Shown one piece after another: positions 1 to 64,000 of a stretch of 64,000 nt of DNA (position 1 is its first letter; each line of letters begins with the position of its first letter). The stretch spans positions 124,433-188,432 of the forward strand of contig NZ_ARQE01000007.1 of the NCBI RefSeq assembly GCF_000382705.1, written 5' to 3'. Source of the stretch: Aureimonas ureilytica DSM 18598 = NBRC 106430. Lineage in GTDB: Bacteria; Pseudomonadota; Alphaproteobacteria; Rhizobiales; Rhizobiaceae. The notes beneath the pieces are model-generated. The model was not told the origin of the DNA. It made no database searches and saw only the letters and a list, made by a program, of their open reading frames with translations. The position numbers were made by a program, and so were the translations under genes.

Positions 1-440
1 GCGAGCACCCGCTCGGGATCGCGCATCTGGACTTCGGCAAAGAGCGCCAGAGCCCGGTCGCGCGCCTCGGCCCGGCCGAGGCCCTTGTGGCGGCGCAGAC
101 CGTCCGTCACCTGGGGCTCGATGCGGCGCGCGGGGTTCAGCGCCGTCAAAGGGTCCTGCGGGATCAGCGCGACGGTTTCGGCGAGCCGCTGGCGGCGGCG
201 CGTCTCGCTGAGGGCGCCGAGGTCCTCGCCCGCGAGGCGGATCGTTCCGCCGGTGACGCGGATCGTACCGGGCAGGATGTCGAGAACGGCCTTGCCGATC
301 GTGGACTTGCCCGCCCCGCTTTCGCCCACCAGCCCATGGACCTCGCCCGGCTGGACGGTGAGCGACACGTCGCGCAGCACCGGCGCGCCGTCGCGGATCG
401 AGAGGGCGGAGAGGTTGGCGATCTCGAGAACGGGGCTCAT
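1..440 (-). CDS. Dipeptide/oligopeptide ABC transporter ATP-binding protein (5' part, cut by window edge)
   Basis: This is the amino-terminal ~146 residues of an ABC ATPase of the DppD/OppD family, which powers import of peptides or similar small solutes from the cytoplasmic face. The Walker A motif (GESGAGKST) is visible near residue 40 and the Q-loop (ALIPQDPLTALNP) near residue 95; the signature and Walker B motifs lie beyond position 1. The ATG at 438-440 overlaps the stop of the upstream permease in an ATGA arrangement, so it is translationally coupled as the fourth gene of a minus-strand operon (binding protein, two permeases, ATPase). A DppF-like second ATPase may follow outside the window. 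The substrate is unknown; its position beside the oxidoreductase genes suggests an aromatic or N-heterocyclic compound rather than a nutritional peptide, but that is inference. Confidence 0.9.
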   Translation of the reverse strand, partial: MSPVLEIANLSALSIRDGAPVLRDVSLTVQPGEVHGLVGESGAGKSTIGKAVLDILPGTIRVTGGTIRLAGEDLGALSETRRRQRLAETVALIPQDPLTALNPARRIEPQVTDGLRRHKGLGRAEARDRALALFAEVQMRDPERVL

Positions 441-1330
441 CGGCGCATCACCGGGTCGAAGGCGCGGCGCAGACCGTCGCCGAGCTGGTTGAAGGCGATC
501 ACGGTGAGGAAGAGGAGCGCCAAGGGCGCCGCGAAGATCCACCAGCCCTGATAGATGACCTGCCGTCCTTCGGCGATCATGCCGCCCCAGGTCGGCGTGT
601 CGGACGACACCGAGAGGCCGACGAAGGAGAGGATCGCCTCGACCACCACGGCGATGCCCATTTCCAGCGTCAGGAGCACGAGCAGCACCGGCGCGACGTT
701 GGGCAGGATTTCCTTCAGAAGGATCGCCGCGTTGCCGAAGCCGATCGATCGCGCGGCGGTGACGTAGTCGGCTTTCGCCTGCGCCTGCGTTTCCGCCCGG
801 ATCACGCGGGCAAAGCGCGTCCAGTCGATGACGGCGATGGCGAGGATCACCGAATGAAGCCCCGCGCCGGAAATGGCGACGATCAGGATCGACAGGAGAA
901 CCGGCGGGAAGGCCATCCAGACCTCGACGAGGCGCGAGACGAGCGTGTCGATCCACCCGCCGAAATAGCCGGCCAGAAGCCCGAGCGCGGTGCCGACGAA
1001 GGCGGCGGCGAGGCTCGCCGCGAAGGCGACGGTCATGGCGATGCTCGCGCCATGGAGAAGGCGCGACAGCACGTCGCGCCCGAGGCTGTCGGTGCCGAGG
1101 AGATAGCCGGGCTCGGCGCCGTCGAACCCCATCGGCGGCAGCGTGCCGAGCATCAGGTCCTGTTCCAGCGGATCGTGCGGGGCGATCCAGGGCGCGAGGA
1201 TGGCGACGAGGACGAGGAGGAGCACGAAGCCCCCGCCGAACAGGAGGCGGGCGTTGAGGATGCCGCCCCGGCGACGGCGAGCCGGCCGGGGCGCGCGCGT
1301 CAGGGGGTGGAGCGCGGCGCTGTCAGCCAT
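437..1330 (-). CDS. Dipeptide-type ABC transporter permease (DppC-like)
   Basis: Inner-membrane permease of 297 residues in the DppC/OppC family, which forms the channel with the DppB-like subunit. It has an N-terminal membrane helix (about residues 25-45), the OppC N-terminal signature with GTDSLGRDVLSR, about five further helices, and the EAA loop that contacts the ATPase (VTAARSIGFGNAAILLKEILPN). I chose the ATG at 1328-1330, which overlaps the upstream permease stop in ATGGCTGA; ten more in-frame codons exist upstream but lie inside the previous gene. The stop overlaps the ATPase start by 4 bp, so all these genes form one operon. Confidence 0.92.
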   Translation of the reverse strand: MADSAALHPLTRAPRPARRRRGGILNARLLFGGGFVLLLVLVAILAPWIAPHDPLEQDLMLGTLPPMGFDGAEPGYLLGTDSLGRDVLSRLLHGASIAMTVAFAASLAAAFVGTALGLLAGYFGGWIDTLVSRLVEVWMAFPPVLLSILIVAISGAGLHSVILAIAVIDWTRFARVIRAETQAQAKADYVTAARSIGFGNAAILLKEILPNVAPVLLVLLTLEMGIAVVVEAILSFVGLSVSSDTPTWGGMIAEGRQVIYQGWWIFAAPLALLFLTVIAFNQLGDGLRRAFDPVMRR

Positions 1331-2330
1331 GACGCAGCCTCGGATTGAGCGCGACGGCAAGGAGATCCACCGCGATGTTGACCAGGATGAAGAGAAGGCC
1401 GAACAGGAGAACGAGGCCTTGGATCAGGGGCAGGTCGCGATTGATGACGGCGTCGATGGCGAGATTGCCGATGCCGGGATAGCTGAAGATGCGCTCCACG
1501 ATCACCGTGCCGCCGATCAGGAAGGTGAACTGGACGCCGGTGAGCGCCAGCGCCGGCCCGGCCGCGTTGCGCAGCGCCTCGCCCAGAACGAGGCCGAGCG
1601 GCGAGCGGCCCCGGATGCGGGCGAGAAGCACGTAGTCCTGCAGCATGGCCTCGTTCAGCGAGGCCTTCAGCACCCGCGCGATGACCGCCGCCAGCGGCAG
1701 GCCGAGCGCCAGGACCGGCATCGCCATGTGGGCCAGAACGTCCCGCGCCACGCGCCATTGGCCGGTCACGAGGCTCTCGAGGAGATAGAAGCGCGTCGAG
1801 AAATCGGCGGGCAGCGTCGGGTCGATGCGCCCGGACAGCGGCAGGATGGGATAGACGACGCCGAGAAGGATCACGAAGGCGAGCGCCCAGATGAAGTCGG
1901 GCACGGCCAGAACGAGGCCGTTCACGGCGTCGATCACCGCCTCGCCCGTCTTGCGCGCCAGGAGCGTGCCGAGAACCGCGACGCCGCCGCCGAGGAGGAC
2001 GGCGAAGGCGAGCGCCGCGACGCAGAGTTCCAGCGTTGCCGGCAGGCGCGACAGGAGCGCGCCCCCGACCCCGACCCGCAGCGAGATCGAAGTGCCGAAA
2101 TCGCCCTGCGCGATCGCGCCGAGCCAGAGGCCGAACTGCTCGATCAGCGAACGGTCGAGCCCATAGGCGGCGCGCAGGCGCTGGATGTCCTCCGGGCTCG
2201 CGCCCGGCGCGATCATCATCGCGATCGGGTCGCCCGGAGCGACCCGCAGGAGCAGGAAGACCACCACCGCGACGCCGAACAGCGTCGCGACGGCCAGTCC
2301 CGCCCGGTGGAGGACGAGGCGTGCGATCAT
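1323..2330 (-). CDS. Dipeptide-type ABC transporter permease (DppB-like)
   Basis: Permease of 335 residues of the DppB/OppB family. The N-terminal helix with VVVFLLLRVAPGDP is the family hallmark, followed by a periplasmic segment (about residues 35-95) and five more membrane helices. The EAA loop reads VLLARIRGRSPLGLVLGEALRNA, and the C-terminus ends with the typical DLLAVALNPRLR. The start is the ATG at 2328-2330, 17 bp after the stop of the substrate-binding protein gene. It pairs with the downstream DppC-like permease. Family assignment is secure; the substrate is not. Confidence 0.93.
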   Translation of the reverse strand: MIARLVLHRAGLAVATLFGVAVVVFLLLRVAPGDPIAMMIAPGASPEDIQRLRAAYGLDRSLIEQFGLWLGAIAQGDFGTSISLRVGVGGALLSRLPATLELCVAALAFAVLLGGGVAVLGTLLARKTGEAVIDAVNGLVLAVPDFIWALAFVILLGVVYPILPLSGRIDPTLPADFSTRFYLLESLVTGQWRVARDVLAHMAMPVLALGLPLAAVIARVLKASLNEAMLQDYVLLARIRGRSPLGLVLGEALRNAAGPALALTGVQFTFLIGGTVIVERIFSYPGIGNLAIDAVINRDLPLIQGLVLLFGLLFILVNIAVDLLAVALNPRLRHG

Positions 2331-2347
2331 GATCCCGCGCCGTCCGC

Positions 2348-3883
2348 TCAGGCCACGGAGACGAGCGTCGGCTGCAGCGCGCCGGACGTGTTCGGCACCA
2401 CCTTCAGCCCCTTCCGGAACACGACGGGCTGGACATACTGGAGGAGCGGAATGACGTAGCCTTCCTCGGCAATGTACTTGTCCACCGCCTTCCAGCCGGC
2501 GATGCGCTTCGCCTCGTCCTTCTCGCCCCAGAGCGGCGCGATCTTGGCGTCGAGGTCGTCGGTGTTCCAGACCGAATGCGGCGAGGGGCCGAACATGGCG
2601 AAGCCCGTCGAGGTCGTCGGATCGCCGATCGCGTTGCCCCAGTTGTAGAAGGCCGTTTCGGCGAGCTGGTCGGCGGCGCGCAGCTCGTAGTGCTTGGCGA
2701 TCTCGTAGACCTCGATCGTCGCCTCGATGCCGACCTTGCGCCACATGCCGACGATGGCCTGGACCATCTCGTAGTCCTTGGGCTTGAAGCCGCGCGTCGT
2801 CTGGATGGTGAACCTGGCCGGATTGCTCTTGGAATAGCCGCTGGCGGCGAGAAGCTCGACCGCCTTGGCCTCGTCGTAGCCGACCGTGATCGAGGGATCG
2901 TAGGCCTCGTATTCCGGCGCTTCCAGCGTGTCGATCGGCACGCCGTAGCCGCGCAGAAGCCGGTCCACGATCGCCTTCTTGTTGATCGCGTGATGGGCCG
3001 CGAGGCGCACGTTCTTGTCGAGCATGGCGCCGGTGTTGTTCACGAAGAGCATGCCGATGTCGGAGACCGGCGTCGCAACGCCCTCCAGCTTGCCGCCCTG
3101 GCGCAGGCGGTCGTATTCCTCGTAGGGGATTTCGAGCGTGATGTCGGCCGAGCCGCTCTCGACCTCCGCGACGCGGCTGACCGCGTCGGTCACGAACTTG
3201 AAGACCACCGTCTCGAAAGCCGGCTTGCCGCCCCAGTGGTTCGGGTTGGCCTTGAGGCGCAGATACGCGTTCCCCTCATAGGCGTCGACCATGTAGGGCC
3301 CGGTGCCCACGGGCTTGGCCTCGAAGCCCTGCGGGCCGACCTTCTCGTAATAGGCCTTGGGCAGCACGTAGCCGGTGAGGAAGGCCATCCACTTGAAGAG
3401 CGTCGGATCGAACTGCTTCACGTCGGCGGTGATGCGGTTGCCGTCCGCCTTCAGGTTGCCGATCGTGCTCCAGACGAACTGGATCGGGTTGCCGGTCGCC
3501 GGGTTCCCGGCGCGCTCCAGCGACCAGACGACGTCCTCGGCCGTGAAGGGCGAGCCGTCGTGCCAGGTGACGCCGTCGCGCACGGTCATGTGGACCTTGG
3601 TGCGGTCCTCGTTCCAGCCCCAGTCGGTGAGAAGACCCGGCTCGAAGGCGAGGTCGGGCTTCTGGCCGACGAACTGGTCGAAGACGGCGCGGTAGATCGC
3701 CTGGATCGTCGGGTTCACCGCGGAGGCGCCGACCGTCGGATCGAAGCTCGGCAGGTTGACATTGTAGGCGATGGTCAGCGTGCCGGGCGTCGCGGTCTGG
3801 GCGAGGGCCCGGCCCGACAGGACGGCGGACAGCAGCGCGCCCGCGCCGAGCGCGAGGGTCTGGCGGCGGTTGAGATCGAACAT
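2348..3883 (-). CDS. ABC transporter substrate-binding protein, family 5 (peptide/opine type)
   Basis: Periplasmic binding protein of 511 residues (SBP_bac_5, cluster C) that captures the ligand for the adjacent permeases. It starts with a signal peptide containing twin arginines (NRRQTLALGAGALL) and an ALA-Q cleavage site near residue 28, so Tat export is possible. The mature part has family motifs such as LLTDWGWNEDRTKVHMTVRD, VTWHDGSPFTAEDVVWS, PVGTGPYMVDAY and the late VRLAAHHAINKKAIVDRLL. It is the first gene of the ABC operon, 105 bp downstream of the oxidoreductase beta gene on the same strand. Family 5 proteins bind peptides, nickel, opines, sugars and other small molecules, so the ligand cannot be read from the sequence. 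Confidence 0.93.
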   Translation of the reverse strand: MFDLNRRQTLALGAGALLSAVLSGRALAQTATPGTLTIAYNVNLPSFDPTVGASAVNPTIQAIYRAVFDQFVGQKPDLAFEPGLLTDWGWNEDRTKVHMTVRDGVTWHDGSPFTAEDVVWSLERAGNPATGNPIQFVWSTIGNLKADGNRITADVKQFDPTLFKWMAFLTGYVLPKAYYEKVGPQGFEAKPVGTGPYMVDAYEGNAYLRLKANPNHWGGKPAFETVVFKFVTDAVSRVAEVESGSADITLEIPYEEYDRLRQGGKLEGVATPVSDIGMLFVNNTGAMLDKNVRLAAHHAINKKAIVDRLLRGYGVPIDTLEAPEYEAYDPSITVGYDEAKAVELLAASGYSKSNPARFTIQTTRGFKPKDYEMVQAIVGMWRKVGIEATIEVYEIAKHYELRAADQLAETAFYNWGNAIGDPTTSTGFAMFGPSPHSVWNTDDLDAKIAPLWGEKDEAKRIAGWKAVDKYIAEEGYVIPLLQYVQPVVFRKGLKVVPNTSGALQPTLVSVA

Positions 3884-3919
3884 GGCGGAGGGCCCCCTGA
3901 AGCCGAGATGACGACGGAA

Positions 3920-3985
3920 TGCGGCATGCGGATGCGAATGCGGATGGGCATGCGGGCTGGGGGCGCCCCCGTTCGGGGCGCCGCG
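3920..3985. repeat. ATGCGG-type short tandem repeats and G+C hairpin between iorB and the binding-protein gene
   Basis: The 105-bp spacer holds imperfect hexamer repeats of the form ATGCGG/ATGCGA at about 3920-3955. Next to them is a strong stem, GGCGCCCC at 3962-3969 pairing with GGGGCGCC at 3975-3982 around a CGTTC loop. Read on the minus strand (the direction of transcription) the hairpin lies just after the iorB stop and is not followed by a run of T. It could therefore be an mRNA stabilising or partial termination element that lowers or separates ABC transporter expression. Confidence 0.5.
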
Positions 3986-3988
3986 CCG

Positions 3989-5560
3989 TCAGATCGGCTC
4001 GTAGGCGGAGGCGACGGTGAGAAGCGCGCCGTCGAGCGCCTTGCCCTCCTCGTCGAGGAGCGCGGCCTTGATGAGCCGGTGCATCCAGGCGCCGCCATCG
4101 GCATGGGGCCGGAGCAGCGGCACGGCGGAAAGGACGCGGTCGAACTTGGAATGGCCGCGCGCGTGAGTGTCGGAATAGCCCTTCACGAGGCGGCGGGCGG
4201 CGAGGATCGCGACGGCGAGGTCGTAATTCGCGGGCAGCACCTCGCGCGCCGTCTCCAGCCAATGCGTCCAGTGCTCGACTTCGCGCTCGTGGCGCAGCGA
4301 GCCCCGGCGGAAGCGCTTGAGGCCGGCGACGAGGTAGAGCGCCAGGAACCAGTGGATGCGGTCGGTGCGCACGCGCCGTCCGCGATTGACGAGACGGTCG
4401 AGCGCGGCAAAGAGCTTCGGCCGGTTCTCGATGGCGTGGCCGATCCGGGCCGGCAGCGTGCCCGCCACCTCCTCCATGCGCGGATGCATGTATTCGGTGA
4501 GGCCGAGGATCTGGCCGTCCTTGGCGCCCACCTCGCGGCGGATGCGGGGCGTGCGGGCGGCGCGGGTCTTGAGGTCGGCAACGCGCACCACGTCGTCATA
4601 GGCCATGGCGACGGCGAGGTATTTCGCGGCGGCTTCGGTGAAGGCCCAAGCCTTGTCGGCACCGCCCTGCTTGCGATCCTCGGCGTGGAGCGCTTCGAGC
4701 ACCGTCAGATATTCGCCGGCATAGGCCGCGTCCTGATAGTCCGCGAGGCGCTTCACGCCCGCGAAGGCCATCGGGCGCACGCTTTCGGGCAGCGCGTGGA
4801 TGCGCGACAGAAGCGCGTCGAGTTCGGCCACGCCGACCGAGGCCGGGGGCTCCGGCAGGTCCTTGCCGGGCGCCTTCGGCACGATTTCCTTCTTGTCGCT
4901 GCCGACGCGGTCGAACCCGGCGGCAAAGGCTTTCAGGCTCGGCTCGACGCCCTTGCCGCCGGCGCGGATCGCCGCCTCGAAGGCCTCGCGCGCGAAGGGC
5001 AGGACGCCCGAGCCGGCGAGCGCGCCGAACATCGTCGCCGAGATCACGCTGCCGTTCTTTTCGGCCAGCGTCTGCATGTCGAAGGCCACGATGCGCTTGG
5101 CCGCGACGCCCGCCGCCGCGACGACGCTTTCCGGATCGCCCACACCGTCGCCCGGCACCTCCTTCTCGCCCACGGCATAGGAGCGGTGCGAGGAGGTGAT
5201 GAGCGTGGTGCGGTCGGGCGTCACGAGCCCGCGCAGCATGGAGCGCCCGGCTTCCATGAACTCGGCGGCGAGCACGACGTCGACATCGCCCGGCGTCGGC
5301 ATCAACGACAGGATCGGGTGATGGCCGCCCGAGGCCGGAAGCAGTTCGAGATAGTAGATCGTCGCGCCAGTGCGCTGGGCGACGCCGGGCACCGAAGTGG
5401 ACTGCGCCACCCAGCCCGCCCCTTCGGCGGTCGCCACGATCCAGTCGGCCAGCACCCCGCCGCCCTGCCCGCCCATGGCGAGGATGGCGAGCGAGACGGG
5501 CTTGTCGGTGGAAAGGCGCGCGGGGGCCGGGTCGCGCGGGAAACTCGGATGGATGGTCAT
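3989..5560 (-). CDS. iorB: Indolepyruvate-type 2-oxoacid:ferredoxin oxidoreductase, beta subunit (long form)
   Basis: Beta (gamma-domain) subunit of an indolepyruvate ferredoxin oxidoreductase-type enzyme, 523 residues. The family oxidatively decarboxylates aryl 2-oxo acids with coenzyme A and ferredoxin to aryl-CoA. The N-terminal ~200 residues contain the glycine-rich LAILAMGGQGGGVLADWI motif typical of the pyruvate ferredoxin oxidoreductase gamma domain. The remaining ~300 residues are an extra largely helical C-terminal region, so the protein is more than twice the classical IorB length of about 200. Such long forms are known in aerobic proteobacteria. It starts at the ATG at 5558-5560, 13 bp after the alpha-subunit stop, so the two subunits are co-expressed. 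The true substrate may be an aryl glyoxylate rather than indolepyruvate. Confidence 0.9.
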   Translation of the reverse strand: MTIHPSFPRDPAPARLSTDKPVSLAILAMGGQGGGVLADWIVATAEGAGWVAQSTSVPGVAQRTGATIYYLELLPASGGHHPILSLMPTPGDVDVVLAAEFMEAGRSMLRGLVTPDRTTLITSSHRSYAVGEKEVPGDGVGDPESVVAAAGVAAKRIVAFDMQTLAEKNGSVISATMFGALAGSGVLPFAREAFEAAIRAGGKGVEPSLKAFAAGFDRVGSDKKEIVPKAPGKDLPEPPASVGVAELDALLSRIHALPESVRPMAFAGVKRLADYQDAAYAGEYLTVLEALHAEDRKQGGADKAWAFTEAAAKYLAVAMAYDDVVRVADLKTRAARTPRIRREVGAKDGQILGLTEYMHPRMEEVAGTLPARIGHAIENRPKLFAALDRLVNRGRRVRTDRIHWFLALYLVAGLKRFRRGSLRHEREVEHWTHWLETAREVLPANYDLAVAILAARRLVKGYSDTHARGHSKFDRVLSAVPLLRPHADGGAWMHRLIKAALLDEEGKALDGALLTVASAYEPI

Positions 5561-5573
5561 GGGAACCGTCTCC

Positions 5574-7724
5574 TCAGGCGAAGGCGACGCGGCGCGTCTC
5601 GCGCCGGCGCTGGAGGAAGGTGATGACGCGCTCCCGAAGGCGGGCGAGGAAGCGGTCGGTCTTCGTCGGATTGAAGACGATGTCGGCCTTGTAGAAGGAG
5701 GGGCAGAGGATCGCCGCTTCCGACACCTCGCCGCAATTGCCGCAGCCGACGCACCCGTTGTCGATCGCGGCGACCGGATCGTCCTTCAAGGGGTCGGCCG
5801 TGTGCTTGACCGAGAGCGAGGGACAGCCCGAGAGGCGGATGCAGGCGTGGTCGCCGGTGCAGACGTCCTCGTCCACGCCGAAACGCTCCTTCACCACCCG
5901 CTCGCCGTTCTTCACGGCTTTGGCGAAGATCGGCTTTACCCGGCGCTGCTTGTTGAGCGAGCATTCCGAGGAGGCGACGATGACCTTCGGCCCCTTCTCA
6001 GGGCTCGTCAGCGCCTCCTTCAGTGTGTCGCGCATCTTGGCGACATCGTAGGTGCGATCGACATGGCGCACCCATTTGGCGCCGACGCCCTTCACCGCCG
6101 TCACGATGGAATTGTTGGTGGAGCGGTCGGGGTTCTCGGCGCGGGACGACAGGATGTCCTGACCGCCGGTGGCGGCGGCATAGTGGTTGTCCACTACCAT
6201 GATGACGCCGTCCTGTTTGTTGAAGACGGCGTTGCCGACGCTGGTGTTCAAGCCGTTATGCCAGAAGCCGCCGTCGCCCATGATCGAGATCGGGCGCTTC
6301 TTGGCATCGACGTTGAAGGCCGAGGCCGAGGCCGGCCCGAGCCCGTAGCCCATCGTCGTGCCGCCGATATTGAAGGGCGGCAGGATGGAGAAGAGGTGGC
6401 AGCCGATATCGGCCGAGACGTGGTGGGCTCCGAGTTCCTTCTCCACGAGCTTCATGGCCGCGAAGATCGGGCGCTCGGGGCAGCCGACGCAGAAGCCGGC
6501 AGGGCGCGCGGGAACGACCCCATTCAGCGCCTTCACCTTCGGATCGGCGAGCACGGCGTCGGCGCTCGGCACCGGCGGGCGGTTGCCGAGAAGCTCGGCC
6601 GCATGGGCGTCGAAGAAGGCGGTGAGGCCCTTGGCGAGAACCTGCGAGGTGTATTCGCCGCCGCGCGGCAGGAGGTCCTTGCCGGCAAGCTTGGTCTGGA
6701 GATCGTGACGGCGCAGGATAAGGCTCAGCGCCTGCTCGATATATTCCGGCTGGCCCTCCTCGATCATCAGGACGGCGTCCTTGCCGGCGCAGAAGGCGAC
6801 GAGTTCCTGATCGATCAGCGGATAGGAGACGTTGAGCACATAGAGCGGCACGGCGCTGGAGCCGTAGACATCGGCGAGGCCGAGATGCTGGAGCGCGCGC
6901 ATGACGCTGTTGTAGAGCCCGCCCTGGAGGACGAGGCCGACCCGGCCCGTTTCGGGGCCGAAATGTTCGTTGAGCTTTCGGCTCGCCACGAACTCGACGG
7001 CGGCGGGCCAGCGCTTCTCCAGCTTTTCCTTCTCGTGGACGTAAGCCGCTGGCGGCAGCACGATGCGGTTCAGGTCGCGCTTGGGGTTCTCGACGGCTTC
7101 CTTCAGCGTGAAGGCGGGACGCTTGTTGTCTTTCGCGACGAACTCGCCATGCACGTGGCAGGAGCGGATGCCGACCTGAAGCATGACCGGCGTGTTGGAG
7201 GCTTCCGACAGCTCGAACCCGGTCTCGACGGCCTCGACGATGGAGGTGAGGTTCGGGCGCGGGGTGAGGAGCCACATCTGCGACTTCATCGCAAACGCAT
7301 GTGTGCGCTCCTGCATGATGGAGGAGCCCTCGCCGTAATCCTCGCCGACGATGACGAGGGCGCCGCCCGTGACGCCGCCGGACGACAGGTTCGACAGCGC
7401 GTCGGAGGCGACGTTGGTGCCCGCCGTCGACTTCCAGGTCACGGCCCCGCGCACGGGATACATGACGGAGGCCGAGAGCATGGCGGCGGCGGCCGCTTCC
7501 GAGGCCGAGGATTCGAAATGGACGCCGAGTTCGTCCATGACGCCGCGCGCGTCGGCCAAGACGTCCATCAGATGCGAGATGGGCGAGCCCTGATAGCCGC
7601 CGACATAGGAGACGCCGGACTGCAGCAGCGCCTTGGTGATGGCGAGGATGCCCTCGCCGCGAAAGATGTCGCCCTCGCCGAGCTTCAGCTCTTCGACTTC
7701 GCGAACAAAAGACCGTTCCGCCAT
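5574..7724 (-). CDS. iorA: Indolepyruvate-type 2-oxoacid:ferredoxin oxidoreductase, alpha subunit
   Basis: Alpha subunit of 716 residues carrying the thiamine diphosphate chemistry and a C-terminal ferredoxin-like domain. The N-terminal half is the pyrimidine-binding domain (GGYQGSPISHLMDVL, AVTWKSTAGTNVASDALSNL). The C-terminal half has the TPP-binding segment ISIMGDGGFWHNG with VVDNHYAAATGGQ. The ferredoxin part has Cys622, Cys628 and Cys634 in an unusual wide spacing (CTGDHAC...CP), then a standard CxxCxxC at 658, 661 and 664 with Cys674-Pro. The ATG at 7722-7724 is the first gene of the iorAB-ABC transcription unit; a TTGACA box and an 18-bp palindrome lie upstream. Gene context suggests an aryl 2-oxo acid such as isatinate. 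Confidence 0.92.
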   Translation of the reverse strand: MAERSFVREVEELKLGEGDIFRGEGILAITKALLQSGVSYVGGYQGSPISHLMDVLADARGVMDELGVHFESSASEAAAAAMLSASVMYPVRGAVTWKSTAGTNVASDALSNLSSGGVTGGALVIVGEDYGEGSSIMQERTHAFAMKSQMWLLTPRPNLTSIVEAVETGFELSEASNTPVMLQVGIRSCHVHGEFVAKDNKRPAFTLKEAVENPKRDLNRIVLPPAAYVHEKEKLEKRWPAAVEFVASRKLNEHFGPETGRVGLVLQGGLYNSVMRALQHLGLADVYGSSAVPLYVLNVSYPLIDQELVAFCAGKDAVLMIEEGQPEYIEQALSLILRRHDLQTKLAGKDLLPRGGEYTSQVLAKGLTAFFDAHAAELLGNRPPVPSADAVLADPKVKALNGVVPARPAGFCVGCPERPIFAAMKLVEKELGAHHVSADIGCHLFSILPPFNIGGTTMGYGLGPASASAFNVDAKKRPISIMGDGGFWHNGLNTSVGNAVFNKQDGVIMVVDNHYAAATGGQDILSSRAENPDRSTNNSIVTAVKGVGAKWVRHVDRTYDVAKMRDTLKEALTSPEKGPKVIVASSECSLNKQRRVKPIFAKAVKNGERVVKERFGVDEDVCTGDHACIRLSGCPSLSVKHTADPLKDDPVAAIDNGCVGCGNCGEVSEAAILCPSFYKADIVFNPTKTDRFLARLRERVITFLQRRRETRRVAFA

Positions 7725-8039
7725 GGACCGCTCGTCAAGTTGTGGGAAGGGGATGCCGTCTCAGCGGCAGGGTATATCCATGCATACTCATGCTTTTTAG
7801 AACCGTGTCAAACATATTTCATGCTGCAACTGCTCAATCGGCGGGAGACCGGCGCTTAAGCTTTGGGCATTTGCATGAAAATGCAGGCATCGGACGAAGA
7901 TGCGCGTCCCGGCCCGGGCGGGCGAACCCGATGCGGAGCGGGCGTCGGCCGGGCGTGCGGCGGGGACGGAGGGAGACGGAACCGGGGCAGCCCTTCGGGG
8001 ATCTCGCCCGGAAGGGATCGGAGATCGATCGCCGAGCGA
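7725..8039. promoter_or_regulatory. 315-bp regulatory spacer upstream of iorA
   Basis: No gene is visible here. The spacer separates the marR stop from the iorA start, both on the minus strand. On that strand it holds a TTGACA box at 7806-7811. Seventeen bases further downstream is only a weak -10 candidate (AGTATG, 7783-7788). There is also an A+T-richer stretch with repeated GCATG/ATGCATG elements at about 7778-7795, and the palindrome annotated at 7867-7884. Together this looks like a regulated promoter for iorAB and the ABC transporter genes. Confidence 0.5.
7867..7884. promoter_or_regulatory. 18-bp near-perfect palindrome, candidate MarR operator upstream of iorA
   Basis: The sequence GCATTTGCATGAAAATGC matches its own reverse complement at 16 of 18 positions, with perfect GCATTT/AAATGC arms. 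It lies 143 bp upstream of the iorA start and about 155 bp after the end of a MarR gene on the same strand. The half site GCATTTGCA recurs at 11109-11117 in the divergent promoter region between the cyclase and monooxygenase operons. Size and symmetry fit a MarR dimer site. Assignment to this MarR protein is inferred. Confidence 0.5.
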
Positions 8040-8546
8040 TCAGAGATCGTTGCGGCGGATATTGCCGAGGATGCGGTGCAGGAGGGCGACGAGCGTCTGG
8101 TATTCCTCTTCCGAGACGCCCTCGAACATCTTCGAATAGCGTTCGTACATGGTCGGCCAGACGGCATTGAAGGCCGCGAGGCCCTTTTCCGTGATGGAGG
8201 TCTCGCGCACGCGCGCGTCGTCGGCGCGGGGCGTGCGGGTCACGAGGCCCTGCTCCTCCATCGCATCGAGCGTCCGGCTCATGGTGGACTGCTCGGTCAC
8301 GGCGTAGACGCTGAGCTCGTTGATCGCGAGGCCGTTGGAGACACTGAGGATGGCCAGAACGCGCATCTTGGCCGTCGTCATGTCGAAGGCCTTGAGCTCC
8401 TCCGACATGTCGGCGTTCCAGCGGGCGGCGACGCGGTTGAGGAGGTATGGGGCGAAATGGTTGAGCCCGAGTTCCCCCATCGAGGGGATCGCGCCCTTCC
8501 GCTCGTCCGCGCCGCCCAGAACACCGCGACGATACCTGCCGACCAT
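8040..8546 (-). CDS. MarR family transcriptional regulator
   Basis: Winged-helix regulator of up to 168 residues; MarR proteins are dimeric repressors released by aromatic ligands or CoA thioesters. The core from LNHFAPYLLNRVAARW through the recognition region (LAINELSVYAVTEQSTMSRTLDAMEEQGLVTR) and the wing (PRADDARVRETSITEKG) is clear. I list the ATG at 8544-8546, preceded by AGGTAGG and 3 bp after the flavoprotein stop. An internal ATG at 8478-8480 would give a 146-residue protein closer to the core family length. It is the third gene of the cyclase-flavoprotein-marR operon. It probably controls that operon, iorAB and the divergent monooxygenase operon. Confidence 0.9.
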   Translation of the reverse strand: MVGRYRRGVLGGADERKGAIPSMGELGLNHFAPYLLNRVAARWNADMSEELKAFDMTTAKMRVLAILSVSNGLAINELSVYAVTEQSTMSRTLDAMEEQGLVTRTPRADDARVRETSITEKGLAAFNAVWPTMYERYSKMFEGVSEEEYQTLVALLHRILGNIRRNDL

Positions 8547-8549
8547 GAC

Positions 8550-10133
8550 CTACCTGAGTGTCTGTGCGAGCGCGAAGCCCGATCCCGCGCCGAGCCCCGG
8601 CCCCGGATGGGTGGACGCGCCGATATGATAGAGCTTCGGGACGTGGGTCCGGTGATTAACCGAGCCCTTGAAAGGCCGCCAGAGGAAAAACTGGTCCACC
8701 CCACAGGCCCCGCCATACGGGTCGCCGCCGACGAGGTTGACGTTGAGGCGTTCGAGATCGGCGGGCGAATAGCTGACGCGCTTGAGGACGCTCTCGCGGA
8801 ACCCCTCGATATGGCCGGCCAGAATCGCCTCGATCCGGTCGGCATAGGCTTCCCGAAGCTCCGGCGTCCAGGCGCCGTCGGCCGGCGCCGGAATGATGCC
8901 CGCCGCATCGCCCTTGATGAAGCGGGGCGCCTCGGGAAGCTGGAGCCAGAGGATGGAGGCGCCGTCCGGCGCGCGCGAGGGATCGAGCATGGCGGGCTGG
9001 CCGACGCAGATCGTCGGCTCGGCGGGCAGCATGCCGCGCTCGGCTTCGTTCGCGGCGCGCGACACGCCGTCGAGACCGGGCGTCACGTGCAGGAGCGCGA
9101 CCTGGCCGAGCTCCGGCGAGGACCAGCGCGGCGGGCGCGACAGGGCGTAGTGGATCTGCATGTTGCCCTTGCCGTGGCGATAGCGCCGGGCGCTGTCCTT
9201 CATCTCGGGCGGCAGGCTCTCGCCCGGCAAGAGGCGGCCATAGAGCTGGCCGGGCGCGGCGGAGACGACGACGCCCGAGCCCGCGCGCAGCACCTCGCCG
9301 CCCGCCAGCCGCACGCCTTCGGCCTCGCCCCTGGCGTTGCGGACGATCTCCTCGACGTCGGCCCCGGTGCGGATGACGCCGCCATGGTCCTCGATCAGGC
9401 GGCGGAAGGCGGTGAGGATCGTCTCCGCCCCGCCCTTCACGACCGGCGCGCCTGCCGCCTCCAGCGCGAAGCCGATGACGCGGACCATCTCGCCCGAGAA
9501 GGTCGATTCCGGCCCGAGGCCGCAATGGAGCACCCAAGGGGCGAAGAGCGCGCGCGTCGTCTCGGAGTTGTAGGTCGTCTCCAGATGGGCGCGGGCATCC
9601 ACCATCGCCTCGCCGAAGAAGCGCGCAAGGCCGCGCGGCCCCCGGCGCAGCAGCTCGCGCCCCACGGTCTTCATCGTGGCGCGCGACCAGAGCGCGCTGC
9701 CGAGCAGCGAAAAGACGAAGCCGGCATTGCCCGCGAAGCGGTTCATGTCGGCGTCGAAAGCCGCGCCGTCGCCCGGCGACAGGGCGTCGAGCGCCCGGAC
9801 GTTGGCGGCGCGCTCGCGCGAGAGGGTCGCGTGCCGCCCGTCGGGCATGAGGACGCCCGTCGGATGGGCGGCGTCGCAGAATTCCAGCCCTCGCGCGGCG
9901 AGATCGTCCTTCAGCACGCCATAGGCCGGCGAGGTCGTGAAGAGGACAAAGGTCGTCGCCATCACGTCATGCACGAAGCCGGGTTCGGTGATCGCTTCCG
10001 TTCGGATGCAGCCGCCGATCCGATCGTTGCGCTCGAGAAGCACGACCTTTCGGCCGCGCTTGGCGAGGAGGCTGGCGGCCACCAGCCCGTTGATGCCGCT
10101 GCCCACGATGATGTAGTCCGCCTCGAGGGCCAT
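8550..10133 (-). CDS. FAD-dependent oxidoreductase, phytoene desaturase/PYROXD2-like
   Basis: Flavoprotein of 527 residues in the NAD(P)/FAD-dependent amine-oxidase/phytoene-desaturase superfamily. The N-terminal Rossmann motif reads IIVGSGINGLVAASLLAKRG with the second FAD element LERNDRIGG. The C-terminal FAD motif (YHIGASTHPGPGLGAGSG) is also typical. There is no signal peptide, so it is cytoplasmic or peripheral. It starts 16 bp after the cyclase gene and ends 3 bp before marR, so it belongs to the same operon. Relatives act on carotenoids, amines or alicyclic compounds. A dehydrogenation step in N-heterocycle breakdown is plausible here, but the reaction is not evident from sequence. Confidence 0.85.
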   Translation of the reverse strand: MALEADYIIVGSGINGLVAASLLAKRGRKVVLLERNDRIGGCIRTEAITEPGFVHDVMATTFVLFTTSPAYGVLKDDLAARGLEFCDAAHPTGVLMPDGRHATLSRERAANVRALDALSPGDGAAFDADMNRFAGNAGFVFSLLGSALWSRATMKTVGRELLRRGPRGLARFFGEAMVDARAHLETTYNSETTRALFAPWVLHCGLGPESTFSGEMVRVIGFALEAAGAPVVKGGAETILTAFRRLIEDHGGVIRTGADVEEIVRNARGEAEGVRLAGGEVLRAGSGVVVSAAPGQLYGRLLPGESLPPEMKDSARRYRHGKGNMQIHYALSRPPRWSSPELGQVALLHVTPGLDGVSRAANEAERGMLPAEPTICVGQPAMLDPSRAPDGASILWLQLPEAPRFIKGDAAGIIPAPADGAWTPELREAYADRIEAILAGHIEGFRESVLKRVSYSPADLERLNVNLVGGDPYGGACGVDQFFLWRPFKGSVNHRTHVPKLYHIGASTHPGPGLGAGSGFALAQTLR

Positions 10134-10149
10134 GACGCGCCGCCTGCCT

Positions 10150-10929
10150 TCAGTTCTTCGGCACGAGGGCGAGGACGCGCAAGGGGCTGCCCGTGCCGTT
10201 CACGATCTTCAGGGGCGCGGCGACGACGAGCGCGCCGGTCGGCGGCAGCTTGTCGAGATTGACGAGGCTGGCGAGCCCGTAGCGCCCCTCCTCCAGCATC
10301 AGGTGGTGAGCCGGGAACGGCGGATCGAAGCTGTGGGCCATGCCGGCGTCGGTGCCGACGCATTCGTTGCCCCAGCCGATGATCTTCTTCTCCACGAGAT
10401 AGCGGATGCAATCGACGGAGGGGCCGGGCGTGTGGCCGCCGTTGAGGAAGCTCTCGGCAGACTTGTTGCGCGGATACCAGTCCGAGCGCATGAAGACCCA
10501 GGCGCCTTCGGGAATCGCGCCATGCTCGGCCTCCCAGGCCTTCACGCCCTCGGCGGTCAGCACGAAGTCCGGGTCGGCGGCGACCTCATTCGTGCAGTCG
10601 ATCACGCAGACAGGCGCGACGAAATCCTTGGCGGGCAGCTTGTCGGTCGTGTTGTCGGGCCGGTCCTTGCCGGAGATCCAGTGCGCGGGCGCGTCGAAAT
10701 GGGTGCCCGTGTGCTCGCCAAGCTCCATCCAGCCCCAGGCCCACCAGGGACCGTTGGAATCATAGGCGGAGATCTCGTTCATCTTGAAGGCCGGCGTGTT
10801 CCGGCCGAACTCGGGCGGGAGGTAGAGGACCGGCGTCTCGGGCCCGAGCGGGGCGGTGAGATCGACCACCTCGATCGCGCCGGAGGCCAGAGCGGATGCG
10901 ACGGCGGACAGGCTTTCGGCAGCGGACAT
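10150..10929 (-). CDS. Cyclase-family metal hydrolase, isatin hydrolase/kynurenine formamidase-like
   Basis: A 259-residue member of the cyclase superfamily, which hydrolyses cyclic or formyl amides using a bound divalent metal. The signature HTGTHFDAPAHW places His73, His77, Asp79 and His83 as metal and catalytic residues. Later motifs are FMRSDWYPRNK, GHTPGPS, VGTDAGMAHSFDP and an ending with AAPLKIVNGTGSPLRVLALV. From memory these resemble isatin hydrolase (isatin to isatinate) more closely than bacterial kynurenine formamidase, but I could not align them. The ATG at 10927-10929 has GAGG 8 bp upstream; a TTG two codons earlier is less likely. It is the first gene of the operon with the flavoprotein and marR. 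No kynureninase gene is nearby, which weighs against a kynurenine role. Confidence 0.82.
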   Translation of the reverse strand: MSAAESLSAVASALASGAIEVVDLTAPLGPETPVLYLPPEFGRNTPAFKMNEISAYDSNGPWWAWGWMELGEHTGTHFDAPAHWISGKDRPDNTTDKLPAKDFVAPVCVIDCTNEVAADPDFVLTAEGVKAWEAEHGAIPEGAWVFMRSDWYPRNKSAESFLNGGHTPGPSVDCIRYLVEKKIIGWGNECVGTDAGMAHSFDPPFPAHHLMLEEGRYGLASLVNLDKLPPTGALVVAAPLKIVNGTGSPLRVLALVPKN

Positions 10930-11240
10930 CGGCAACCTCGATAGAAAGGAAAGGGGATCGCGGCGCCATCCCTGCGCGTCGCATGACGGGAGGATGACGA
11001 GCGATCAATGAAATTGCAAGCATCTCCCGACGCGAAATCTTGGAGCGATGTCGCCGGGTGTACGGGTTTCAAGCGTTTTGCAGCGCAATACATGGACGAG
11101 GCTGCTTCGCATTTGCACAAACCTGCTCAATCTGAATGCAGATGCAGATAATTTCCGAACACGCTTGACGGCGGCCCCGCGCCGAAATATTTTAGGTCTA
11201 AATCATTTCCCGAACCGACGCCCCTCCAAGGAGGCCATCC
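10930..11240. promoter_or_regulatory. 311-bp divergent promoter region between cyclase and monooxygenase operons
   Basis: No gene fits here. For the plus strand there is a good promoter candidate, TTGACG at 11165-11170, a 17-bp spacer, and TATTTT at 11188-11193. It overlaps the small palindrome TTTAGGTCTAAA at 11191-11202 (5-bp perfect arms). A GCATTTGCA half site at 11109-11117 matches one arm of the palindrome upstream of iorA. This layout suggests that one MarR protein coordinates both divergent operons and iorAB. Confidence 0.5.
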
Positions 11241-13550
11241 ATGCGTATCGTCTGTATCGGCGGCGGCCCTGCCGGCCTGTATTTCGCGCTTCTGATGAAG
11301 AAGAATCACCCCGAGCACTCGATCACCGTGGTCGAGCGCAACCGGCCCTACGACACGTTCGGCTGGGGCGTCGTCTTCTCCGACGCGACCATGGTCGCGA
11401 TGCGCCAGTGGGACCCCGAAAGCGCGGCCGAGATCGAGGACGCCTTCAACCACTGGGACGATATCGAGCTCATCTTCAAGGGCGAGACGCTGCGCACCAC
11501 CGGCCACGGTTTCGTCGGCATCGGGCGCAAGAAGCTTCTCAACATCCTCCAGAGCCGCTGCGAGGCGCTCGGCGTCGAGCTCCGCTTCGAGACGGAGGTG
11601 AACGGCGACGAGGACTTCCCCGACGCCGACCTCGTGATCGCCTCCGACGGCTTCAACTCGAAGGTGCGCAACAAATACGCCGATATCTTCGAGCCCGACC
11701 TCGTCAAGCGGCCGAACCGCTTCGTCTGGCTCGGCACCAACAAGCTCTTCGACGCCTTCACCTTCGACTTCAAGAAGACCGAGCACGGCTGGTTCCAGGC
11801 CCATATCTACAAGTTCGACGACAAGACCTCGACCTTCATCGTCGAGACGACCGAAGAGGCTTTCGCCGCCCACGGGCTGGAGGCGATGAGCCAGGACGTG
11901 TCGATCGCCTTCTGCGAAAACCTCTTCGCCGACACGCTGGACGGCGCGCCCTTGATGACCAACGCGCGGCACATGCGCGGCTCGGCCTGGCTCAACTTCT
12001 CGCGCCTCATCTGCGGCAAGTGGAGCCATTTCAACGGCAACAGCCATGTCGTCCTGATGGGCGACGCCGCCCACACCGCCCATTTCGCCATCGGCTCGGG
12101 CACCAAGCTCGCGCTGGAAGACGCGATCGAACTGACGCGCCAGTTCAACGCGCACGGCCATGGCCGCGACGCCATCCCTGCGGTCCTCGACGATTACGAG
12201 GCGATCCGCCGCGTCGATGTCGCCCGCATCCAGAACGCCGCGCGCAACGCGATGGAATGGTTCGAGGTCGTGGGCGAGCGCTATGCCGACCAGCTCCCGC
12301 CCCAGCAGTTCATGTATTCCATGCTGACGCGCTCGCAGCGCATCAGCCACGAGAACCTGCGCCTGCGCGATCCCGTCTGGCTGGAAGGCTACGAGCGCTG
12401 GTTCGCGGAACAGTCAGGCGTGCCGGCCAAGAATGGCGAGCGCCCGCTGCCGCCGATGCTGACGCCCTATCGCTTGCGCGGCGTCACGCTCAAGAACCGC
12501 ATCGTCATGTCGCCGATGGCGATGTACTCCGCCACGGACGGCGAGATCGGCGATTTCCACCTCGTCCATATCGGCAGCCGAGCCATGGGCGGCGCGGCGC
12601 TCGTCTTCCCCGAGATGACCTGCGTCTCGGCGGATGCGCGCATCACGCCCGGCTGCCTCGGCCTCTGGAACGACACCCAGGCTCAAGGCTGGAAGCGCCT
12701 TGCCGACTTCGTCCACGCCAACAGCGACGCCAAGCTCGGCATCCAGATCGGCCATGCCGGCCGCAAGGGCGCGACCAAGCTCGCCTGGGACGGGATCGAC
12801 GAGCCTTTGACCGAAGGCGCATGGCCGCTCCTGTCGGCCTCGGCCCTCCCCTATCTCCAGCATTCCGCCGTGCCGAAGGCGATGGACCGGGCCGACATGG
12901 ATCGGGTGCTCGCCGACTTCGTCGCGGCCACGCGCCGCGCGGCGGAAGCCGGCGTCGACTGGCTGGAGCTGCACTGCGCACACGGCTATCTCCTCTCCTC
13001 CTTCCTCTCGCCGCTGACGAACAGGCGCGAGGACGAATACGGCGGCTCCCACGAGAACCGCGCGCGCTTCCCCCTGGAGGTCTTCCGCGCCGTGCGCGCG
13101 GCCTGGCCGGAGGATCGTCCGATCTCGGTGCGCCTCTCCGCGCATGACTGGTTCGAGGGCGGCAACACGCCCGACGACGCCGCGATCTTCGCGAGGCTCT
13201 TCAAGGAAGCGGGCGCCGACATGATCGACTGCTCGTCCGGTCAGGTCTGGAAGGAGGAGAAGCCGGTCTATGGCCGCCTGTTCCAGACGCCCTTCTCCGA
13301 CAAGATCCGCAACGAGGTGGGCATTCCCACCATCGCCGTCGGCGCGATCTCGGAAGCCGACCACGCCAACTCCGTGATCTCGGCGGGCCGGGCCGACCTC
13401 TGCGCCATCGCGCGGCCGCATCTCGCCGACCCCGCCTGGACGCTGCACGAGGCCGCCAAGATCGGCATCCGCTCCGTGCCGTGGCCCAAGCAGTACTACT
13501 CCGCCAAGCGGCAGTTCGAGACCAATCTCGAACGGGCGGCCGCGCAGTGA
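11241..13550 (+). CDS. Fused 2-aminobenzoyl-CoA/salicylyl-CoA monooxygenase-reductase
   Basis: A 769-residue two-domain flavoprotein. Residues 1 to about 390 form a class A FAD monooxygenase ([41 protein letters not shown]). Residues ~413-769 form an Old Yellow Enzyme-type FMN reductase ([36 protein letters not shown]). This fusion is characteristic of 2-aminobenzoyl-CoA monooxygenase/reductase of Azoarcus evansii. That enzyme hydroxylates anthraniloyl-CoA and reduces the ring to 2-amino-5-oxocyclohex-1-ene-carbonyl-CoA; databases often name the family bifunctional salicylyl-CoA 5-hydroxylase/oxidoreductase. The ATG at 11241 has AAGGAGG about 9 bp upstream. It is the first gene of an operon with SDR, thioesterase and RidA. 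Which acyl-CoA is the substrate cannot be told from sequence, but the nitrogen-handling neighbours favour anthraniloyl-CoA. Confidence 0.9.
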
Positions 13551-14335
13551 GCGCGGATCGCTCCCTCCTCGGCCGCCACGCGCTCGTCACGGGCGCGGGG
13601 TCCGGCATCGGCGCGGCGATCGCCGAGCGCCTCGCGGCGGCCGGCGCGCGCGTCACCCTCGCCGGGCGACGCGAGGAACCGCTCAAGGCGGTGGCCGAGC
13701 GGCTGGGGGGCGAGACGCTCATTGCCGCCGGCTTCGACGTCACGGACGCAGCCGCCATCGCCAGCGGCCTCGATAAGGCGCGGGAGGCTTTCGGGCCCGT
13801 CTCGATCCTCGTCAACAATGCCGGCGAGGCGCCGAGCGCGCCCTTCGAGAAGACGAGCGCGGAGATGTGGGCGAAGGTCCTGTCGGTGGACCTGACCGGC
13901 GTCTTCAACGTGACGCAAGGAGCCCTCCCCGACCTGCGCGCGGGCGGCCCCGGCGGGCGCATCGTCAACGTCGCCTCGACGGCGGGCCTGACGGGCTACG
14001 CCTATGTCACCGCCTATTGCGCCGCCAAGCATGGCGTCGTCGGCCTGACGCGGGCGCTGGCGATCGAACTCGCCAAGACCGGCATCACCGTCAACGCCGT
14101 CTGCCCCGGCTTCACCGACACGCCGATCATCGCGGAGTCCATCGAGCGCATCGTCGCCAAGACCGGGCGCAGCCATGTGGAGGCGTTGAAGGAGTTCACC
14201 AAGAGCAACCCGCAGGGACGGCTCGTCTCGCCCGCCGAGGTGGCCGACGCGGTCCTCTGGCTCGCCCTCCCCTCCGCCTCCGCCATCACGGGCCAGGCCG
14301 TCGCCGTCGCGGGCGGCGAGGTCATGGCCGGATAA
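13547..14335 (+). CDS. SDR family oxidoreductase in the aminobenzoyl-CoA operon
   Basis: Short-chain dehydrogenase of 262 residues, NAD(P)-dependent. The cofactor motif TGAGSGIG lies near residue 18, NNAG near residue 92, and the catalytic YCAAK at about residues 161-165. The start is a GTG at 13547-13549 that overlaps the monooxygenase stop (GTGA), so it is translationally coupled. In this context it is a candidate for reducing or oxidising the oxo/hydroxy group of the alicyclic CoA ester made by the upstream enzyme; that role is inferred. Confidence 0.9.
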
Positions 14336-14351
14336 CAGGGATACGACACCC

Positions 14352-14765
14352 ATGCCCTTCACCCAGTCCAAGCCGCTCCGCTTCGGCGACTGCGACCTCA
14401 CCGGCATCGCCTACCACCCCGCCTATTTCGGGATGCTGGTGGACGTGAACGAGGCGATGTTCGCCTCCTTCGGCGTCACCTGGAAGGAGCTGATGTTCGA
14501 GCGCCGCATCGGCCTGCCGACGGTGACGCTGAACGTCACCTTCGTCGCGCCCTCCACCTATGGCGACGTGCTCGACTTCGCCGTCCATGTGCGCGCGGTC
14601 GGCCGCGCCTCGCTCGACCTGGAGACCGTGGTGAGCGTGCGCGGCCAGACGATCTGGACCGTCAAGCAGCGCATCGTCGCGACCTCGCTCGAGAACCACA
14701 AGTCCCACCCCTGGCCGGACGATGTCCGCGCCGGCCTCACCCGCTATCTGGAGCCCGCAGAATGA
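14352..14765 (+). CDS. Hotdog-fold acyl-CoA thioesterase (4-hydroxybenzoyl-CoA thioesterase-like)
   Basis: A 137-residue single hotdog domain. The 4HBT-type active-site segment RFGDCDLTGIAYHPAYFGM at residues ~11-29 carries the aspartate (Asp16) equivalent to the catalytic residue. It probably hydrolyses aryl- or alicyclic-CoA thioesters, either for pathway flux or to rescue CoA from dead-end intermediates. The ATG at 14352 is 16 bp after the SDR stop, and the gene's own stop overlaps the ridA start (ATGA), so it sits firmly in the operon. Confidence 0.88.
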   Translation: MPFTQSKPLRFGDCDLTGIAYHPAYFGMLVDVNEAMFASFGVTWKELMFERRIGLPTVTLNVTFVAPSTYGDVLDFAVHVRAVGRASLDLETVVSVRGQTIWTVKQRIVATSLENHKSHPWPDDVRAGLTRYLEPAE

Positions 14766-15166
14766 GCCACGAGATCCTCCAGCCCGAAGGCTGGGCCAAG
14801 CCCATCGGATACGCCAACGGCATCAAGGCCAAGGGCACGTTCCTGCAGGTCGGCGGCCAGATCGGCTGGGACGAGAACTGCGAATTCCACTCCGACGATT
14901 TCGTCGATCAGGTGGAACTGGCGCTGAAGAACATCGTGCGGGTTCTGGAAACGGGCGGCGCCAAACCCGAGCACATCGTCCAGATGACCTGGTACTTCAC
15001 CGACCGCGAGGCCTACAAATCCGGCATGAAGCGGATCGGGGCGGCATACCGCGCGGTCATCGGCCGTCACTTCCCGCCGATGGCGGCGGTGCAGGTCGTG
15101 GCCCTCATGGAGGACCGCGCCAAGATCGAGATCGTGGCGAGCGCCGTCATTCCCGATCCGAGCTGA
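14762..15166 (+). CDS. RidA family enamine/imine deaminase
   Basis: A 134-residue RidA/YjgF/UK114 protein. RidA enzymes hydrolyse reactive enamines and imines to ketones and ammonia. The family core (QVGGQIGWDENCEF, VLETGGAKPEHIVQMTWY, RHFPPMAAVQVVALMEDRAKIEIVASAV) is complete, but the canonical catalytic arginine segment is replaced here by FPPMAAVQV, so it is a divergent subfamily. The monooxygenase product of the 2-aminobenzoyl-CoA route is a ring enamine. A dedicated RidA as last gene of this operon therefore makes chemical sense as the ammonia-releasing step. Its 3' end overlaps the convergent marR gene by 20 bp. Confidence 0.88.
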   Translation: MSHEILQPEGWAKPIGYANGIKAKGTFLQVGGQIGWDENCEFHSDDFVDQVELALKNIVRVLETGGAKPEHIVQMTWYFTDREAYKSGMKRIGAAYRAVIGRHFPPMAAVQVVALMEDRAKIEIVASAVIPDPS

Positions 15167-15674
15167 CCCGCTCCTCGGTCAGCGCCCGCCGGGCCCTGCC
15201 CTTCATCTTGCGCAGGAGCCCGAGCATCTGGCGCGTCTCGGCGGGGTCGAGCCCCGCCGTCAGCGAGCGGATCCAACCCTCGTGCGACCGCGCCATCTCG
15301 GCGAACGTGGCGCGGCCGAGCGGGGTCATGTGGATGAAGCTCTCGCGCCGGTCGTCCGGGTTCTGCTCGCGCCGGATCAGCCCGTCCTCCACCAGCCTCT
15401 TGATGACGGCGGTGATGTTGCCGGGCGAGACCATCAAGCGCTGGGAAAGCTCGCCGAGGTTCAACCCGTCCGGCGCGCGCTCGATCTGGGAAAGGATGTC
15501 GAAGCGGGGAAAGGTCGTGTCGAACTCCGACAGGAGCCGGCGACGCACCTCGTTCTCGATGAGGCGCGAGACGCTGTAGAGGCGCAGCCAGAGGCGAAGC
15601 TGGTCGTGCTCGTCGCCGACCGCGTCAGCGATCTTGGTCTCCGCGTCGATCCAAACCTTTGATGTCTCGCTCAT
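15147..15674 (-). CDS. MarR family transcriptional regulator (second in catabolic island)
   Basis: Winged-helix MarR protein of 175 residues. The dimerisation and HTH region (LNLGELSQRLMVSPGNITAVIKRLVEDGLIRREQNPDDRRESFIHMTPLG) is clear. I chose the ATG at 15672-15674 (MSETSK) with GAGG about 10 bp upstream; longer in-frame starts add a poor N-terminus. It is convergent with the RidA operon (20-bp 3' overlap) and divergent from the cupin/FAH/SDR operon across a 152-bp spacer. It is the likely regulator of that operon and perhaps of the monooxygenase operon. Confidence 0.9.
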   Translation of the reverse strand: MSETSKVWIDAETKIADAVGDEHDQLRLWLRLYSVSRLIENEVRRRLLSEFDTTFPRFDILSQIERAPDGLNLGELSQRLMVSPGNITAVIKRLVEDGLIRREQNPDDRRESFIHMTPLGRATFAEMARSHEGWIRSLTAGLDPAETRQMLGLLRKMKGRARRALTEERVSSDRE

Positions 15675-15826
15675 TTTTCTGACGCCTCGCCTGCCCTCGC
15701 CCATCGCTATGCCAGCCGGCACGGCCCCTGCCAAGCCGGCTCACGCCATAATACTTGACATCTAAACTAATACCGGAAACCTTTCCATCCCAACGGCGCC
15801 CGGACGCCGAACTCTCGGAGGACCCC
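15675..15826. promoter_or_regulatory. Divergent marR/cupin promoter region
   Basis: This 152-bp spacer contains TTGACA at 15755-15760 followed directly by TCTAAACTAATAC. The TCTAAA element (15761-15766) matches one half of the TTTAGGTCTAAA palindrome in front of the monooxygenase gene. It may be a shared operator element for a MarR protein. A convincing -10 box at 17 bp is not visible on the plus strand. Confidence 0.4.
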
Positions 15827-16258
15827 ATGACGGCATCGGTCAAGCCCATCGTCACCCGCAAGGACCAGGAGCACACGGGCACCGGCCAGTCCGGCGGCGC
15901 CAAGCGCATCTCGGGCGTCAGCCCGCAGCACACGCCCGCCACCAAGATCTGGTTCGGCAAGGTCTCCAACGAGCCGGGCTACCGCTCCCTGCCGCACCAC
16001 CACGGCGAGGCCGAGACGGGCGGCTACGTGCTGAAGGGCAAGGGCCGCATCTACTGGGGCGAGAACTACGAGGAGTTCATCGACATGGCCGAGGGCGACT
16101 TCGTGTTCGTGCCGCCGATGATGCCCCATGTCGAGGTCAACATGTCGACGACCGAAGAGCTGGTCTGGATGACCTGCCGCACCCCCGACAACATCGTCGT
16201 CAACCTCGAGGACGTGCCGGACGAGATCCTCGTCGGCTACGTCGCGCCGGCTCGCTGA
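15827..16258 (+). CDS. Small cupin-domain protein
   Basis: A 143-residue single cupin barrel. Motif 1 (HHHGEAETGGYVLKGKG, around residues 59-75) supplies His, His and Glu metal ligands. Motif 2 (GDFVFVPPMMPHVEVN) supplies a further His. Such small cupins act as metal-dependent dioxygenases, isomerases or hydrolases; full-length gentisate dioxygenases are bicupins more than twice as long, so this is not one. The ATG at 15827 has GGAGG 5 bp upstream and replaces a longer start that would run into the promoter. It is the first gene of an operon with an FAH-family hydrolase and an SDR. Confidence 0.85.
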   Translation: MTASVKPIVTRKDQEHTGTGQSGGAKRISGVSPQHTPATKIWFGKVSNEPGYRSLPHHHGEAETGGYVLKGKGRIYWGENYEEFIDMAEGDFVFVPPMMPHVEVNMSTTEELVWMTCRTPDNIVVNLEDVPDEILVGYVAPAR

Positions 16259-16268
16259 GGGCCGCGCG

Positions 16269-17129
16269 ATGAAGCTCCTTCGCTTCGGCGCGCCCGGCGC
16301 CGAGAAGCCCGGCCTTCTGGACGCAGGCGGCGCGATCCGCGACCTCTCCGCCCATCTGCCGGACCTCGCAGACGACGCCCTGTCGCCCGCCTCGCTCACG
16401 CGCCTCGCCGCGCTCGACCCCGCCTCGCTGCCGCTGGCCCCCGAGGGCTCGCGCATCGGTCCCTGCGTCGCGCGGCCGGGCAAGTTCATCTGCATCGGCC
16501 TCAACTACGCCGACCACGCGCGCGAGACCGGCAAGGAACCGCCGCCCGAGCCCATCATCTTCATGAAGGCGACGAGCGCGTTTTCGGGGCCCTATGACGA
16601 CGTGGAAATCCCGCGCGGGTCGCAGAAGACCGACTGGGAGGTCGAGCTCGGCATCGTGATCGGTTCGACCGCGAAATATGTCAGCGAAGCCGACGCGCTC
16701 GACCATGTCGCCGGCTACTGCCTCGTCAACGACGTGTCGGAGCGCGCCTTCCAGTCGGAGCGCGGCGGCCAGTGGACCAAGGGCAAGAGCCACGACACGT
16801 TCGGCCCGACCGGCCCCTGGCTGGTGACGCGGGACGAGGTGCCCGACCCGCAGGCCCTCGACCTCTGGCTGGATGTGGACGGCGTGCGCCGCCAGACCGG
16901 CAACACGCGCACCATGATCTTCGGCGTCGCCCATCTCGTCTCCTATCTCTCCGAGTTCATGACGCTGGAGCCCGGCGACATCATCGCGACCGGCACGCCG
17001 CCGGGCGTCGGCCTCGGCTTCAAGCCGCCGATCTTCCTGCGCGAGGGCCAGGAGATGCGCCTGAGGATTCAGGGTCTCGGCGAGCAGCGCCAGCGCACCG
17101 TCGCGGCGCGCGATCGGAGGCCGGCATGA
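16269..17129 (+). CDS. Fumarylacetoacetate hydrolase family protein
   Basis: A 286-residue FAH-fold enzyme. The family cleaves C-C bonds of acylpyruvates or decarboxylates/hydrates oxo-acids in aromatic catabolism. It has an N-terminal extension of about 70 residues, then FICIGLNYADHARETG. The metal-site acids lie in DWEVELGIVIG and VNDVSERAFQ, and the C-terminal core reads LEPGDIIATGTPPGVG. It is 10 bp after the cupin gene and overlaps the next SDR by ATGA. With the cupin it may process a ring-cleavage or lactone-type intermediate; no ring-cleaving dioxygenase is obvious in this window. Confidence 0.9.
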   Translation: MKLLRFGAPGAEKPGLLDAGGAIRDLSAHLPDLADDALSPASLTRLAALDPASLPLAPEGSRIGPCVARPGKFICIGLNYADHARETGKEPPPEPIIFMKATSAFSGPYDDVEIPRGSQKTDWEVELGIVIGSTAKYVSEADALDHVAGYCLVNDVSERAFQSERGGQWTKGKSHDTFGPTGPWLVTRDEVPDPQALDLWLDVDGVRRQTGNTRTMIFGVAHLVSYLSEFMTLEPGDIIATGTPPGVGLGFKPPIFLREGQEMRLRIQGLGEQRQRTVAARDRRPA

Positions 17130-17905
17130 GCGGGCGCGTCGCAGGCCGCGTCGCGATCGTCACCGGCGGTGGGCGTGGACAAGGCGCGGCGGAAGCGGCG
17201 CTTCTCGCCCGCGAGGGCGCGAGCGTCCTGATCGGCGACGTGCTGATCGAGGACGGCGAGGCGCATGCGGCGTCCCTCGCGGCCGAAGGGCTCGACGTGC
17301 GGTTCCGGGCCCTCGACGTGACCGATCCCGAGCACTGGGCGACGGCCGTCGAGACCTGCCGCACCTGGAAGGGTCGGCTCGACATTCTCGTCAACAATGC
17401 CGGCATCATCAACCGCACCACGGTCGCCTCCACCGGGCTCGACGCCTGGAAGCGGGTGCTGGACGTGAACCTCACGGGCGCGTTCCTCGGCATCCAGTCG
17501 GCGGTGCCGTTGATGACGGAGAGCGGCGGCGGGTCGATCGTCAACATCTCCTCGAACAGCGGGTTCTCGGGTCATTACGACCCCGCCTACACCGCCTCGA
17601 AATGGGGACTTCGGGGCCTCACGCGCTCGTCCGCCATGGAGTTCGCGCGGGCCGGCATCCGCGTCAACGCGATCTGCCCCGGCCTCGTCGTGACGGAGCT
17701 GAACAAGAACAGCCCGCATCTCCAGCCGATGATCGAGATGACGCCGATGCGCCGCTCCGGCGCGCCGGAGGAGATCGCCGAACTCGTCCTCTTCCTCGCC
17801 TCCGACGCCTCCGGTTTCATCACCGGCGAGGACATCGTGATCGACGGCGGGTTCACCGCCGGGGCCGCCTATCGCCGGGTGGCGACGGAAACCGGCATCT
17901 TCTGA
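17126..17905 (+). CDS. SDR family oxidoreductase in the cupin/FAH operon
   Basis: A 259-residue short-chain dehydrogenase. It shows TGGGRGQG for cofactor binding near residue 14, NNAG near 89, SS-YTASK catalytic residues at about 139-160, and the C-terminal GEDIVIDGG. Its ATG overlaps the FAH stop (ATGA), so it is translationally coupled. Similar SDRs next to FAH-family enzymes occur in sugar-acid and aromatic pathways. Followed by a strong intrinsic terminator, which ends the operon. Confidence 0.9.
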   Translation: MSGRVAGRVAIVTGGGRGQGAAEAALLAREGASVLIGDVLIEDGEAHAASLAAEGLDVRFRALDVTDPEHWATAVETCRTWKGRLDILVNNAGIINRTTVASTGLDAWKRVLDVNLTGAFLGIQSAVPLMTESGGGSIVNISSNSGFSGHYDPAYTASKWGLRGLTRSSAMEFARAGIRVNAICPGLVVTELNKNSPHLQPMIEMTPMRRSGAPEEIAELVLFLASDASGFITGEDIVIDGGFTAGAAYRRVATETGIF

Positions 17906-17908
17906 CAG

Positions 17909-17948
17909 GAACCCCGGCGCACCGAAAGGTCCGCCGGGGTTCTGCTTT
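17909..17948 (+). terminator. Rho-independent terminator after the cupin/FAH/SDR operon
   Basis: GAACCCCGGCG at 17909-17919 pairs perfectly with CGCCGGGGTTC at 17932-17942 around a 12-nt loop, followed by TGCTTTT. It begins just after the SDR stop and separates this operon from the MFS transporter gene. Confidence 0.88.
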
Positions 17949-18092
17949 TGCGAGCGAGGGAGCCACCGTGGGTAGAGCGCGCGACGCGCCTCCCGCTCCC
18001 GAGCGACGCCCGCGGACCGCCGTGGCCCCTCGGCCGACCCGCGCAGACCCCGCGCATCCCCGACCGATCCCCCATTCAAAGGAGAAACGTGC

Positions 18093-19415
18093 ATGGCCGC
18101 CGCACCCCCTGTCACCGCCCCCGCGCCCGGCACCGCCTGGCCGCCGAGCGCGCAGCGCACGACACGCCTCGTGCTTCTCCTGTGCTGGCTCGCGATCCTC
18201 GCCGAAGGCTACGACATCGGCGTCCTCGGCGCCGTCCTTCCCGCGCTCTCCAGCGAGGCCGGCTGGAACCTCACCCCGATCCAGCTCGGCGCGCTCGGCA
18301 GCTACACGGTCTTCGGCATGCTGATCGGCGGGCTGCTCGTGGGCACGCTCAGCGATCTCTATGGCCGCAAGCCGCTCTTCGTCGCCTGCCTGTCGCTCTT
18401 CACGGTCTGCATGGCGGCGACCGCCATGGCACCGACCCCCCTCATCTTCGGCCTGTTCCGCTTTGTCGCCGGCCTCGGCCTCGGCGGCATCATCCCGATC
18501 GCCGCCGCGCTGACGGTGGAATATTCGCCGCCGCACCGCCGCAGCCTCAACTACGGGCTGATGTATTCCGGCTATTCGCTCGGCATCCTCGCGGCCGCCC
18601 TCGTCGGGCGTTCGCTCCTGCCCGACTACGGCTGGCGGCCGGTGGTGCTCGTCGGCGCACTGCCGATCGTCATCGTCCCGCTCATGATCTGGCGCCTGCC
18701 CGAAAGCCTCGACTTCCTGGTCGAGAAGGGCCGCACGGCAGACGCCGCGCGTCTGGCGGCCAGGCTCGGCCTGCCGCTGCCCACCCGCCGCGCGGCGCCG
18801 GGCGAGACCATCGGCTGGCGCGCCATCCTCGCCGAGATCTTCTCGCGCCGGAACGCCCGCGCCACGATCGCCTTCTGGACGGCGCTCTTCATGGGCCTCC
18901 TCCTCGTCTACGGCCTCGGCCAATGGCTGCCGCAGATCATGCGCCGCTCCGGCTACGAGCTCGGCGACAGCCTCCTGTTCCTCGCCGTCTTCTCCTTCAC
19001 GTCCGCCATCGGCGGCATCGTCCTCGGACGGCTGGCCGACCGCTTCGGCGTGCGTCGCACGGTGTTCCTGACCTATCTCCTCGGCGCGGCCGGCATCGCC
19101 GCCCTGTCGCTCCAGGGCTCGATCTGGATGAACTACGCCTTCGTCGCCGTCGCGGGCTTCGGCAGCGTGTCGAGCTCGCTGATCCTGACCGGCTATCTCG
19201 CGCAATATCTGAGCCCCCGCGTGCGCGCCGGCGGCACGGGCTGGGCGCTCTCCTTCGCGCGCATCGGCGCCTTCTGCGGCCCGCTTCTCGGCGGCTACGT
19301 CGCCTCGCTCGGCGTCGACACGGCCTGGAACTTCTACGCCTTCGCCCTCGTCGGCCTCATCGCGGCACTGGCGACCGCCGCGATCCCGGCAAGACGCGAG
19401 GCGCGCGCGGGCTGA
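18093..19415 (+). CDS. MFS transporter, aromatic acid:H+ symporter (AAHS-like)
   Basis: A 440-residue major facilitator with about 12 membrane helices. The first loop motif GTLSDLYGRKPLF and the Asp-rich EGYDIGVLGAVLPAL in helix 1 are typical of AAHS-family carriers such as PcaK and BenK. A second GRLADRFGVRR motif starts the C-terminal half. The ATG at 18093 has AAAGGAG 8 bp upstream. It stands alone between two terminators, downstream of the catabolic operons. Import of an aromatic acid into this island is the likely job. Confidence 0.88.
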   Translation: MAAAPPVTAPAPGTAWPPSAQRTTRLVLLLCWLAILAEGYDIGVLGAVLPALSSEAGWNLTPIQLGALGSYTVFGMLIGGLLVGTLSDLYGRKPLFVACLSLFTVCMAATAMAPTPLIFGLFRFVAGLGLGGIIPIAAALTVEYSPPHRRSLNYGLMYSGYSLGILAAALVGRSLLPDYGWRPVVLVGALPIVIVPLMIWRLPESLDFLVEKGRTADAARLAARLGLPLPTRRAAPGETIGWRAILAEIFSRRNARATIAFWTALFMGLLLVYGLGQWLPQIMRRSGYELGDSLLFLAVFSFTSAIGGIVLGRLADRFGVRRTVFLTYLLGAAGIAALSLQGSIWMNYAFVAVAGFGSVSSSLILTGYLAQYLSPRVRAGGTGWALSFARIGAFCGPLLGGYVASLGVDTAWNFYAFALVGLIAALATAAIPARREARAG

Positions 19416-19427
19416 ACCCCGCCTCGC

Positions 19428-19462
19428 GCTCTGCCGCGACGGACCTCGCGGCAGAGCTTTTT
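19428..19462 (+). terminator. Rho-independent terminator after the MFS gene
   Basis: GCTCTGCCGCGA at 19428-19439 pairs perfectly with TCGCGGCAGAGC at 19446-19457 around a 6-nt loop and is followed by TTTTT. It ends the plus-strand MFS transcript before the convergent permease gene. Confidence 0.92.
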
Positions 19463-19581
19463 CTCCCGCCAGACGAGGAAATGCGCCGACGCGCCGACGC
19501 CTTTCCGAAGGCGGCGCCAGCGGCGGTCAGCGCGCTCTTCGCCGCCAAAAGCGCGCAAGATGCGTCGCCCGAGCGGCTCCC

Positions 19582-20595
19582 TCAACGGCGCAGCACGACC
19601 ACCAGAACGAAGAGCGCGCCGGCGGCGGAGGTGACGATGCCGACGGGCAGTTCCTGCGGGGCGAGGAGGATGCGGCTGACGAGATCGCTCGCCAGAAGCA
19701 GGATCGCGCCGATCAGCGCCGAGGTCGCGACCAGAACGCCGTGTCGCACGCCGACCAGCGCGCGGGCGAGATGGGGCACCATGAGGCCGACGAAGCCGAT
19801 CACGCCCGACAGCGCGACGAGGGCCGCCGTGGCGAGCGCGGCGAGCGCGAAGACGAGAAGCCGCAACCGGCCGACATCGACGCCGAGCGAGCGGGCGGTT
19901 TCCTCGCCGCCGAGAAGCGCGTCGAGCCTGTGCCGCAGGGCAAGACCCGTCGCGAGCGCCAGCCCCGCGCCGAACAGGCCGAGCGGCAGGTTGGTCCAGC
20001 TCGCGAGGCCGAGGCCCCCCGCCGTCCAGAACAGGACGGAATAGGCGGCGCGCTGGTCGCCCGAAAAGACCAGAAAGGTCGTGAGCGCGCCGAACAGGAA
20101 GGAGACCGCGAGCCCCGCGATCACCAGCCGCTCCGGCCCGCGCCCGTCCTGGCGCGCCATCAGGGCGAGGACGGCGGCGGCCGAGACGAGCGCCCCGGCA
20201 AAGGCGGCGACGGGCAGGGTCCAGACGCCGAGCCGATCCCCGAAGATGGTGATCACCGACACCGCGCCCGCCGCTGCGCCCGACGACAGGCCGAACAGGA
20301 ACGGGTCCGCCAGATCGTTGCGCGTCGTGGTTTGAAGAAGGACGCCGACCACCGCGAGCCCCATGCCGACCGCGACGGAAAGGAGGACGCGCGGCAGGCG
20401 AAGGTCGAGAACGATGCGCGCCAGCGGCCCGGCGACGGGATCGCCGAGCCCGAGCGCTCCGGCCAGCACCCGCGCGACCTCGCCCGGCGCGATCGGCGTC
20501 GAGCCGAAGGCGATGCCGGCGCAGCCGAGCGCCAGGAGGACGAGGAGCCCGGCGAGCGAGATCAGCGAGAAGCGCGTGGCCACGCCCGCCGTCAC
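19582..20595 (-). CDS. FecCD-family ABC permease (cobalamin/metal-chelate importer)
   Basis: A 337-residue BtuC/FecCD-type permease with about ten membrane helices. Typical motifs are LRLPRVLLSVAVGMGLAVVGVLLQTTTRNDLADPFLFGLSSGAA near the N-terminus and GVIGFVGLMVPHLARALVG near the C-terminus. The start is a GTG at 20593-20595 overlapping the binding-protein stop (GTGA). It is the last gene of a three-gene minus-strand operon controlled from a leader with a cobalamin riboswitch and a Zur-like box. It probably imports cobalamin, a corrinoid or a metal-chelate. Confidence 0.9.
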   Translation of the reverse strand: MTAGVATRFSLISLAGLLVLLALGCAGIAFGSTPIAPGEVARVLAGALGLGDPVAGPLARIVLDLRLPRVLLSVAVGMGLAVVGVLLQTTTRNDLADPFLFGLSSGAAAGAVSVITIFGDRLGVWTLPVAAFAGALVSAAAVLALMARQDGRGPERLVIAGLAVSFLFGALTTFLVFSGDQRAAYSVLFWTAGGLGLASWTNLPLGLFGAGLALATGLALRHRLDALLGGEETARSLGVDVGRLRLLVFALAALATAALVALSGVIGFVGLMVPHLARALVGVRHGVLVATSALIGAILLLASDLVSRILLAPQELPVGIVTSAAGALFVLVVVLRR

Positions 20596-21554
20596 TTCGC
20601 CGCGAAGGCGCCGGGGTGCAGCGCTTTCGCGAGCGCCTCGATCGCCGGGATATTGGCCGGTCCGGGCGTCAGCTCCTCGTAGCGCAGCGGCAGGAAGCGA
20701 TCGTTCCTCACGGCGTCGGTTTCCTTCATGGCCGGGTGATGCTTCAGGAAGTCGAGGAGCTTGGCGTAGCCCGCGCCGTCCTGGTAATCGAGAAGGATCA
20801 GGAATTGCGGGTTCTTCACCGCGACATCCTCCCAGGAGGTCGTGCCCCAGCTCATCTCGAGATCGCCCAGCACATTGGTGCCGCCGGCAGCCTCGATGAG
20901 GGCGGTGGGCATGGCGAACTTGCCTGACGTGAAGGGCTTGTCCTCGCCCGAATCGTAGACGAAGACCGAAACGGGCGGCTCGCCCTTCACCGCGCCAGAG
21001 ACCTTCGCGAGCCGCGCTTTCCAGCCGTCCACGAGGCTCTCGGCTTCCGCGCGCTTGCCGAAGATCGTGCCGAGCGCGAGCTCGTCGCCATAGAGAAGGT
21101 CCATGGACGCGCGCGGCCGGGTCTTGTCGACCTGGGCGCAGCTCTCGGTCAGGACATAGGTCTGGATGCCCTTTTCGCTCAGCGTGTCGGGCGTCACCTC
21201 GCCGCCCGGCTTCATGCCGTAATACCAGCCGGCGAAGAAGAAGTCGGCGTTGGCGCCGAGCAGCGTTTCCATCGTGGGATATTTCGGCGCGAGTTCGGGG
21301 ATCGAACCGCGCTCGCGATCGAAGGCGGGCGTCGTCTTGTACCAGCCCGAAATCCCGGTCACGCCGGCCATCTCCGGCTGGAGATGCAGCGCGAAGGCCA
21401 TCTCGCTCATGTTGAGATCGTGAACCACGGCGCGGCGCGGCGCGTGGTCGAAGGTCAGCGTGCGCCCGCAATTCTCGACGCTGACGGGAAAGGCGAAGGC
21501 CGGCGCCGCGAGGGCGAGCGAGCCGAGAAGGGCGAGAAGGGCGGAACGGCGCAT
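20592..21554 (-). CDS. Periplasmic binding protein of BtuF/FecB type
   Basis: A 320-residue class III periplasmic binding protein with a Sec signal (MRRSALLALLGSLALAAPAFAF). The mature sequence carries the family's two lobes joined by a long helix (EAESLVDGWKARL). Characteristic pieces are RRAVVHDLNMSEMAFALHL, ANADFFFAGWYYGMKPGGE and LIEAAGGTNVLGD. I chose the ATG at 21552-21554 because GGAG lies 6 bp upstream; an ATG four codons earlier (21566) has no ribosome binding site. It is 18 bp after the ATPase stop. The upstream riboswitch supports a corrinoid ligand; a metallophore is the alternative. Confidence 0.87.
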   Translation of the reverse strand: MRRSALLALLGSLALAAPAFAFPVSVENCGRTLTFDHAPRRAVVHDLNMSEMAFALHLQPEMAGVTGISGWYKTTPAFDRERGSIPELAPKYPTMETLLGANADFFFAGWYYGMKPGGEVTPDTLSEKGIQTYVLTESCAQVDKTRPRASMDLLYGDELALGTIFGKRAEAESLVDGWKARLAKVSGAVKGEPPVSVFVYDSGEDKPFTSGKFAMPTALIEAAGGTNVLGDLEMSWGTTSWEDVAVKNPQFLILLDYQDGAGYAKLLDFLKHHPAMKETDAVRNDRFLPLRYEELTPGPANIPAIEALAKALHPGAFAAK

Positions 21555-21572
21555 GGCGGTCTCCATCTGTTG

Positions 21573-22364
21573 TCAGGCATCGGGCGTGTCGAAGACCAGA
21601 AGCGGGCGGCCGTTCGACGGGTTGGTGAAGGGGAAGCAGTCCATGGCGAAGACGGCGCGCACGGTCGCGGGCGACAGCGCCTCTTCGGGCGTTCCCAGCG
21701 CGACGAGCCGCCCGGCCTCCAGGACGGCGACGCGGTCGGCGAAGGGCGTGACGAGCGCGAGGTCGTGGAGAACGGCGACCACGGTGACGCCGAGCCCGCG
21801 CGCGAGCGCCAGCATGTCGGCGCGCGCGCGCGGATCGAGATGGTTGGTCGGCTCGTCCAGAACGAGAACGGCGGGTTCCTGCGCCACGGCCCGGGCGATC
21901 GCGGCGCGCTGGCGCTCGCCGCCCGACAGCGTGGCGAGACGGCGCCCTCCGAGCCCGGCAAGGCCGACGCGCTCGCAGGCCTCGGCCACGACGCGCGCGT
22001 GCCGCGCGCCCTCGCAGCGGCCGAGATGCGGGATGCGGCCGAGGCCGACATAATCATGAAGCGTCAGGCGTCCGTCCGGCTGGTCGCTCTGCCCGACGAC
22101 GGCGACGAGCCGCCCGCGCTCGGCGAGCGGGATCGAGGCGAGATCGCGCCCGTCGATCGCGACGCGGCCCCGGCTCGGGGCGAAGCGGCCGAACAGAAGG
22201 CGCAGAAGCGAAGTCTTGCCCGCCCCGTTCGGCCCGACGATCGCCAGCCGCTCGCTCGCGCGCACGCAAAGGTCGATCCCTTCCAGAAGGGCGCGGCGGT
22301 CGGGCGCGACGAGGTCGACCGAGACGAGCTCGATGCGGCCGGACGAGGGAGGGGGCGAGGGCAT
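21573..22364 (-). CDS. ABC transporter ATP-binding protein of BtuD/FecE type
   Basis: A 263-residue ATPase with Walker A (VGPNGAGKTSLLRLL), signature (LSGGERQRAAIARAV) and Walker B (AVLVLDEPTNHLD), in the family that energises cobalamin, haem and siderophore importers. It is the first gene of the operon; gene order ATPase, binding protein, permease is less common than permease first. The start lies 37 bp downstream of a Zur-like palindrome and about 300 bp downstream of a cobalamin riboswitch, both on the same strand. Confidence 0.9.
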   Translation of the reverse strand: MPSPPPSSGRIELVSVDLVAPDRRALLEGIDLCVRASERLAIVGPNGAGKTSLLRLLFGRFAPSRGRVAIDGRDLASIPLAERGRLVAVVGQSDQPDGRLTLHDYVGLGRIPHLGRCEGARHARVVAEACERVGLAGLGGRRLATLSGGERQRAAIARAVAQEPAVLVLDEPTNHLDPRARADMLALARGLGVTVVAVLHDLALVTPFADRVAVLEAGRLVALGTPEEALSPATVRAVFAMDCFPFTNPSNGRPLLVFDTPDA

Positions 22365-22671
22365 GCAAGGCCTTGAACGGGAGGGCGCGGCTGGGCTCTA
22401 CGATGTAATATTATAACATCGCAAGCGGATTCCATCGCGACCGCTCGCTTCGCACGGCGCACCTCGCGCGCAAAACGGCCTCGCGCTCCGGGCGGAACGG
22501 CTGCGTCGGCAGGGCGGCGGCAAACACGGGGAAAGAGGACATGCGAGGGCTCCGGCACGAAAGCGGGAGCGGCAAGCGGACGTATGCGAACGGGCGGGCG
22601 AGGACTTCCGAACACGGGAATCCACGCCGCGACAGGCACACGATCCACCGGGACACCCCGCCCGAGGACAG
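22365..22671. other. Long leader between riboswitch and ABC operon
   Basis: About 300 bp without a convincing gene. It contains the Zur-like palindrome at 22401-22421. A 43-codon minus-strand frame starts at the ATG at 22540-22542 and ends near 22411, but I see no recognisable product and no clear intrinsic terminator with a T run. The expression platform of the riboswitch may lie here. Confidence 0.5.
22401..22421 (-). promoter_or_regulatory. Zur-like palindrome with embedded TATAAT
   Basis: The 21-bp element (core GATGTAATATTATAACATC) is an inverted repeat with CGATGT/ACATCG arms. Its ATATTATAACAT core matches, from memory, the E. coli znu-type Zur box. Read on the minus strand it contains TATAAT at 22410-22415, so a Zur dimer would block a promoter whose transcript starts shortly before the ATPase gene. 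No clear -35 box is visible. It is one of the few A+T-rich spots in the region. Confidence 0.6.
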
Positions 22672-22850
22672 TTCGATCCGTCGCGGCAGGTCTCCTGGCT
22701 CGCGGGTCAAGGCCATTCCTCCCGCCTTCCCGGAGGAAACCTCCAGTGGCTTATGGGGGACGAAGGCTCGCCGCTGACAGTTGCGGGGGCAGCCCCGGAC
22801 TCGCCTTCCCTCGTCGGGCTGGCTCACCGGGTTCCCTCTTAGCCACCCCG
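22672..22850 (-). ncRNA. Cobalamin (AdoCbl) riboswitch
   Basis: Read on the minus strand, the element begins with AGAGGGAACCCGGTG. It continues with CGGGGCTGCCCCCGCAACTG and GCCACTGG, and ends with the B12 box AGCCAGGAGACCTGCC at 22685-22700. All of these are conserved parts of the cobalamin riboswitch fold, in the right order and spacing. It faces the BtuFCD-type ABC operon, whose first start codon is about 300 nt further on. Cobalamin binding should reduce expression of the downstream genes. The long spacer and the second promoter element between riboswitch and gene are unusual. Confidence 0.93.
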
Positions 22851-23015
22851 TCTTGCGAGAGGGCGGACCGTGACGGGCGCGAGGGTGGGTCGATTCTCCC
22901 GCCAAGTCAACCTTGGCGAAACCGGAGGCCGATCGTGGCCGCGAGGCTCGAAGGCTCGAAGGCTGGATAGGGTTCGGGGTGGCCAATATGCTTCGTATTG
23001 CTTATCAAAGCGCGA

Positions 23016-23447
23016 ATGACCCGCCGTTTCTTCCAGCCCACCCCATCCCGGCGTCGTGCTCTCGCCGCGATGGGTCTCGCCCTGCCTCTCCTGACCCATC
23101 CCGCCCAGGCGCTCAGCGCGCGCGAAACGGCCGAGATGCAGCAGCTCGCTCCGATCGATCGCATGATCCAGGTCTGCTACCTGAAGCTCGAGGACCGCAT
23201 CGCCCGCGAGACGCGCTATCGTCAGATCGACCGCGTGGTGATGGACGCCTTCTCGCGTGGTCAGATCAGGGACCGCACGCTGAAGGCCAGCGGCGCGGCG
23301 TTCCGCAACCGGGGAAACTGGTTCAAGCTGCGCTTCCGCTGCGCCGTGACGCCGGACCGCCTCCACACCGAAAGCCTCGAGTACGAGATCGTCTCCGCCG
23401 AGCCCATCGCGCGGGACGAGTGGGAGCGGCACCGGCTCTTCCCTTGA
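23016..23447 (+). CDS. DUF930-domain exported protein
   Basis: A 143-residue protein with a signal peptide (MTRRFFQPTPSRRRALAAMGLALPLLTHPAQA). The DUF930 core includes RMIQVCYLKLEDRIARE, DRVVMDAFSRGQIRDRTLKASGAAFRNRGNWFKLRFRCAV and the ending PIARDEWERHRLF. Two cysteines (in VCYL and RFRC) could form a disulphide. DUF930 is a small periplasmic family typical of Hyphomicrobiales with no established function. The ATG at 23016 replaces a TTG six codons upstream. It stands alone, divergent from the riboswitch transcript. Confidence 0.82.
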   Translation: MTRRFFQPTPSRRRALAAMGLALPLLTHPAQALSARETAEMQQLAPIDRMIQVCYLKLEDRIARETRYRQIDRVVMDAFSRGQIRDRTLKASGAAFRNRGNWFKLRFRCAVTPDRLHTESLEYEIVSAEPIARDEWERHRLFP

Positions 23448-23581
23448 GAGAAGGCCCTGCCAGACGCTGACAGTTCGGGTCGCGCCACCATTGCGCCCGC
23501 ACCAGTTGTGCTGCACAGTTCCTCGCAGCCGAACCGGACCCAGCGTCGAAGCGGGTTCGGGGGCGAGTGGAGGGAGCGGAC

Positions 23582-23932
23582 ATGCGGACGGTTCGGCTGG
23601 CGGCTTGCGGCTCCTTGCTGCTCGGCCTTCTGGCGCTCGGTGGCTGCATCAGCGAAACGAGATACGCCGCGATTTCGGAAGCCTACAAGGGCAGCCCGGC
23701 GCTGCGGCGCGAGGAAATTCGCCAGTGCAACCTTCGGGACCGCGCCTCGCCCATCCAGCGCGAGAAGCTGGCCGTGGTCATGAACCTGCCGCCCAGAAGC
23801 AATCCGGTGCCCGTCCTTTGCCGGCGGATGGTCGAAAGCGTAGCCTCCGGCAGGCTGAGCTACGAGGATTACCGCACGATCCGAGCGGGGCAGATCACCC
23901 CCAAGCTCATTCGCATCCTGCAAGGGCGCTGA
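23582..23932 (+). CDS. Small predicted lipoprotein of unknown function
   Basis: A 116-residue protein whose N-terminus (MRTVRLAACGSLLLGLLALGGCISETRY) is a lipoprotein signal with lipobox ALGGC, so the mature protein starts at Cys22 and is probably anchored in the envelope. The rest is charged and soluble with four further cysteines or positions suited to disulphides (QCNL, VLCRRM). I recognise no family. GGAGGGA lies 7 bp before the ATG at 23582 and decides the start over an upstream GTG. It follows the DUF930 gene by 134 bp on the same strand. Confidence 0.72.
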   Translation: MRTVRLAACGSLLLGLLALGGCISETRYAAISEAYKGSPALRREEIRQCNLRDRASPIQREKLAVVMNLPPRSNPVPVLCRRMVESVASGRLSYEDYRTIRAGQITPKLIRILQGR

Positions 23933-24121
23933 GGCAAGGCGCGGCACGAGGCGCGTCGGATCGGGCCGGGTCAGGCCGCGACCCGTGATGCCGGACCCGG
24001 CACCGAACGAGGCAGCACGCCGGTTTTCCAGGCCTTGCCCCTCAGGTGGTCGGGATCGGCCCGCGCAGCATGAAAGCCCGAGCGAGCCGATCACCCCGAT
24101 CCGATCCTCAGCCCGTCGGGC

Positions 24122-24997
24122 TCAATACATCGGCATGCCGCCGGTGATCGGGACCACCGCGCCGGACATGTAATTGCCCTCGCGCGAGGCAAGAAGCACG
24201 TAGGCGCTGGCGAGTTCGGCGGGCTGGCCGGCGCGGCCGAGCGGGGTGTTCTGGCCGAGCGTTTCCAGCGTCTCGGCGTCCTTGGCGATCGGCTGGATCG
24301 GCGTCCAGACCGGGCCGGGGGCCACGGCGTTGACGCGGATGCCCTTGGGCGCCAGCAGATTCGACAGGCCGATCGTCAGGCTGGAGATCGCGCCCTTCGT
24401 CGTCGCGTAGACGATCATGCTGTCGGTCGCGACCTTGGCCTGGATGCTCGTCGTGTTGACGATCGAGGCGCCCGGCTTCATGTGCGGCACCGCCGCCTTG
24501 GCCAGGCGCAGCATGGCGAAGACATTGACCTGGAAGGCGTTCTGCATCTCGTCGTCGTCGATATCGGCGAGATCGTCATTGGTGGTCTGCGCAGCGGCGT
24601 TGTTGACGAGAATGTCGAGCTGGCCGAATTCGGCGACGGTGCGCGCCACCAGTTGCTCGCAGACGGCGCGCTCCGCGATGTCGCCGGGCACGAGCAGGCA
24701 GCGCCGACCGGCGGTCTCGATCCAGCGCCGCGTGTCCTCCGCGTCGCTCTGTTCGGCCTCGAGATAGGACAGCGCGACATCGGCTCCTTCGCGCGCGAAG
24801 GCGATCGCGACCGCCTTGCCGATCCCCGAATCCCCGCCCGTGATGAGCGCCACTTGGCCCTGGAGCAGCCCCTTGCCGACATAGCTCTCCTCGCCATGGT
24901 CGGGCTTGGTGCGCATCTTCGTCTCGAAGCCGGGCTTTTCCTGCGGCTCCTCGCCGGGAAAGCGTGTGGGCTGGCTGGTGCGGGGGTCGGTGCTCAT
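24122..24997 (-). CDS. SDR oxidoreductase, YhdF/YdaD general-stress type
   Basis: A 291-residue short-chain dehydrogenase with the N-terminal extension typical of the stress-associated glucose/ribitol dehydrogenase group (QEKPGFETKMRTKPDHGEESYVG). It has TGGDSGIG near residue 52, NNAA near 128, and YATTK as catalytic Tyr/Lys near 194. The C-terminus ends MSGAVVPITGGMPMY. The ATG at 24995-24997 has GGAG 7 bp upstream, which decides against a start 40 codons earlier. Relatives are induced by osmotic or general stress. It is divergent from a DUF6894 gene. Confidence 0.88.
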   Translation of the reverse strand: MSTDPRTSQPTRFPGEEPQEKPGFETKMRTKPDHGEESYVGKGLLQGQVALITGGDSGIGKAVAIAFAREGADVALSYLEAEQSDAEDTRRWIETAGRRCLLVPGDIAERAVCEQLVARTVAEFGQLDILVNNAAAQTTNDDLADIDDDEMQNAFQVNVFAMLRLAKAAVPHMKPGASIVNTTSIQAKVATDSMIVYATTKGAISSLTIGLSNLLAPKGIRVNAVAPGPVWTPIQPIAKDAETLETLGQNTPLGRAGQPAELASAYVLLASREGNYMSGAVVPITGGMPMY

Positions 24998-25215
24998 GAA
25001 GGGCTCCAGAATGAGGATATGGGAGGCAACGATCCGCCCGCGATATCGCTCCGAAGGTTTCACGCCCGAACGACCGCCCTTCTCGCGCGCCGCCTTTCGA
25101 GGCGACGCGTCACGCAAACGCCGAACTCCGGGGATACGATTTCTCTGCTGCTCCTCGTCCGGGCGTCGCCCGGCCCGGTCGGGAGGCGCGCCCCTTTTCG
25201 TGAAGCCTTGAGCGG

Positions 25216-25449
25216 ATGCGCTATTACTTCCATCACCTGAAGCGGGATCGGGCCATTCTCGATCTCGAAGGCAGCGAGCATCGCGACCTCGACGCCGCGC
25301 GCGACGAAGCCGTGGACGCGGCGCGCGAGATCATGGCGACCGCGATCCGCAAGGGGCTGGACGTCTCGCACGAAAGCTTTCGGATCGTGGATGCCGACCG
25401 GGCCTTCTGCGCGTCGGTGTCCTTCGCAGCGGCGCTGCGCCGCGCGTAG
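25216..25449 (+). CDS. DUF6894 family small protein
   Basis: A 77-residue protein with the DUF6894 pattern: MRYYFHHL at the start, an acidic LDLEGSEHRDLDAARDEAVDAAREIMA stretch, and the late RIVDADRAFCASVSFAAAL. The family is abundant in Hyphomicrobiales and has no known function. It is paralogous to the protein encoded at 26262-26516 on the other strand, and the two flank a MarR gene. Confidence 0.8.
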   Translation: MRYYFHHLKRDRAILDLEGSEHRDLDAARDEAVDAAREIMATAIRKGLDVSHESFRIVDADRAFCASVSFAAALRRA

Positions 25450-25513
25450 AGGCGCGCTCAGCGGGGCATTCGACGGACGATGGCGTGGGAGAAACGAAGG
25501 GCGGGCGCGGCGA

Positions 25514-26017
25514 TCAGCGGAGGCGGCGCAGGCGACGATGGGCCGTGCGCTCCAGAAGCGACAGGCTGTCCTGGATATGCGTGATCTCGCTCTGCGACAG
25601 GCTGGCCGTCAGCTCGGCGTCGATCTCTTCGCTGATCTCGGCGACCTTGCGGCACAGGGCGAGCCCCGCCGGCGTCAGCTCGAGAATGATGCGGCGCGCG
25701 TCGCTCTCGTCGAGAAGCCGCGTCACCAGCCCTTTTTCCACCAGCCGGTCGGCCGTCTTGGACACGGTGGAGGGTCGCACCGCCAGTTCGTCGGCGAGCG
25801 TCGAGACCGTCAGGCGCCCGCGTGGCACCAGCGCCAGGAGGAAGCGATCCTGCCCCGCCGCCAGCCCCAGCGCCGCCAATCGCAGCCCGAGCAGGGTCCG
25901 CACCGCATGGGCGGCCGAAAGGGTGGTCGAGAGGATCGAGTCCTGCTGGTGCGGTTGCGGCGCTCGGTCTGCCGAACCCAGCAACGTGCCATTGATATGG
26001 CCTGGCGTTAGACCCAT
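25514..26017 (-). CDS. MarR family transcriptional regulator
   Basis: A 167-residue MarR protein. The HTH segment LTVSTLADELAVRPSTVSKTADRLVEKGLVTR and the wing DESDARRIILELTPAGLALC are clear. I chose the ATG at 26015-26017 (MGLTPGHING) because AGAAGGAAG sits about 7 bp upstream; a longer frame adds 57 unlikely residues. It lies between two DUF6894 genes. Tandem TACGGT repeats upstream (26115-26131) may be its operator. Confidence 0.88.
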   Translation of the reverse strand: MGLTPGHINGTLLGSADRAPQPHQQDSILSTTLSAAHAVRTLLGLRLAALGLAAGQDRFLLALVPRGRLTVSTLADELAVRPSTVSKTADRLVEKGLVTRLLDESDARRIILELTPAGLALCRKVAEISEEIDAELTASLSQSEITHIQDSLSLLERTAHRRLRRLR

Positions 26018-26114
26018 TTTCGACTTCCTTCTGAGACGATACCGAAAGGACGCCGTATCGTTCTCGTTATATATATTTCGCCTTCCTTCGGATTTCGATG
26101 AAAGGACCGGTTCT

Positions 26115-26131
26115 GTACGGTCTCGTACGGT
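26115..26131. promoter_or_regulatory. Tandem GTACGGT repeats upstream of marR
   Basis: GTACGGT occurs at 26115-26121 and again at 26125-26131, ten bases apart, that is one helical turn. They lie about 100 bp upstream of the marR start. One-turn spacing suggests binding of a dimeric regulator, possibly the MarR protein itself. There is no direct evidence. Confidence 0.35.
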
Positions 26132-26261
26132 TCCGGCACGGTGTGGCGAAAAGAAGCGGGGACACGCGCCTTGGTGGCGGCGTCCCATGGTCGGCCGGAG
26201 GCTCGACGGGCCTATGTCAGCCCCGGTGTGACAGGGCGATCGGGCTTGGAGCTGTCGGGCA

Positions 26262-26516
26262 CTAGAGACCGTCCTTGGCGCTGCCGGGAAGGCGAAGCTG
26301 GCTTCGGAAGCTCACGCTATCCACGAAACGCCCCGTCTCGTCCCAGATCTCGATCGCTTCCCCATCCAGAACGTCGCCGCGCCGCAGCCGTTCCGCCAGA
26401 AGCTCGCGGACGCATCGAACCGCTTCCCGGCGTGCCGCGTCCAGATCCGGGAATTCCTCGCCCTCGAAATCTTCGATCAGCACGTCGCCGTTTCGGATAT
26501 GAAGATAATAGCGCAT
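26262..26516 (-). CDS. DUF6894 family small protein (second copy)
   Basis: An 84-residue protein beginning MRYYLHIRNGDVLIEDFEGEEF, with the acidic DLDAARREAVRCVRELLAERL helix and the late IEIWDETGRFVDSVSF strand, matching the first DUF6894 copy 0.8 kb away. The start is the ATG at 26514-26516. Function unknown. Two divergent copies around a MarR gene suggest an old duplication. Confidence 0.78.
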   Translation of the reverse strand: MRYYLHIRNGDVLIEDFEGEEFPDLDAARREAVRCVRELLAERLRRGDVLDGEAIEIWDETGRFVDSVSFRSQLRLPGSAKDGL

Positions 26517-26823
26517 GATCTTCCCGGTCTGCTCTCGTACCGGCAGATAGGAATCTCACCCGGCCCAAGCATCGTCCCGGGGTGCAAAGCCGCCCTTATT
26601 GGGGCCGAATGGTGATTTAAATAAGTAGTCAGGCGCAAACCCATCGGGCATTCAGCGCCGGAGCCTTCGAGGCTGCGACATCGACGCGCGATTTCGGTTT
26701 GAATGTCAGAAGCGTACATTGCCCTCGCGCGGTCTAGAGGCGCGCGCGCGGTTCCCACATAAGCGGGTTGGGCGCAACGTCGGACCCTACGAGGTCCCGG
26801 CTCAGCCCGAAGGAGCCTGCCCC
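26517..26823. other. 307-bp spacer between DUF6894 and Crp/Fnr genes
   Basis: No gene is visible. The only notable element is an A+T-rich patch with ATTTAAAT at 26615-26622 in the middle of the spacer, which may belong to the promoter of either divergent gene. Confidence 0.5.
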
Positions 26824-27558
26824 ATGCCGCCGTCCCTGTCCACCGCCCCTCGCAACCTGCTTCTGTCCGTTCTGCCGCGCGAAAGCCTCGCACGTCTGGA
26901 GCCGCATCTGGAGCCGGTGGACCTGCCGGTGAAGATGCTTCTGGTGGAGGAACGCGCGCCCACCCCCTATGTTCATTTCCTCGAATCCGGCCTCGCCTCC
27001 ATGGTGGCCCGCAGCCTTCCCGAGGGCGAGGAGATCGAGGTCGGCCATATCGGGCGCGAGGGCATGGCGGGCTTCCATCTGGCGCATGGCGTGGACACGA
27101 CGCCGCACCGCACCTTCATGCAGGTGGGCGGGCACGGCCTGCGCTTGGCCGGCGAGGTGCTGACGCGGGCGCTCTCCGAGGACGAGACGCTGCGCTCGCT
27201 GCTTCTGCGCTACATCCACACCTACGAGGTGCAACTCTCGCAGTCGGCGCTCGCCAACGGGCGCTACAACATCAACGAGCGGCTGGCGCGCTGGCTCCTC
27301 ATGTCGCAGGACCGGCTGGAATCCGACGACCTGCCCCTGACGCACGAGTTCCTGGCCCTGATGCTCGGCGTGCGCCGCTCGGGCGTCACCAACGAAATCC
27401 ACATTCTGGAAGGCGTCGGGCTCATCAAGGCGACGCGGGCGCGCATCCAGATCCTGAACCGGGCCGGGCTGGAGGATCTGGCGGGCGGCTGCTACGGTGT
27501 GCCGGAAAGCGAATATGACCGGCTGATCGGCGTGTCGCTCGCGCGCAGCGCGTCCTGA
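26824..27558 (+). CDS. Crp/Fnr family transcriptional regulator
   Basis: A 244-residue regulator with an N-terminal cyclic-nucleotide-binding-like barrel (PYVHFLESGLASMVARSLPEGEEIEVGHIGREGMAG) and a C-terminal winged helix (LPLTHEFLALMLGVRRSGVTNEIHILEGVGLIKATR). It has no cysteine cluster of the Fnr type, so it is not an oxygen sensor of that kind. Short CRP-like proteins of this type are common in Rhizobiales and often lack a known ligand. The ATG at 26824 begins MPPSL; 35 further upstream codons read like non-coding sequence. Confidence 0.88.
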   Translation: MPPSLSTAPRNLLLSVLPRESLARLEPHLEPVDLPVKMLLVEERAPTPYVHFLESGLASMVARSLPEGEEIEVGHIGREGMAGFHLAHGVDTTPHRTFMQVGGHGLRLAGEVLTRALSEDETLRSLLLRYIHTYEVQLSQSALANGRYNINERLARWLLMSQDRLESDDLPLTHEFLALMLGVRRSGVTNEIHILEGVGLIKATRARIQILNRAGLEDLAGGCYGVPESEYDRLIGVSLARSAS

Positions 27559-27687
27559 CGGACCGCCGTCGCGCGCCATTCGCGCAAGGCCGATCCATCG
27601 GCGGCCGATCCGCGCCGGGATCGCGCAGGACCATGCCCTCGCAGCCGCGTTAGTTTCATACCCACCCAATTAGGTTTGTTGCGCCTA

Positions 27688-27714
27688 CAAGCATTGCTTG
27701 CGGGATCGTACGAT
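27688..27714. promoter_or_regulatory. Two small palindromes upstream of the PAS gene
   Basis: CAAGCATTGCTTG (27688-27700) is a perfect 6+1+6 inverted repeat, and ATCGTACGAT (27705-27714) is a perfect 10-bp palindrome just after it. A TTGACA box follows at 27716-27721. This is a plausible regulated promoter for the PAS gene 40-60 bp downstream; the -10 box is not convincing. Confidence 0.4.
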
Positions 27715-27759
27715 TTTGACATTCTAAGTTGGCCGTATGATCGAAGGGTGCCTTGAGCC

Positions 27760-28296
27760 GTGAATGTCATGCACGCGAACCATCAATGTGCCGTGGTCGG
27801 GGTCTGGAGCGGCCGGTTTCGGACGGGGCTGGTCTATGCCGACGAGGCCGTGCGGGACCTTTACGGCCTGTCCGCCGAGACGGAAGGCGCGTTTCCGCTG
27901 GAAACGCTCCTGCGCAACGTTCATCCCGACGACCGCTCGCGCCTTCGCGCCGACATGGCCCGCTCGGCGGCCGTGGGCCTGCCCTTCTTCACGACCTACC
28001 GGGTGAAGACGCTCTATGGCGTGCGGCGCGTGGCGACCGCCGGCCAATGCTTTCTGGGCGAGGAGGGCCAGGCGGACCATTACCACGGCGTGACGATGGA
28101 GCCCGGCGTCTCCACCGAAGGCCGTTCCCCCACGGCGGAGGTTGTGGATCACCTCATCGCCGCCCGCGAAGCCGCCCATGCCGCCGACGAAACGCTGCTC
28201 GGCCGCCTGATCGAGGCGGTGATGCTGGAAGCGGGGCGGCGTCTCGCGGAGGGCCTCGCTCCGGCCGCGCCGGACGGGAGAGGCCGCGAGCCCTGA
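27760..28296 (+). CDS. Stand-alone small PAS-domain protein (paralogue A)
   Basis: A 178-residue soluble protein consisting of a PAS_3-type domain (residues ~10-115, with VHPDDRSRLRADMA and GVRRVATAGQCF). It is followed by a helical tail (residues 128-166) that begins VVDHLIAAREAA and contains LLGRLIEAVMLEAGRRLAEGL. There is no kinase, GGDEF or methyl-accepting domain, so it may be a sensory adaptor. It starts at the GTG at 27760; an ATG three codons later is possible. A paralogue with the same tail is encoded at 47470-48018. Confidence 0.75.
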   Translation: MNVMHANHQCAVVGVWSGRFRTGLVYADEAVRDLYGLSAETEGAFPLETLLRNVHPDDRSRLRADMARSAAVGLPFFTTYRVKTLYGVRRVATAGQCFLGEEGQADHYHGVTMEPGVSTEGRSPTAEVVDHLIAAREAAHAADETLLGRLIEAVMLEAGRRLAEGLAPAAPDGRGREP

Positions 28297-28353
28297 AGGC
28301 CCGAGGCCGCCGCACCCCCCGGGCGTTCGGGGCTCAAGCGAGCGCCGGGGCGC

Positions 28354-29853
28354 TCAGTTGGTGTCGATCCAGATCGCCTTGGTGTTGAGATAGCCGTCGA
28401 TCTGCTCGGCGCCGCCCTCGCGGCCGTAGCCGCTGGACTTGTACCCGCCGAAGGGCACGGCGGGGTCGAGCAGGTGATAGCCGTTGACGAAGACCGAGCC
28501 CGCCTGCAACGCGTTCGCGATGCGGTGCCCCTTGCCGATGTCGCGGGTGAAGACGCCGGCGGCAAGGCCATAGGGCGTGTCGTTGGCCCGCGCGATGACG
28601 TCGCCCACCTCCTCGAAACGCAGCGCCGAGATGACCGGGCCGAAGATTTCCTCGCGCGCGATCACCATGTCGTCCTCGACATCGGCGAAGATCGTGGGCT
28701 CGATGAAATTCCCGCCCGCGAGGTCGCCGTCGGTCAGCGCGCGCCCGCCGGTCAGGAGCTGCGCTCCGCCCTCGCGGCCCTGGCCGATATAGAACATGAT
28801 CTTGTCGAGCTGCCGGCGCGACACGACCGGGCCGATCTGCGTCTCGGCCCGCATTCCGTCGCCGATCCGCAAGGCCTTGGAGAAGGCGACGAGCCGCTGG
28901 AGGAACTCCTCGTGAACGGAGGCTTCCACGAAGAGGCGCGAGCCCGCGATGCAGATCTGGCCGGAATGGGCATAGACGGCCATGGCGGCGATCGGCACGG
29001 CCTTGTCGAGATCGGCATCGGCGCAGATGATGAGGGGCGACTTGCCGCCAAGCTCCAGCGACACGCGCTTCGGGCCGGTCGCCGAGGCCCGCACGATGGC
29101 CTGACCCGTGAGAGTCGAGCCGGTGAAGACGAGCTTGTTGACGTCCGGGTGCTCGGCGAGCGCCGCGCCGACGCTCGCGCCATATCCGGTCACGATATTG
29201 ACGACGCCGTCCGGCACGCCGGCCTCCGCCATGATCTCGGCGATCAGGAGCGGCGTCAGCGGCGCTTCCTCGGAGGGCTTGAGGACGATGGTGCAGCCGG
29301 TCGCGAGCGCCGGGCCGATCTTCCAGATCGAGGAGGCGGTCGGCGCGTTCCAGGGGATGATCGCGCCGACGACGCCCACCGGCTCGCGCACCGTCATCGA
29401 GAACACGTCGCCGGGGATCGAGTTCCGGATCGTGTCGCCGGTGATGGCAGTCGCCATGCCCGCGTAATAGCGCAGCATTCCGACGACCCGCAGCCGGTTG
29501 GCGCGGGTGCGGGTGATCGGCAGGCCCATGTCCTGCGTGTCGCAGGCGCTGATCTCCTCCCAATGCTTCTCGAAGAGATCGGCGATGCGAAGCAGGATCG
29601 CCTGCCGCTCGAAGGGCTTCATCCGGCTCCACGGGCCGTGGAAGGCCCGGCGCGCGGCCTTGACGGCGCGGTCCACGTCCTCCTTCGTGCCGGACGGGAC
29701 CGTGCCGAGCACCTGCCCGTTCGCCGGATTGCGCGTTTCCAGGCGCTCGCCCGAGACGCTGTCCACCCACTGCCCGTCGATGAACATGGGGCGGTGGCGC
29801 CCGTCGATCGGCTTGCGCAGCGCAAGGGTGGCGTTGGCGGCGGGCTCGGTCAT
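28354..29853 (-). CDS. NAD(P)+-dependent aldehyde dehydrogenase
   Basis: A 499-residue aldehyde dehydrogenase of the classical ALDH superfamily. It has the N-terminal GQWVDSVSGERLETRNPANG, the cofactor region GVVGAIIPWNAPTASSIWKIGPALATGC, the catalytic Glu in SLELGGKSP, the catalytic Cys in GQICIAGSRLFV, and the C-terminal REEIFGPVISALRFEE. It oxidises an unidentified aldehyde to the acid. It is divergent from a LysR gene 225 bp away, which is its likely regulator. Confidence 0.92.
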   Translation of the reverse strand: MTEPAANATLALRKPIDGRHRPMFIDGQWVDSVSGERLETRNPANGQVLGTVPSGTKEDVDRAVKAARRAFHGPWSRMKPFERQAILLRIADLFEKHWEEISACDTQDMGLPITRTRANRLRVVGMLRYYAGMATAITGDTIRNSIPGDVFSMTVREPVGVVGAIIPWNAPTASSIWKIGPALATGCTIVLKPSEEAPLTPLLIAEIMAEAGVPDGVVNIVTGYGASVGAALAEHPDVNKLVFTGSTLTGQAIVRASATGPKRVSLELGGKSPLIICADADLDKAVPIAAMAVYAHSGQICIAGSRLFVEASVHEEFLQRLVAFSKALRIGDGMRAETQIGPVVSRRQLDKIMFYIGQGREGGAQLLTGGRALTDGDLAGGNFIEPTIFADVEDDMVIAREEIFGPVISALRFEEVGDVIARANDTPYGLAAGVFTRDIGKGHRIANALQAGSVFVNGYHLLDPAVPFGGYKSSGYGREGGAEQIDGYLNTKAIWIDTN

Positions 29854-30078
29854 GGTCTTTGGTCCTTGTCGCTGATGTCGCTGGCTTTGCCCGTCGCGCG
29901 TCCTGGAAAGGCGCGGGGCTCGGCGTCTTGTCTGGTATCGGACGATCCCCTATCCGGGGACCGGCGCTCTCGATGGGCTGACGGGCGGGCTCGGGGCTGG
30001 AAGGCCCCACGAAACCACGAGCCGGCCCCGCGAGGTTTCAAAGGGCATTCCGAGGCGATCGGGCCTGAAAGGACGGCG

Positions 30079-30972
30079 GTGACGGCGATCAACCTCAAGC
30101 TTCTCCAGACCTTTCTCGCCGCCGTCGAAAGCGGCAGCTTCCGACAGGCCGCCAAGGACAGCAACCGTGCCCCTTCCGCCGTCAGCATGCAGATCCGCGA
30201 CCTCGAAGAGCAGATCGGGATCAGCCTGTTCATTCGCACGAAGCAGCGGACCGAGCTGACGCCGGAGGGGCAGATGCTCTACGAGTCCGTTTCGAAATCC
30301 ATGGGCGAAATCCGCGCCAGCGTCGATCACGTCGCCGATCTGGTCGCCCGGCGCAAGGGCCGCATTCGCATCGCCTGCGCGCCGACGCTGGCCTCCACCC
30401 GGCTCGGCGGCATCCTCGCCGCCTTCAAGCGCCGCTATCCGCACAGCCATGTCGAGGTGATCGAAGTGTCGCCGCAGGCGGCCCTCGCTCTGGTTCGCAA
30501 GCAGGAGGTCGAGTTCTATGTCGGGCCGGAGCTCGACGAGCCCGCCGACCTGTCCTTCGAGCCGATCCTCGAAGACCCGCTCTATGCCTGCGTCCCGCCC
30601 GAGTTCGACCGGGGCGGCGCATCGCTCCGCGTCGCCGAACTCGCCGATCATCCCCTGATCCTTCTCAACCGCACCACCGCCGCGCGGGCGCTGCTGGAGC
30701 GTCTGGCGCTTTCGGAGGGAACGCGCCTCGCCCCGCAATACGAGGTGGTGGGCAGTGCGACCGCGCTTTCGCTGGCGAAGGCGGGTCTTGGCATCTGCGT
30801 CCTTCCCCGCATCGCCATCGTGGACGCCGCGCCGCCCATTCGCGTCGTTCCGATCGCTTCCTCGCAAGCCCATCGCTGGATCGGCCTCCTCACCGCCCCC
30901 GGCAACGTCCCGCACAGCTATTGCGAGCGCTTGAAGGACATTTTCCGGGACGCCCTCACCGCGTCCGACTAG
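30079..30972 (+). CDS. LysR family transcriptional regulator
   Basis: A 297-residue LysR-type regulator. The N-terminal HTH is LKLLQTFLAAVESGSFRQAAKDSNRAPSAVSMQIRDLEEQIG, and the C-terminal effector domain runs from about residue 90. It starts at the GTG at 30079 with AAAGGA about 6 bp upstream. It is divergent from the aldehyde dehydrogenase gene and upstream of an SDR and a beta-decarboxylating dehydrogenase gene. It probably activates one or both of these in response to a small-molecule substrate. Confidence 0.9.
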   Translation: MTAINLKLLQTFLAAVESGSFRQAAKDSNRAPSAVSMQIRDLEEQIGISLFIRTKQRTELTPEGQMLYESVSKSMGEIRASVDHVADLVARRKGRIRIACAPTLASTRLGGILAAFKRRYPHSHVEVIEVSPQAALALVRKQEVEFYVGPELDEPADLSFEPILEDPLYACVPPEFDRGGASLRVAELADHPLILLNRTTAARALLERLALSEGTRLAPQYEVVGSATALSLAKAGLGICVLPRIAIVDAAPPIRVVPIASSQAHRWIGLLTAPGNVPHSYCERLKDIFRDALTASD

Positions 30973-31100
30973 CCACGCTTTCCCGGCTCTACGCCTGCGC
31001 CCCGTCGGTGTCAGGACGAAAAAAGGCGACGGCTGTTCAGTTTATCTGACTGCCCGCGCGCGCGACGATGGGCGATAGGACGGGGCAGGAGGACGCACCC

Positions 31101-31847
31101 ATGAGACTTTCTGGAAAGACCGCTATCGTCACCGGCGGCGGCTCGGGCTTCGGCGAGGGCATCGTTCGCAAGTTCGTGGCCGAGGGCGCCAAGGTCGTCC
31201 TGATGGATCGCGACATCGCCGCCGCCCGCCGCGTGGCGGAGGAGTTCGGCGAGGCGGTCGCCGCCATCGAGGGCGACGTCTCGCGGCTGGAGAGCTTCGA
31301 AGCCGCGCTCGAACTCGGCCAGTCGCGCTTCGGCGCGGTCGATATTCTCGTGAACAATGCCGGGGTCGGGCAGTCGCCGACGCCGCTGGAAGACGTCAGC
31401 GAAGAGCTGTTCGACCGCCTGGCCGCCGTCAACATGCGCTCGATCTTCAACGGCGCGCGGGCGCTCGTGCCCCATTTCAAGGCGAACGGGCGCGGCAACA
31501 TCCTGAACGTCGCCTCCACGGGCGGCATCTCGCCCCGGCCGAACCTCACCTGGTACAACGCCTCCAAGGGCTGGGCGATCGCGGCGACGCGCGGCATGGC
31601 GGTGGAACTCGCGCCCTTCGGCATCCGCGTCAACGCCATCAACCCCGTGGCCGGCGACACGCCGCTTCTCTCGACCTTCATCGGCGGCGACACCGACGAG
31701 ATCCGCGCGCGCATCGTCGCGACGATCCCGCTCGGCCGCCTTTCGACGCCCGCCGACATGGGCAACGCCGCCGCGTTCCTCTGCTCGGACGAAGCCAGCA
31801 TGATCACCGGCGTCGACCTTCTGGTCGATGGCGGCAAGTGCATCTGA
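31101..31847 (+). CDS. SDR family oxidoreductase
   Basis: A 248-residue short-chain dehydrogenase. It has TGGGSGFG near residue 13, NNAGVG near 86, catalytic YNASK at about 151-155, and an ending in GVDLLVDGGKCI. The ATG at 31101 has CAGGAGG about 8 bp upstream and decides the start over one 11 codons earlier. It lies 10 bp before the next dehydrogenase gene, so the two form an operon. They may act in sequence on a hydroxy acid or sugar acid. Confidence 0.9.
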   Translation: MRLSGKTAIVTGGGSGFGEGIVRKFVAEGAKVVLMDRDIAAARRVAEEFGEAVAAIEGDVSRLESFEAALELGQSRFGAVDILVNNAGVGQSPTPLEDVSEELFDRLAAVNMRSIFNGARALVPHFKANGRGNILNVASTGGISPRPNLTWYNASKGWAIAATRGMAVELAPFGIRVNAINPVAGDTPLLSTFIGGDTDEIRARIVATIPLGRLSTPADMGNAAAFLCSDEASMITGVDLLVDGGKCI

Positions 31848-31857
31848 GGAGAGTCCG

Positions 31858-32946
31858 ATGAAGCGCTACACCATCGCCGTCGTCCATGGGGACGGGATCG
31901 GCCCTGAAGTCTGCCGCGCCGCCGTTCGGGTCGTGGAGGCGGCGCTGGGTGCCGCATCCCCCCTCGCCTTCCGCGAATACGAGGCCGGCGCGGAGCTGTT
32001 CCTTCGCACTGGCGAGAGCTTCCCGGAGGCGAGCTTCGAGGGATGCCGTCAGGCCGACGCCATCCTGCACGGGGCCGGCGGTCTTCCGGGCGTCGTGCAT
32101 CCCGACGGGACGGAAGCCGGCCTCGACTTCACGCTGCGGCTTCGCTTCGATCTCGACCTTTTCGCCAATATCCGCCCGATCCGCCTGTATGAGGGCGTGC
32201 GCAGCCCGCTCCGGGACGTGAAGCCCGGCGACATCGACTATGTGATCCTGCGCGAGAACAGCGAGGGCCTCTACGCCGCGCGCGGCGGCGGCGCCCTGCT
32301 CCGGGGCGAGGTCGCGATCGATCCGCTCGTGCAGACGCGGCACGGCGTCGAGCGCATCGTGCGCAAGGCCTTCGAGCTCGCGCGCCAGTCCGATGGCGCG
32401 CCGCGCGACGGCGTGCGCCGCGTGACCTGCTGCGACAAGGCCAATGTGCTGCGAAGCTACGCCTTCTTCCGCTCGATCTTCGATCGCGTCGCCAAGGACT
32501 ATCCCGACATCGAGACGGAACACGCGCTGATCGACGCGATGGCGATGCATCTCGTCATGAAGCCCAGCCACTACAATGTCATCGTGACGGAAAACATGTT
32601 CGGCGACATCCTGTCCGATCTCGCGGCCGCCACGGTCGGGGGCATGGGCATGGCCCCTTCGGCGGAAGTCGGGCTCAGCAACGGCTTCTTCCAGGCCGCG
32701 CACGGCTCGGCGCCCGACATCGCCGGCAAGGGCATCGCCAACCCCTACGGCACGGTTCTCTCGGCGGCCTCCATGCTCGACTGGCTCGGCCATGGCCATG
32801 ATGATGCGAGGCTGAACGAGGCCGCGCGGCGCATCCGGGCCGCCGTCGAAACCTCGATCGGACGCGGGCTCCTCAGCGCCGATATCGGCGGCGCGTCGAG
32901 CACGGAGACGATCACGGCCGCGCTGTGCGAGGCCGTCGCAGCTTGA
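31858..32946 (+). CDS. Isocitrate/isopropylmalate/tartrate dehydrogenase family protein
   Basis: A 362-residue NAD(P)+- and metal-dependent beta-decarboxylating hydroxyacid dehydrogenase. It shows HGDGIGPEV at the N-terminus, VILRENSEGLYAARGGG, the catalytic Lys in CDKANVLRSY, the metal-site acids in EHALIDAMA and ENMFGDILSD, and the cofactor loop AAHGSAPDIAGKGIANP. Sequence alone does not separate tartrate/D-malate dehydrogenase from isopropylmalate dehydrogenase. The catabolic setting, with an SDR and two LysR regulators and no leuCD genes, favours tartrate, D-malate or a related acid. Confidence 0.88.
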   Translation: MKRYTIAVVHGDGIGPEVCRAAVRVVEAALGAASPLAFREYEAGAELFLRTGESFPEASFEGCRQADAILHGAGGLPGVVHPDGTEAGLDFTLRLRFDLDLFANIRPIRLYEGVRSPLRDVKPGDIDYVILRENSEGLYAARGGGALLRGEVAIDPLVQTRHGVERIVRKAFELARQSDGAPRDGVRRVTCCDKANVLRSYAFFRSIFDRVAKDYPDIETEHALIDAMAMHLVMKPSHYNVIVTENMFGDILSDLAAATVGGMGMAPSAEVGLSNGFFQAAHGSAPDIAGKGIANPYGTVLSAASMLDWLGHGHDDARLNEAARRIRAAVETSIGRGLLSADIGGASSTETITAALCEAVAA

Positions 32947-33039
32947 TCGTGACGCGGGGGGCGGGCGGCATTCGCCTGTCCGCCCCGCGCATCGGCCGAT
33001 CCTCGTCGCGCGCTCGCCCGGGGCGCTGGAAAGAAGCTC

Positions 33040-33948
33040 ATGCAGATCCGGTCGCTGATCTATTTCTACGAACTCGTCCGCTCCAAATCGATGCGGCAGG
33101 CGGCCCAGCGCCTCAACGTCGCGCCGACCGCGATCAGCCGGCAGGTCGCCAATCTCGAGCACCATTTCGGAACGCCGCTGGTGGACCGCGATCCGCGCGG
33201 CATCCGCCTGACGGCGGCGGGCGAGCTTCTGGCCGAGCGCCTGTCGCGCACCCTTCGCGATCTCGATCAGGTCTCGGTCTTCATCGACGACCTCAAGGGC
33301 CTGCGCCGGGGCGAGGTGAAGATCGTCACCAACGGGGCGCTGACCACGAGCATCCTGACCCCGGCCGTCGCCTCCTTCAGCGCGCTTTATCCGCAGGTCT
33401 CCTTCGACATCCGGACCCTGAGCGCGAGCGACGCGATCGACAAGCTCGCGCGGGCGGAAGCCGACCTCGCGCTCACCATGTTCACGCCGGCCCATTCCGA
33501 CGTGGTGGAGCGCCTCGGCGGCGCGGTCGAGAACATGGTGATCGTCGCCCCCAGCCATCCCCTCGCCAAGCTTCCGCATGTCACGCTCGCCGAGATCGCC
33601 GAATTTCCGCTCGCCATTCCCGACGAGAGCTTCGGCGCGCGCCAGGCGCTCGAACAGGGCGCGGCGCAGGCCGGGGTCGATCTCAACCGCCTCTTCGTCA
33701 CCAATTCGATCGAGATCCAGAAGGAACTCGGCCGCCGGGGTTCGGCCGCGCTGATTCTCCCGGCGCTCGCCGTCGCCCGCGAAATGGCGCTCGGCGAGCT
33801 TTGCGCCATCCCCATCCGGGGCGGCTGGCAGATCCGCACGCGCCTCGCCCTGTCGGTGACGCGCGACCGCGCCCTCCCCTTTGCCGCAGCCAAGCTCCTC
33901 AGCCATCTGGAGCAGCATCTCCACGCGCTGCTCGGCAAGGACGCCTGA
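33040..33948 (+). CDS. LysR family transcriptional regulator
   Basis: A 302-residue LysR-type regulator. The HTH begins LIYFYELVRSKSMRQAAQRLNVAPTAISRQVANLEHHFG, and the effector-binding domain follows from about residue 90 (GEVKIVTNGALTTSIL). It starts at the ATG at 33040, 93 bp after the dehydrogenase gene. It lies upstream of the peptide-type ABC operon on the same strand and may regulate that operon, the upstream pair, or both. Confidence 0.9.
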   Translation: MQIRSLIYFYELVRSKSMRQAAQRLNVAPTAISRQVANLEHHFGTPLVDRDPRGIRLTAAGELLAERLSRTLRDLDQVSVFIDDLKGLRRGEVKIVTNGALTTSILTPAVASFSALYPQVSFDIRTLSASDAIDKLARAEADLALTMFTPAHSDVVERLGGAVENMVIVAPSHPLAKLPHVTLAEIAEFPLAIPDESFGARQALEQGAAQAGVDLNRLFVTNSIEIQKELGRRGSAALILPALAVAREMALGELCAIPIRGGWQIRTRLALSVTRDRALPFAAAKLLSHLEQHLHALLGKDA

Positions 33949-34302
33949 GCCGCCCGCCTCAGCGAACGAACGGATGCCCGCACCGGCGCGGCACCGCCGC
34001 CGGCGAACACGCGCAGCCCGAAGTTTCTCCGTCATCAACCCGTCGCACGTCTGGGGTTTGGTTCGCCGCGCAAGGCCCCCGTACCGCGCTCGCGCCGGCT
34101 CGACATCGGGCCGGACGAGAGCGCGATCGCGCCCGCGCGGCTTTCGGCGGGACCGCGCCTTCGCGCGCCGTCGCTTGATCGTGTCTCGCTTTCCGCTACA
34201 CCCCAGGCCAGAAATAGGCATAGCCGAAACAGTCGCGACATTGTTCACTCGCGACAGGCTGTCACGCGGCCCACAGCCCGAACGATCTTGGAGGATCAGG
34301 TC
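33949..34302. promoter_or_regulatory. 354-bp spacer upstream of the second ABC operon
   Basis: No gene is visible. Two direct repeats TCGCGACA lie at 34233-34240 and 34249-34256, 16 bp apart and about 50-70 bp before the binding-protein gene. They are a candidate LysR or other regulator site. No clear sigma70 promoter could be picked out. Confidence 0.4.
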
Positions 34303-35805
34303 ATGCGCATTTCCAGGCGTCATCTCGCAAAGCTTCTGGGCGGTGCGATGCTTCTGACAGCGGTCCTCCCCGCGCAGGCCGCGCCGCGCACCGATCTCGT
34401 TCTGGGCATGACCACCGAGCCCGCCGGCCTCGACCCGACCGTCGCCGCGCCCGTCACGATCGGCCAGGTCACCTGGCAGAACGTCTATGAGGGTCTCGTT
34501 CGCATCGACCGCGACGGCAAGGTGCAGCCGCAGCTCGCCGAAAGCTGGACCGTCTCGCCCGATGGCCTGACCTATACGTTCAAGCTGCGTTCTGGCGTCA
34601 GCTTCCACGATGGCGAGGCCTTCGACAGCGCGGCCGCCAAGTTCACGCTGGACCGGGCGCGCGGCGAGGCCTCGGTGAACCCGCAGAAGCCCTTCTTCGC
34701 GGTGATCGATAGCGTGGATGCGCCCGATGCCGGCACGCTCACGCTCCGCCTGAAGCGCCCCGCCAGCAATCTTCTCTACTGGCTCGGCTGGCCGGCGGCC
34801 GTCATGGTGCCGCCCAAGGCTGCCGACACGATCAAGACGACGCCGATCGGCACCGGCCCCTTCCGCTTCGAAAGCTGGGCCAAGGGCGACCGGGTGGTTC
34901 TGAAGAAGAACGCCGACTATTGGGACAAGGCGGGCGCCGCCGCGCTCGATCAGGTGACCTTCCGCTTCATCGGCGATCCGCAGGCGCAGCTCGCGGCCGT
35001 GCAGTCGGGCGATGTCGACGCCTTCCCCCTCTTTGCCGCGCCCGAGCTGTTCACCACGCTCCAGAGCGACAAGCGCTTCACGACCGAAGTCGGCAAGACC
35101 GAGATGAAGGTCGTGGCCGGGCTGAACGGCGCGAAGAAGCCCTTCTCCGATCCGCGCGTGCGTCAGGCCCTGATGATGGCGATCGACCGCAACGTCCTGA
35201 TCGAGGGCGCCTATTCGGGCTTCGGCACCGCCATCGGCAGCCATTACACGCCGAACGACCCCGGCTACCAGGACCTCACCTCGGTCTACCCCTACGACCC
35301 GGAAAAGGCGAAGGCGCTGCTCGCCGAGGCCGGCTATGACGGCACGCTGGCCTTCACCATCAAGGCCCCGCAGATGCCGTATGCCACGCGCTCGGCCGAG
35401 ATCATGCAGGCCATGTTCGCGGAAGTCGGCGTCAACATGACGATCGAGCCGACCGAGTTCCCGGCGCGCTGGGTGGCCGACGTCTTCTCGGGCAAGAATT
35501 TCGACATGACGATCGTCGCCCATGCCGAGCCGATGGACGTCGCGATCTATTCGCGGCCGAACTATTATTTCGGCTACACCAACCCCGCCGTGGACGCCGC
35601 GATCTCGCAGGCCGAGCAGGCCACCAGCGAAGAGGACCGGCTGAAATCCTATGGCGAGGTCCAGTCGATCCTCGCCAAGGACGTGCCGGCGCTGTACCTC
35701 TTCGTGCTGCCCAAGCTCGCCGTCTGGAACGCCAATCTCCAGGGTTTCTGGACCAACGAGCCGATCCCGTCCAACGATCTGACGGAAGTGCGGTGGACGC
35801 AGTAA
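34303..35805 (+). CDS. ABC transporter substrate-binding protein, family 5
   Basis: A 500-residue periplasmic binding protein with a twin-arginine-like signal (MRISRRHLAKLLGGAMLLTAVLPAQA-AP). It carries SBP_bac_5 motifs LVRIDRDGKVQPQLAESWTV, FKLRSGVSFHDGEAFDS, IGTGPFRFESWAKGD and DPRVRQALMMAIDRNVLIEG. The ATG at 34303 has GGAGG about 10 bp upstream. The gene is followed after 214 bp by two permeases, two ATPases and an amidase, a complete importer. The ligand may be an amide-containing compound given the last gene, which is inference. Confidence 0.92.
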   Translation: MRISRRHLAKLLGGAMLLTAVLPAQAAPRTDLVLGMTTEPAGLDPTVAAPVTIGQVTWQNVYEGLVRIDRDGKVQPQLAESWTVSPDGLTYTFKLRSGVSFHDGEAFDSAAAKFTLDRARGEASVNPQKPFFAVIDSVDAPDAGTLTLRLKRPASNLLYWLGWPAAVMVPPKAADTIKTTPIGTGPFRFESWAKGDRVVLKKNADYWDKAGAAALDQVTFRFIGDPQAQLAAVQSGDVDAFPLFAAPELFTTLQSDKRFTTEVGKTEMKVVAGLNGAKKPFSDPRVRQALMMAIDRNVLIEGAYSGFGTAIGSHYTPNDPGYQDLTSVYPYDPEKAKALLAEAGYDGTLAFTIKAPQMPYATRSAEIMQAMFAEVGVNMTIEPTEFPARWVADVFSGKNFDMTIVAHAEPMDVAIYSRPNYYFGYTNPAVDAAISQAEQATSEEDRLKSYGEVQSILAKDVPALYLFVLPKLAVWNANLQGFWTNEPIPSNDLTEVRWTQ

Positions 35806-36019
35806 GAGTGGCTGACGAAGCCTCCGGGCGGGAAGCCGGCGAGGATCTTTTCGTTGCCGCGAGAAGCCGGGCACGGACCATGCAGCGCATGGGCGAGCAC
35901 CGGCGACACAGCGGCGAGGAAAGGAGACCGTCGGATCGACCCCGCAAGGTTTCGTCAGGCGCTTTCAACGCCGCCGCGCCCTCCCGCTTTCCCGCATCTC
36001 CCGCTCCGGCAGGCATTCC

Positions 36020-36973
36020 ATGCTCGGTCTCCTGGCAAGACGGGCCTTCGGCCTCGTCTCGACGCTTCTCGTCGTCTCGTTCCTGATCTTCCTCGCCATG
36101 AACGTGCTGCCGGGCGATCCGGCGGCGGTCATGCTCGGGACCTCGGCGCAGCCTGACACGCTCGCGGCGCTGCGCACCCAGATGGGGCTAGACGCGCCGA
36201 TGCTGGTGCGCTTCGGCCGCTGGATCGGCGGGGCGCTGACGGGCGATTTCGGCATTTCCTACACCTATGGCGTGCCGGTCGCGGGTCTCGTCGGCGAGCG
36301 GCTGCTCGTGACCCTGCCGCTGGCCGCCCTTTCCACGCTCATCGCGATCCTCGTTTCCATCCCGCTCGGCGTCACCGCCGCCGCCAACCAGGGGCGCTGG
36401 CGCGACGGACTGGTCACGGTCTTCACGCAAGGCAGCGTCGCGCTGCCCAATTTCTGGATCGGCCTTCTCCTGATCCTCGTCTTCTCGGTCAGCCTCGGCT
36501 GGATGCCGGCGGGCGGCTTTCCCGGCTGGCAGGCGGGCCTCGGCCCGGCGCTCGCTGCCCTCCTCCTTCCCGCCATCGCGCTCGCCCTGCCGCAGGCCGG
36601 CATCCTCACCCGCGTCACCCGAACGGCGGTTCTCGACATCCTGAACGAGGATTTCGTGCGCACCGCGCGAGCCAAAGGGCTGGACCGGCGCCGGGCGCTC
36701 TGGCGTCATGTCGTGCCGAACGCGCTCTTGCCCGTCGTCACCATGCTCGGCCTCCAGTTCACCTATCTCGTCGCCGGCTCGGTGCTGGTGGAAAACGTCT
36801 TCGGCCTGCCGGGCCTCGGGCGCCTCGCCTATCAGGCCTTCTCGCAGCGCGACCTCATCGTGATGCAGAGCGTCGTCCTGTTTCTCGCCGGCCTCGTGAT
36901 CGTCGTGAACTTCCTCGTGGACATGGCCTATCTCGCGCTCGATCCGCGCCTGCGCTCGGGAGCCGCGCAATGA
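36020..36973 (+). CDS. Dipeptide-type ABC transporter permease (DppB-like)
   Basis: A 317-residue permease with the hallmark VVSFLIFLAMNVLPGDPAAVML, six predicted membrane helices, and the EAA loop FVRTARAKGLDRRRALWRHVVPNALLPVV. It ends with the family motif DMAYLALDPRLR. Its stop overlaps the next permease start (ATGA). Second gene of the operon that starts with the binding protein at 34303. Confidence 0.93.
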   Translation: MLGLLARRAFGLVSTLLVVSFLIFLAMNVLPGDPAAVMLGTSAQPDTLAALRTQMGLDAPMLVRFGRWIGGALTGDFGISYTYGVPVAGLVGERLLVTLPLAALSTLIAILVSIPLGVTAAANQGRWRDGLVTVFTQGSVALPNFWIGLLLILVFSVSLGWMPAGGFPGWQAGLGPALAALLLPAIALALPQAGILTRVTRTAVLDILNEDFVRTARAKGLDRRRALWRHVVPNALLPVVTMLGLQFTYLVAGSVLVENVFGLPGLGRLAYQAFSQRDLIVMQSVVLFLAGLVIVVNFLVDMAYLALDPRLRSGAAQ

Positions 36974-37824
36974 GCGCGATCGCCCAGCCCGCGCCCCGGC
37001 GCTTCGTCTCGCGGCTGTCGCCCCGTCTTGTCGCGGGCAGCGCGATCGTCGGTCTTCTGGTGGCGCTGGCGCTCGTCTCGCTCGTCTGGACGCCCGCCTC
37101 GCCGACGCGCATGGCGATCGCCCAGAAGCTGAAAGCCCCGCTGGAGGTCGGCCTTCTCGGCACCGACCAGTTCGGCCGCGACGTTCTCTCGATCCTGATG
37201 GTCGGCGCGCAGAACTCGCTGAGCGTCGCCGCGCTCGCCGTCGCGCTCGGCGCGATCGGCGGCACGCTTCTCGGCGTTCTCGCGGCGGCCTGTCGCGGGC
37301 GGGTCGAGGAACTCGTGATGCGCGCCTGCGACGTCATCTTCGCCTTCCCGCCCATCGTCTCGGCCATGATGCTCGGCGCGCTGCTCGGGCCGGGGCGGCT
37401 GACGGCGATCGCCGCCATCGCGGTCTTCATGGTGCCGGTCTTCGCGCGCGTCACCCGCTCCACCGCCCTGCAGATCTGGTCGAGGGACTATATTCTCGCC
37501 GCGCGCGGGGCGGGCAAAGGCTCGGTCGCCATCACCTTCGCCCATGTCCTGCCCAACATCGCCAGCCAGATCATCGTGCAGGTGACGATCCAGCTCGGCC
37601 TTGCCATCCTCACCGAAGCCGGCCTGTCCTTTCTCGGCCTCGGCGCCCCGCCGCCGACGCCGAGCTGGGGGCGGATGCTCGCCGACGCGCAGGTGCAGAT
37701 GGCCGCCGCCCCCTGGCTCGCCATCGTGCCAGGCACCACGATCGCCCTCGCCGTCCTCGGCCTCAATCTTCTGGGCGATGGTTTGCGGGACCTTCTCGAC
37801 CCTCGACGGACCCTCGGCCGATGA
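36970..37824 (+). CDS. Dipeptide-type ABC transporter permease (DppC-like)
   Basis: A 284-residue permease with an N-terminal helix (residues ~20-42), the DppC signature LLGTDQFGRDVLSILMVGAQNS, five further helices, and the EAA loop YILAARGAGKGSVAITFAHVLPN. It overlaps both neighbours by 4 bp, so it is tightly coupled with the other permease and the first ATPase. Confidence 0.93.
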   Translation: MSAIAQPAPRRFVSRLSPRLVAGSAIVGLLVALALVSLVWTPASPTRMAIAQKLKAPLEVGLLGTDQFGRDVLSILMVGAQNSLSVAALAVALGAIGGTLLGVLAAACRGRVEELVMRACDVIFAFPPIVSAMMLGALLGPGRLTAIAAIAVFMVPVFARVTRSTALQIWSRDYILAARGAGKGSVAITFAHVLPNIASQIIVQVTIQLGLAILTEAGLSFLGLGAPPPTPSWGRMLADAQVQMAAAPWLAIVPGTTIALAVLGLNLLGDGLRDLLDPRRTLGR

Positions 37825-38804
37825 CCGCCCCTCTCCTTCGCGTCGATCATCTCGCCATCGACATCGCCCGCCCGGGCAAGACCCCGCTGCGCATCGTCGA
37901 CGACGTGTCCTTCGAGCTGGAGCGCGGCCAGACGCTCGGGATCGTCGGCGAATCGGGCTCCGGCAAGTCGATGCTCTCGCTGGCGCTGATCGGCCTTCTG
38001 CCAAGGTCCGCCGTCACCACCGGCTCCGTCCGCCTGGACGGACAGGAGCTTCTCGGGCAGGGCGACCGGGCGCTCTGCCGGGTTCGCGGCCAGCGCATCG
38101 GCATGATCTTTCAGGAGCCGATGACGGCGCTCAATCCGGGAATGCGAGTGGGCGACCAGATCGCCGAAGGTCTGGTGCGTGCCAAGGGCCTGTCGCGCTC
38201 CGCCGCCCGGCCGCGCGTGCTGGAGCTTCTGGAGCGCGTGCGCATTCCCGACGCGCGCCGGCGCATCGACGCCTATCCGCACGAAATGTCCGGCGGCCAG
38301 CGCCAGCGCATCGGCATCGCCATCGCGCTCGCGCTGGAGCCCGACATTCTCCTTGCCGACGAGCCGACCACCGCGCTCGACGTCACCGTGCAGGCCGAGA
38401 TTCTCGACATCGTCGCCGAGCTCGTGCGCGAGACCGGCATGGGCCTGATCCTCGTCAGCCACGATCTCGGCGTCATCGCCCGCGCGACCGAGCGGATGCT
38501 GGTGCTCTATGCGGGGGCGCGGCTGGAGGAAGGTCGGACGGTCGAGCTGCTCCAGCGCCCGGCCAATCCCTATACGGCGGGCCTTCTGAAGGCCATGCCG
38601 CGGCGCCTGCCCCCCGGCGAGCGGCTTTTCACCATTCCGGGCGGCGTGCCGCCGCTCACCGCCCTGCCGCCCGGCTGCCGCTTCGCGCCGCGCTGCGAGG
38701 CGCGCATCGAGGCTTGCGAGGCGGGCGAGCCGGCCTGGCGCCGGCTGAGCGAGCGGCATGGCGTGCGCTGCATTCGAGCCGAATCCGGAGGTGTCCTGCG
38801 ATGA
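37821..38804 (+). CDS. Oligopeptide-type ABC transporter ATPase (DppD-like)
   Basis: A 327-residue ATPase with Walker A (VGESGSGKSMLSLAL), Q-loop (MIFQEPMTALNPGM), signature (MSGGQRQRIGIAIAL) and Walker B (ILLADEPTTALDVTV). The C-terminal oligo_HPY-type extension has the cysteine-containing segment GCRFAPRCEARIEACEAGEP, characteristic of the Opp/Dpp ATPases. It overlaps its neighbours by ATGA on both sides. Confidence 0.93.
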   Translation: MTAPLLRVDHLAIDIARPGKTPLRIVDDVSFELERGQTLGIVGESGSGKSMLSLALIGLLPRSAVTTGSVRLDGQELLGQGDRALCRVRGQRIGMIFQEPMTALNPGMRVGDQIAEGLVRAKGLSRSAARPRVLELLERVRIPDARRRIDAYPHEMSGGQRQRIGIAIALALEPDILLADEPTTALDVTVQAEILDIVAELVRETGMGLILVSHDLGVIARATERMLVLYAGARLEEGRTVELLQRPANPYTAGLLKAMPRRLPPGERLFTIPGGVPPLTALPPGCRFAPRCEARIEACEAGEPAWRRLSERHGVRCIRAESGGVLR

Positions 38805-39820
38805 GCGCGCCGCTTCTGTCCCTTCGCGGCCTCGTTCGCGACTATGGCTCGGGCCTTGCCGGGCGCGGCACGCCGCTGCGCGCCGTCGACGGCGTGTCCC
38901 TGCAGGTGGAAAAGGGCGAGATCGTCGGCATCGTCGGCGAAAGCGGCTGCGGAAAATCGACGCTCGCCCGCGTCGTCGCCGCGCTCGACCGGCCGACAGA
39001 GGGTCAGGTCCTCCTCGACGGCGAAGACCTCTTCACCATGGACAAGCGCGCGCTGCTGCGCCGGCGCGACCGGTTCCAGATGGTGTTTCAGGACCCCTAC
39101 GGCTCGCTCGATCCGCGCCGGCGGATCGGCTGGTCGGTGGCCGAGCCGCTCGGCGTCCTCGCGCCCCGCTTGTCCAAGGCCGAGACCGAACGGCGCGTGG
39201 CCGAAATGCTGGAGGCGGTCGGGCTGAAGGCGGCCGACGCGAAGCGCTTCCCGCACGAATTTTCCGGCGGCCAGCGCCAGCGCGTCGCGATCGCGCGCGC
39301 GCTCGTCACACGGCCCGATCTCGTGATCGCCGACGAGGCGGTGTCGGCGCTCGACCTCTCGGTTCAGGCGCAGGTCCTGAACCTCATTCTCGACCTGCGC
39401 GAGCGCACCGGCGTCGCCTTCCTCTTCATCACCCACAACCTCTCGGTGGTGGACGCGATCTGCGACCGGGTCGCCGTCATGTATCGCGGGCGGATCGTGG
39501 AAAGCGGCGCGACCCGCGCCGTCTTCGACGCGCCGCGCCATCCCTATACGCGCCTGCTTCTGGCCGCCGAGCCCGGCCGCGAGGCCTCGGCCCCACAAGC
39601 CGCCGGGGCCGTTCCGCCCTTCCCCGAGGACGCCGCCGACTGGAACGGCTGCGCCTTCCGCCCGCGATGCGTCGCTGCGACGGAAATCTGCCGGCGCGAG
39701 GCCCCCGTCTCGGCCCCGGTGTCCGCCCCCAGCGAGCCGGACTGGGTCGTCGCCTGCCACCATGGGCGGGACGGCGTACGGACGGCCTTGGCGCAAACCG
39801 ACGCGGTTCCCCGATTCTGA
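38801..39820 (+). CDS. Oligopeptide-type ABC transporter ATPase (DppF-like)
   Basis: A 339-residue ATPase with Walker A (VGESGCGKSTLARVV), Q-loop (MVFQDPYGSLDPRRR), signature (FSGGQRQRVAIARALV) and Walker B (LVIADEAVSALDLSV), plus the C-terminal cysteine-rich element (GCAFRPRCVAATEICRRE). The adenine-interacting N-terminal segment differs from the DppD partner, as usual for this pair. The ATG at 38801 overlaps the previous stop. The downstream amidase starts 19 bp after its stop, so it is part of the same unit. Confidence 0.93.
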   Translation: MSAPLLSLRGLVRDYGSGLAGRGTPLRAVDGVSLQVEKGEIVGIVGESGCGKSTLARVVAALDRPTEGQVLLDGEDLFTMDKRALLRRRDRFQMVFQDPYGSLDPRRRIGWSVAEPLGVLAPRLSKAETERRVAEMLEAVGLKAADAKRFPHEFSGGQRQRVAIARALVTRPDLVIADEAVSALDLSVQAQVLNLILDLRERTGVAFLFITHNLSVVDAICDRVAVMYRGRIVESGATRAVFDAPRHPYTRLLLAAEPGREASAPQAAGAVPPFPEDAADWNGCAFRPRCVAATEICRREAPVSAPVSAPSEPDWVVACHHGRDGVRTALAQTDAVPRF

Positions 39821-39839
39821 ACGAAAAGAGCCCATCCGC

Positions 39840-41243
39840 ATGACCTCCCTTCTCGACCTGACCGCGAGCGTACTCCTGCGCCGGTTCCGCGACCGATCGC
39901 TGTCGCCCTCCGAATATTGGGAGGCGGTGGAAACGCGCATCGCGGCCTTCGAGCCCGATGTCGCGGCGCTCTGGGCCTACGACCCGGAAGACGCGAGGCG
40001 CGAGGCGCGCGCCTCGACCGAGCGCTGGGCGCGCGGGGCGCCGGTGGGCGCGCTCGACGGCGTGCCCGTGTCGGTCAAGGAACTCATCGCGACGCGCGGC
40101 CTCGGCGTGCCGCTCGGCACGGCGGCGACCGTGATGCAGCCCGCCGAGGTGGACGCGCCGGCGGCGGCGCGCCTGCGCGAGGACGGCGCGATCCTCTTCG
40201 CCAAGACGACCTGCCCGGACTACGGCATGTTGTCCTCCGGCCTGTCCTCCTTCCACAAACTGTCGCGCAACCCGTGGAACCTCGCGCTCAATCCGGGCGG
40301 GTCGAGTTCCGGCGCGTCGGCGGCGGCGGCGGCGAGCTACGGCCCGTTCCATGTCGGCACCGATATCGGCGGCTCCATCCGTCTGCCGGCGGGCTGGACC
40401 GGGACCTTCGGCCTGAAGCCGAGCCACGGGCGCGTTCCCGTCGACCCCTTCTATGTCGGGCGCTGCATCGGGCCGATGACCCGGACCGTGGAGGACGCCG
40501 CGCTGATGATGGCCTCGATGTCCCGCCCCGACTGGCGCGACGCGACCAGCCTGCCGCCCGAGGCGATCGACTGGACCGATATCGAGGGCGCCGACGTCCG
40601 GGGCCTGCGCGTCGGCCTCATGATGGACGCCGGCTGCGGCCTTGCCGTGGAGCCGGAAGTCGAGGCGGCCGTGCGGCAGGCCGCGCGCTGGTTCGAGGCG
40701 GCGGGCGCCGAGGTCGTGGACGTGAAGCCGGTCCTCACCCGCGCGATGCTGGACGGGCTCGACGCCTTCTGGCGGGCGCGCTTCTGGGGCCAGATGCTGG
40801 CGCTGGAGGAATCCCGGCGCGCGCTGATCCTGCCCTATATTCTCGACTGGGCGAAGGCGGGCGCGGATGTCAGCGGCGTCGAGGCCATCCGGGGGTTCGA
40901 CCAGACCATGGCGATGCGCAAGGCCTGCGTGACCCTGTTCCAGGGCGTCGACATCGTCCTGTCGCCGACCAATCCGATCGTCTCCTATCCAGCCGAATGG
41001 GCCTCGCCCACCAACGACCCGCAGCGCCCCTTCGAGCACATCGCCTTCACCGTTCCCTGGAACATGTCGGAGCAGCCGGCGGCCTCGGTCAATTGCGGCT
41101 TCGCGGCGAACGGCATGCCGATCGGGCTCCAGATCGTCGGCCCCCGCTTTGCCGATCTGGCGGTTCTGCGGATGTCGCGCTTCGTGGAAACCCGGCGCGG
41201 CGCGATGCGGCCCTGGCCCGCGCCCGCGATGGCCGCAGCCTGA
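39840..41243 (+). CDS. Amidase signature family hydrolase
   Basis: A 467-residue amidase of the AS superfamily, which hydrolyses amide bonds. The catalytic triad is visible as Lys80 (VSVKELIA), cis-Ser155 (NPGGSSSGAS) and nucleophile Ser179 (DIGGSIRLPAG). The C-terminal region is standard (NCGFAANGMPIGLQIVGPRFAD). It is probably cytoplasmic because no signal peptide is seen. It is the last gene of the ABC operon, so the importer may deliver an amide that this enzyme cleaves. It is not a GatA, since gatB and gatC are absent. Confidence 0.9.
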   Translation: MTSLLDLTASVLLRRFRDRSLSPSEYWEAVETRIAAFEPDVAALWAYDPEDARREARASTERWARGAPVGALDGVPVSVKELIATRGLGVPLGTAATVMQPAEVDAPAAARLREDGAILFAKTTCPDYGMLSSGLSSFHKLSRNPWNLALNPGGSSSGASAAAAASYGPFHVGTDIGGSIRLPAGWTGTFGLKPSHGRVPVDPFYVGRCIGPMTRTVEDAALMMASMSRPDWRDATSLPPEAIDWTDIEGADVRGLRVGLMMDAGCGLAVEPEVEAAVRQAARWFEAAGAEVVDVKPVLTRAMLDGLDAFWRARFWGQMLALEESRRALILPYILDWAKAGADVSGVEAIRGFDQTMAMRKACVTLFQGVDIVLSPTNPIVSYPAEWASPTNDPQRPFEHIAFTVPWNMSEQPAASVNCGFAANGMPIGLQIVGPRFADLAVLRMSRFVETRRGAMRPWPAPAMAAA

Positions 41244-41495
41244 GGCAGGCCGCCGGGACGCGCGCGGGCTCCGGGCGGACAGCGTTTTCGCGCCGGCGAC
41301 CAGCGCTGGAGGGACCGGGCCGGATGGGGGCCCGCTCGTCCCGCGCAGGACGAATACAACCTTAGGCTTCAGCCATTTATAGGGTTTCTACTTCAACAAG
41401 GCGCGCGGCCGTCTCGCCGGCCCGTAACCTTATCTTCAGCTCGTGCTGCCTATCCTTAGCTAGCAATGATTGGGTGAGTAACACAGGGAAGGCCG

Positions 41496-43679
41496 GTGCT
41501 CGACATGCCTGAGCAGGATAGCCTGGTCACTTTGAGACCCAGCCCACGCCCTCTCGATCTTGCGGCCGCGATGGAACGGGTCGCGACGCTCGAGCGCGCC
41601 AACGCGGACCTGGAAGCGCGCCTGCGCGAAAGCGAAATCCGCTATCGCTACGCCAACGAGCTGAGCAACCAGATCACCTGGATCGCTTCACCGACCGGCG
41701 AGGCCCTGGACTTCTCGCCGCTCTGGACGACGCTGACGGGCATGAGCCTGGAAGAGAGCGTCGGCACGGGCTGGGGCGCCGCCATGTATCCCGAGGACCG
41801 GGAACAGGCCTTCGCCATCTGGCGGCACGCGCTTGCGACCGGGGAGCGCTTGGAGGCCGACTATCGCCTGAGGCTTTCCAACGGCGAGCTGCGCTGGTTC
41901 CACATCCGGGCCGCGCCGCGCCTTTCGGCCGACGGCTCGGTCCTATGCTGGTACGGCACGATCGAGGACACGCACGACTGGAAGGTCGCCGAGGACGCGC
42001 TGAAGGCCAGCGAGGCGATGATCCGCAACGTCCTGGAAAGCACGACGGATTACGTCTTCGTGGTCGATCGGGACTGGCGCGTCACCTTCATGAACACGCG
42101 GTGGGCGGATTTCGTCCGCCAGGAGCGGAACGGCAAGCTCGGTGATGTTCTCTGGGACCTCTTCCCCGAGGATCGCGGCACCAAACTGGAAACGAACTAC
42201 CACCAGGCCCTGGCCACCGGACGGCCGGTTCGCTTCGAGGCCTATGTCGCGCGAGGCGACATCTGGCTCGACATCAACGCCTGCCCGATGCTCGACGGTC
42301 TGGCCGTCTTCTTTCGCGACGTCACCGACACCAAGCGCGCGCAGGACGATATCGCGCGTCTGGCGCATCAGGACGCCTTGACCGGGCTCGCCAACCGGAC
42401 GGTGCTCAACAAGGAGCTGGAAGAGGCCTTCCTGCAGCGCACCGAGCGCAGCACCGGCCTTCTCATGCTCGACCTCGATCTCTTCAAGGAGGTCAACGAC
42501 ACGCTCGGCCATGCGGTCGGCGACGAATTGCTGCGCGCCGTGGCGGGTCGTCTGAAGGGCGAGCTCGGCGAAGGGGACGTTTTCGCGCGGCTCGGCGGCG
42601 ACGAGTTCGCGGTGATCCACCGTCTCGATGCGGACGAGAGCAGCGTGGAGGCTCTCGCCGAACGTCTCATGGCCGGTTTCACCGACTGTTTCTTCATCGA
42701 CGGCATCGCGATCAAGCTGGCCGCCAGCATCGGAACGGCCCTGTCCTGCCCGACGCACGAGTCGGCCAACGACCTCCTGAAGGCCGCCGATATCGCCCTT
42801 TACCGCGCCAAGGAAGGCGGACGGGGTGCGATCAGCGCCTTCGACGGCGGCATGGCCGATCGCCTGCACGCCCGCCAGACGATGAAGGTCGATCTGGAGG
42901 TGGCGTTGGTGCTGGGCGAATTGCGCCTCGTTTACCAGCCGCTTCTCGACATCTCCTCCGGGCGCATCGCGGGCGCCGAGGCGCTTCTGCGCTGGCGCCA
43001 TCCCTCGAAGGGCGAGATTTCCCCGGCCGAGTTCATTCCGCTGGCGGAGGACACGGGCCTCATCGTCGAGATCGGCGACTGGGTGCTGCGGCAGGCCTGC
43101 ATTCAGGCCGCGTCCTGGCCGAGCGACTGCACCATCGCCGTCAATCTCTCGCCCGTCCAGATCAGAGACGAAACCCTGCCCGAGCGCGTGCAATACGCGC
43201 TGTCCTATGCGGGGATCGATCCTTCACGCCTGGAACTGGAGATCACCGAGTCGGTGCTGCTGAATGACAGCGAGCGCAACCTCGCGATGCTGCACGCCCT
43301 GCGCAAGATCGGCGTTCGCATCGCCCTCGACGATTTCGGCACGGGCTATTCCTCGCTCTCCTATCTGCGTCACTTCCCGTTCGACAAGCTGAAGCTCGAC
43401 CGTTGCTTCGTGGGCGATATCGGCGCTTCGCCCCAGACCGAGGCGATCATCCGGGCGGCGGGCGAGATGGGACGCGCCCTGTCGATGACCACCACCGCCG
43501 AGGGAGTCGAGACGCAGGAGCAGTTCGACTGGCTGTGCCTCAACGGCTGGACGCAGTCGCAGGGCTGGCTGACCGGCCGTCCGATGGAAGCGGCCGCGAT
43601 CAAGGATTGGATCGTGGGACGCGACGCCGTTCACCGGGAAAAGGTCATGGATCGCCGTCCCGCGATCGCAGTGGCCTGA
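41496..43679 (+). CDS. PAS-PAS-GGDEF-EAL cyclic-di-GMP signalling protein
   Basis: A 727-residue cytoplasmic protein with no membrane segments. After a short coiled segment (residues ~23-48) come two PAS domains (~48-165 and ~170-285). A diguanylate cyclase domain with intact GGDEF at 367-371 follows, then an EAL phosphodiesterase domain with Glu495-Ala-Leu497 and the catalytic DDFGTGYSSLSYL. Both enzymatic motifs are intact, so it could make or break c-di-GMP depending on the PAS signal. It starts at the GTG at 41496 with GGGAAGG a few bases upstream; an ATG three codons later is possible. It stands alone. Confidence 0.93.
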   Translation: MLDMPEQDSLVTLRPSPRPLDLAAAMERVATLERANADLEARLRESEIRYRYANELSNQITWIASPTGEALDFSPLWTTLTGMSLEESVGTGWGAAMYPEDREQAFAIWRHALATGERLEADYRLRLSNGELRWFHIRAAPRLSADGSVLCWYGTIEDTHDWKVAEDALKASEAMIRNVLESTTDYVFVVDRDWRVTFMNTRWADFVRQERNGKLGDVLWDLFPEDRGTKLETNYHQALATGRPVRFEAYVARGDIWLDINACPMLDGLAVFFRDVTDTKRAQDDIARLAHQDALTGLANRTVLNKELEEAFLQRTERSTGLLMLDLDLFKEVNDTLGHAVGDELLRAVAGRLKGELGEGDVFARLGGDEFAVIHRLDADESSVEALAERLMAGFTDCFFIDGIAIKLAASIGTALSCPTHESANDLLKAADIALYRAKEGGRGAISAFDGGMADRLHARQTMKVDLEVALVLGELRLVYQPLLDISSGRIAGAEALLRWRHPSKGEISPAEFIPLAEDTGLIVEIGDWVLRQACIQAASWPSDCTIAVNLSPVQIRDETLPERVQYALSYAGIDPSRLELEITESVLLNDSERNLAMLHALRKIGVRIALDDFGTGYSSLSYLRHFPFDKLKLDRCFVGDIGASPQTEAIIRAAGEMGRALSMTTTAEGVETQEQFDWLCLNGWTQSQGWLTGRPMEAAAIKDWIVGRDAVHREKVMDRRPAIAVA

Positions 43680-43731
43680 AGACCGTCCAAGCGACCTCGC
43701 GAAGCGCGCGGCGCCCTCGCGCCACGGCCTG

Positions 43732-43763
43732 GGTTCCAGGGTGCGGGGGTTCCAGGGTGCGGG
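43732..43763. repeat. 16-bp tandem repeat, two copies
   Basis: GGTTCCAGGGTGCGGG occurs twice head to tail (43732-43747 and 43748-43763), followed by a degenerate third unit with GGTGCGGGC. It lies in the short spacer between the convergent GGDEF-EAL and lrp genes. Confidence 0.85.
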
Positions 43764-43844
43764 GCCCCCAAGGTGCGGGCGGGGCCGCGCGAGTGAAGCC
43801 CTCGCACCGCCTCCCGACGCCGGCGGGCGCCCCCCATGCGCCCG

Positions 43845-44300
43845 TCAATCCACCGGAAGCGCCAGCGAGTGCTTCACGTGGCCATAGGTGAAGCTCGTGT
43901 CGATCGAGGCGACGCCGGGGACGGAATGCAGATCCGAGCGGACGAAGGCCTCGTAGTGCTTGAGGCTCTTCACCACGACCCGCAGCATGTAGTCGGCGTT
44001 TCCGGCCATCACGTAGCTGTCCATCACGACGTCGATCTTCGCGATCGCCGCCTCGAAGGCCTGCACGGTTTCCTTGTTGTGCGGCTGAAGGCGGATGCGA
44101 ACGAAGGCGGTCACGGGATAGCCGCAGGCCTCGGCGTCCACGATCGCCGTGTAGCCCTTCAGGATCCCCGCCTCCTCCAGAAGACGCACGCGGCGCAGGC
44201 AGGGCGAAGGCGACAGGTTCACGCGCTCGGCCAGCTCGCTATTGGTCAGCCGGGCGTTCGCCTGCAGCTCGGCGATGATCTGCCGGTCCTTCTCGTCCAT
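43845..44300 (-). CDS. Lrp/AsnC family transcriptional regulator
   Basis: A 151-residue feast/famine regulator. The N-terminal HTH reads LQANARLTNSELAERVNLSPSPCLRRVRLLEEAGIL. The C-terminal RAM ligand-binding domain (IDVVMDSYVMAGNADYMLRVVV) is complete. I chose the ATG at 44298-44300 with GAGAGGG about 7 bp upstream rather than a GTG 11 codons earlier, which falls inside a 17-bp palindrome. It is divergent from an EamA exporter, a classic arrangement in which Lrp controls amino-acid export. Confidence 0.92.
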   Translation of the reverse strand: MDEKDRQIIAELQANARLTNSELAERVNLSPSPCLRRVRLLEEAGILKGYTAIVDAEACGYPVTAFVRIRLQPHNKETVQAFEAAIAKIDVVMDSYVMAGNADYMLRVVVKSLKHYEAFVRSDLHSVPGVASIDTSFTYGHVKHSLALPVD

Positions 44301-44316
44301 GAAGCCCTCTCGGTTT

Positions 44317-44333
44317 GTGGCAGAATCTGCCAC
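44317..44333. promoter_or_regulatory. Perfect 17-bp palindrome between lrp and the EamA exporter gene
   Basis: GTGGCAGAATCTGCCAC is a perfect inverted repeat (8-bp arms, 1-bp centre). It lies 17 bp upstream of the lrp start and 87 bp upstream of the exporter start. Lrp/AsnC proteins bind such inverted repeats, so it is the probable operator for both genes. Confidence 0.75.
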
Positions 44334-44420
44334 GATCGACGCCGATCCTAGCCGAAATAGGCAGGATATGGCGCGGCTTTCTTGGTATTTTGCGGACCTC
44401 TCCCCATCGAGGACCGTCCG

Positions 44421-45350
44421 ATGTCATTTGCCACGACCGCCGTCGCGCCGCCCCTGTCGAACGCGCTCGTCGGTTGGGCGGCAATGGGCGCGGCGCTCGT
44501 GACCTGGTCCGGCTTCAGCCTGTCGATGCGGGGCATCGGCGCGTCGGCGCTGAGCCCGAGCGACGTCGCCCTCCTGCGCTTCGCGGTGCCGGCGCTGATC
44601 CTCCTGCCGCTCCTCCCCTCGCGCCTGCGCAGGTTGAAGGCGGTGCGGATCGGACCGGCGCTGATGATCGCGTTCGGCGCGGGCCTGCCCTTCTTCGCGC
44701 TCGTCGCGGCCGGGAGCCACTTCACCTCGGCCGCGCATGTCAGCGCGCTCGTCGCCGGAACGGCGCCCCTTGCCGTCGCGATCCTCGGCCGCCTCTTCCT
44801 GGGGCAGCGGGGCGCGAGCGTCCCCGGTCTCGCCGTGATCGTCCTCGGCATCGCGCTGCTCGTCGCCGGCCTCGGCGGCCTTGACGCGCGCGTCCTCGCC
44901 GGCGCGGCACTGCTTCTCGGCGCCAGCCTTCTCTGGGGCAGCTATACGCTGGGAATGCGGCTGGCCGGGGTCACGCCGATGACCTGCCTCATGCTCGTGA
45001 CCTATCCGTCCGCCATCGCGATCGCGCTCCTGAAAGCGGTCGGCGTGTTCGAGACGCATCTCGGATCGGTCGATCCGCATCAGCTCCTTGTCTTCTCGGC
45101 CGTGCAGGGGATCGGCACCGGCCTCGTCTCGACGCTGGTCTACGCGGTCGCCGTGCGCCATCTCGGTGCGCTCCGCTGCGCCACGATGGGCGCCTTGGCG
45201 CCGGTGCTCGTGACCGGCGCGGCGATTCCCCTCCTCGGCGAACAGCCGACCCCGCTGACGCTCGTCGGCGTGGTGGCGGTCGCGCTCGGCGTCACCCTCG
45301 CCAACGGGCGCCGTGCGACAGGGGCGGGTTTTGCCCCGGCAGCGCGTTAA
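44421..45350 (+). CDS. EamA/DMT family transporter, probable metabolite exporter
   Basis: A 309-residue inner-membrane protein with about ten membrane helices in two EamA repeats (SMRGIGASALSPSDVALLRFAVPALILLPLL and LLLGASLLWGSYTLGMRLAG starts). DMT carriers of this type export amino acids, purines or other metabolites. The ATG at 44421 has GAGGA about 8 bp upstream. The divergent lrp gene and the shared palindrome suggest Lrp-controlled export of an amino acid or related compound. Confidence 0.88.
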   Translation: MSFATTAVAPPLSNALVGWAAMGAALVTWSGFSLSMRGIGASALSPSDVALLRFAVPALILLPLLPSRLRRLKAVRIGPALMIAFGAGLPFFALVAAGSHFTSAAHVSALVAGTAPLAVAILGRLFLGQRGASVPGLAVIVLGIALLVAGLGGLDARVLAGAALLLGASLLWGSYTLGMRLAGVTPMTCLMLVTYPSAIAIALLKAVGVFETHLGSVDPHQLLVFSAVQGIGTGLVSTLVYAVAVRHLGALRCATMGALAPVLVTGAAIPLLGEQPTPLTLVGVVAVALGVTLANGRRATGAGFAPAAR

Positions 45351-45695
45351 GGCGCGGACGGTGGGATCGCCGGTGACGCATACAGCGCGAACCCCCATCA
45401 CGAGCCGACGCACTTTCCTGCCGCGGACCGATCAGCGGACCCGCCGAACAGGGGCGTCCACGATCCGCATCGGGCAGAGGGACGAACAGGTTCATCGGCG
45501 AATGAGTGTCGCGGACGGTGCGCGCCCGTGCGGCGGCGAGCGCCCGAGCCGAGCCTGACACGAGAAAGCCCCTCGCCACCCCCTCGGCCGCATGACACAG
45601 CCGATGGTCGCACAGGCCGGAACGGAAAAGCAATCGGCGCGCGAACCTGCCCCAAGGGCATGCCGACACACTTTATTTAAGAGCGCTGGATCATA
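45351..45695. other. 345-bp spacer without recognisable gene
   Basis: Between the EamA gene and the membrane GGDEF gene. I see no gene with good coding character. An A+T-rich TTTATTTAAG element at 45672-45681 lies about 15 bp before the GGDEF start and could be the -10 region of its promoter. Confidence 0.45.
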
Positions 45696-46943
45696 GTGCC
45701 ATTCGAAGGCTCGCGCCCCGACGTCAGAGACCAGAAGGCACAGGACTTGAGCACGATCACAGGCGCGTATCGCACTTCGATTCGCGGAGGCTTGGTTGCC
45801 GCCTACACGTTTCTGACCTCCACCGCCCGGTCCGCCACCCCGGACATGCGCGTCTGGATGCTGGCGACGACGACGCTTCAGTCGGCCACCCTGGTGATGG
45901 GCTGTCTCATGACGCTCTTCGCTGCGAGCCTGACGAACGCTTTGACGGGGCAGCTCTGGCCGTTGGCTTGGGCGCTCATCGACCTGGCCGCGACGACGGT
46001 TCGCCTGCGGGGGATCGGCCGCATCAATTCGGGACGGGTGCCCGCGAGCGAGCTGGAACTCGAACATGCCGTCGTCATGCTTGGCGGTCTCGTCTGGGTC
46101 ACGGTCTTCGGGATCGGGGCCGCCCTCATGATCGCAAGCGGCCTCACGCCCTTGATGATGTTGGCGACGCTGAACGTCGCGGGAACGGTCAGTCTCATCG
46201 CGAACCGGAACGCCGCCACGCCCCGATACGGGATCCTGTGCATGGTGCTGTGCGAACTGCCCTTCGTGCTGGCCATCACCAGCCGGCCCGAGGCCTCGAT
46301 GCTGTCGATCGCGGGTTTCGCGGTGGCCCTTCTGTTCGGTCTGTGTGCCGTCGTGATGCAGAACAACAGGCTTCTCGTTCGCAAATACGATGCCGAACGG
46401 GCCTTGATCGACATCGCCCATTCCGACCCGCTGACGGGCCTTGCGAACCGGAAGGCTCTGGACCGGTCGCTGGCGGGCGAGTTCGAGAGCGAGACGACAA
46501 ACGATCCCGCCAGCCTGACGGCGCTCTGCCTCGATCTCGACGGGTTCAAGGCCGTCAACGACGCGCATGGTCACGCCGCCGGGGATTTCCTTCTGAAGGT
46601 GGTCGCCGAGCGGCTGCGACACGCCGTGCGCAAGGACGACGAAATCTTCCGCGTCGGCGGCGACGAGTTCGTCTGCGTCCTCAAGGACACCGACAGCCGG
46701 ACGACCGAAGCGATCGCCGCGAGGATCATCGCCGCCCTGTCGCGTCCGGTCGAGATCGGCGCCACGAGGCCCGTGGCGGTCGGCGTCAGCATCGGCGGGG
46801 CGACGGTGGCCTCGGGGCGCGAGGCCGCGACGCTTCTGGCCAAGGCCGATGGCGCGCTCTACGAGGCCAAGCGGTCTGGCAAGAACCGCTATCATCGCGC
46901 CCTCGCCTCGCCGCTCGCCATGCCGACGCGCAAGAGCGCCTAG
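45696..46943 (+). CDS. Membrane-anchored GGDEF diguanylate cyclase
   Basis: A protein of up to 415 residues. The N-terminal half has about five or six membrane helices (for example residues 53-80, 84-100, 125-148, 152-168 and 180-220). A GGDEF domain follows, with DPLTGLANRKALDRSL and intact GGDEF at about 321-325. No EAL domain is present, so it should synthesise c-di-GMP. The listed GTG at 45696 lacks a good ribosome binding site; a start up to about 17 codons further in (TTG) is possible and would not touch the membrane region. Confidence 0.88.
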   Translation: MPFEGSRPDVRDQKAQDLSTITGAYRTSIRGGLVAAYTFLTSTARSATPDMRVWMLATTTLQSATLVMGCLMTLFAASLTNALTGQLWPLAWALIDLAATTVRLRGIGRINSGRVPASELELEHAVVMLGGLVWVTVFGIGAALMIASGLTPLMMLATLNVAGTVSLIANRNAATPRYGILCMVLCELPFVLAITSRPEASMLSIAGFAVALLFGLCAVVMQNNRLLVRKYDAERALIDIAHSDPLTGLANRKALDRSLAGEFESETTNDPASLTALCLDLDGFKAVNDAHGHAAGDFLLKVVAERLRHAVRKDDEIFRVGGDEFVCVLKDTDSRTTEAIAARIIAALSRPVEIGATRPVAVGVSIGGATVASGREAATLLAKADGALYEAKRSGKNRYHRALASPLAMPTRKSA

Positions 46944-46993
46944 CCGACCGCCGTTCGCCTCGAACCGGGGAAGTCGCGCCCACAGACCGCCCG

Positions 46994-47296
46994 TCAGGGC
47001 AGTTCGGACAGGCGGCGGCGCAGGAGATCGCGGGCTTGGGGATCGGGGACGCGCGACAGCGCGGCCTGCGCGGCGGGATCGAGAGCGCCGCGCGGCTGGC
47101 CGACACGGGCCGCGCCCTCGGCCGCCTCCTCGAAGCGTGCGAGCGGCAGTCGAAGAGCGAGCGCGAGACGCGACAGGAGCGCGAGGTCGGCGCTGCGGCG
47201 GACGTCGCGCGCCGCGTCGTCCGCGGGGAAGGCCGCGCCGGCTGGGGCGTCCGGCCCGCCGTTTCGGGTGCGAGGATCGGGCAGATTCACAACCAC
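46994..47296 (-). CDS. Small hypothetical protein with a strong ribosome binding site
   Basis: A 100-residue protein that I do not recognise. The GTG start at 47294-47296 is preceded by GGAGGTGATCC, a near-perfect anti-16S match, and almost all third codon positions are G or C, so it is very likely a real gene. The sequence is Ala/Arg/Leu-rich and probably helical (LALLSRLALALRLPLARFEEAAEGAARV; ending RDLLRRRLSELP). No signal peptide, cysteine or known motif is present. It is convergent with the GGDEF cyclase gene and divergent from the small PAS gene. Confidence 0.62.
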   Translation of the reverse strand: MVVNLPDPRTRNGGPDAPAGAAFPADDAARDVRRSADLALLSRLALALRLPLARFEEAAEGAARVGQPRGALDPAAQAALSRVPDPQARDLLRRRLSELP

Positions 47297-47469
47297 GGAT
47301 CACCTCCAGACATCGGACCGGCGCGGCTTACCACCGGGTGCCGCGACACGAAAGACACTCCGCCTTGCCGAGCGTCATCGCGATATTGACATTTTGTCGC
47401 ACCTCCGAAAAGACCCGATCGTGACTATGGAGGTAACCGGAGATTTCACGCGTTCACCAGGAGCCGATC

Positions 47470-48018
47470 ATGAACATGAGGATTCTGGATGGCGAAGCGG
47501 CCCAAGGCCTCATCGGAATCTGGACCTGGCATATCGGCAACAATCTGGTGATTGCCTGCGACCGCGTCTGCGAGCATATCGACGTGCCGCCCGAACAGGG
47601 CCTGCACGGCATCCTGCCCGAGCGCTTCATCGCCGCGATCCACCCGGACGACCGGGCCAATCTCATGGTGAGCACGCGGACGGCGATGGACGGGCGGAAC
47701 ACGTTCGGCGCGGAATATCGCATCCTCAGCAAGCTGCACGGGGTCCGCTGGGTGCGCTCCACCGGCCGCTGCTTTCGCGACGCGCAGGGCCGGCTCACGC
47801 ATATTTCCGGCTACCTGACGCAGATCGACGAGCCCTCCCTCCCCGCTCCGCCGCGATCGGCCGAGGCGCAGGAAGGCGAACTGGTGGATCACCTGATCCA
47901 GGCGCGCGATCTCGCCGGGGCCCTGGGTCACGAGATGCTGCGCCGCCTGATCGAGGCGACGCTCCTGGAAGCCGCGCACGCGATCGCCGAGCGCCTGAAG
48001 CGATCCGAGACCGAATGA
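47470..48018 (+). CDS. Stand-alone small PAS-domain protein (paralogue B)
   Basis: A 182-residue soluble protein with one PAS_3-type domain (residues ~15-122, including IHPDDRANLMVS and GVRWVRSTGRCF). The C-terminal helical tail (137-176) reads LVDHLIQARDLAG...LRRLIEATLLEAAHAIAERL. The tail closely matches that of the PAS protein at 27760-28296, while the PAS parts have diverged more. AGGAG about 9 bp before the ATG supports the start. No output domain is present. Function unknown. Confidence 0.78.
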   Translation: MNMRILDGEAAQGLIGIWTWHIGNNLVIACDRVCEHIDVPPEQGLHGILPERFIAAIHPDDRANLMVSTRTAMDGRNTFGAEYRILSKLHGVRWVRSTGRCFRDAQGRLTHISGYLTQIDEPSLPAPPRSAEAQEGELVDHLIQARDLAGALGHEMLRRLIEATLLEAAHAIAERLKRSETE

Positions 48019-48070
48019 AGCGGCCCCTCGCGCGCCGGGGCGAACCCCAAGCGCGCGAGGGATCGATCCC

Positions 48071-49504
48071 TCAGACCTGCTTCAGAAGCTCGTCGATCGA
48101 GCTTTTCGCGTCGCCATAGAGCATCCGCGTGTTCTCCTTGTAGAAGAGCGGATTCTCGATGCCGGAATAGCCGGTGCCCTGGCCGCGCTTCGACACGATG
48201 ACGCGCCGCGCCTTCCAGACCTCGATCACCGGCATGCCGGCGATCGGAGAATTGGGGTCCTCCTCGGCGGCCGGATTCACGATGTCGTTGGAGCCGACCA
48301 CGATCGCGACGTCGGTTTGGGGCAGGTCCTCGTTGATCTCGTCCATTTCCAGAACGATGTCGTAGGGAACCTTGGCCTCGGCCAGAAGCACGTTCATGTG
48401 CCCCGGCAGGCGGCCGGCGACCGGGTGGATGGCGAAGCGGACCGTCTTGCCCTTGGCGCGCAGCCGGCGCGTCAGCTCCGAGATCGAGCCCTGCGCCTGC
48501 GCCACGGCCATGCCGTAGCCCGGCACGATGACGATGGAGTCCGCCTCGTCCAGCGCCTGCGCGACGCCGTCGACCGAGATCGCCACCTGCTCGCCCGTGA
48601 TCTCCTGCGCCGGGCCGCTCGCGCCGCCCCAGCCGCCGAGAATGACGGAGACGAAGTTCCGGTTCATCGCGCGGCACATGATGTAGGAGAGGATGGCGCC
48701 GGACGAGCCGACGAGAGCGCCGGTGACGATCAGGAGATCGTTTCCGAGCGTGAAGCCGATGGCGGCGGCCGCCCAGCCCGAATAGCTGTTCAGCATGGAG
48801 ACGACGACGGGCATGTCCGCCCCGCCGATCGCCATGATGAGATGCCAGCCGAGCGCGCCGGCGAGGATCGCGACGAGGATCAGCGTCCAGATCCCCGCTC
48901 CGTTGAAGTAGAGAAGGCCGAGAAGCAGCGCGACCGCGACGCCCGCGAGGTTGATCGCGTGGCGGTTGGGCAGAACCAGCGCCTTGGAGTTGATGCGCCC
49001 CGAAAGCTTGCCATAGGCGACCACCGAGCCGGTGAAGGTGACGGCGCCGATGAAGACGCCGAGAAACACCTCGACCCGCATGATGGCGAGTTCCACCGGC
49101 GTCTTGGTGGCGAGCGTCGCGGCGAAGCCCGTCAGGAGATCGGCCGTGCCGGTATGGACGGCGTGGGCGACATGGGCGGCTTCGAGATCGGCGTTGAAGC
49201 CGATGAACACGGCGGCGAGGCCGACGAACGAGTGGAGCGCGGCGACGAGTTCGGGCATCTGCGTCATCTGCACGCGGCCCGCCAGCCAGCCGCCGGCGAG
49301 ACCGCCGATGACGATGAGCGGCACGACCAGCCAGAGCGCGTGGAGCGCCGGCCCGGTGATCGTGGCGAAGATGGCGAGCGCCATGCCCACGATGCCGTAC
49401 CAGACGGCGCGCTTGGCGCTTTCCTGGTTGGACAGGCCGCCGAGCGACAGGATGAAGAGAATGGAGGCGACGATATAGGACGCGCCGACGAGACCTTGGC
49501 TCAT
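48071..49504 (-). CDS. pntB: NAD(P) transhydrogenase subunit beta
   Basis: A 477-residue membrane subunit of the proton-translocating transhydrogenase, which makes NADPH from NADH using the proton gradient. The N-terminal ~280 residues have about nine membrane helices (including [21 protein letters not shown]). The C-terminal dIII NADP(H)-binding domain includes [57 protein letters not shown] and [17 protein letters not shown]. It follows pntA by 13 bp on the minus strand. Confidence 0.96.
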
Positions 49505-49517
49505 GGAACGACCTTCC

Positions 49518-51086
49518 TCAGCTCTTCTGGAACATCTTGAGCATCCGGCGCGTCACCATGAACCCGCCGAAAATATTGACCGAGGCCATGAGGATGGCGA
49601 GGCCGGCGAGAACCGACACGAGCCAGCCGGACGTCCCGACCTGCAGCAGCGCGCCGATGATGATGATCGAGGACACCGCGTTGGTGACGGCCATCAAGGG
49701 CGTGTGCAGCGCGTGGCTGACATTCCAGATGACGTGGTAGCCGACGAAGCAGGACAGGGCGAAGACCACGAAATGCTGCAGGAAGCTCGGCGGGGCCGTG
49801 AGCCCGATGAGCATCAGGAGCACCGCGCCGGCGGCGAGCAGCATGATCTGGCGCTGGCCGCTCTTCCTGGCGGCGGCCGCTTCGCGCGCGGCCTTGGCCT
49901 CATGGCTTTCCTCGGCCGCCTTCTTGGCGGGCTGCCTGGCGATGGCCTGGATCTTGGGCGGCGGCGGCGGATAGGTGATCGCGCCCTCGTGGGTCACGGT
50001 CGCGCCGCGAATGACGTCGTCCTCCATGTTGACGACGGGCACGCCGTCCTTCTTCGGCGTCAGGTCGTCCATCATGTGGCGGATATTGGTGGCGTAGAGG
50101 CTGGAGGCCTGTGTCGCCATGCGGCTCGGATAATCGGTGAAGCCGACGACGGTGACGCCGTTCTCGGTCTCGATGACCTCGTCGGGCACGGTGAGGTCGC
50201 AATTGCCTCCGCGCTCGGCGGCGAGATCGACCACGACCGAGCCCGGCTTCATCAGCGCGACCATGTCGGCGAGCCAAAGCTTGGGCGCGTCGCGGCCCGG
50301 AATCAGCGCCGTCGTGATGACGATGTCCACCTCGGGCGCCTGGGCACGGAAGAGCTCGAGCTGCTTGGCGCGGAACTCAGGCGAGGACGGGGCCGCATAG
50401 CCGCCCGTCGCCGCGCCGTCGGCGCTCTCCGCGAAGTCGAGGAACAGGAAGCTCGCGCCCATGGACTGGATCTGCTCGGCGACCTCGGGGCGCACGTCGA
50501 AGGCGCGCACTTCGGCGCCGAGCGACTGCGCCGCGCCGATCGCGGCCAGACCCGCGACGCCCGCGCCGATCACCAGGACCTTGGCCGGGGGCACCTTGCC
50601 CGCCGCCGTGATCTGTCCGGTGAAGAAGCGGCCGAAGCGGTTGCCGGCCTCGATCACGGCGCGATAGCCCGCGATATTGGCCATGGAGGACAGGGCGTCC
50701 ATCTTCTGGGCGCGGCTGATGCGGGGCACCATGTCCATGGCGAGCGCGGTGACGCCGCGCGCGCGCAAGGTTTCCAGAAGCTCGGGGTTCTGTGCGGGGT
50801 AGAGGAAGGAGACGAGAATCTGCCCCTCGCGCGTCAGCTCCACTTCCTCGGGCTCGGGCGCGCGCACCTTGGCGACGATATCGGCCTCGGCATAGAGCGC
50901 GGCGGCATTGGGCAGGACGCGGGCGCCCGCCGCCTCATAGGCCGCGTCGGAAAAGCGCGCGGCGTCGCCCGCGCCGGTTTCCACGAGGCACTCGTAGCCG
51001 AGCGCTTTCAGCCGCGTGACGCTGTCGGGCGTCAGCGCGACGCGCCGCTCGCCCGGCTTGATCTCCCTTGGCACTGCGAACTTCAT
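49518..51086 (-). CDS. pntA: NAD(P) transhydrogenase subunit alpha (fused PntAA-PntAB)
   Basis: A 522-residue alpha subunit. Residues 1 to ~375 form the NAD(H)-binding dI domain ([53 protein letters not shown]). A Pro- and Ala/Lys-rich linker follows, then four membrane helices to the C-terminus ([46 protein letters not shown]). Many Alphaproteobacteria split these parts into pntAA and pntAB; here they are one chain as in E. coli. The ATG at 51084-51086 has AGGAATGG about 8 bp upstream. Divergent from the GntR-type regulator gene. Confidence 0.96.
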
Positions 51087-52009
51087 CAAGCTTCCATTCC
51101 TCCCAGCCGACCGGCCAAGCCGATCGGACGATGAGCCGGCGAGGCGACCTCCTGTCGCCCCGAGCTTCCGGCCCCGGCGCCTCTCCGCCGAATCCCCCGT
51201 CTTCGTGAGTCGCGCGCAAAAGCGCGCGGGCGAAAGTGACAGTTCTTGGCCGGCAATCAAGCGGCCATTTCGCAAGGGAGCGCTTATCGCGCGCGGGCGG
51301 ACCGCCGGACCAAGGCGCGTCCGGTTGACAAGGCATCCCCCATCACGGAATTTGCGGCCATGAGCGCAACGCCCGATTGGTTTTCGGAAACAAGCCCCAT
51401 CCAGCGCAAGAATTCGGCCGAGGCGGTGTTCGACGATCTGCGTTCGGCCATCACGGGCGGGCGCATCGCGGTGGGCACGCGGCTGCCGGCCGAAACGCGC
51501 CTCGCCGCGACCTACGGGGTCAGCCGCCCGGTGATCCGCGAGGCGCTGCGCTCGCTCCAGACGCTCGGACTGACGCAGACCCGCACCGGCAGCGGCACCT
51601 TCGTGGTGACGCCCGCGCCCTCTTCCGATCTCAGCTATAGCGGCTATTCGGCGCGCGATCTGATGGAAGCGCGGCCGCTCATCGAGGTCCCCGCCGCCGG
51701 CTGGGCGGCGGTGCGGCGCAGCGAGAGCGAGGCAGAGGCGCTGATCGCTCTCTGCGAGGCGATGGACCGCGAGGAGGACCCGCATCGCTGGGTGCGGCTC
51801 GATTCCGATTTCCACATGGCCTTGGCGGAGGCCTCCGGCAACGCCGTCTTCGCCAAGATCGTCGCCGAGGTGCGCGACGCGCTGATGCAGCAGTCGGGCC
51901 TCGTCAACATGATGGCGAGCCGGCGCCTCGCCTCCAACCGCGAGCACCGCGACATCGCCGTCGCGGTGCGGGACGGCGCGCGGGCCGAGGCCTCGCGCGC
52001 CATGGCGCG

Positions 52010-53476
<1,467 letters not shown>

Positions 53477-53490
53477 GTTTTCCTCCAATA

Positions 53491-53513
53491 TCTGTCAAGC
53501 TGTAAGACAGATT
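53491..53513. promoter_or_regulatory. Operator-like element 1 (aspA side)
   Basis: Contains TGTCAAGCTGTAAGACAGAT, including the inverted pair CTGT...ACAG. The reverse complement of element 2 (53598-53620) matches it except for the three bases at the centre. It lies 15 bp upstream of the aspA start, where a bound repressor would block transcription. The FadR/GntR protein encoded beyond aspA is the obvious candidate. Confidence 0.7.
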
Positions 53514-53561
53514 TTCAGGCTAGGCTCGTCGATCATCCTCGTCAAACGGATTTCCAGCCGC

Positions 53562-53590
53562 TTGACGAAACGGCAGATCGGGCTTTAGAA
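53562..53590 (+). promoter_or_regulatory. Promoter of the ansP-ansB operon
   Basis: TTGACG at 53562-53567, a 17-bp spacer, then TTAGAA at 53585-53590. Transcription would start close to operator-like element 2 at 53598-53620. A mirror-image TTGACG lies on the other strand at 53540-53545 for aspA, with only a weak -10 box. Confidence 0.55.
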
Positions 53591-53597
53591 CGCCGGC

Positions 53598-53620
53598 AAT
53601 CTGTATGACAGCTTGACAAA
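53598..53620. promoter_or_regulatory. Operator-like element 2 (ansP side)
   Basis: Contains ATCTGTATGACAGCTTGACA, an inverted copy of element 1 at 53491-53513. It lies directly downstream of the predicted ansP promoter, a position suited to repression. The two mirrored copies point to co-regulation of both divergent operons by one dimeric protein. Confidence 0.7.
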
Positions 53621-53701
53621 TGGGCACCCGCCGGGACGGGCGGGGCCGATCGCGGATGCAGGGCCGACCCCCTGCCGCGAGCTTTGCGGGAGGAGACAGC
53701 G

Positions 53702-55168
53702 TTGAGCGCACCCATCATGGCCAAGGCCGAGCATTCCCTGGAGGTTGCCGAGAACCAGGGCTACCAGAAGGTCCTGAAGCCCCGGCAGATCCAGATGATC
53801 GCCATCGGCGGGGCGATCGGAACCGGCCTGTTTCTCGGCGCGGGCGGCCGCCTCGCCACCGCCGGCCCGGCGCTGATCTTCGTCTATGCGCTGTGCGGCT
53901 TCTTCGCCTTCCTGGTGCTGCGCGCGCTCGGCGAGCTCATCATGCATCGCCCGACCTCGGGCTCCTTCGTGTCCTATGCCCGCGAGTTCTACGGCGAGAA
54001 GATGGCCTTCGCGGTCGGCTGGATGTACTGGCTGAACTGGGCCATGACGGCGGTCGCCGACGTCACCGCCGTCGCGCTCTACATGAACTTCTTCAAGCAG
54101 TACCTGCCCATCCTTGTCGGCATCGACCAATGGGTCTTCGCGCTGGTGGCGCTGGTTCTGGTTCTGGCGATGAACCTTCTCTCGGTGAAGGTCTTCGGCG
54201 AGCTGGAATTCTGGTTCAGCCTGATCAAGGTCCTGGCGCTCGTCACCTTCCTCGTGGTCGGCGTCTATTTCGTCGCCTTCGGCACGCCGGTGGAGGGCCA
54301 TGTCGTCGGCTTCAGCCTGATCACCGACAATGGCGGCTTCTTCCCGAACGGCATCCTGCCGGCCTTCGTCATCATCCAGGGCGTCGTCTTCGCCTATGCC
54401 TCGATCGAGCTGATCGGCACCACGGCCGGCGAGACCGAAGACCCGCGCAAGATCATGCCGGCGGCGATCCGCACCGTGGTCGTGCGCCTTCTCGTCTTCT
54501 ATGTCGGCTCGGTCGTGCTCCTGTCGCTGCTCCTGCCCTACAGCGCCTACAAGTCGGGCGAGAGCCCCTTCGTCACCTTCTTCGGCTCGATCGGCGTCGA
54601 GGGCGCGGATGTCGTGATGAATCTCGTGGTTCTGACCGCCGTTCTCTCCTCGCTGAATGCCGGTCTCTATTCGACGGGCCGCATTCTCCATTCCATGGCC
54701 CTGTCGGGCTCGGCCCCGGCGGCGCTGGCGAAAATGAACAAGGCCGGCGTGCCCTATGGCGGCATCGCCGTCACCGCCGCCGTCACAGCGCTCGGCGTCG
54801 GGCTCAACGCCGTCCTGCCCTCCATGGCCTTCGAGATCGCGCTGAACCTCGCGGCGCTTGGCATCGTCAGCGCCTGGGCGGTCATCATCCTGTGCCAGCT
54901 GAAGCTCTGGCAGAAGGCCCGCCGGGGCGAGATGAAGAGGCCGGAGTTCCGCATGTTCGGCGCGCCCTATACCGGTCTCCTGACGCTTGCCTTCCTGTTC
55001 GGCATCATCGTCCTCATGGCCTTCGACTATCCGATCGGCAGCTGGACGGTGGCCTCGCTCATCGTGATCGTGCCGACGCTGGTGATCGGCTGGTTCCTGG
55101 CGCGCGAGCGCATCTCCGCCATCGCCGCCGCGCAAGGGTCGGCGGGCACCGACCGGCCCATCCTGTGA
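53702..55168 (+). CDS. ansP: L-asparagine permease (AnsP-like amino acid:H+ symporter)
   Basis: A 488-residue amino-acid permease of the AAT/APC family with 12 predicted helices. The N-terminus ([32 protein letters not shown]) and long segments such as [26 protein letters not shown] and [31 protein letters not shown] resemble E. coli AnsP as I remember it. I chose the TTG at 53702 with GGAGGA about 8 bp upstream; an ATG at 53717 is the alternative. The asparaginase gene follows by 11 bp, confirming the substrate. Confidence 0.88.
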
Positions 55169-55179
55169 CGGGAAGCATC

Positions 55180-56124
55180 ATGAAGCCCCGCGTGGCGCTC
55201 GTCGCCACGGGCGGCACCATCGCCAGCCGGCGGGAGGCGGACGGCGCGAGCCGCCCGTCGCTCGGCGGCGACAGCCTTCTGGACGCGCTCGGCGACATCG
55301 GGCTCGCGATCGAGCCGGTCGATCTGATGGCCAAGGACTCCTCCAGCCTGACGGCGGCCGACATGCAGGCCGTCAGCACCGAGGTCGGCGCGCTTCTGGC
55401 CGACCCGGACCTTGCCGGCGTGGTCGTGCTCCACGGCACGGACGCGATGGAGGAAACCGCGCTTCTGGTGCAGCTCCAGAATCAGCCCGCGCGCCCCGTC
55501 GTCTTCACCGGCGCGCAGTTCACCGCCGACCATCCAGAGGCCGATGGTCCGGGCAATCTCGCCGCCGCGCTGCGGCTCGCGGGCGGCCTGGACGGCGGCG
55601 GGGCCGGGCGCGGCGTTCTCCTCGCCTTCGGCGGGCGCGTCCTGCCGGCCTGGAGCCTCTACAAGCGCTCGGCGGATGCGCCGGACGCCTTCCGCCAGTC
55701 GCTGCCGCAGGACAATCCGCGCGAGGCGCCGCTGCCCGGCGATATCGGCGCCTTGCGCGTCGATATCGTGTCCATTCATCCGGGCTGCGACGGCGCGCTG
55801 GTGGAGGCGAGCCTTGCGGCGGGCGCCGACGGCATCGTTCTCGCCGCGCTCGGCTCGGGCAATGCGACGCAGGCCGTGGTGGAGGCGGTCGGCCGCGCCC
55901 ATGCGCGGGGCGTTCCGGTCGTCGTGTCGAGCCGCGTGCCGGAAGGGCGCCTCGTCGCCTCCTATGGCGGGGGCGGCGGCGGGCACGATCTCGCCGGCGC
56001 GGGGGCTATCCATTCGGCCGAGCTGCGGCCGGGTCAGGCGCGCATCCTGCTTCTGGCGCATCTGGCCGCCGGCACGCCCCGCGACGCCCTGCGCGCCGCC
56101 TTCGCCGCGCGCACCAGCGCTTGA
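55180..56124 (+). CDS. L-asparaginase
   Basis: A 314-residue asparaginase of the bacterial type I/II fold, hydrolysing L-asparagine to aspartate and ammonia. The catalytic threonines are Thr13 in GGTIAS and Thr87 with Asp88 in LHGTDAMEE, and the ADGPGNL segment is conserved. No signal peptide is present, so it acts in the cytoplasm on asparagine brought in by the permease. The ATG at 55180 is 11 bp after the permease stop. The aspartate formed feeds the divergently encoded aspartase. Confidence 0.92.
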   Translation: MKPRVALVATGGTIASRREADGASRPSLGGDSLLDALGDIGLAIEPVDLMAKDSSSLTAADMQAVSTEVGALLADPDLAGVVVLHGTDAMEETALLVQLQNQPARPVVFTGAQFTADHPEADGPGNLAAALRLAGGLDGGGAGRGVLLAFGGRVLPAWSLYKRSADAPDAFRQSLPQDNPREAPLPGDIGALRVDIVSIHPGCDGALVEASLAAGADGIVLAALGSGNATQAVVEAVGRAHARGVPVVVSSRVPEGRLVASYGGGGGGHDLAGAGAIHSAELRPGQARILLLAHLAAGTPRDALRAAFAARTSA

Positions 56125-56137
56125 CGCGCCAACAACC

Positions 56138-56167
56138 CGCCATCGCTTCGCCTCGAGGGCGATGGCG
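56138..56167 (+). terminator. Hairpin after the asparaginase gene, possible terminator
   Basis: CGCCATCGC at 56138-56146 pairs with GCGATGGCG at 56159-56167 (9-bp perfect stem, 12-nt loop), 13 bp after the asparaginase stop. It lacks a T run, so termination is not certain. Confidence 0.45.
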
Positions 56168-56329
56168 CGATCCTGCGCCGAACATGGCGTGAATCTCCTG
56201 TTTCCCGGACCCGGCGGTCTCTAGGCTGGCGCGACGGATGGCGGGTGCGCCAGCGCGAGACGGGCGGAGGGGCGATGGCCCCGGCCCCGAACGCTTGAGT
56301 GCAGCCAGCCAGCGGAGACTTCGGCAATC

Positions 56330-57730
56330 ATGTTTCTCAGCACTCTCGACCTCTACAAGATCGGCATCGGCCCTTCGAGCTCCCACACGATGGGGCCGAT
56401 GACGGCGGCCGCGCGCTTCCTGCGCGAGGTCAGCGAGGGGCACTGGCCCCGGCCGCAAGGCGCGAGCGTGGCGCGGCTGCGCGTCTTCCTGCATGGCTCG
56501 CTCGCCTTCACCGGCGTCGGCCACGCGACCGACCGCGCCGTGGTGCTCGGCCTTGCCGGCTTCGAGCCCGCGACGATCGACCCGGACCGGGTGGAGGAGG
56601 TCGTCGCCTCGGTGAAGGCCGAGGGCCGGGTGCGACCCGAGGGCCATCCCGCCTACCTCTTCGATTTCGCCCGCGATCTCGTGTTCGACCGCGAGCGCGC
56701 CCTGCCCGGCCACGCCAACGGCATGGCCTTCGAGGCGCTCGACCGCAACGGGCTGATGCTGCTGCGCCGCGTCTATTACTCCATCGGCGGCGGCTTCGTC
56801 GTGGACGAGGACGAGCTGCAGCGAAAGGACGACCCGGCGCCACCGAGCGACGCGCCCAAAGTCCCCTTCCCCTTCCAGTCGGCCGCCGAGATGCTCGCCA
56901 TGGCCGAGCGCTCGAAGCTCTCGATCGCCGAGATGCAGCGCGCCAACGAGCTGACCGTCCTGTCCGAGCGCGAGCTTGACGCGCGGCTCGACGCCATCGC
57001 CGAGACCATGGCCGATTGCGTGCGGCGCGGGCTTCGCGAGGACGGGATCATGCCGGGCGGCCTCAAGATCCGCCGCCGCGCCAAGGCGATCCACGACCGC
57101 CTGCAGGAGGACGCCAGGCGCAACGTCTTCCAGCCGCTTCTGGCGAACGACTGGCTGTCGGTCTACGCCATGGCGGTCAACGAGGAGAATGCCTGCGGCG
57201 GGCGGGTCGTCACGGCCCCAACCAACGGCGCGGCGGGCGTCGTGCCCGCCGTGATGCAATATGTCAGGCATTTCCACCCCGAGGCCGGCGCGCGGGAGCT
57301 GCGCGCCTTTCTTCTCACCTCGGCGGCGATCGGCGGCATCATCAAGCGCAACGCCTCGATCTCGGGCGCCGAGGTCGGCTGCCAGGGCGAGGTCGGCTCG
57401 GCCTCGGCCATGGCGGCGGCGGGCCTCGCCGCGTTGATGGGCGCGACGCCGCTTCAGGTCGAGAACGCCGCCGAAATCGCGCTGGAGCATCACCTGGGCA
57501 TGACCTGCGATCCCGTGCGCGGCCTCGTTCAGGTGCCCTGTATCGAGCGCAACGCCTTCGGCGCGGTGAAGGCCGTCACCGCCGCCTCGCTCGCCATGAA
57601 GGGCGAGGGCCTGCATTTCGTGCCGCTCGACGCCTGTATCGAGACCATGCGCCAGACCGGGCGCGACATGGACCATCGCTACAAGGAAACCAGCCTCGGC
57701 GGCCTTGCCGTGAACCTGCCCGAGTGCTGA
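56330..57730 (+). CDS. sdaA: L-serine ammonia-lyase (iron-sulfur L-serine dehydratase)
   Basis: A 466-residue single-chain, [4Fe-4S]-dependent L-serine dehydratase, converting serine to pyruvate and ammonia. The N-terminal beta domain starts [23 protein letters not shown]. The C-terminal alpha domain holds the cluster cysteines in [44 protein letters not shown] and [18 protein letters not shown]. Start at the ATG at 56330. It is followed by purU 37 bp downstream, linking serine breakdown to one-carbon metabolism. Confidence 0.95.
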
Positions 57731-57767
57731 CGCCGCCCCTCCCCCGCCCGCTCCCCGAGGTCTTCAG

Positions 57768-58652
57768 ATGAGCCAATATATCCTCACCGCCTCCTGCGCC
57801 TCGACGCGCGGCATCGTGGCGGCGGTGTCGAGCCATCTCGCCGCGCGCGGCTGCAACATCCTGGATTCGGCGCAGTTCGTGGATCGGGACGCGGATCGCT
57901 TCTTCATGCGCGTCGGCTTCGACGCCGAGGAGACGCCGGATCTCGCCGCCATCGAGGCCGGCTTTGCCGAACTCGCCGAGCGCTTTTCCATGCGCTACAG
58001 CTTCCACGACACGTCGCGGCGCATGAAGGTGCTCCTCATGGTGTCGCGCTTCGGCCATTGCCTCAACGACATCCTCTATCGCTGGCGCATCGGGGCGCTG
58101 CCGATCGACATCGTCGGCGTCGTCTCCAACCATCTCGACTATCAGAAGCTCGTGGTGAACCACGACATTCCCTTCCACCACGTGCCCGTCACCAAGGCCA
58201 ACAAGGCGGAGGCGGAAGCCCGCATCCTCGCGATCGCGCAGGACGCCGGCACCGAGCTGATCGTGCTCGCGCGCTACATGCAGGTCCTGTCCGACGCGAT
58301 GTGCCGGGACATGTCGGGCCGCATCATCAACATCCACCACTCGTTCCTGCCGAGCTTCAAGGGCGCGAACCCCTACAAGCAGGCCTTTGAGCGCGGCGTG
58401 AAGCTGATCGGCGCGACGGCGCATTACGTCACCGCCGATCTCGACGAGGGGCCGATCATCGAGCAGGACGTCGCGCGCGTCACGCACGCCCAGTCGGCCT
58501 CCGACTATGTGACGATCGGCCGGGACATCGAGGCGCAGGTTCTCGCCCGCGCCATCCACGCCCATATCCATCACCGCGTCTTCCCGAATGGCGACCGCAC
58601 CGTGGTCTTCCCGGCCTCGCCCGGCGAACACGCCTCCGAGCGCATGGGCTGA
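57768..58652 (+). CDS. purU: Formyltetrahydrofolate deformylase
   Basis: A 294-residue enzyme that hydrolyses 10-formyltetrahydrofolate to formate and tetrahydrofolate. An N-terminal ACT domain (residues ~1-80) is followed by the formyltransferase-like catalytic domain with Asn188, His190 (INIHHSFLPSFKGANPY) and Asp224 (HYVTADLDEGPIIEQD). Start at the ATG at 57768. It shares the serine dehydratase transcript, and both genes dispose of serine or one-carbon units, a pairing seen with glycine or methyl-group catabolism. Confidence 0.95.
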   Translation: MSQYILTASCASTRGIVAAVSSHLAARGCNILDSAQFVDRDADRFFMRVGFDAEETPDLAAIEAGFAELAERFSMRYSFHDTSRRMKVLLMVSRFGHCLNDILYRWRIGALPIDIVGVVSNHLDYQKLVVNHDIPFHHVPVTKANKAEAEARILAIAQDAGTELIVLARYMQVLSDAMCRDMSGRIINIHHSFLPSFKGANPYKQAFERGVKLIGATAHYVTADLDEGPIIEQDVARVTHAQSASDYVTIGRDIEAQVLARAIHAHIHHRVFPNGDRTVVFPASPGEHASERMG

Positions 58653-58698
58653 GGCGCGACGGCACGGGCGGCCCGTCCGCCCGCCGAGGGGCGCTGCG

Positions 58699-59388
58699 TC
58701 AGCGCGCCTGCGGCGTGTCCGACACGTCGGCGAGGTCCGGCGCGTGCCCGTAGCTCATGTTGCGCATCTGCTGGAGGACGCGCTCCATTTCCTCGTCGGG
58801 CAGGACCGTCGGCTCGCCGAGCACCCGCGCCTGGACATAGAGCCGCGCGAGGGTTTCGACCTCGATCGCCAGCGCCAGCGCCGCCTCCTGCGTGCGGCCG
58901 AGGGCGATCTGCCCGTGCTGGCCGAGAAGGCAGGCGAGCCGGCCCTCCAGCGCCTCGATCGCGGCATCCGAAAGAGCCTGCGTGCCGAACGTCTCGTAGC
59001 GCGAGCAGCGGATCGTCGTGCCGCCGGCCACCGCGACCATGTAGTGAAAGCTCGGAATGGTGACGTGGTGGACCGCGAGCGTCGTCGCATAGACCGAATG
59101 GCAATGCAGGACGCAGTCGATCTCGGGCCGCGCGGCGAGAATGTCGCGGTGGAAGCGCCATTCCGAGGAGGGCCGGCGCGCGCCCTCGAACGTGCCGTCG
59201 AAGCGCATCTGCACGAGATCGCTCGGCTGCATCCGCTCGTAGGGCAAGGAGGTCGGCGTGACCAGAAAGCCCCCGGCGTTGCGCACCGACAGGTTGCCCG
59301 CCGTGCCCTGGTTGATGCCGCTCGCATTCATGCGGCGGCAGGTGGCGACCATCTCCTCGCGAAGGGCGGCGTCGTCGGTGGCACTCAT
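58699..59388 (-). CDS. Class II aldolase/adducin family protein
   Basis: A 229-residue zinc-dependent class II aldolase (FucA/AraD type). It shows GTAGNLSVRNAGGFLVTPTS, the catalytic Glu in SSEWRFHRDI, the zinc ligands in HCHSVYATTLAVH, and a third His in LLGQHGQIALG. It cleaves or epimerises a phosphorylated or free sugar. Its ATG overlaps the LacI stop (ATGA), so regulator and enzyme are co-translated. The isomerase on the other side of the LacI operator is a likely pathway partner. Confidence 0.9.
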   Translation of the reverse strand: MSATDDAALREEMVATCRRMNASGINQGTAGNLSVRNAGGFLVTPTSLPYERMQPSDLVQMRFDGTFEGARRPSSEWRFHRDILAARPEIDCVLHCHSVYATTLAVHHVTIPSFHYMVAVAGGTTIRCSRYETFGTQALSDAAIEALEGRLACLLGQHGQIALGRTQEAALALAIEVETLARLYVQARVLGEPTVLPDEEMERVLQQMRNMSYGHAPDLADVSDTPQAR

Positions 59389-60395
59389 CGGGGGATCGCT
59401 CCAGAAGGGATGCGCGTCGAGGCGCGCGGGGTCAGGGTGCAGGGAAGGCGGATGGCGCCGGTTGGGCTCTCGTCGCCGTCGAGCCGGGCGCGCAGCCGCG
59501 CCCAGGCGGCTTTCGCCATCGCCTCCACCGGCTGAAGCACGGCGGTGAGCGGCGGCGTGACGAGGCGCATCCAGTCCATCTCGTCGAACGAGGCGAAGGC
59601 GATGTCGCGGGGGATCGCGAGCCCCATCGCGCCGATCAGCTGGAAACTCGCGAGCGAGGACGGATGATCGAGCGCGAAGAGCGCGTCGGGGCGGCGTTCG
59701 GACAGGCGCGGCCGGAGCCGGCGGGTGACGCTGTCCGCGTCGAAGCCGACCTCCAGCATCTCGGCCGTGAGCGGCCCGGCGGCGCCCTGGAACCCGTCCC
59801 AGCGCTCGGCGATATTGGCGATGCGAAGGCTGCTGCCGATCACGAGACAGGAGCGCGCGCCCGCCTCCCGCAGATGCCCCGCCATGGCGGCGCAGACCGG
59901 GCCGTTGTCGACGGCCACGAGATCGAAGCGCCCCTCGTCCGGCAGCCGGTCGGCCACCACGGTCGGCAGGGCGTGATCGGCCGGCAGGCGCCCGACCAGC
60001 GCGCCGTCGCAGGGAATGACGATCAGCCCGGCCGGGCGCCAGGCGCGCAGGCTCGCCAGCCGGTGCGCCTCCTCGGCCGGATCGTTGCGCGAGGACAGGA
60101 CGGCGAGGTCGAACCCGTCGCCCCGCGCCTCGTGTTCGAGAACCGAGACGAAGGCGGCGAACATCGGATTGGCGAGATCGGGAACCACCACGGCGGCGAG
60201 CGTCGCCTTCTTGGCGCGCAGCCGCGCGGCGTTGACGTCGCGGACATAGCCGAGCTCGCGGATCGCCGCGCGCACCCGCTCGGCGACGTCCACGGCGACG
60301 CTCGCCTTGCCGTTCACGACATTCGACACGGTGGCGATCGACACGCCGGCGCGCGCGGCCACCATGCGGATCGACGGCACGCTCCCTCGCGGCAT
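59385..60395 (-). CDS. LacI family transcriptional regulator
   Basis: A 336-residue repressor. The N-terminal HTH and hinge (IRMVAARAGVSIATVSNVVNGKASVAVDVAERVRAAIRELGYVRD) are followed by a periplasmic-binding-protein-like sugar domain from about residue 55. I chose the ATG at 60393-60395 because GGGGGAG lies about 8 bp upstream; starts 5 or 15 codons earlier exist. It is co-transcribed with the aldolase and divergent from the isomerase. The palindrome at 60468-60479 is its likely operator. Confidence 0.9.
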   Translation of the reverse strand: MPRGSVPSIRMVAARAGVSIATVSNVVNGKASVAVDVAERVRAAIRELGYVRDVNAARLRAKKATLAAVVVPDLANPMFAAFVSVLEHEARGDGFDLAVLSSRNDPAEEAHRLASLRAWRPAGLIVIPCDGALVGRLPADHALPTVVADRLPDEGRFDLVAVDNGPVCAAMAGHLREAGARSCLVIGSSLRIANIAERWDGFQGAAGPLTAEMLEVGFDADSVTRRLRPRLSERRPDALFALDHPSSLASFQLIGAMGLAIPRDIAFASFDEMDWMRLVTPPLTAVLQPVEAMAKAAWARLRARLDGDESPTGAIRLPCTLTPRASTRIPSGAIPR

Positions 60396-60467
60396 CGAAA
60401 GCTCCCCCATACGTCGCCCGGAGGCCTCCTCGAAAGGCATCAGGGAGACGATCCGCCGCGCTTTCGA

Positions 60468-60479
60468 TGAAACGTTTCA
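60468..60479. promoter_or_regulatory. LacI-family operator (perfect 12-bp palindrome)
   Basis: TGAAACGTTTCA is a perfect palindrome with the central CG step typical of LacI/GalR operators. It lies in the 228-bp spacer between the divergent lacI-aldolase unit and the isomerase gene, so it probably controls both. Confidence 0.8.
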
Positions 60480-60623
60480 CGAGAGGCTAGACAGGGGCTT
60501 GCGAGGTGTCAATCATGGGCGGGCAAGGCGGCGCGGGAGGGCGCCGGCTTCTCGAGCGATGCGCCGACGCGCCGCTCGGGGACGCGCAACCCGGCCGGAC
60601 AGGCCGATCGAGGGAGGAAACGC

Positions 60624-61526
60624 ATGAACAAGCTGGGTGTCCACGCGCTGGTCTGGGAAGCGGGCTGGAGCGAGGCGGAATGCGCGCGCGCCATCGGCAA
60701 GACCGCCGAGATCGGCTTCGACTTCATCGAGGCGCCGGCGCTCGATCCGAGCCTGATCGATCCCGTCTTCACCAGCCGGCAGCTCGAACAGGCGGGGATC
60801 GGCATCAATTTCTCGCTCGGCCTCGGCTTCGACTGCGACATCTCCTCCGGGGACCCGGAGAAGCGACGGCGCGGCCAGCGGAAGCTGGAGGACGCGGTCG
60901 CCGTGTGCCGCGACTGCGGCGGCACCACGATCGGCGGCATCCTTTATTCGGGCTTCGGCAAATACGACCGGCCGCCGAGCGCCGAGGGCATCCGCCAATC
61001 GGCCGAAACGCTGGCCGAAGTGGCGCGGATCGCGGCGCGAAGCGGCATCACGCTCGCGCTGGAAGTGGTGAACCGCTACGAGACCAATATCTGCAACACC
61101 GCCGCGCAGGGCGTCGAGATGGTGCGGCTCGTCGGCGAGCCCAACGTCAAGGTGCATCTCGACGTCTACCACATGAATATCGAGGAATCCGACATCGCCT
61201 CGGCGATCGTCGAGACCGGCCCCGACATCGGCTATTTCCACACGGGCGACTCGCATCGCGGCTATCTCGGCTCGGGCTCGATCGACCAGACCGCCGTGTT
61301 CCGCGCGCTGGTGCGCGCCCGCTACGAGGGGCCGATCACCTTCGAGAGCTTTTCCTCGCGCGTCGTCGGCCAGCCGCTGGAAGGCATTCTCGGCATCTGG
61401 CGCAACCTGTGGGAGGACAGCCACGACCTCGCCGCCCATGCGCTGATCTACACCAAGGCCCAGCTCAAGGCCGCCCGGGAAGCCGAGCGTCAGGCACGCG
61501 AGCGCAGCCGCCTGCCGCTCGGCTGA
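60624..61526 (+). CDS. D-tagatose/D-psicose 3-epimerase-type sugar isomerase
   Basis: A 300-residue TIM barrel of the xylose-isomerase-like/AP endonuclease 2 family. Metal ligands and catalytic acids can be read as Glu147 (LALEVVNRYE), Asp180 (VHLDVYHMN), His206 (YFHTGDSHRG) and Glu241 (ITFESFSS), with Glu153 and His211 nearby, matching ketose 3-epimerases. GGGAGGA lies about 6 bp before the ATG. It is divergent from the LacI-aldolase unit, and together they form a small ketose or sugar-acid pathway. The exact sugar is unknown. Confidence 0.88.
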   Translation: MNKLGVHALVWEAGWSEAECARAIGKTAEIGFDFIEAPALDPSLIDPVFTSRQLEQAGIGINFSLGLGFDCDISSGDPEKRRRGQRKLEDAVAVCRDCGGTTIGGILYSGFGKYDRPPSAEGIRQSAETLAEVARIAARSGITLALEVVNRYETNICNTAAQGVEMVRLVGEPNVKVHLDVYHMNIEESDIASAIVETGPDIGYFHTGDSHRGYLGSGSIDQTAVFRALVRARYEGPITFESFSSRVVGQPLEGILGIWRNLWEDSHDLAAHALIYTKAQLKAAREAERQARERSRLPLG

Positions 61527-61667
61527 GCGCAGCCCTTGGTGCTCACCCACAAGTGATAGGTCGGGGGTCTTGAAATAACGTCGGCGTGACCATTGCCTTT
61601 GGTCACCCGGCGCGTCAGCATCCGCGATCGGGCCGGAATTCGTTCCGGCGCGTTCGAGGAGGGCCTG

Positions 61668-63119
61668 ATGACACAACTGACCGATGCGTCGCCGAACCTG
61701 TGCAACGAGGATCTCGCGCCGGCGCGCGAGCGCAACTGGGGTGCGTTCTCGATCTTCAACGTCTGGACGTCGGACGTTCACAGCCTCTGGGGCTATTATC
61801 TCGCCGCCAGCCTGTTCCTGTTCTGCGGCAGCTTCGCCAATTTCCTCGTGGCGATCGGCGTCGGATCGCTCATCATCTTCGCGCTCATGCACATGGTGGG
61901 TCTGGCCGGCGTGCGCACCGGCGTTCCCTTCCCGGTTCTCGCCCGCGCCTCCTTCGGCATCTGGGGCGCGAACTTCCCGGCCATCGTGCGCGCCATCGTC
62001 GCCTGCTTCTGGTACGGCGCGCAGACGGCGGCCGCGTCCGGCGCCATCGTGGCGCTCCTGATCCGCAACGACGCGCTTCTCCAGTTCCACCAGTCGAGCC
62101 ACATGCTCGGCCATTCGACGCTGGAGGTCATCTCCTATGTCGTGATCTGGGGCCTGCAGCTCCTCATCATCCAGAACGGCATGGAAACGGTGCGCCGGTT
62201 CCAGGACTGGGCCGGCCCGGCGGTCTGGGTCATGATGCTGCTTCTCGCCGTCTATCTCGTGGTGAAGTCGGGCGGCTTCTCGTTCCACCACACGATCCCG
62301 ATGGATGTGCTTCTGGAGAAGACCAAGGATGCGGGCGTGCCCGGCCTTCCCGGCTCGCCGGCGGCGCTGGCCGCCGTCGCGGCGATCTGGGTCACCTATT
62401 TCTCGGCGCTCTATCTGAACTTCTGCGACTTCTCGCGCTACTGCCCGAGCGAGCGCTCCCTGACGGTCGGCAATCTCTGGGGCCTGCCGGTCAATCTCAT
62501 CCTGTTCTCGCTGGTGGCCGGCGTCACCACGATCGCCGCCTTCAACGTCTATGGCGAGGTGCTGCTGCATCCCGACCAGATCTCGGCCAAGTTCGACAGC
62601 TGGGTTCTGGCGCTGCTGGCCGCCATCACCTTCGCGGTGGCGACGCTCGGCATCAATGTCGTCGCGAATTTCGTCTCGCCCGCCTTCGACTTCGCCAATG
62701 TCTTTCCCCGGCATATCGACTTCAAGAAGGGCGGCTACATCGCGGCGCTGATCGCGCTCGTGCTCTATCCCTTCGCGCCCTGGGAAGGCGGCGCGGCGCA
62801 TTTCGTCAACATGATCGGCAACACGATGGGCCCGATCTTCGGCGTGATGATGGTGGACTATTACCTGATCCGCAGGGGCCGGGTGGATGTCGCGGCCCTG
62901 TATCGCGAACACGGCGAGTTCCGCTTCGGCAATGGCTGGCACACCAACGCGCTCGTCGCGGCCGGGATCGGCATCGTGTTTTCCTCGATCCTGCCGGGCC
63001 TGACCTCGCTCATGCCCTCCTGGTGGGGCGTCTATGGCTGGTTCTTCGGCGTCGCCATCGCCGGCACGATCTACTACGCCCTGCGCGCTTCGCAGAAGAG
63101 CGCGGCCGTTCCGGCCTGA
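61668..63119 (+). CDS. NCS1 family nucleobase/allantoin-type permease
   Basis: A 483-residue membrane carrier of the nucleobase:cation symporter-1 family with 12 predicted helices. Typical features are the N-terminal NEDLAPARERNWGAFSIFNVWTSDVHSLWGYYLA, GVPFPVLARASFGIWGANFPAIVRAI, and the late GPIFGVMMVDYYLIRRG. Family members import uracil, hydantoins, allantoin, cytosine or thiamine precursors. The ATG at 61668 has GAGGAGG about 8 bp upstream. It follows the isomerase by 141 bp and ends at a strong terminator. Whether it serves the sugar module is unclear. Confidence 0.9.
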   Translation: MTQLTDASPNLCNEDLAPARERNWGAFSIFNVWTSDVHSLWGYYLAASLFLFCGSFANFLVAIGVGSLIIFALMHMVGLAGVRTGVPFPVLARASFGIWGANFPAIVRAIVACFWYGAQTAAASGAIVALLIRNDALLQFHQSSHMLGHSTLEVISYVVIWGLQLLIIQNGMETVRRFQDWAGPAVWVMMLLLAVYLVVKSGGFSFHHTIPMDVLLEKTKDAGVPGLPGSPAALAAVAAIWVTYFSALYLNFCDFSRYCPSERSLTVGNLWGLPVNLILFSLVAGVTTIAAFNVYGEVLLHPDQISAKFDSWVLALLAAITFAVATLGINVVANFVSPAFDFANVFPRHIDFKKGGYIAALIALVLYPFAPWEGGAAHFVNMIGNTMGPIFGVMMVDYYLIRRGRVDVAALYREHGEFRFGNGWHTNALVAAGIGIVFSSILPGLTSLMPSWWGVYGWFFGVAIAGTIYYALRASQKSAAVPA

Positions 63120-63439
63120 CGCATGGGGGTCTGCCGGAAAGGGCGGCGTGGAAGCGCCGCCCTTTTTTCATCCTGCCCCGGTTGCGCCGGTTCCCCGATG
63201 TTTCCCCGTGCTGGATCGGCCGGATCGACCGGCTCGAAGAATCCAGCCTTGCCAGCCTTTCTCACCCATAAGGTTCGCCGGGCCGGAGGCATGGACTCCG
63301 CCCGATGTTGCAAGGCCCGCGCGCCGGCTCGACATTCGCGCGCGGCGACCTATGCTCGCGAACACTTAAGCCGACTTGAACCTTGCTTAAACGCCTCGAA
63401 GCGACTACCACGCCGTCTCGATTCTTCGAGGAACTACAG
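63120..63439. other. 320-bp spacer: terminator and mucR upstream region
   Basis: After the terminator at 63138-63168 no gene is visible. The last 100 bp are A+T-richer for this window (CTTAAGCCGACTTGAACC, GCTTAAACG) and probably contain the mucR promoter; MucR-type proteins bind A+T-rich sites and often repress themselves. Confidence 0.5.
63138..63168 (+). terminator. Rho-independent terminator after the NCS1 permease gene
   Basis: AAAGGGCGGCG at 63138-63148 pairs perfectly with CGCCGCCCTTT at 63155-63165 around the loop TGGAAG, and the T run continues to 63168. Confidence 0.95.
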
Positions 63440-63853
63440 ATGTCAGAAACCAGTCACGCCGAGGCGCTCGAGCAGACCGTGGAGATCGTTTCCGCCTATG
63501 TCAGCAACAGCCATGTTCCGCGTGAGGATCTGGTGCGGTTGATCGGCGACGTGTTCGCCGCTCTGAAAGGCGTCGGCGCGGCGAAGGTGGAGGAAGCGGC
63601 GCCCGCGCAGCCGCTCGTGCCCGCCGTGCCCATCAAGAAGTCCATCACGCCCGACCACATCATCTGCCTGGAAGACGGCAAGAGCTTCAAGTCGCTGAAG
63701 CGCCATCTCTACACCAAATACGGGCTGACGCCGGAGGAATACCGCGCCAAGTGGGGCCTGCCGAGCGACTATCCGATGGTCGCCGCCAACTACGCCGCCA
63801 AGCGCTCGGAGCTCGCCAAGAGCATCGGCCTCGGCCGCAAGGGCATCGACTGA
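63440..63853 (+). CDS. MucR/Ros family transcriptional regulator
   Basis: A 137-residue MucR/Ros protein, the global regulator family of exopolysaccharide, motility and virulence genes in Rhizobiales. The N-terminal oligomerisation region (LEQTVEIVSAYVSNSHV) and the DNA-binding region (DHIICLEDGKSFKSLKRHLYTKYGLTPEEYRAKWGLPSDYPMVA) are intact. In the zinc-finger-like part the Cys, Asp and first His are kept, but the place usually held by a second His (HL.TH in Brucella MucR) is Lys (HLYTK). Zinc-less Ros homologues exist in Mesorhizobium. The ATG at 63440 has GAGGAA about 8 bp upstream and is preferred over a longer start. Confidence 0.9.
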   Translation: MSETSHAEALEQTVEIVSAYVSNSHVPREDLVRLIGDVFAALKGVGAAKVEEAAPAQPLVPAVPIKKSITPDHIICLEDGKSFKSLKRHLYTKYGLTPEEYRAKWGLPSDYPMVAANYAAKRSELAKSIGLGRKGID

Positions 63854-64000
63854 CCCGGGCGCAAGGTCGCCGGGGATGATCGGAGGCCGGTGACGGCGGT
63901 CGCCTTGCCGCGCCTGCCCTGCGACGGGATCGGGCGCGTCTGCGGCAAACGCCGAAGCGTAGCGCTCGACCCGCTCGGTTGTGGCGGAAGTGTTTGACGC
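63854..64000. other. Right-hand window edge, no gene seen
   Basis: The last 147 bp after mucR contain no convincing gene start or terminator; a TTTGACGC at the very end could be a -35 box of a gene beyond the window. Confidence 0.4.

Follow-up and report, generated by a model that had tools for sequence, protein, structure and literature searches.

A probable isatin degradation cluster in Aureimonas ureilytica, in which an IorAB-type oxidoreductase may make anthraniloyl-CoA without a ligase

A group of catabolic genes in the alphaproteobacterium Aureimonas ureilytica DSM 18598 is likely to encode an isatin degradation pathway, in which the oxidoreductase IorAB would make anthraniloyl-CoA from isatinate with no CoA ligase on this branch. 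The cluster lies in a stretch of 64,000 nucleotides of contig NZ_ARQE01000007.1 (C7), referred to here as the window, and its gene content, conservation, co-occurrence and replacement patterns are direct observations. In the proposed route, an isatin hydrolase (IH) would open isatin to isatinate (2-aminophenylglyoxylate), which IorAB, a TPP and iron-sulphur enzyme, would convert with CoA and ferredoxin into anthraniloyl-CoA and CO2 by oxidative decarboxylation. A fused 2-aminobenzoyl-CoA monooxygenase/reductase (ACMSR) would then hydroxylate and reduce the ring, and SDR, thioesterase, RidA, cupin and fumarylacetoacetate-hydrolase (FAH) enzymes could complete the degradation. Isatinate is probably the substrate of IorAB, and an ATP-dependent ligase would be dispensable on the isatin branch, with free anthranilate derived from tryptophan joining at ACMSR by a separate route, through a CoA ligase linked to tryptophan 2,3-dioxygenase (TDO) on contig C12.

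An earlier note on this DNA had placed IH, IorA/IorB and the fused ACMSR together between positions 3989 and 15166, a span that runs correctly from the stop of IorB to the stop of RidA, and Pfam and NCBIfam profiles, together with phmmer searches against the PDB, bear this grouping out. The features, in window coordinates, are the following:

437-3883, minus strand: oligopeptide/nickel-type ABC importer (Pfam BPD_transp_1, SBP_bac_5), with permeases at 437-1360 and about 1323-2744, a substrate-binding protein at 2348-3883 and an ATPase that starts before the window
3989-5560, minus strand: IorB-type subunit with POR domain and DUF6537 (Pfam POR, DUF6537; PRK08312 707.1 bits, cut-off 348)
5574-7724, minus strand: IorA-type TPP subunit with a ferredoxin-like C-terminus (TIGR03336 E 4e-82, below cut-off)
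7725-8039, no strand: intergenic region upstream of iorA, with an imperfect inverted repeat, GCATTTGCA/TGAAAATGC, at 7867-7884 as candidate operator
8040-8546, minus strand: MarR-family regulator (Pfam MarR; PDB 3cjn E 2e-37, 7kym E 2e-27)
8550-10133, minus strand: CrtI/CrtO-like FAD oxidoreductase, CrtI1 (Pfam Amino_oxidase; crtI_fam below cut-off)
10150-10935, minus strand: isatin hydrolase, IH (PDB 4j0n E 2e-104), with the ATG start probably at 10929
10936-11240, no strand: divergent promoter region between IH and ACMSR, with GCATTTGCA at 11109-11117
11241-13550, plus strand: fused 2-aminobenzoyl-CoA monooxygenase/reductase, ACMSR (PRK08255 1365 bits, cut-off 1078)
13481-14335, plus strand: SDR dehydrogenase (Pfam adh_short), true start probably later
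14352-14765, plus strand: 4HBT-type thioesterase (Pfam 4HBT_2)
14762-15166, plus strand: RidA-type enamine/imine deaminase (Pfam Ribonuc_L-PSP)
15147-15734, minus strand: second MarR-like regulator (34% to the MarR of a Shinella cluster, matched part 15177-15620)
15755-16258, plus strand: small cupin protein (Pfam Cupin_2; 74% to the cupin of the pAL1 anthranilate operon)
16269-17129, plus strand: FAH family protein (Pfam FAA_hydrolase; 41% to the pAL1 homologue)
17312-17851, plus strand: SDR, matched stretch (40% to an ACMSR-linked SDR)
18093-19415, plus strand: MFS transporter (Pfam MFS_1; 52% to the transporter adjoining ACMSR in Tsukamurella)

The same type of ABC importer adjoins IorAB, CrtI and IH in many relatives, in neighbourhoods labelled by BLAST against a custom reference set, where genes outside the set stay unlabelled. 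The element GCATTTGCA occurs twice in the 64 kb, upstream of iorA and at 11109, with a mean of 0.20 expected by chance; as a shared operator of the iorA and IH/ACMSR promoters it is a weak candidate, and the two nearest relatives do not conserve it at both sites. A TTTAG..CTAAA palindrome close to the ACMSR start is conserved in three genomes.

Isatin hydrolase activity has been described for the IH family, and the window gene belongs by its sequence to the family of the solved enzymes: phmmer matched it to 4j0n (“Isatin hydrolase B”) at E 2e-104 and to 5nna (“isatin hydrolase A”) at E 9e-93, and the metal motif HTGTHFDAPAHW, beginning at residue 75, fits the Mn-site pattern HxGTHxDxPxHW. IorAB shows the pattern of the 2-oxoacid:ferredoxin oxidoreductase superfamily (Pfam TPP_enzyme_C, POR, FeS cysteines) and IorB falls within the PRK08312 IorB-type subfamily. 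The score of IorA against TIGR03336 IOR_alpha, 276.4 bits, is far under the cut-off of 650.9, which indicates a homologue and not a canonical equivalog. The motifs GDGGFWHNG and CxxDHxCxxxxxCP / CxxCxxC...CP are invariant in 20 IorA homologues; no PDB sequence was matched when IorA was searched as a profile, and its AlphaFold2 model has low confidence (mean pLDDT 59.9). ACMSR combines FAD_binding_3 (FAD monooxygenase) and Oxidored_FMN (OYE) domains, is recognized as PRK08255 and is 52% identical to the pAL1 enzyme. In the clusters of several relatives, a thioesterase gene directly follows IorB.

Regarding the ligase, the earlier statement that no aryl-CoA ligase is present holds for the window, which has no AMP-binding genes, and for the whole of C7, the genome having eight such genes, none of them on this contig. 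It does not hold for the genome, where a ligase homologue lies beside TDO on C12, 53% identical to the pAL1 anthranilate-CoA ligase with assayed activity, and anthranilate could thus be re-activated. A PRK06155-type ligase is also found on contig C3, together with an IadG-like thiolase (67%).

The association of IH with IorB is not due to chance. Among 151 genomes of the family, the 46 with IH all carry the window type of IorB, and IH is absent from the 101 genomes that lack IorB (Fisher p 1.6e-34); IorB orthologues were counted at E <= 1e-70, which retains 50 genomes out of 87 with a listed match at E <= 0.001, and nearly all of the rejected matches come from long frames, some 1140-1320 aa in length, with 23-38% identity. 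In 398 genomes of the phylum, a set that partly overlaps the former, there are 29 with IorB, 25 with IH and 23 with both (p 1e-29). Independent pairs drawn on an ACMSR tree of 63 rows gave the same direction for IorB and IH in about 10.4 of 11 cases and the opposite in none (p about 0.001). A tree of IorB itself has 166 rows, leaving aside the duplicate loci L177, L181 and L193 and partial IorB; 35 of its rows have no assigned IH status and its root support is low.

The exceptions run both ways. IorB occurs without IH in four family genomes (G032, G049, G066, G068) and six phylum genomes, and at two loci with IorAB but no IH (L060, L246) only cobalamin-synthesis and TRAP-transporter genes were recognized among ten ORFs, several of them probably wrong frames. 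IH occurs without IorB in two phylum genomes, G383 and G471, in the latter adjoining ACMSR and a ligase with no TPP enzyme recognized nearby, and in 20 of 60 plasmid records with IH. Three of these plasmids, from Deinococcus (with a ligase), Rhodococcus and Agrobacterium, carry a TPP enzyme right next to IH or in its vicinity, of a type absent from the 140 IorB neighbourhoods scanned (a few being the same place twice). Conversely, 40 of 43 plasmid records with IorB have IH, and the remaining three are 37-43% identical to the window IorB.

All 50 family genomes with IorB possess ACMSR, and each of the 89 genomes with ACMSR has either IorB or an anthranilate-CoA-ligase homologue, the ligase being present in all 39 that lack IorB. 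A search for genomes that join IH, IorB and ACMSR without a ligase, as the earlier note had proposed, yielded nine among the 151 that lack the C12-type ligase. These nine are the ACMSR genomes without the homologue; all have IorB and IH, none has TDO, and their ligase-free status refers to the C12-type (known anthranilate) ligase only, one of them (G002) having a PRK06155-type ligase next to ACMSR. In genomes that lack the known ligase, the proposed role of IorAB can be tested directly by deletion of one gene. Paired tests on the ACMSR tree were not significant, either for ligase loss against IorB, with 4 pairs only, or for ligase against TDO, though the raw association of the latter two is strong.

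The gene neighbourhoods offer a second view of the same question. In two genomes, G031 and G130, IorAB occupies the place held by the ligase in relatives, and neither has this ligase at E <= 1e-100. A local IorB was found in six of the 60 ACMSR neighbourhoods taken from 92 places in the family, and none of these six has a local ligase, although in one of them, G016, a ligase homologue (53%) does occur some 22 kb away from ACMSR. The missing local ligase was discarded as a main argument in favour of genome-wide absence, because 10 of the 13 IorB-less genomes with the window type of ACMSR have no ligase within about 10 kb either; each of these ten has it elsewhere, 11-14 kb away in five. One further genome, G086, shows no local ligase only because a contig end cuts its ligase in two. 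Of 49 family IorB loci, drawn from 47 genomes (all 50 with IorB except that of the window, G077 and G086), 5 have a ligase homologue within view; the same is true of 11 of 80 named loci, which are the best-matching ones among at least 404 relatives and in part belong to the family set as well. Ten of these named loci show both ACMSR and IorB, three of them also with a ligase (L212, L214, L227). In Tsukamurella one cluster combines a ligase, 62% identical to that of pAL1, with IorAB, IH and ACMSR. About a dozen IorB loci, L037, L041 and L219 among them, show a PRK06155-type ligase, beside IH, IorA or ACMSR or elsewhere in view. A Zoogloeaceae locus has IorAB flanked by an indole module and an iad (auxin) module, both of which possess a separate IH.

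Concerning the supply of isatin, no isatin-forming oxygenase had been seen in the window, and this stands for the window, but a candidate indole-monooxygenase-like gene lies just 4.8 kb outside it. This indole/styrene-type monooxygenase gene (C7:118372-119598, upstream of the window start at C7:124433) falls in the StyA/IndA-type group, with 7z4x, which we take to be VpIndA1 (E 2e-160), and 9j0h (E 6e-63) as closest solved relatives, and scores 242 against the StyA equivalog, below the cut-off of 550. Flavin reductase and SDR genes accompany it, and CrtI1 is 69% identical to an Azospirillum thermophilum gene located between an indole monooxygenase and IH. The upstream substrate is probably indole or a close relative, which the monooxygenase-like flavoprotein, flavin reductase, SDR and CrtI-like oxidase would take to isatin, with CrtI1 possibly converting dioxindole into isatin.

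Other explanations have to be weighed against the proposed role of IorAB. The enzyme could be a true indolepyruvate/phenylpyruvate oxidoreductase that merely travels along, with isatinate turning into anthranilate otherwise or spontaneously and a CoA ligase, of the C12 or PRK06155 type, acting afterwards. The family names of IorA and IorB suggest as much, as do the likeness of the C12 ligase to the assayed pAL1 enzyme (53%), the ligase homologues beside IorAB in some relatives, and anthranilate itself, which is reported as the end product of iad pathways and is formed from a segment without iorAB (PMC12633357). This explanation nevertheless appears unlikely given that IorA is so far below the IOR_alpha cut-off, that IorAB stands in the ligase's place in G031 and G130, that a TPP enzyme replaces it beside IH on some plasmids, and that the nine genomes with IH, IorB and ACMSR manage without a C12-type ligase (G002 with another type).

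A quite improbable variant, which would keep the ligase-free logic, is that the substrate of IorAB is a different 2-oxo acid from this pathway, for example a ring-substituted aryl glyoxylate or an earlier side-chain intermediate, which would give the matching acyl-CoA. In Variovorax boronicumulans a more distant homologue is accompanied by genes for an alpha-hydroxy acid oxidase and for an enolase resembling mandelate racemase, and the main-clade locus L246 has an alpha-hydroxy-acid-oxidase-like gene, contexts which suggest that the family may accept several aryl glyoxylates. Isatinate, however, is the direct product of IH, nearly always present with IorB, and IorAB is common to indole-type and auxin-type modules (L253), whose routes, as far as is known, converge on isatin. 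A further reading is that horizontal transfer moved together catabolic genes that do not belong to one pathway. The cluster is indeed patchy, and the sole other genome of the genus sampled (G079) has no IorB, IH, ACMSR, ligase, TDO or SMO above thresholds (SMO counts omit the weak matches of G007 and G112, 34-36% identical); yet IorB and IH co-vary in the independent pairs described above, and across the phylum too, in several gene orders, which makes this reading very improbable indeed. The suggestion of the earlier note that IorAB leads from isatinate to anthraniloyl-CoA is thus partly supported: the ligase on C12 speaks against it, and in its favour are the co-occurrence, the nine genomes in which the known type of ligase is missing, the replacement of the ligase in two genomes, and the other TPP enzymes that accompany IH on plasmids lacking IorB.

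We moderately favour a broader hypothesis, where PRK08312-type IorB with IorA would be a dedicated, anthraniloyl-CoA-forming isatinate:ferredoxin oxidoreductase, responsible for the conversion of isatinate when bacteria break down auxin and indole. Several upstream modules would be joined at this node: iad for indole-3-acetate, monooxygenase-SDR-CrtI for indole, and Opp-transporter/two-CrtI for some indole compound. The step would have been solved in two ways, by IorAB without a ligase, or by a TPP decarboxylase plus a ligase. If true, the cluster would supply an isatinate step for which the open-access literature searched gave no assigned enzyme, the cellular product of IorAB would be a CoA ester and not anthranilate, activation would be free of ATP cost with reduced ferredoxin gained, the iorAB genes of iad loci would acquire a function, and an aerobic aryl-glyoxylate oxidoreductase would be at hand.

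Homologues of iorA and iorB were already known in iad loci (PMC9613470), and a role as isatinate:ferredoxin oxidoreductase is what is proposed for them here. The window shares with the iad locus (Variovorax, Achromobacter, Bradyrhizobium) the combination of IorAB, IH-family gene and MarR control, and in Achromobacter (L269/L271) the IH-family gene is in the IadI position. BLAST found no IadC-IadH homologues in the window, which thus lacks the IadDE Rieske oxygenase, IadF ligase and IadG thiolase; the best Rieske match to IadD in the genome is about 31%, versus 65-82% in the iad loci examined, and the best AMP-binding match to IadF is 34%, in a gene whose top match is another ligase family. The published end point of iad is anthranilate, whereas anthraniloyl-CoA is proposed here. 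In a Variovorax mutant from which the locus had been deleted, anthranilate returned once nine genes, the iadC-K2 segment, were put back (PMC12633357), so that iadA/iadB (iorAB) are not needed for anthranilate there. The isatin route of auxin breakdown goes back to Bradyrhizobium in 1995, as cited in PMC8383072; the available portions of the open-access literature give isatinate and then anthranilate with no gene named for the step, assign none to iad IorAB, and do not link isatinate with anthraniloyl-CoA or IorAB.

Indole (iif/ind) clusters with a StyA-like indole monooxygenase resemble the region just upstream of the window in their monooxygenase, flavin reductase and SDR, but the window has CrtI, IH and IorAB where iif clusters use IifA to reach anthranilate (PMC6221969). 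The aerobic 2-aminobenzoyl-CoA pathway of pAL1 (Arthrobacter sp. Rue61a) has ACMSR, RidA, cupin and FAH homologues and a thioesterase gene in common with the window. Its anthranilate-CoA ligase, assayed for activity in PMC3534580 (gene matched to the record by position), lies next to ACMSR inside the operon, where the window cluster has IorAB and IH instead; none of IorA, IorB or IH occurs in the first 50 kb of pAL1. The isatin hydrolases of Labrenzia and Ralstonia are matched by the window IH at E 1e-79 to 2e-104 for the solved enzymes, with the metal motif shared and no difference seen. Finally, the phenylglyoxylate:acceptor oxidoreductase of anaerobic bacteria, a multi-subunit enzyme, converts an aryl 2-oxo acid into an aryl-CoA by oxidative decarboxylation, and the reaction proposed for IorAB, likened to it by description, would be of the same type.

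In the 5.09-Mb genome of Aureimonas ureilytica DSM 18598 (44 contigs), where the window spans C7:124433-188432, the genes under study form one divergent cluster:

437-19415, both strands: whole cluster, from an Opp-type importer through an MFS transporter
within 437-19415, minus strand: Opp-type ABC importer, IorB and IorA (IorAB, a TPP/iron-sulphur 2-oxoacid oxidoreductase pair), MarR regulator, CrtI-like FAD oxidoreductase, isatin hydrolase-like cyclase (IH)
within 437-19415, plus strand: fused 2-aminobenzoyl-CoA monooxygenase/reductase (ACMSR), SDR, thioesterase (TE), RidA, small cupin, FAH-family protein, second SDR, MFS transporter
between RidA and the cupin: second MarR-like gene

Family searches confirmed the gene content reported in the earlier note, in which the cyclase, IorAB and ACMSR sit together. 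The cyclase is, judging from its match to PDB 4j0n (E 2e-104), an isatin hydrolase, IorB is a PRK08312 member by profile score, IorA is related to IOR alpha with a score far under that model's cut-off, and ACMSR exceeds the cut-off of its own model. IH, CrtI and MarR, spaced by 16 and 3 bases, look like a single operon from their tight packing; IorA and IorB, 13 bases apart, stand 315 bases beyond it, and ACMSR diverges from IH. The first ferredoxin-like motif of IorA (5574-7724; residues 622-635) reads CxxDHxCxxxxxCP, with an invariant Asp at the usual second-Cys position, a feature shared with some iron-sulphur clusters that are ligated by Asp. An iron/siderophore-type ABC importer (FecCD permease, periplasmic binding protein and ATPase; 19582-22364) adjoins the cluster. 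The only other genome of the genus sampled (G079) gave no above-threshold match for IorB, IH, ACMSR, ligase, monooxygenase or tryptophan 2,3-dioxygenase (TDO), which makes the entire set appear accessory.

We consider it likely that IorAB is an isatinate:ferredoxin oxidoreductase making anthraniloyl-CoA, a link already drawn in the earlier note, which independent comparative evidence supports but does not prove. Isatin would be converted to isatinate by IH (a known family reaction), IorAB would yield anthraniloyl-CoA, CO2 and reduced ferredoxin, and ACMSR would form 2-amino-5-oxocyclohex-1-ene-carboxyl-CoA, the product cited in PMC3534580; SDR, RidA, thioesterase, cupin and FAH would follow, presumably in this order. 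In the open-access literature searched we found no paper proposing such an IorAB step, and a legend in PMC9613470 places iorB and iorA homologues in loci for auxin degradation (iad).

Among 151 genomes of the family, IorB was counted in 50, IH in 46, ACMSR in 89, a homologue of the pAL1 anthranilate-CoA ligase in 80, TDO in 73 and the monooxygenase (at least 59% identity) in 13. IorB is present in all 46 IH genomes (Fisher 1.6e-34) and occurs without IH in four (G032, G049, G066, G068), while IH and IorB accompany the monooxygenase in 13 of 13. A paired comparison on a 63-row ACMSR tree gave 11 independent pairs; IorB and IH are concordant in about 10.4 of them and opposite in none. ACMSR is found in every IorB genome (50/50) and every ligase genome (80/80); each ACMSR genome has IorB and/or the ligase, neither occurs in the 62 genomes that lack ACMSR, and all 39 ACMSR genomes without IorB carry the ligase. 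Nine ACMSR genomes from six genera (G002, G009, G014, G023, G031, G084, G113, G117, G130) have no ligase at E <= 1e-100, and all nine possess IorB and IH and none TDO (Fisher 0.004 among ACMSR genomes).

These nine show the three families together without this ligase, although in G002 a ligase of the separate PRK06155 type adjoins ACMSR (none was seen in the neighbourhoods read for the other eight). Tsukamurella keeps IorAB, IH, ACMSR and the ligase in one place. G130 is 89% complete and split into ~310 contigs, so a gap in the assembly might explain one of the nine absences. A paired test of ligase loss against IorB on the ACMSR tree found only 4 pairs and was not significant. At 60 of the 92 family ACMSR places, which were read, IorB is local in 6, none of them with a local ligase, and the ligase is local in 34. 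The order in G130 is IH-CrtI-MarR-IorA-IorB-TE facing RidA-ACAD-ECH-MarR-SDR-ACMSR, with which G031 agrees over the sequence read; relatives have ACMSR-SDR-MarR-ECH-ACAD-ligase, and neither G130 nor G031 holds this ligase anywhere at E <= 1e-100. Ten named loci combine ACMSR and IorB, three of them with a ligase homologue too (L212, L214, L227), and L047, a locus identical with L201, has both ligase and TDO next to IorAB. IorAB and the ligase are therefore not mutually exclusive, and the ligase may act on anthranilate that comes from another source.

The claim that no aryl-CoA ligase is present holds for contig C7, which has none of the genome's eight AMP-binding genes, but a ligase homologue lies elsewhere in the genome, at C12:95394-97124. 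It shares 53% identity with the pAL1 ligase, for which PMC3534580 describes anthranilate-CoA ligase activity assayed in extracts. Among solved proteins the C12 homologue is closest to an anthranilate-CoA ligase, and it falls narrowly under the benzoate-CoA-ligase cut-off (364.5 versus 375.25 bits). It adjoins TDO, with an FAH gene and a cupin 77% identical to a gentisate-dioxygenase-like cupin of Shinella nearby, and thus plausibly handles free anthranilate from tryptophan. Another of the eight AMP-binding genes, on C3 (L164 8908-10626), belongs to the PRK06155 type and has an IadG-like thiolase next to it. This type of acyl-CoA ligase recurs by IH, IorA or ACMSR (L037 2498-4075, L041 11243-12844, L219, L284 around 5580), and its substrate, side-chain acid or aryl acid, decides how ligase-free such clusters are.

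Among 398 genomes of the phylum, IorB occurs in 29, IH in 25 and both in 23; IorB stands without IH in G169, G285, G337, G351, G377 (36-42% identical) and G408 (57%), G169 having also a partial 55% match that contains a stop, and IH without IorB in G383 and G471. On plasmids, 40 of 43 IorB records carry IH, the other three being only 37-43% identical to the IorB of the window. In 20 of 60 IH records IorB is missing from the same plasmid (plasmid sequence only), among them an iad-type locus from Roseibium that lacks IorAB over the surrounding 9 kb.

The chief literature fact against IorAB being required is that, according to PMC12633357, a Variovorax iadC-K2 segment without iorAB restores anthranilate. 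This can be reconciled with our reading provided that isatinate, in cells lacking IorAB, is decarboxylated in some other way. The formulas given in published iad work fit, as we read them, isatinate and 2-aminobenzaldehyde. Three plasmids with IH and without IorB carry a different TPP enzyme (~547 aa; 55-57% mutual identity): Deinococcus psychrotolerans (NZ_CP034186; L291 6956-9369; ACMSR-SDR-MarR-ECH-ACAD-ligase-IH-TPP enzyme-RidA), Rhodococcus erythropolis R138 (L287 5315-7773; IH-TPP enzyme) and Agrobacterium pusense (L292 1017-7732; ~4 kb from IH). These proteins match the acetolactate-synthase/benzoylformate-decarboxylase superfamily, none over any cut-off shown, and are absent from all 140 IorB neighbourhoods scanned. 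They are candidate isatinate decarboxylases giving 2-aminobenzaldehyde, and in our reading IorAB and this enzyme would be two solutions for one substrate. In G471 (L290 6457-18340), IH has ACMSR and a ligase homologue (66%) as neighbours, with neither IorAB nor a recognised TPP enzyme at the locus; in this third arrangement no enzyme known to consume isatinate is seen.

No isatin-forming oxygenase is visible in the window, as had been noted, but 4.8 kb ahead of it on C7 lies a probable candidate, a StyA/IndA-type monooxygenase (C7:118372-119598) with a flavin-reductase-like gene and an SDR. A second CrtI-like gene follows (C7:119774-121372), 39% identical to that at 8550-10133; both accompany an Opp-type importer in many relatives. 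Achromobacter loci begin with IorA-IorB, followed by IadC-D-E-F-G-H-IH-SDR, and in L253, from Zoogloeaceae, the gene order is SDR, monooxygenase, CrtI, IH, IorA, IorB, IadC-D-E-F-G-H, IH, SDR. Azospirillum thermophilum keeps SDR-indole monooxygenase-flavin reductase-transporter-CrtI-IH in one plasmid block; a different plasmid bears IorAB together with ACMSR and genes of the iad type. We infer that indole-type and iad-type modules meet at isatin with IorAB common to both, which argues for isatinate rather than an earlier intermediate as substrate. It is fairly probable that PRK08312-type IorB with IorA forms a dedicated isatinate:ferredoxin oxidoreductase at the meeting point of the auxin and indole modules.

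Genes in view around 49 family IorB neighbourhoods include IH (34), CrtI (27), MarR (46), ACMSR (8) and the ligase homologue (5); around 80 named loci, 15 of them shorter than 19 kb, they include IH (46), an IadD-like Rieske protein (20), ACMSR (10) and the ligase homologue (11). A gentisate-dioxygenase-like cupin, an FAH hydrolase and a carbon-nitrogen hydrolase, with an Asp/Glu racemase in most annotations, lie beside IorAB in L040 (13702-17578), L044 (19541-23508), L039, L095 and L097, and suggest a route that passes through 5-hydroxyanthranilate, maleamate and maleate and ends at fumarate. The cupin of Shinella scores under the gentisate- and 5-aminosalicylate-dioxygenase cut-offs. In Variovorax boronicumulans (NZ_CP138497; L043 12866-23442), a distant IorAB pair has ABC transporters, a mandelate-racemase-like enolase and an alpha-hydroxy acid oxidase as neighbours, a hint that its substrates may be of the mandelate type and that benzoyl-CoA may be formed.

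On the pAL1 plasmid of Arthrobacter sp. Rue61a the order is RidA-FAH-cupin-TE-ligase-ACMSR, and its first 50 kb lack both Ior subunits and IH. If our reading of IorAB is true, a 2-oxoacid oxidoreductase would act as an aerobic isatinate oxidoreductase, able to replace a CoA ligase.
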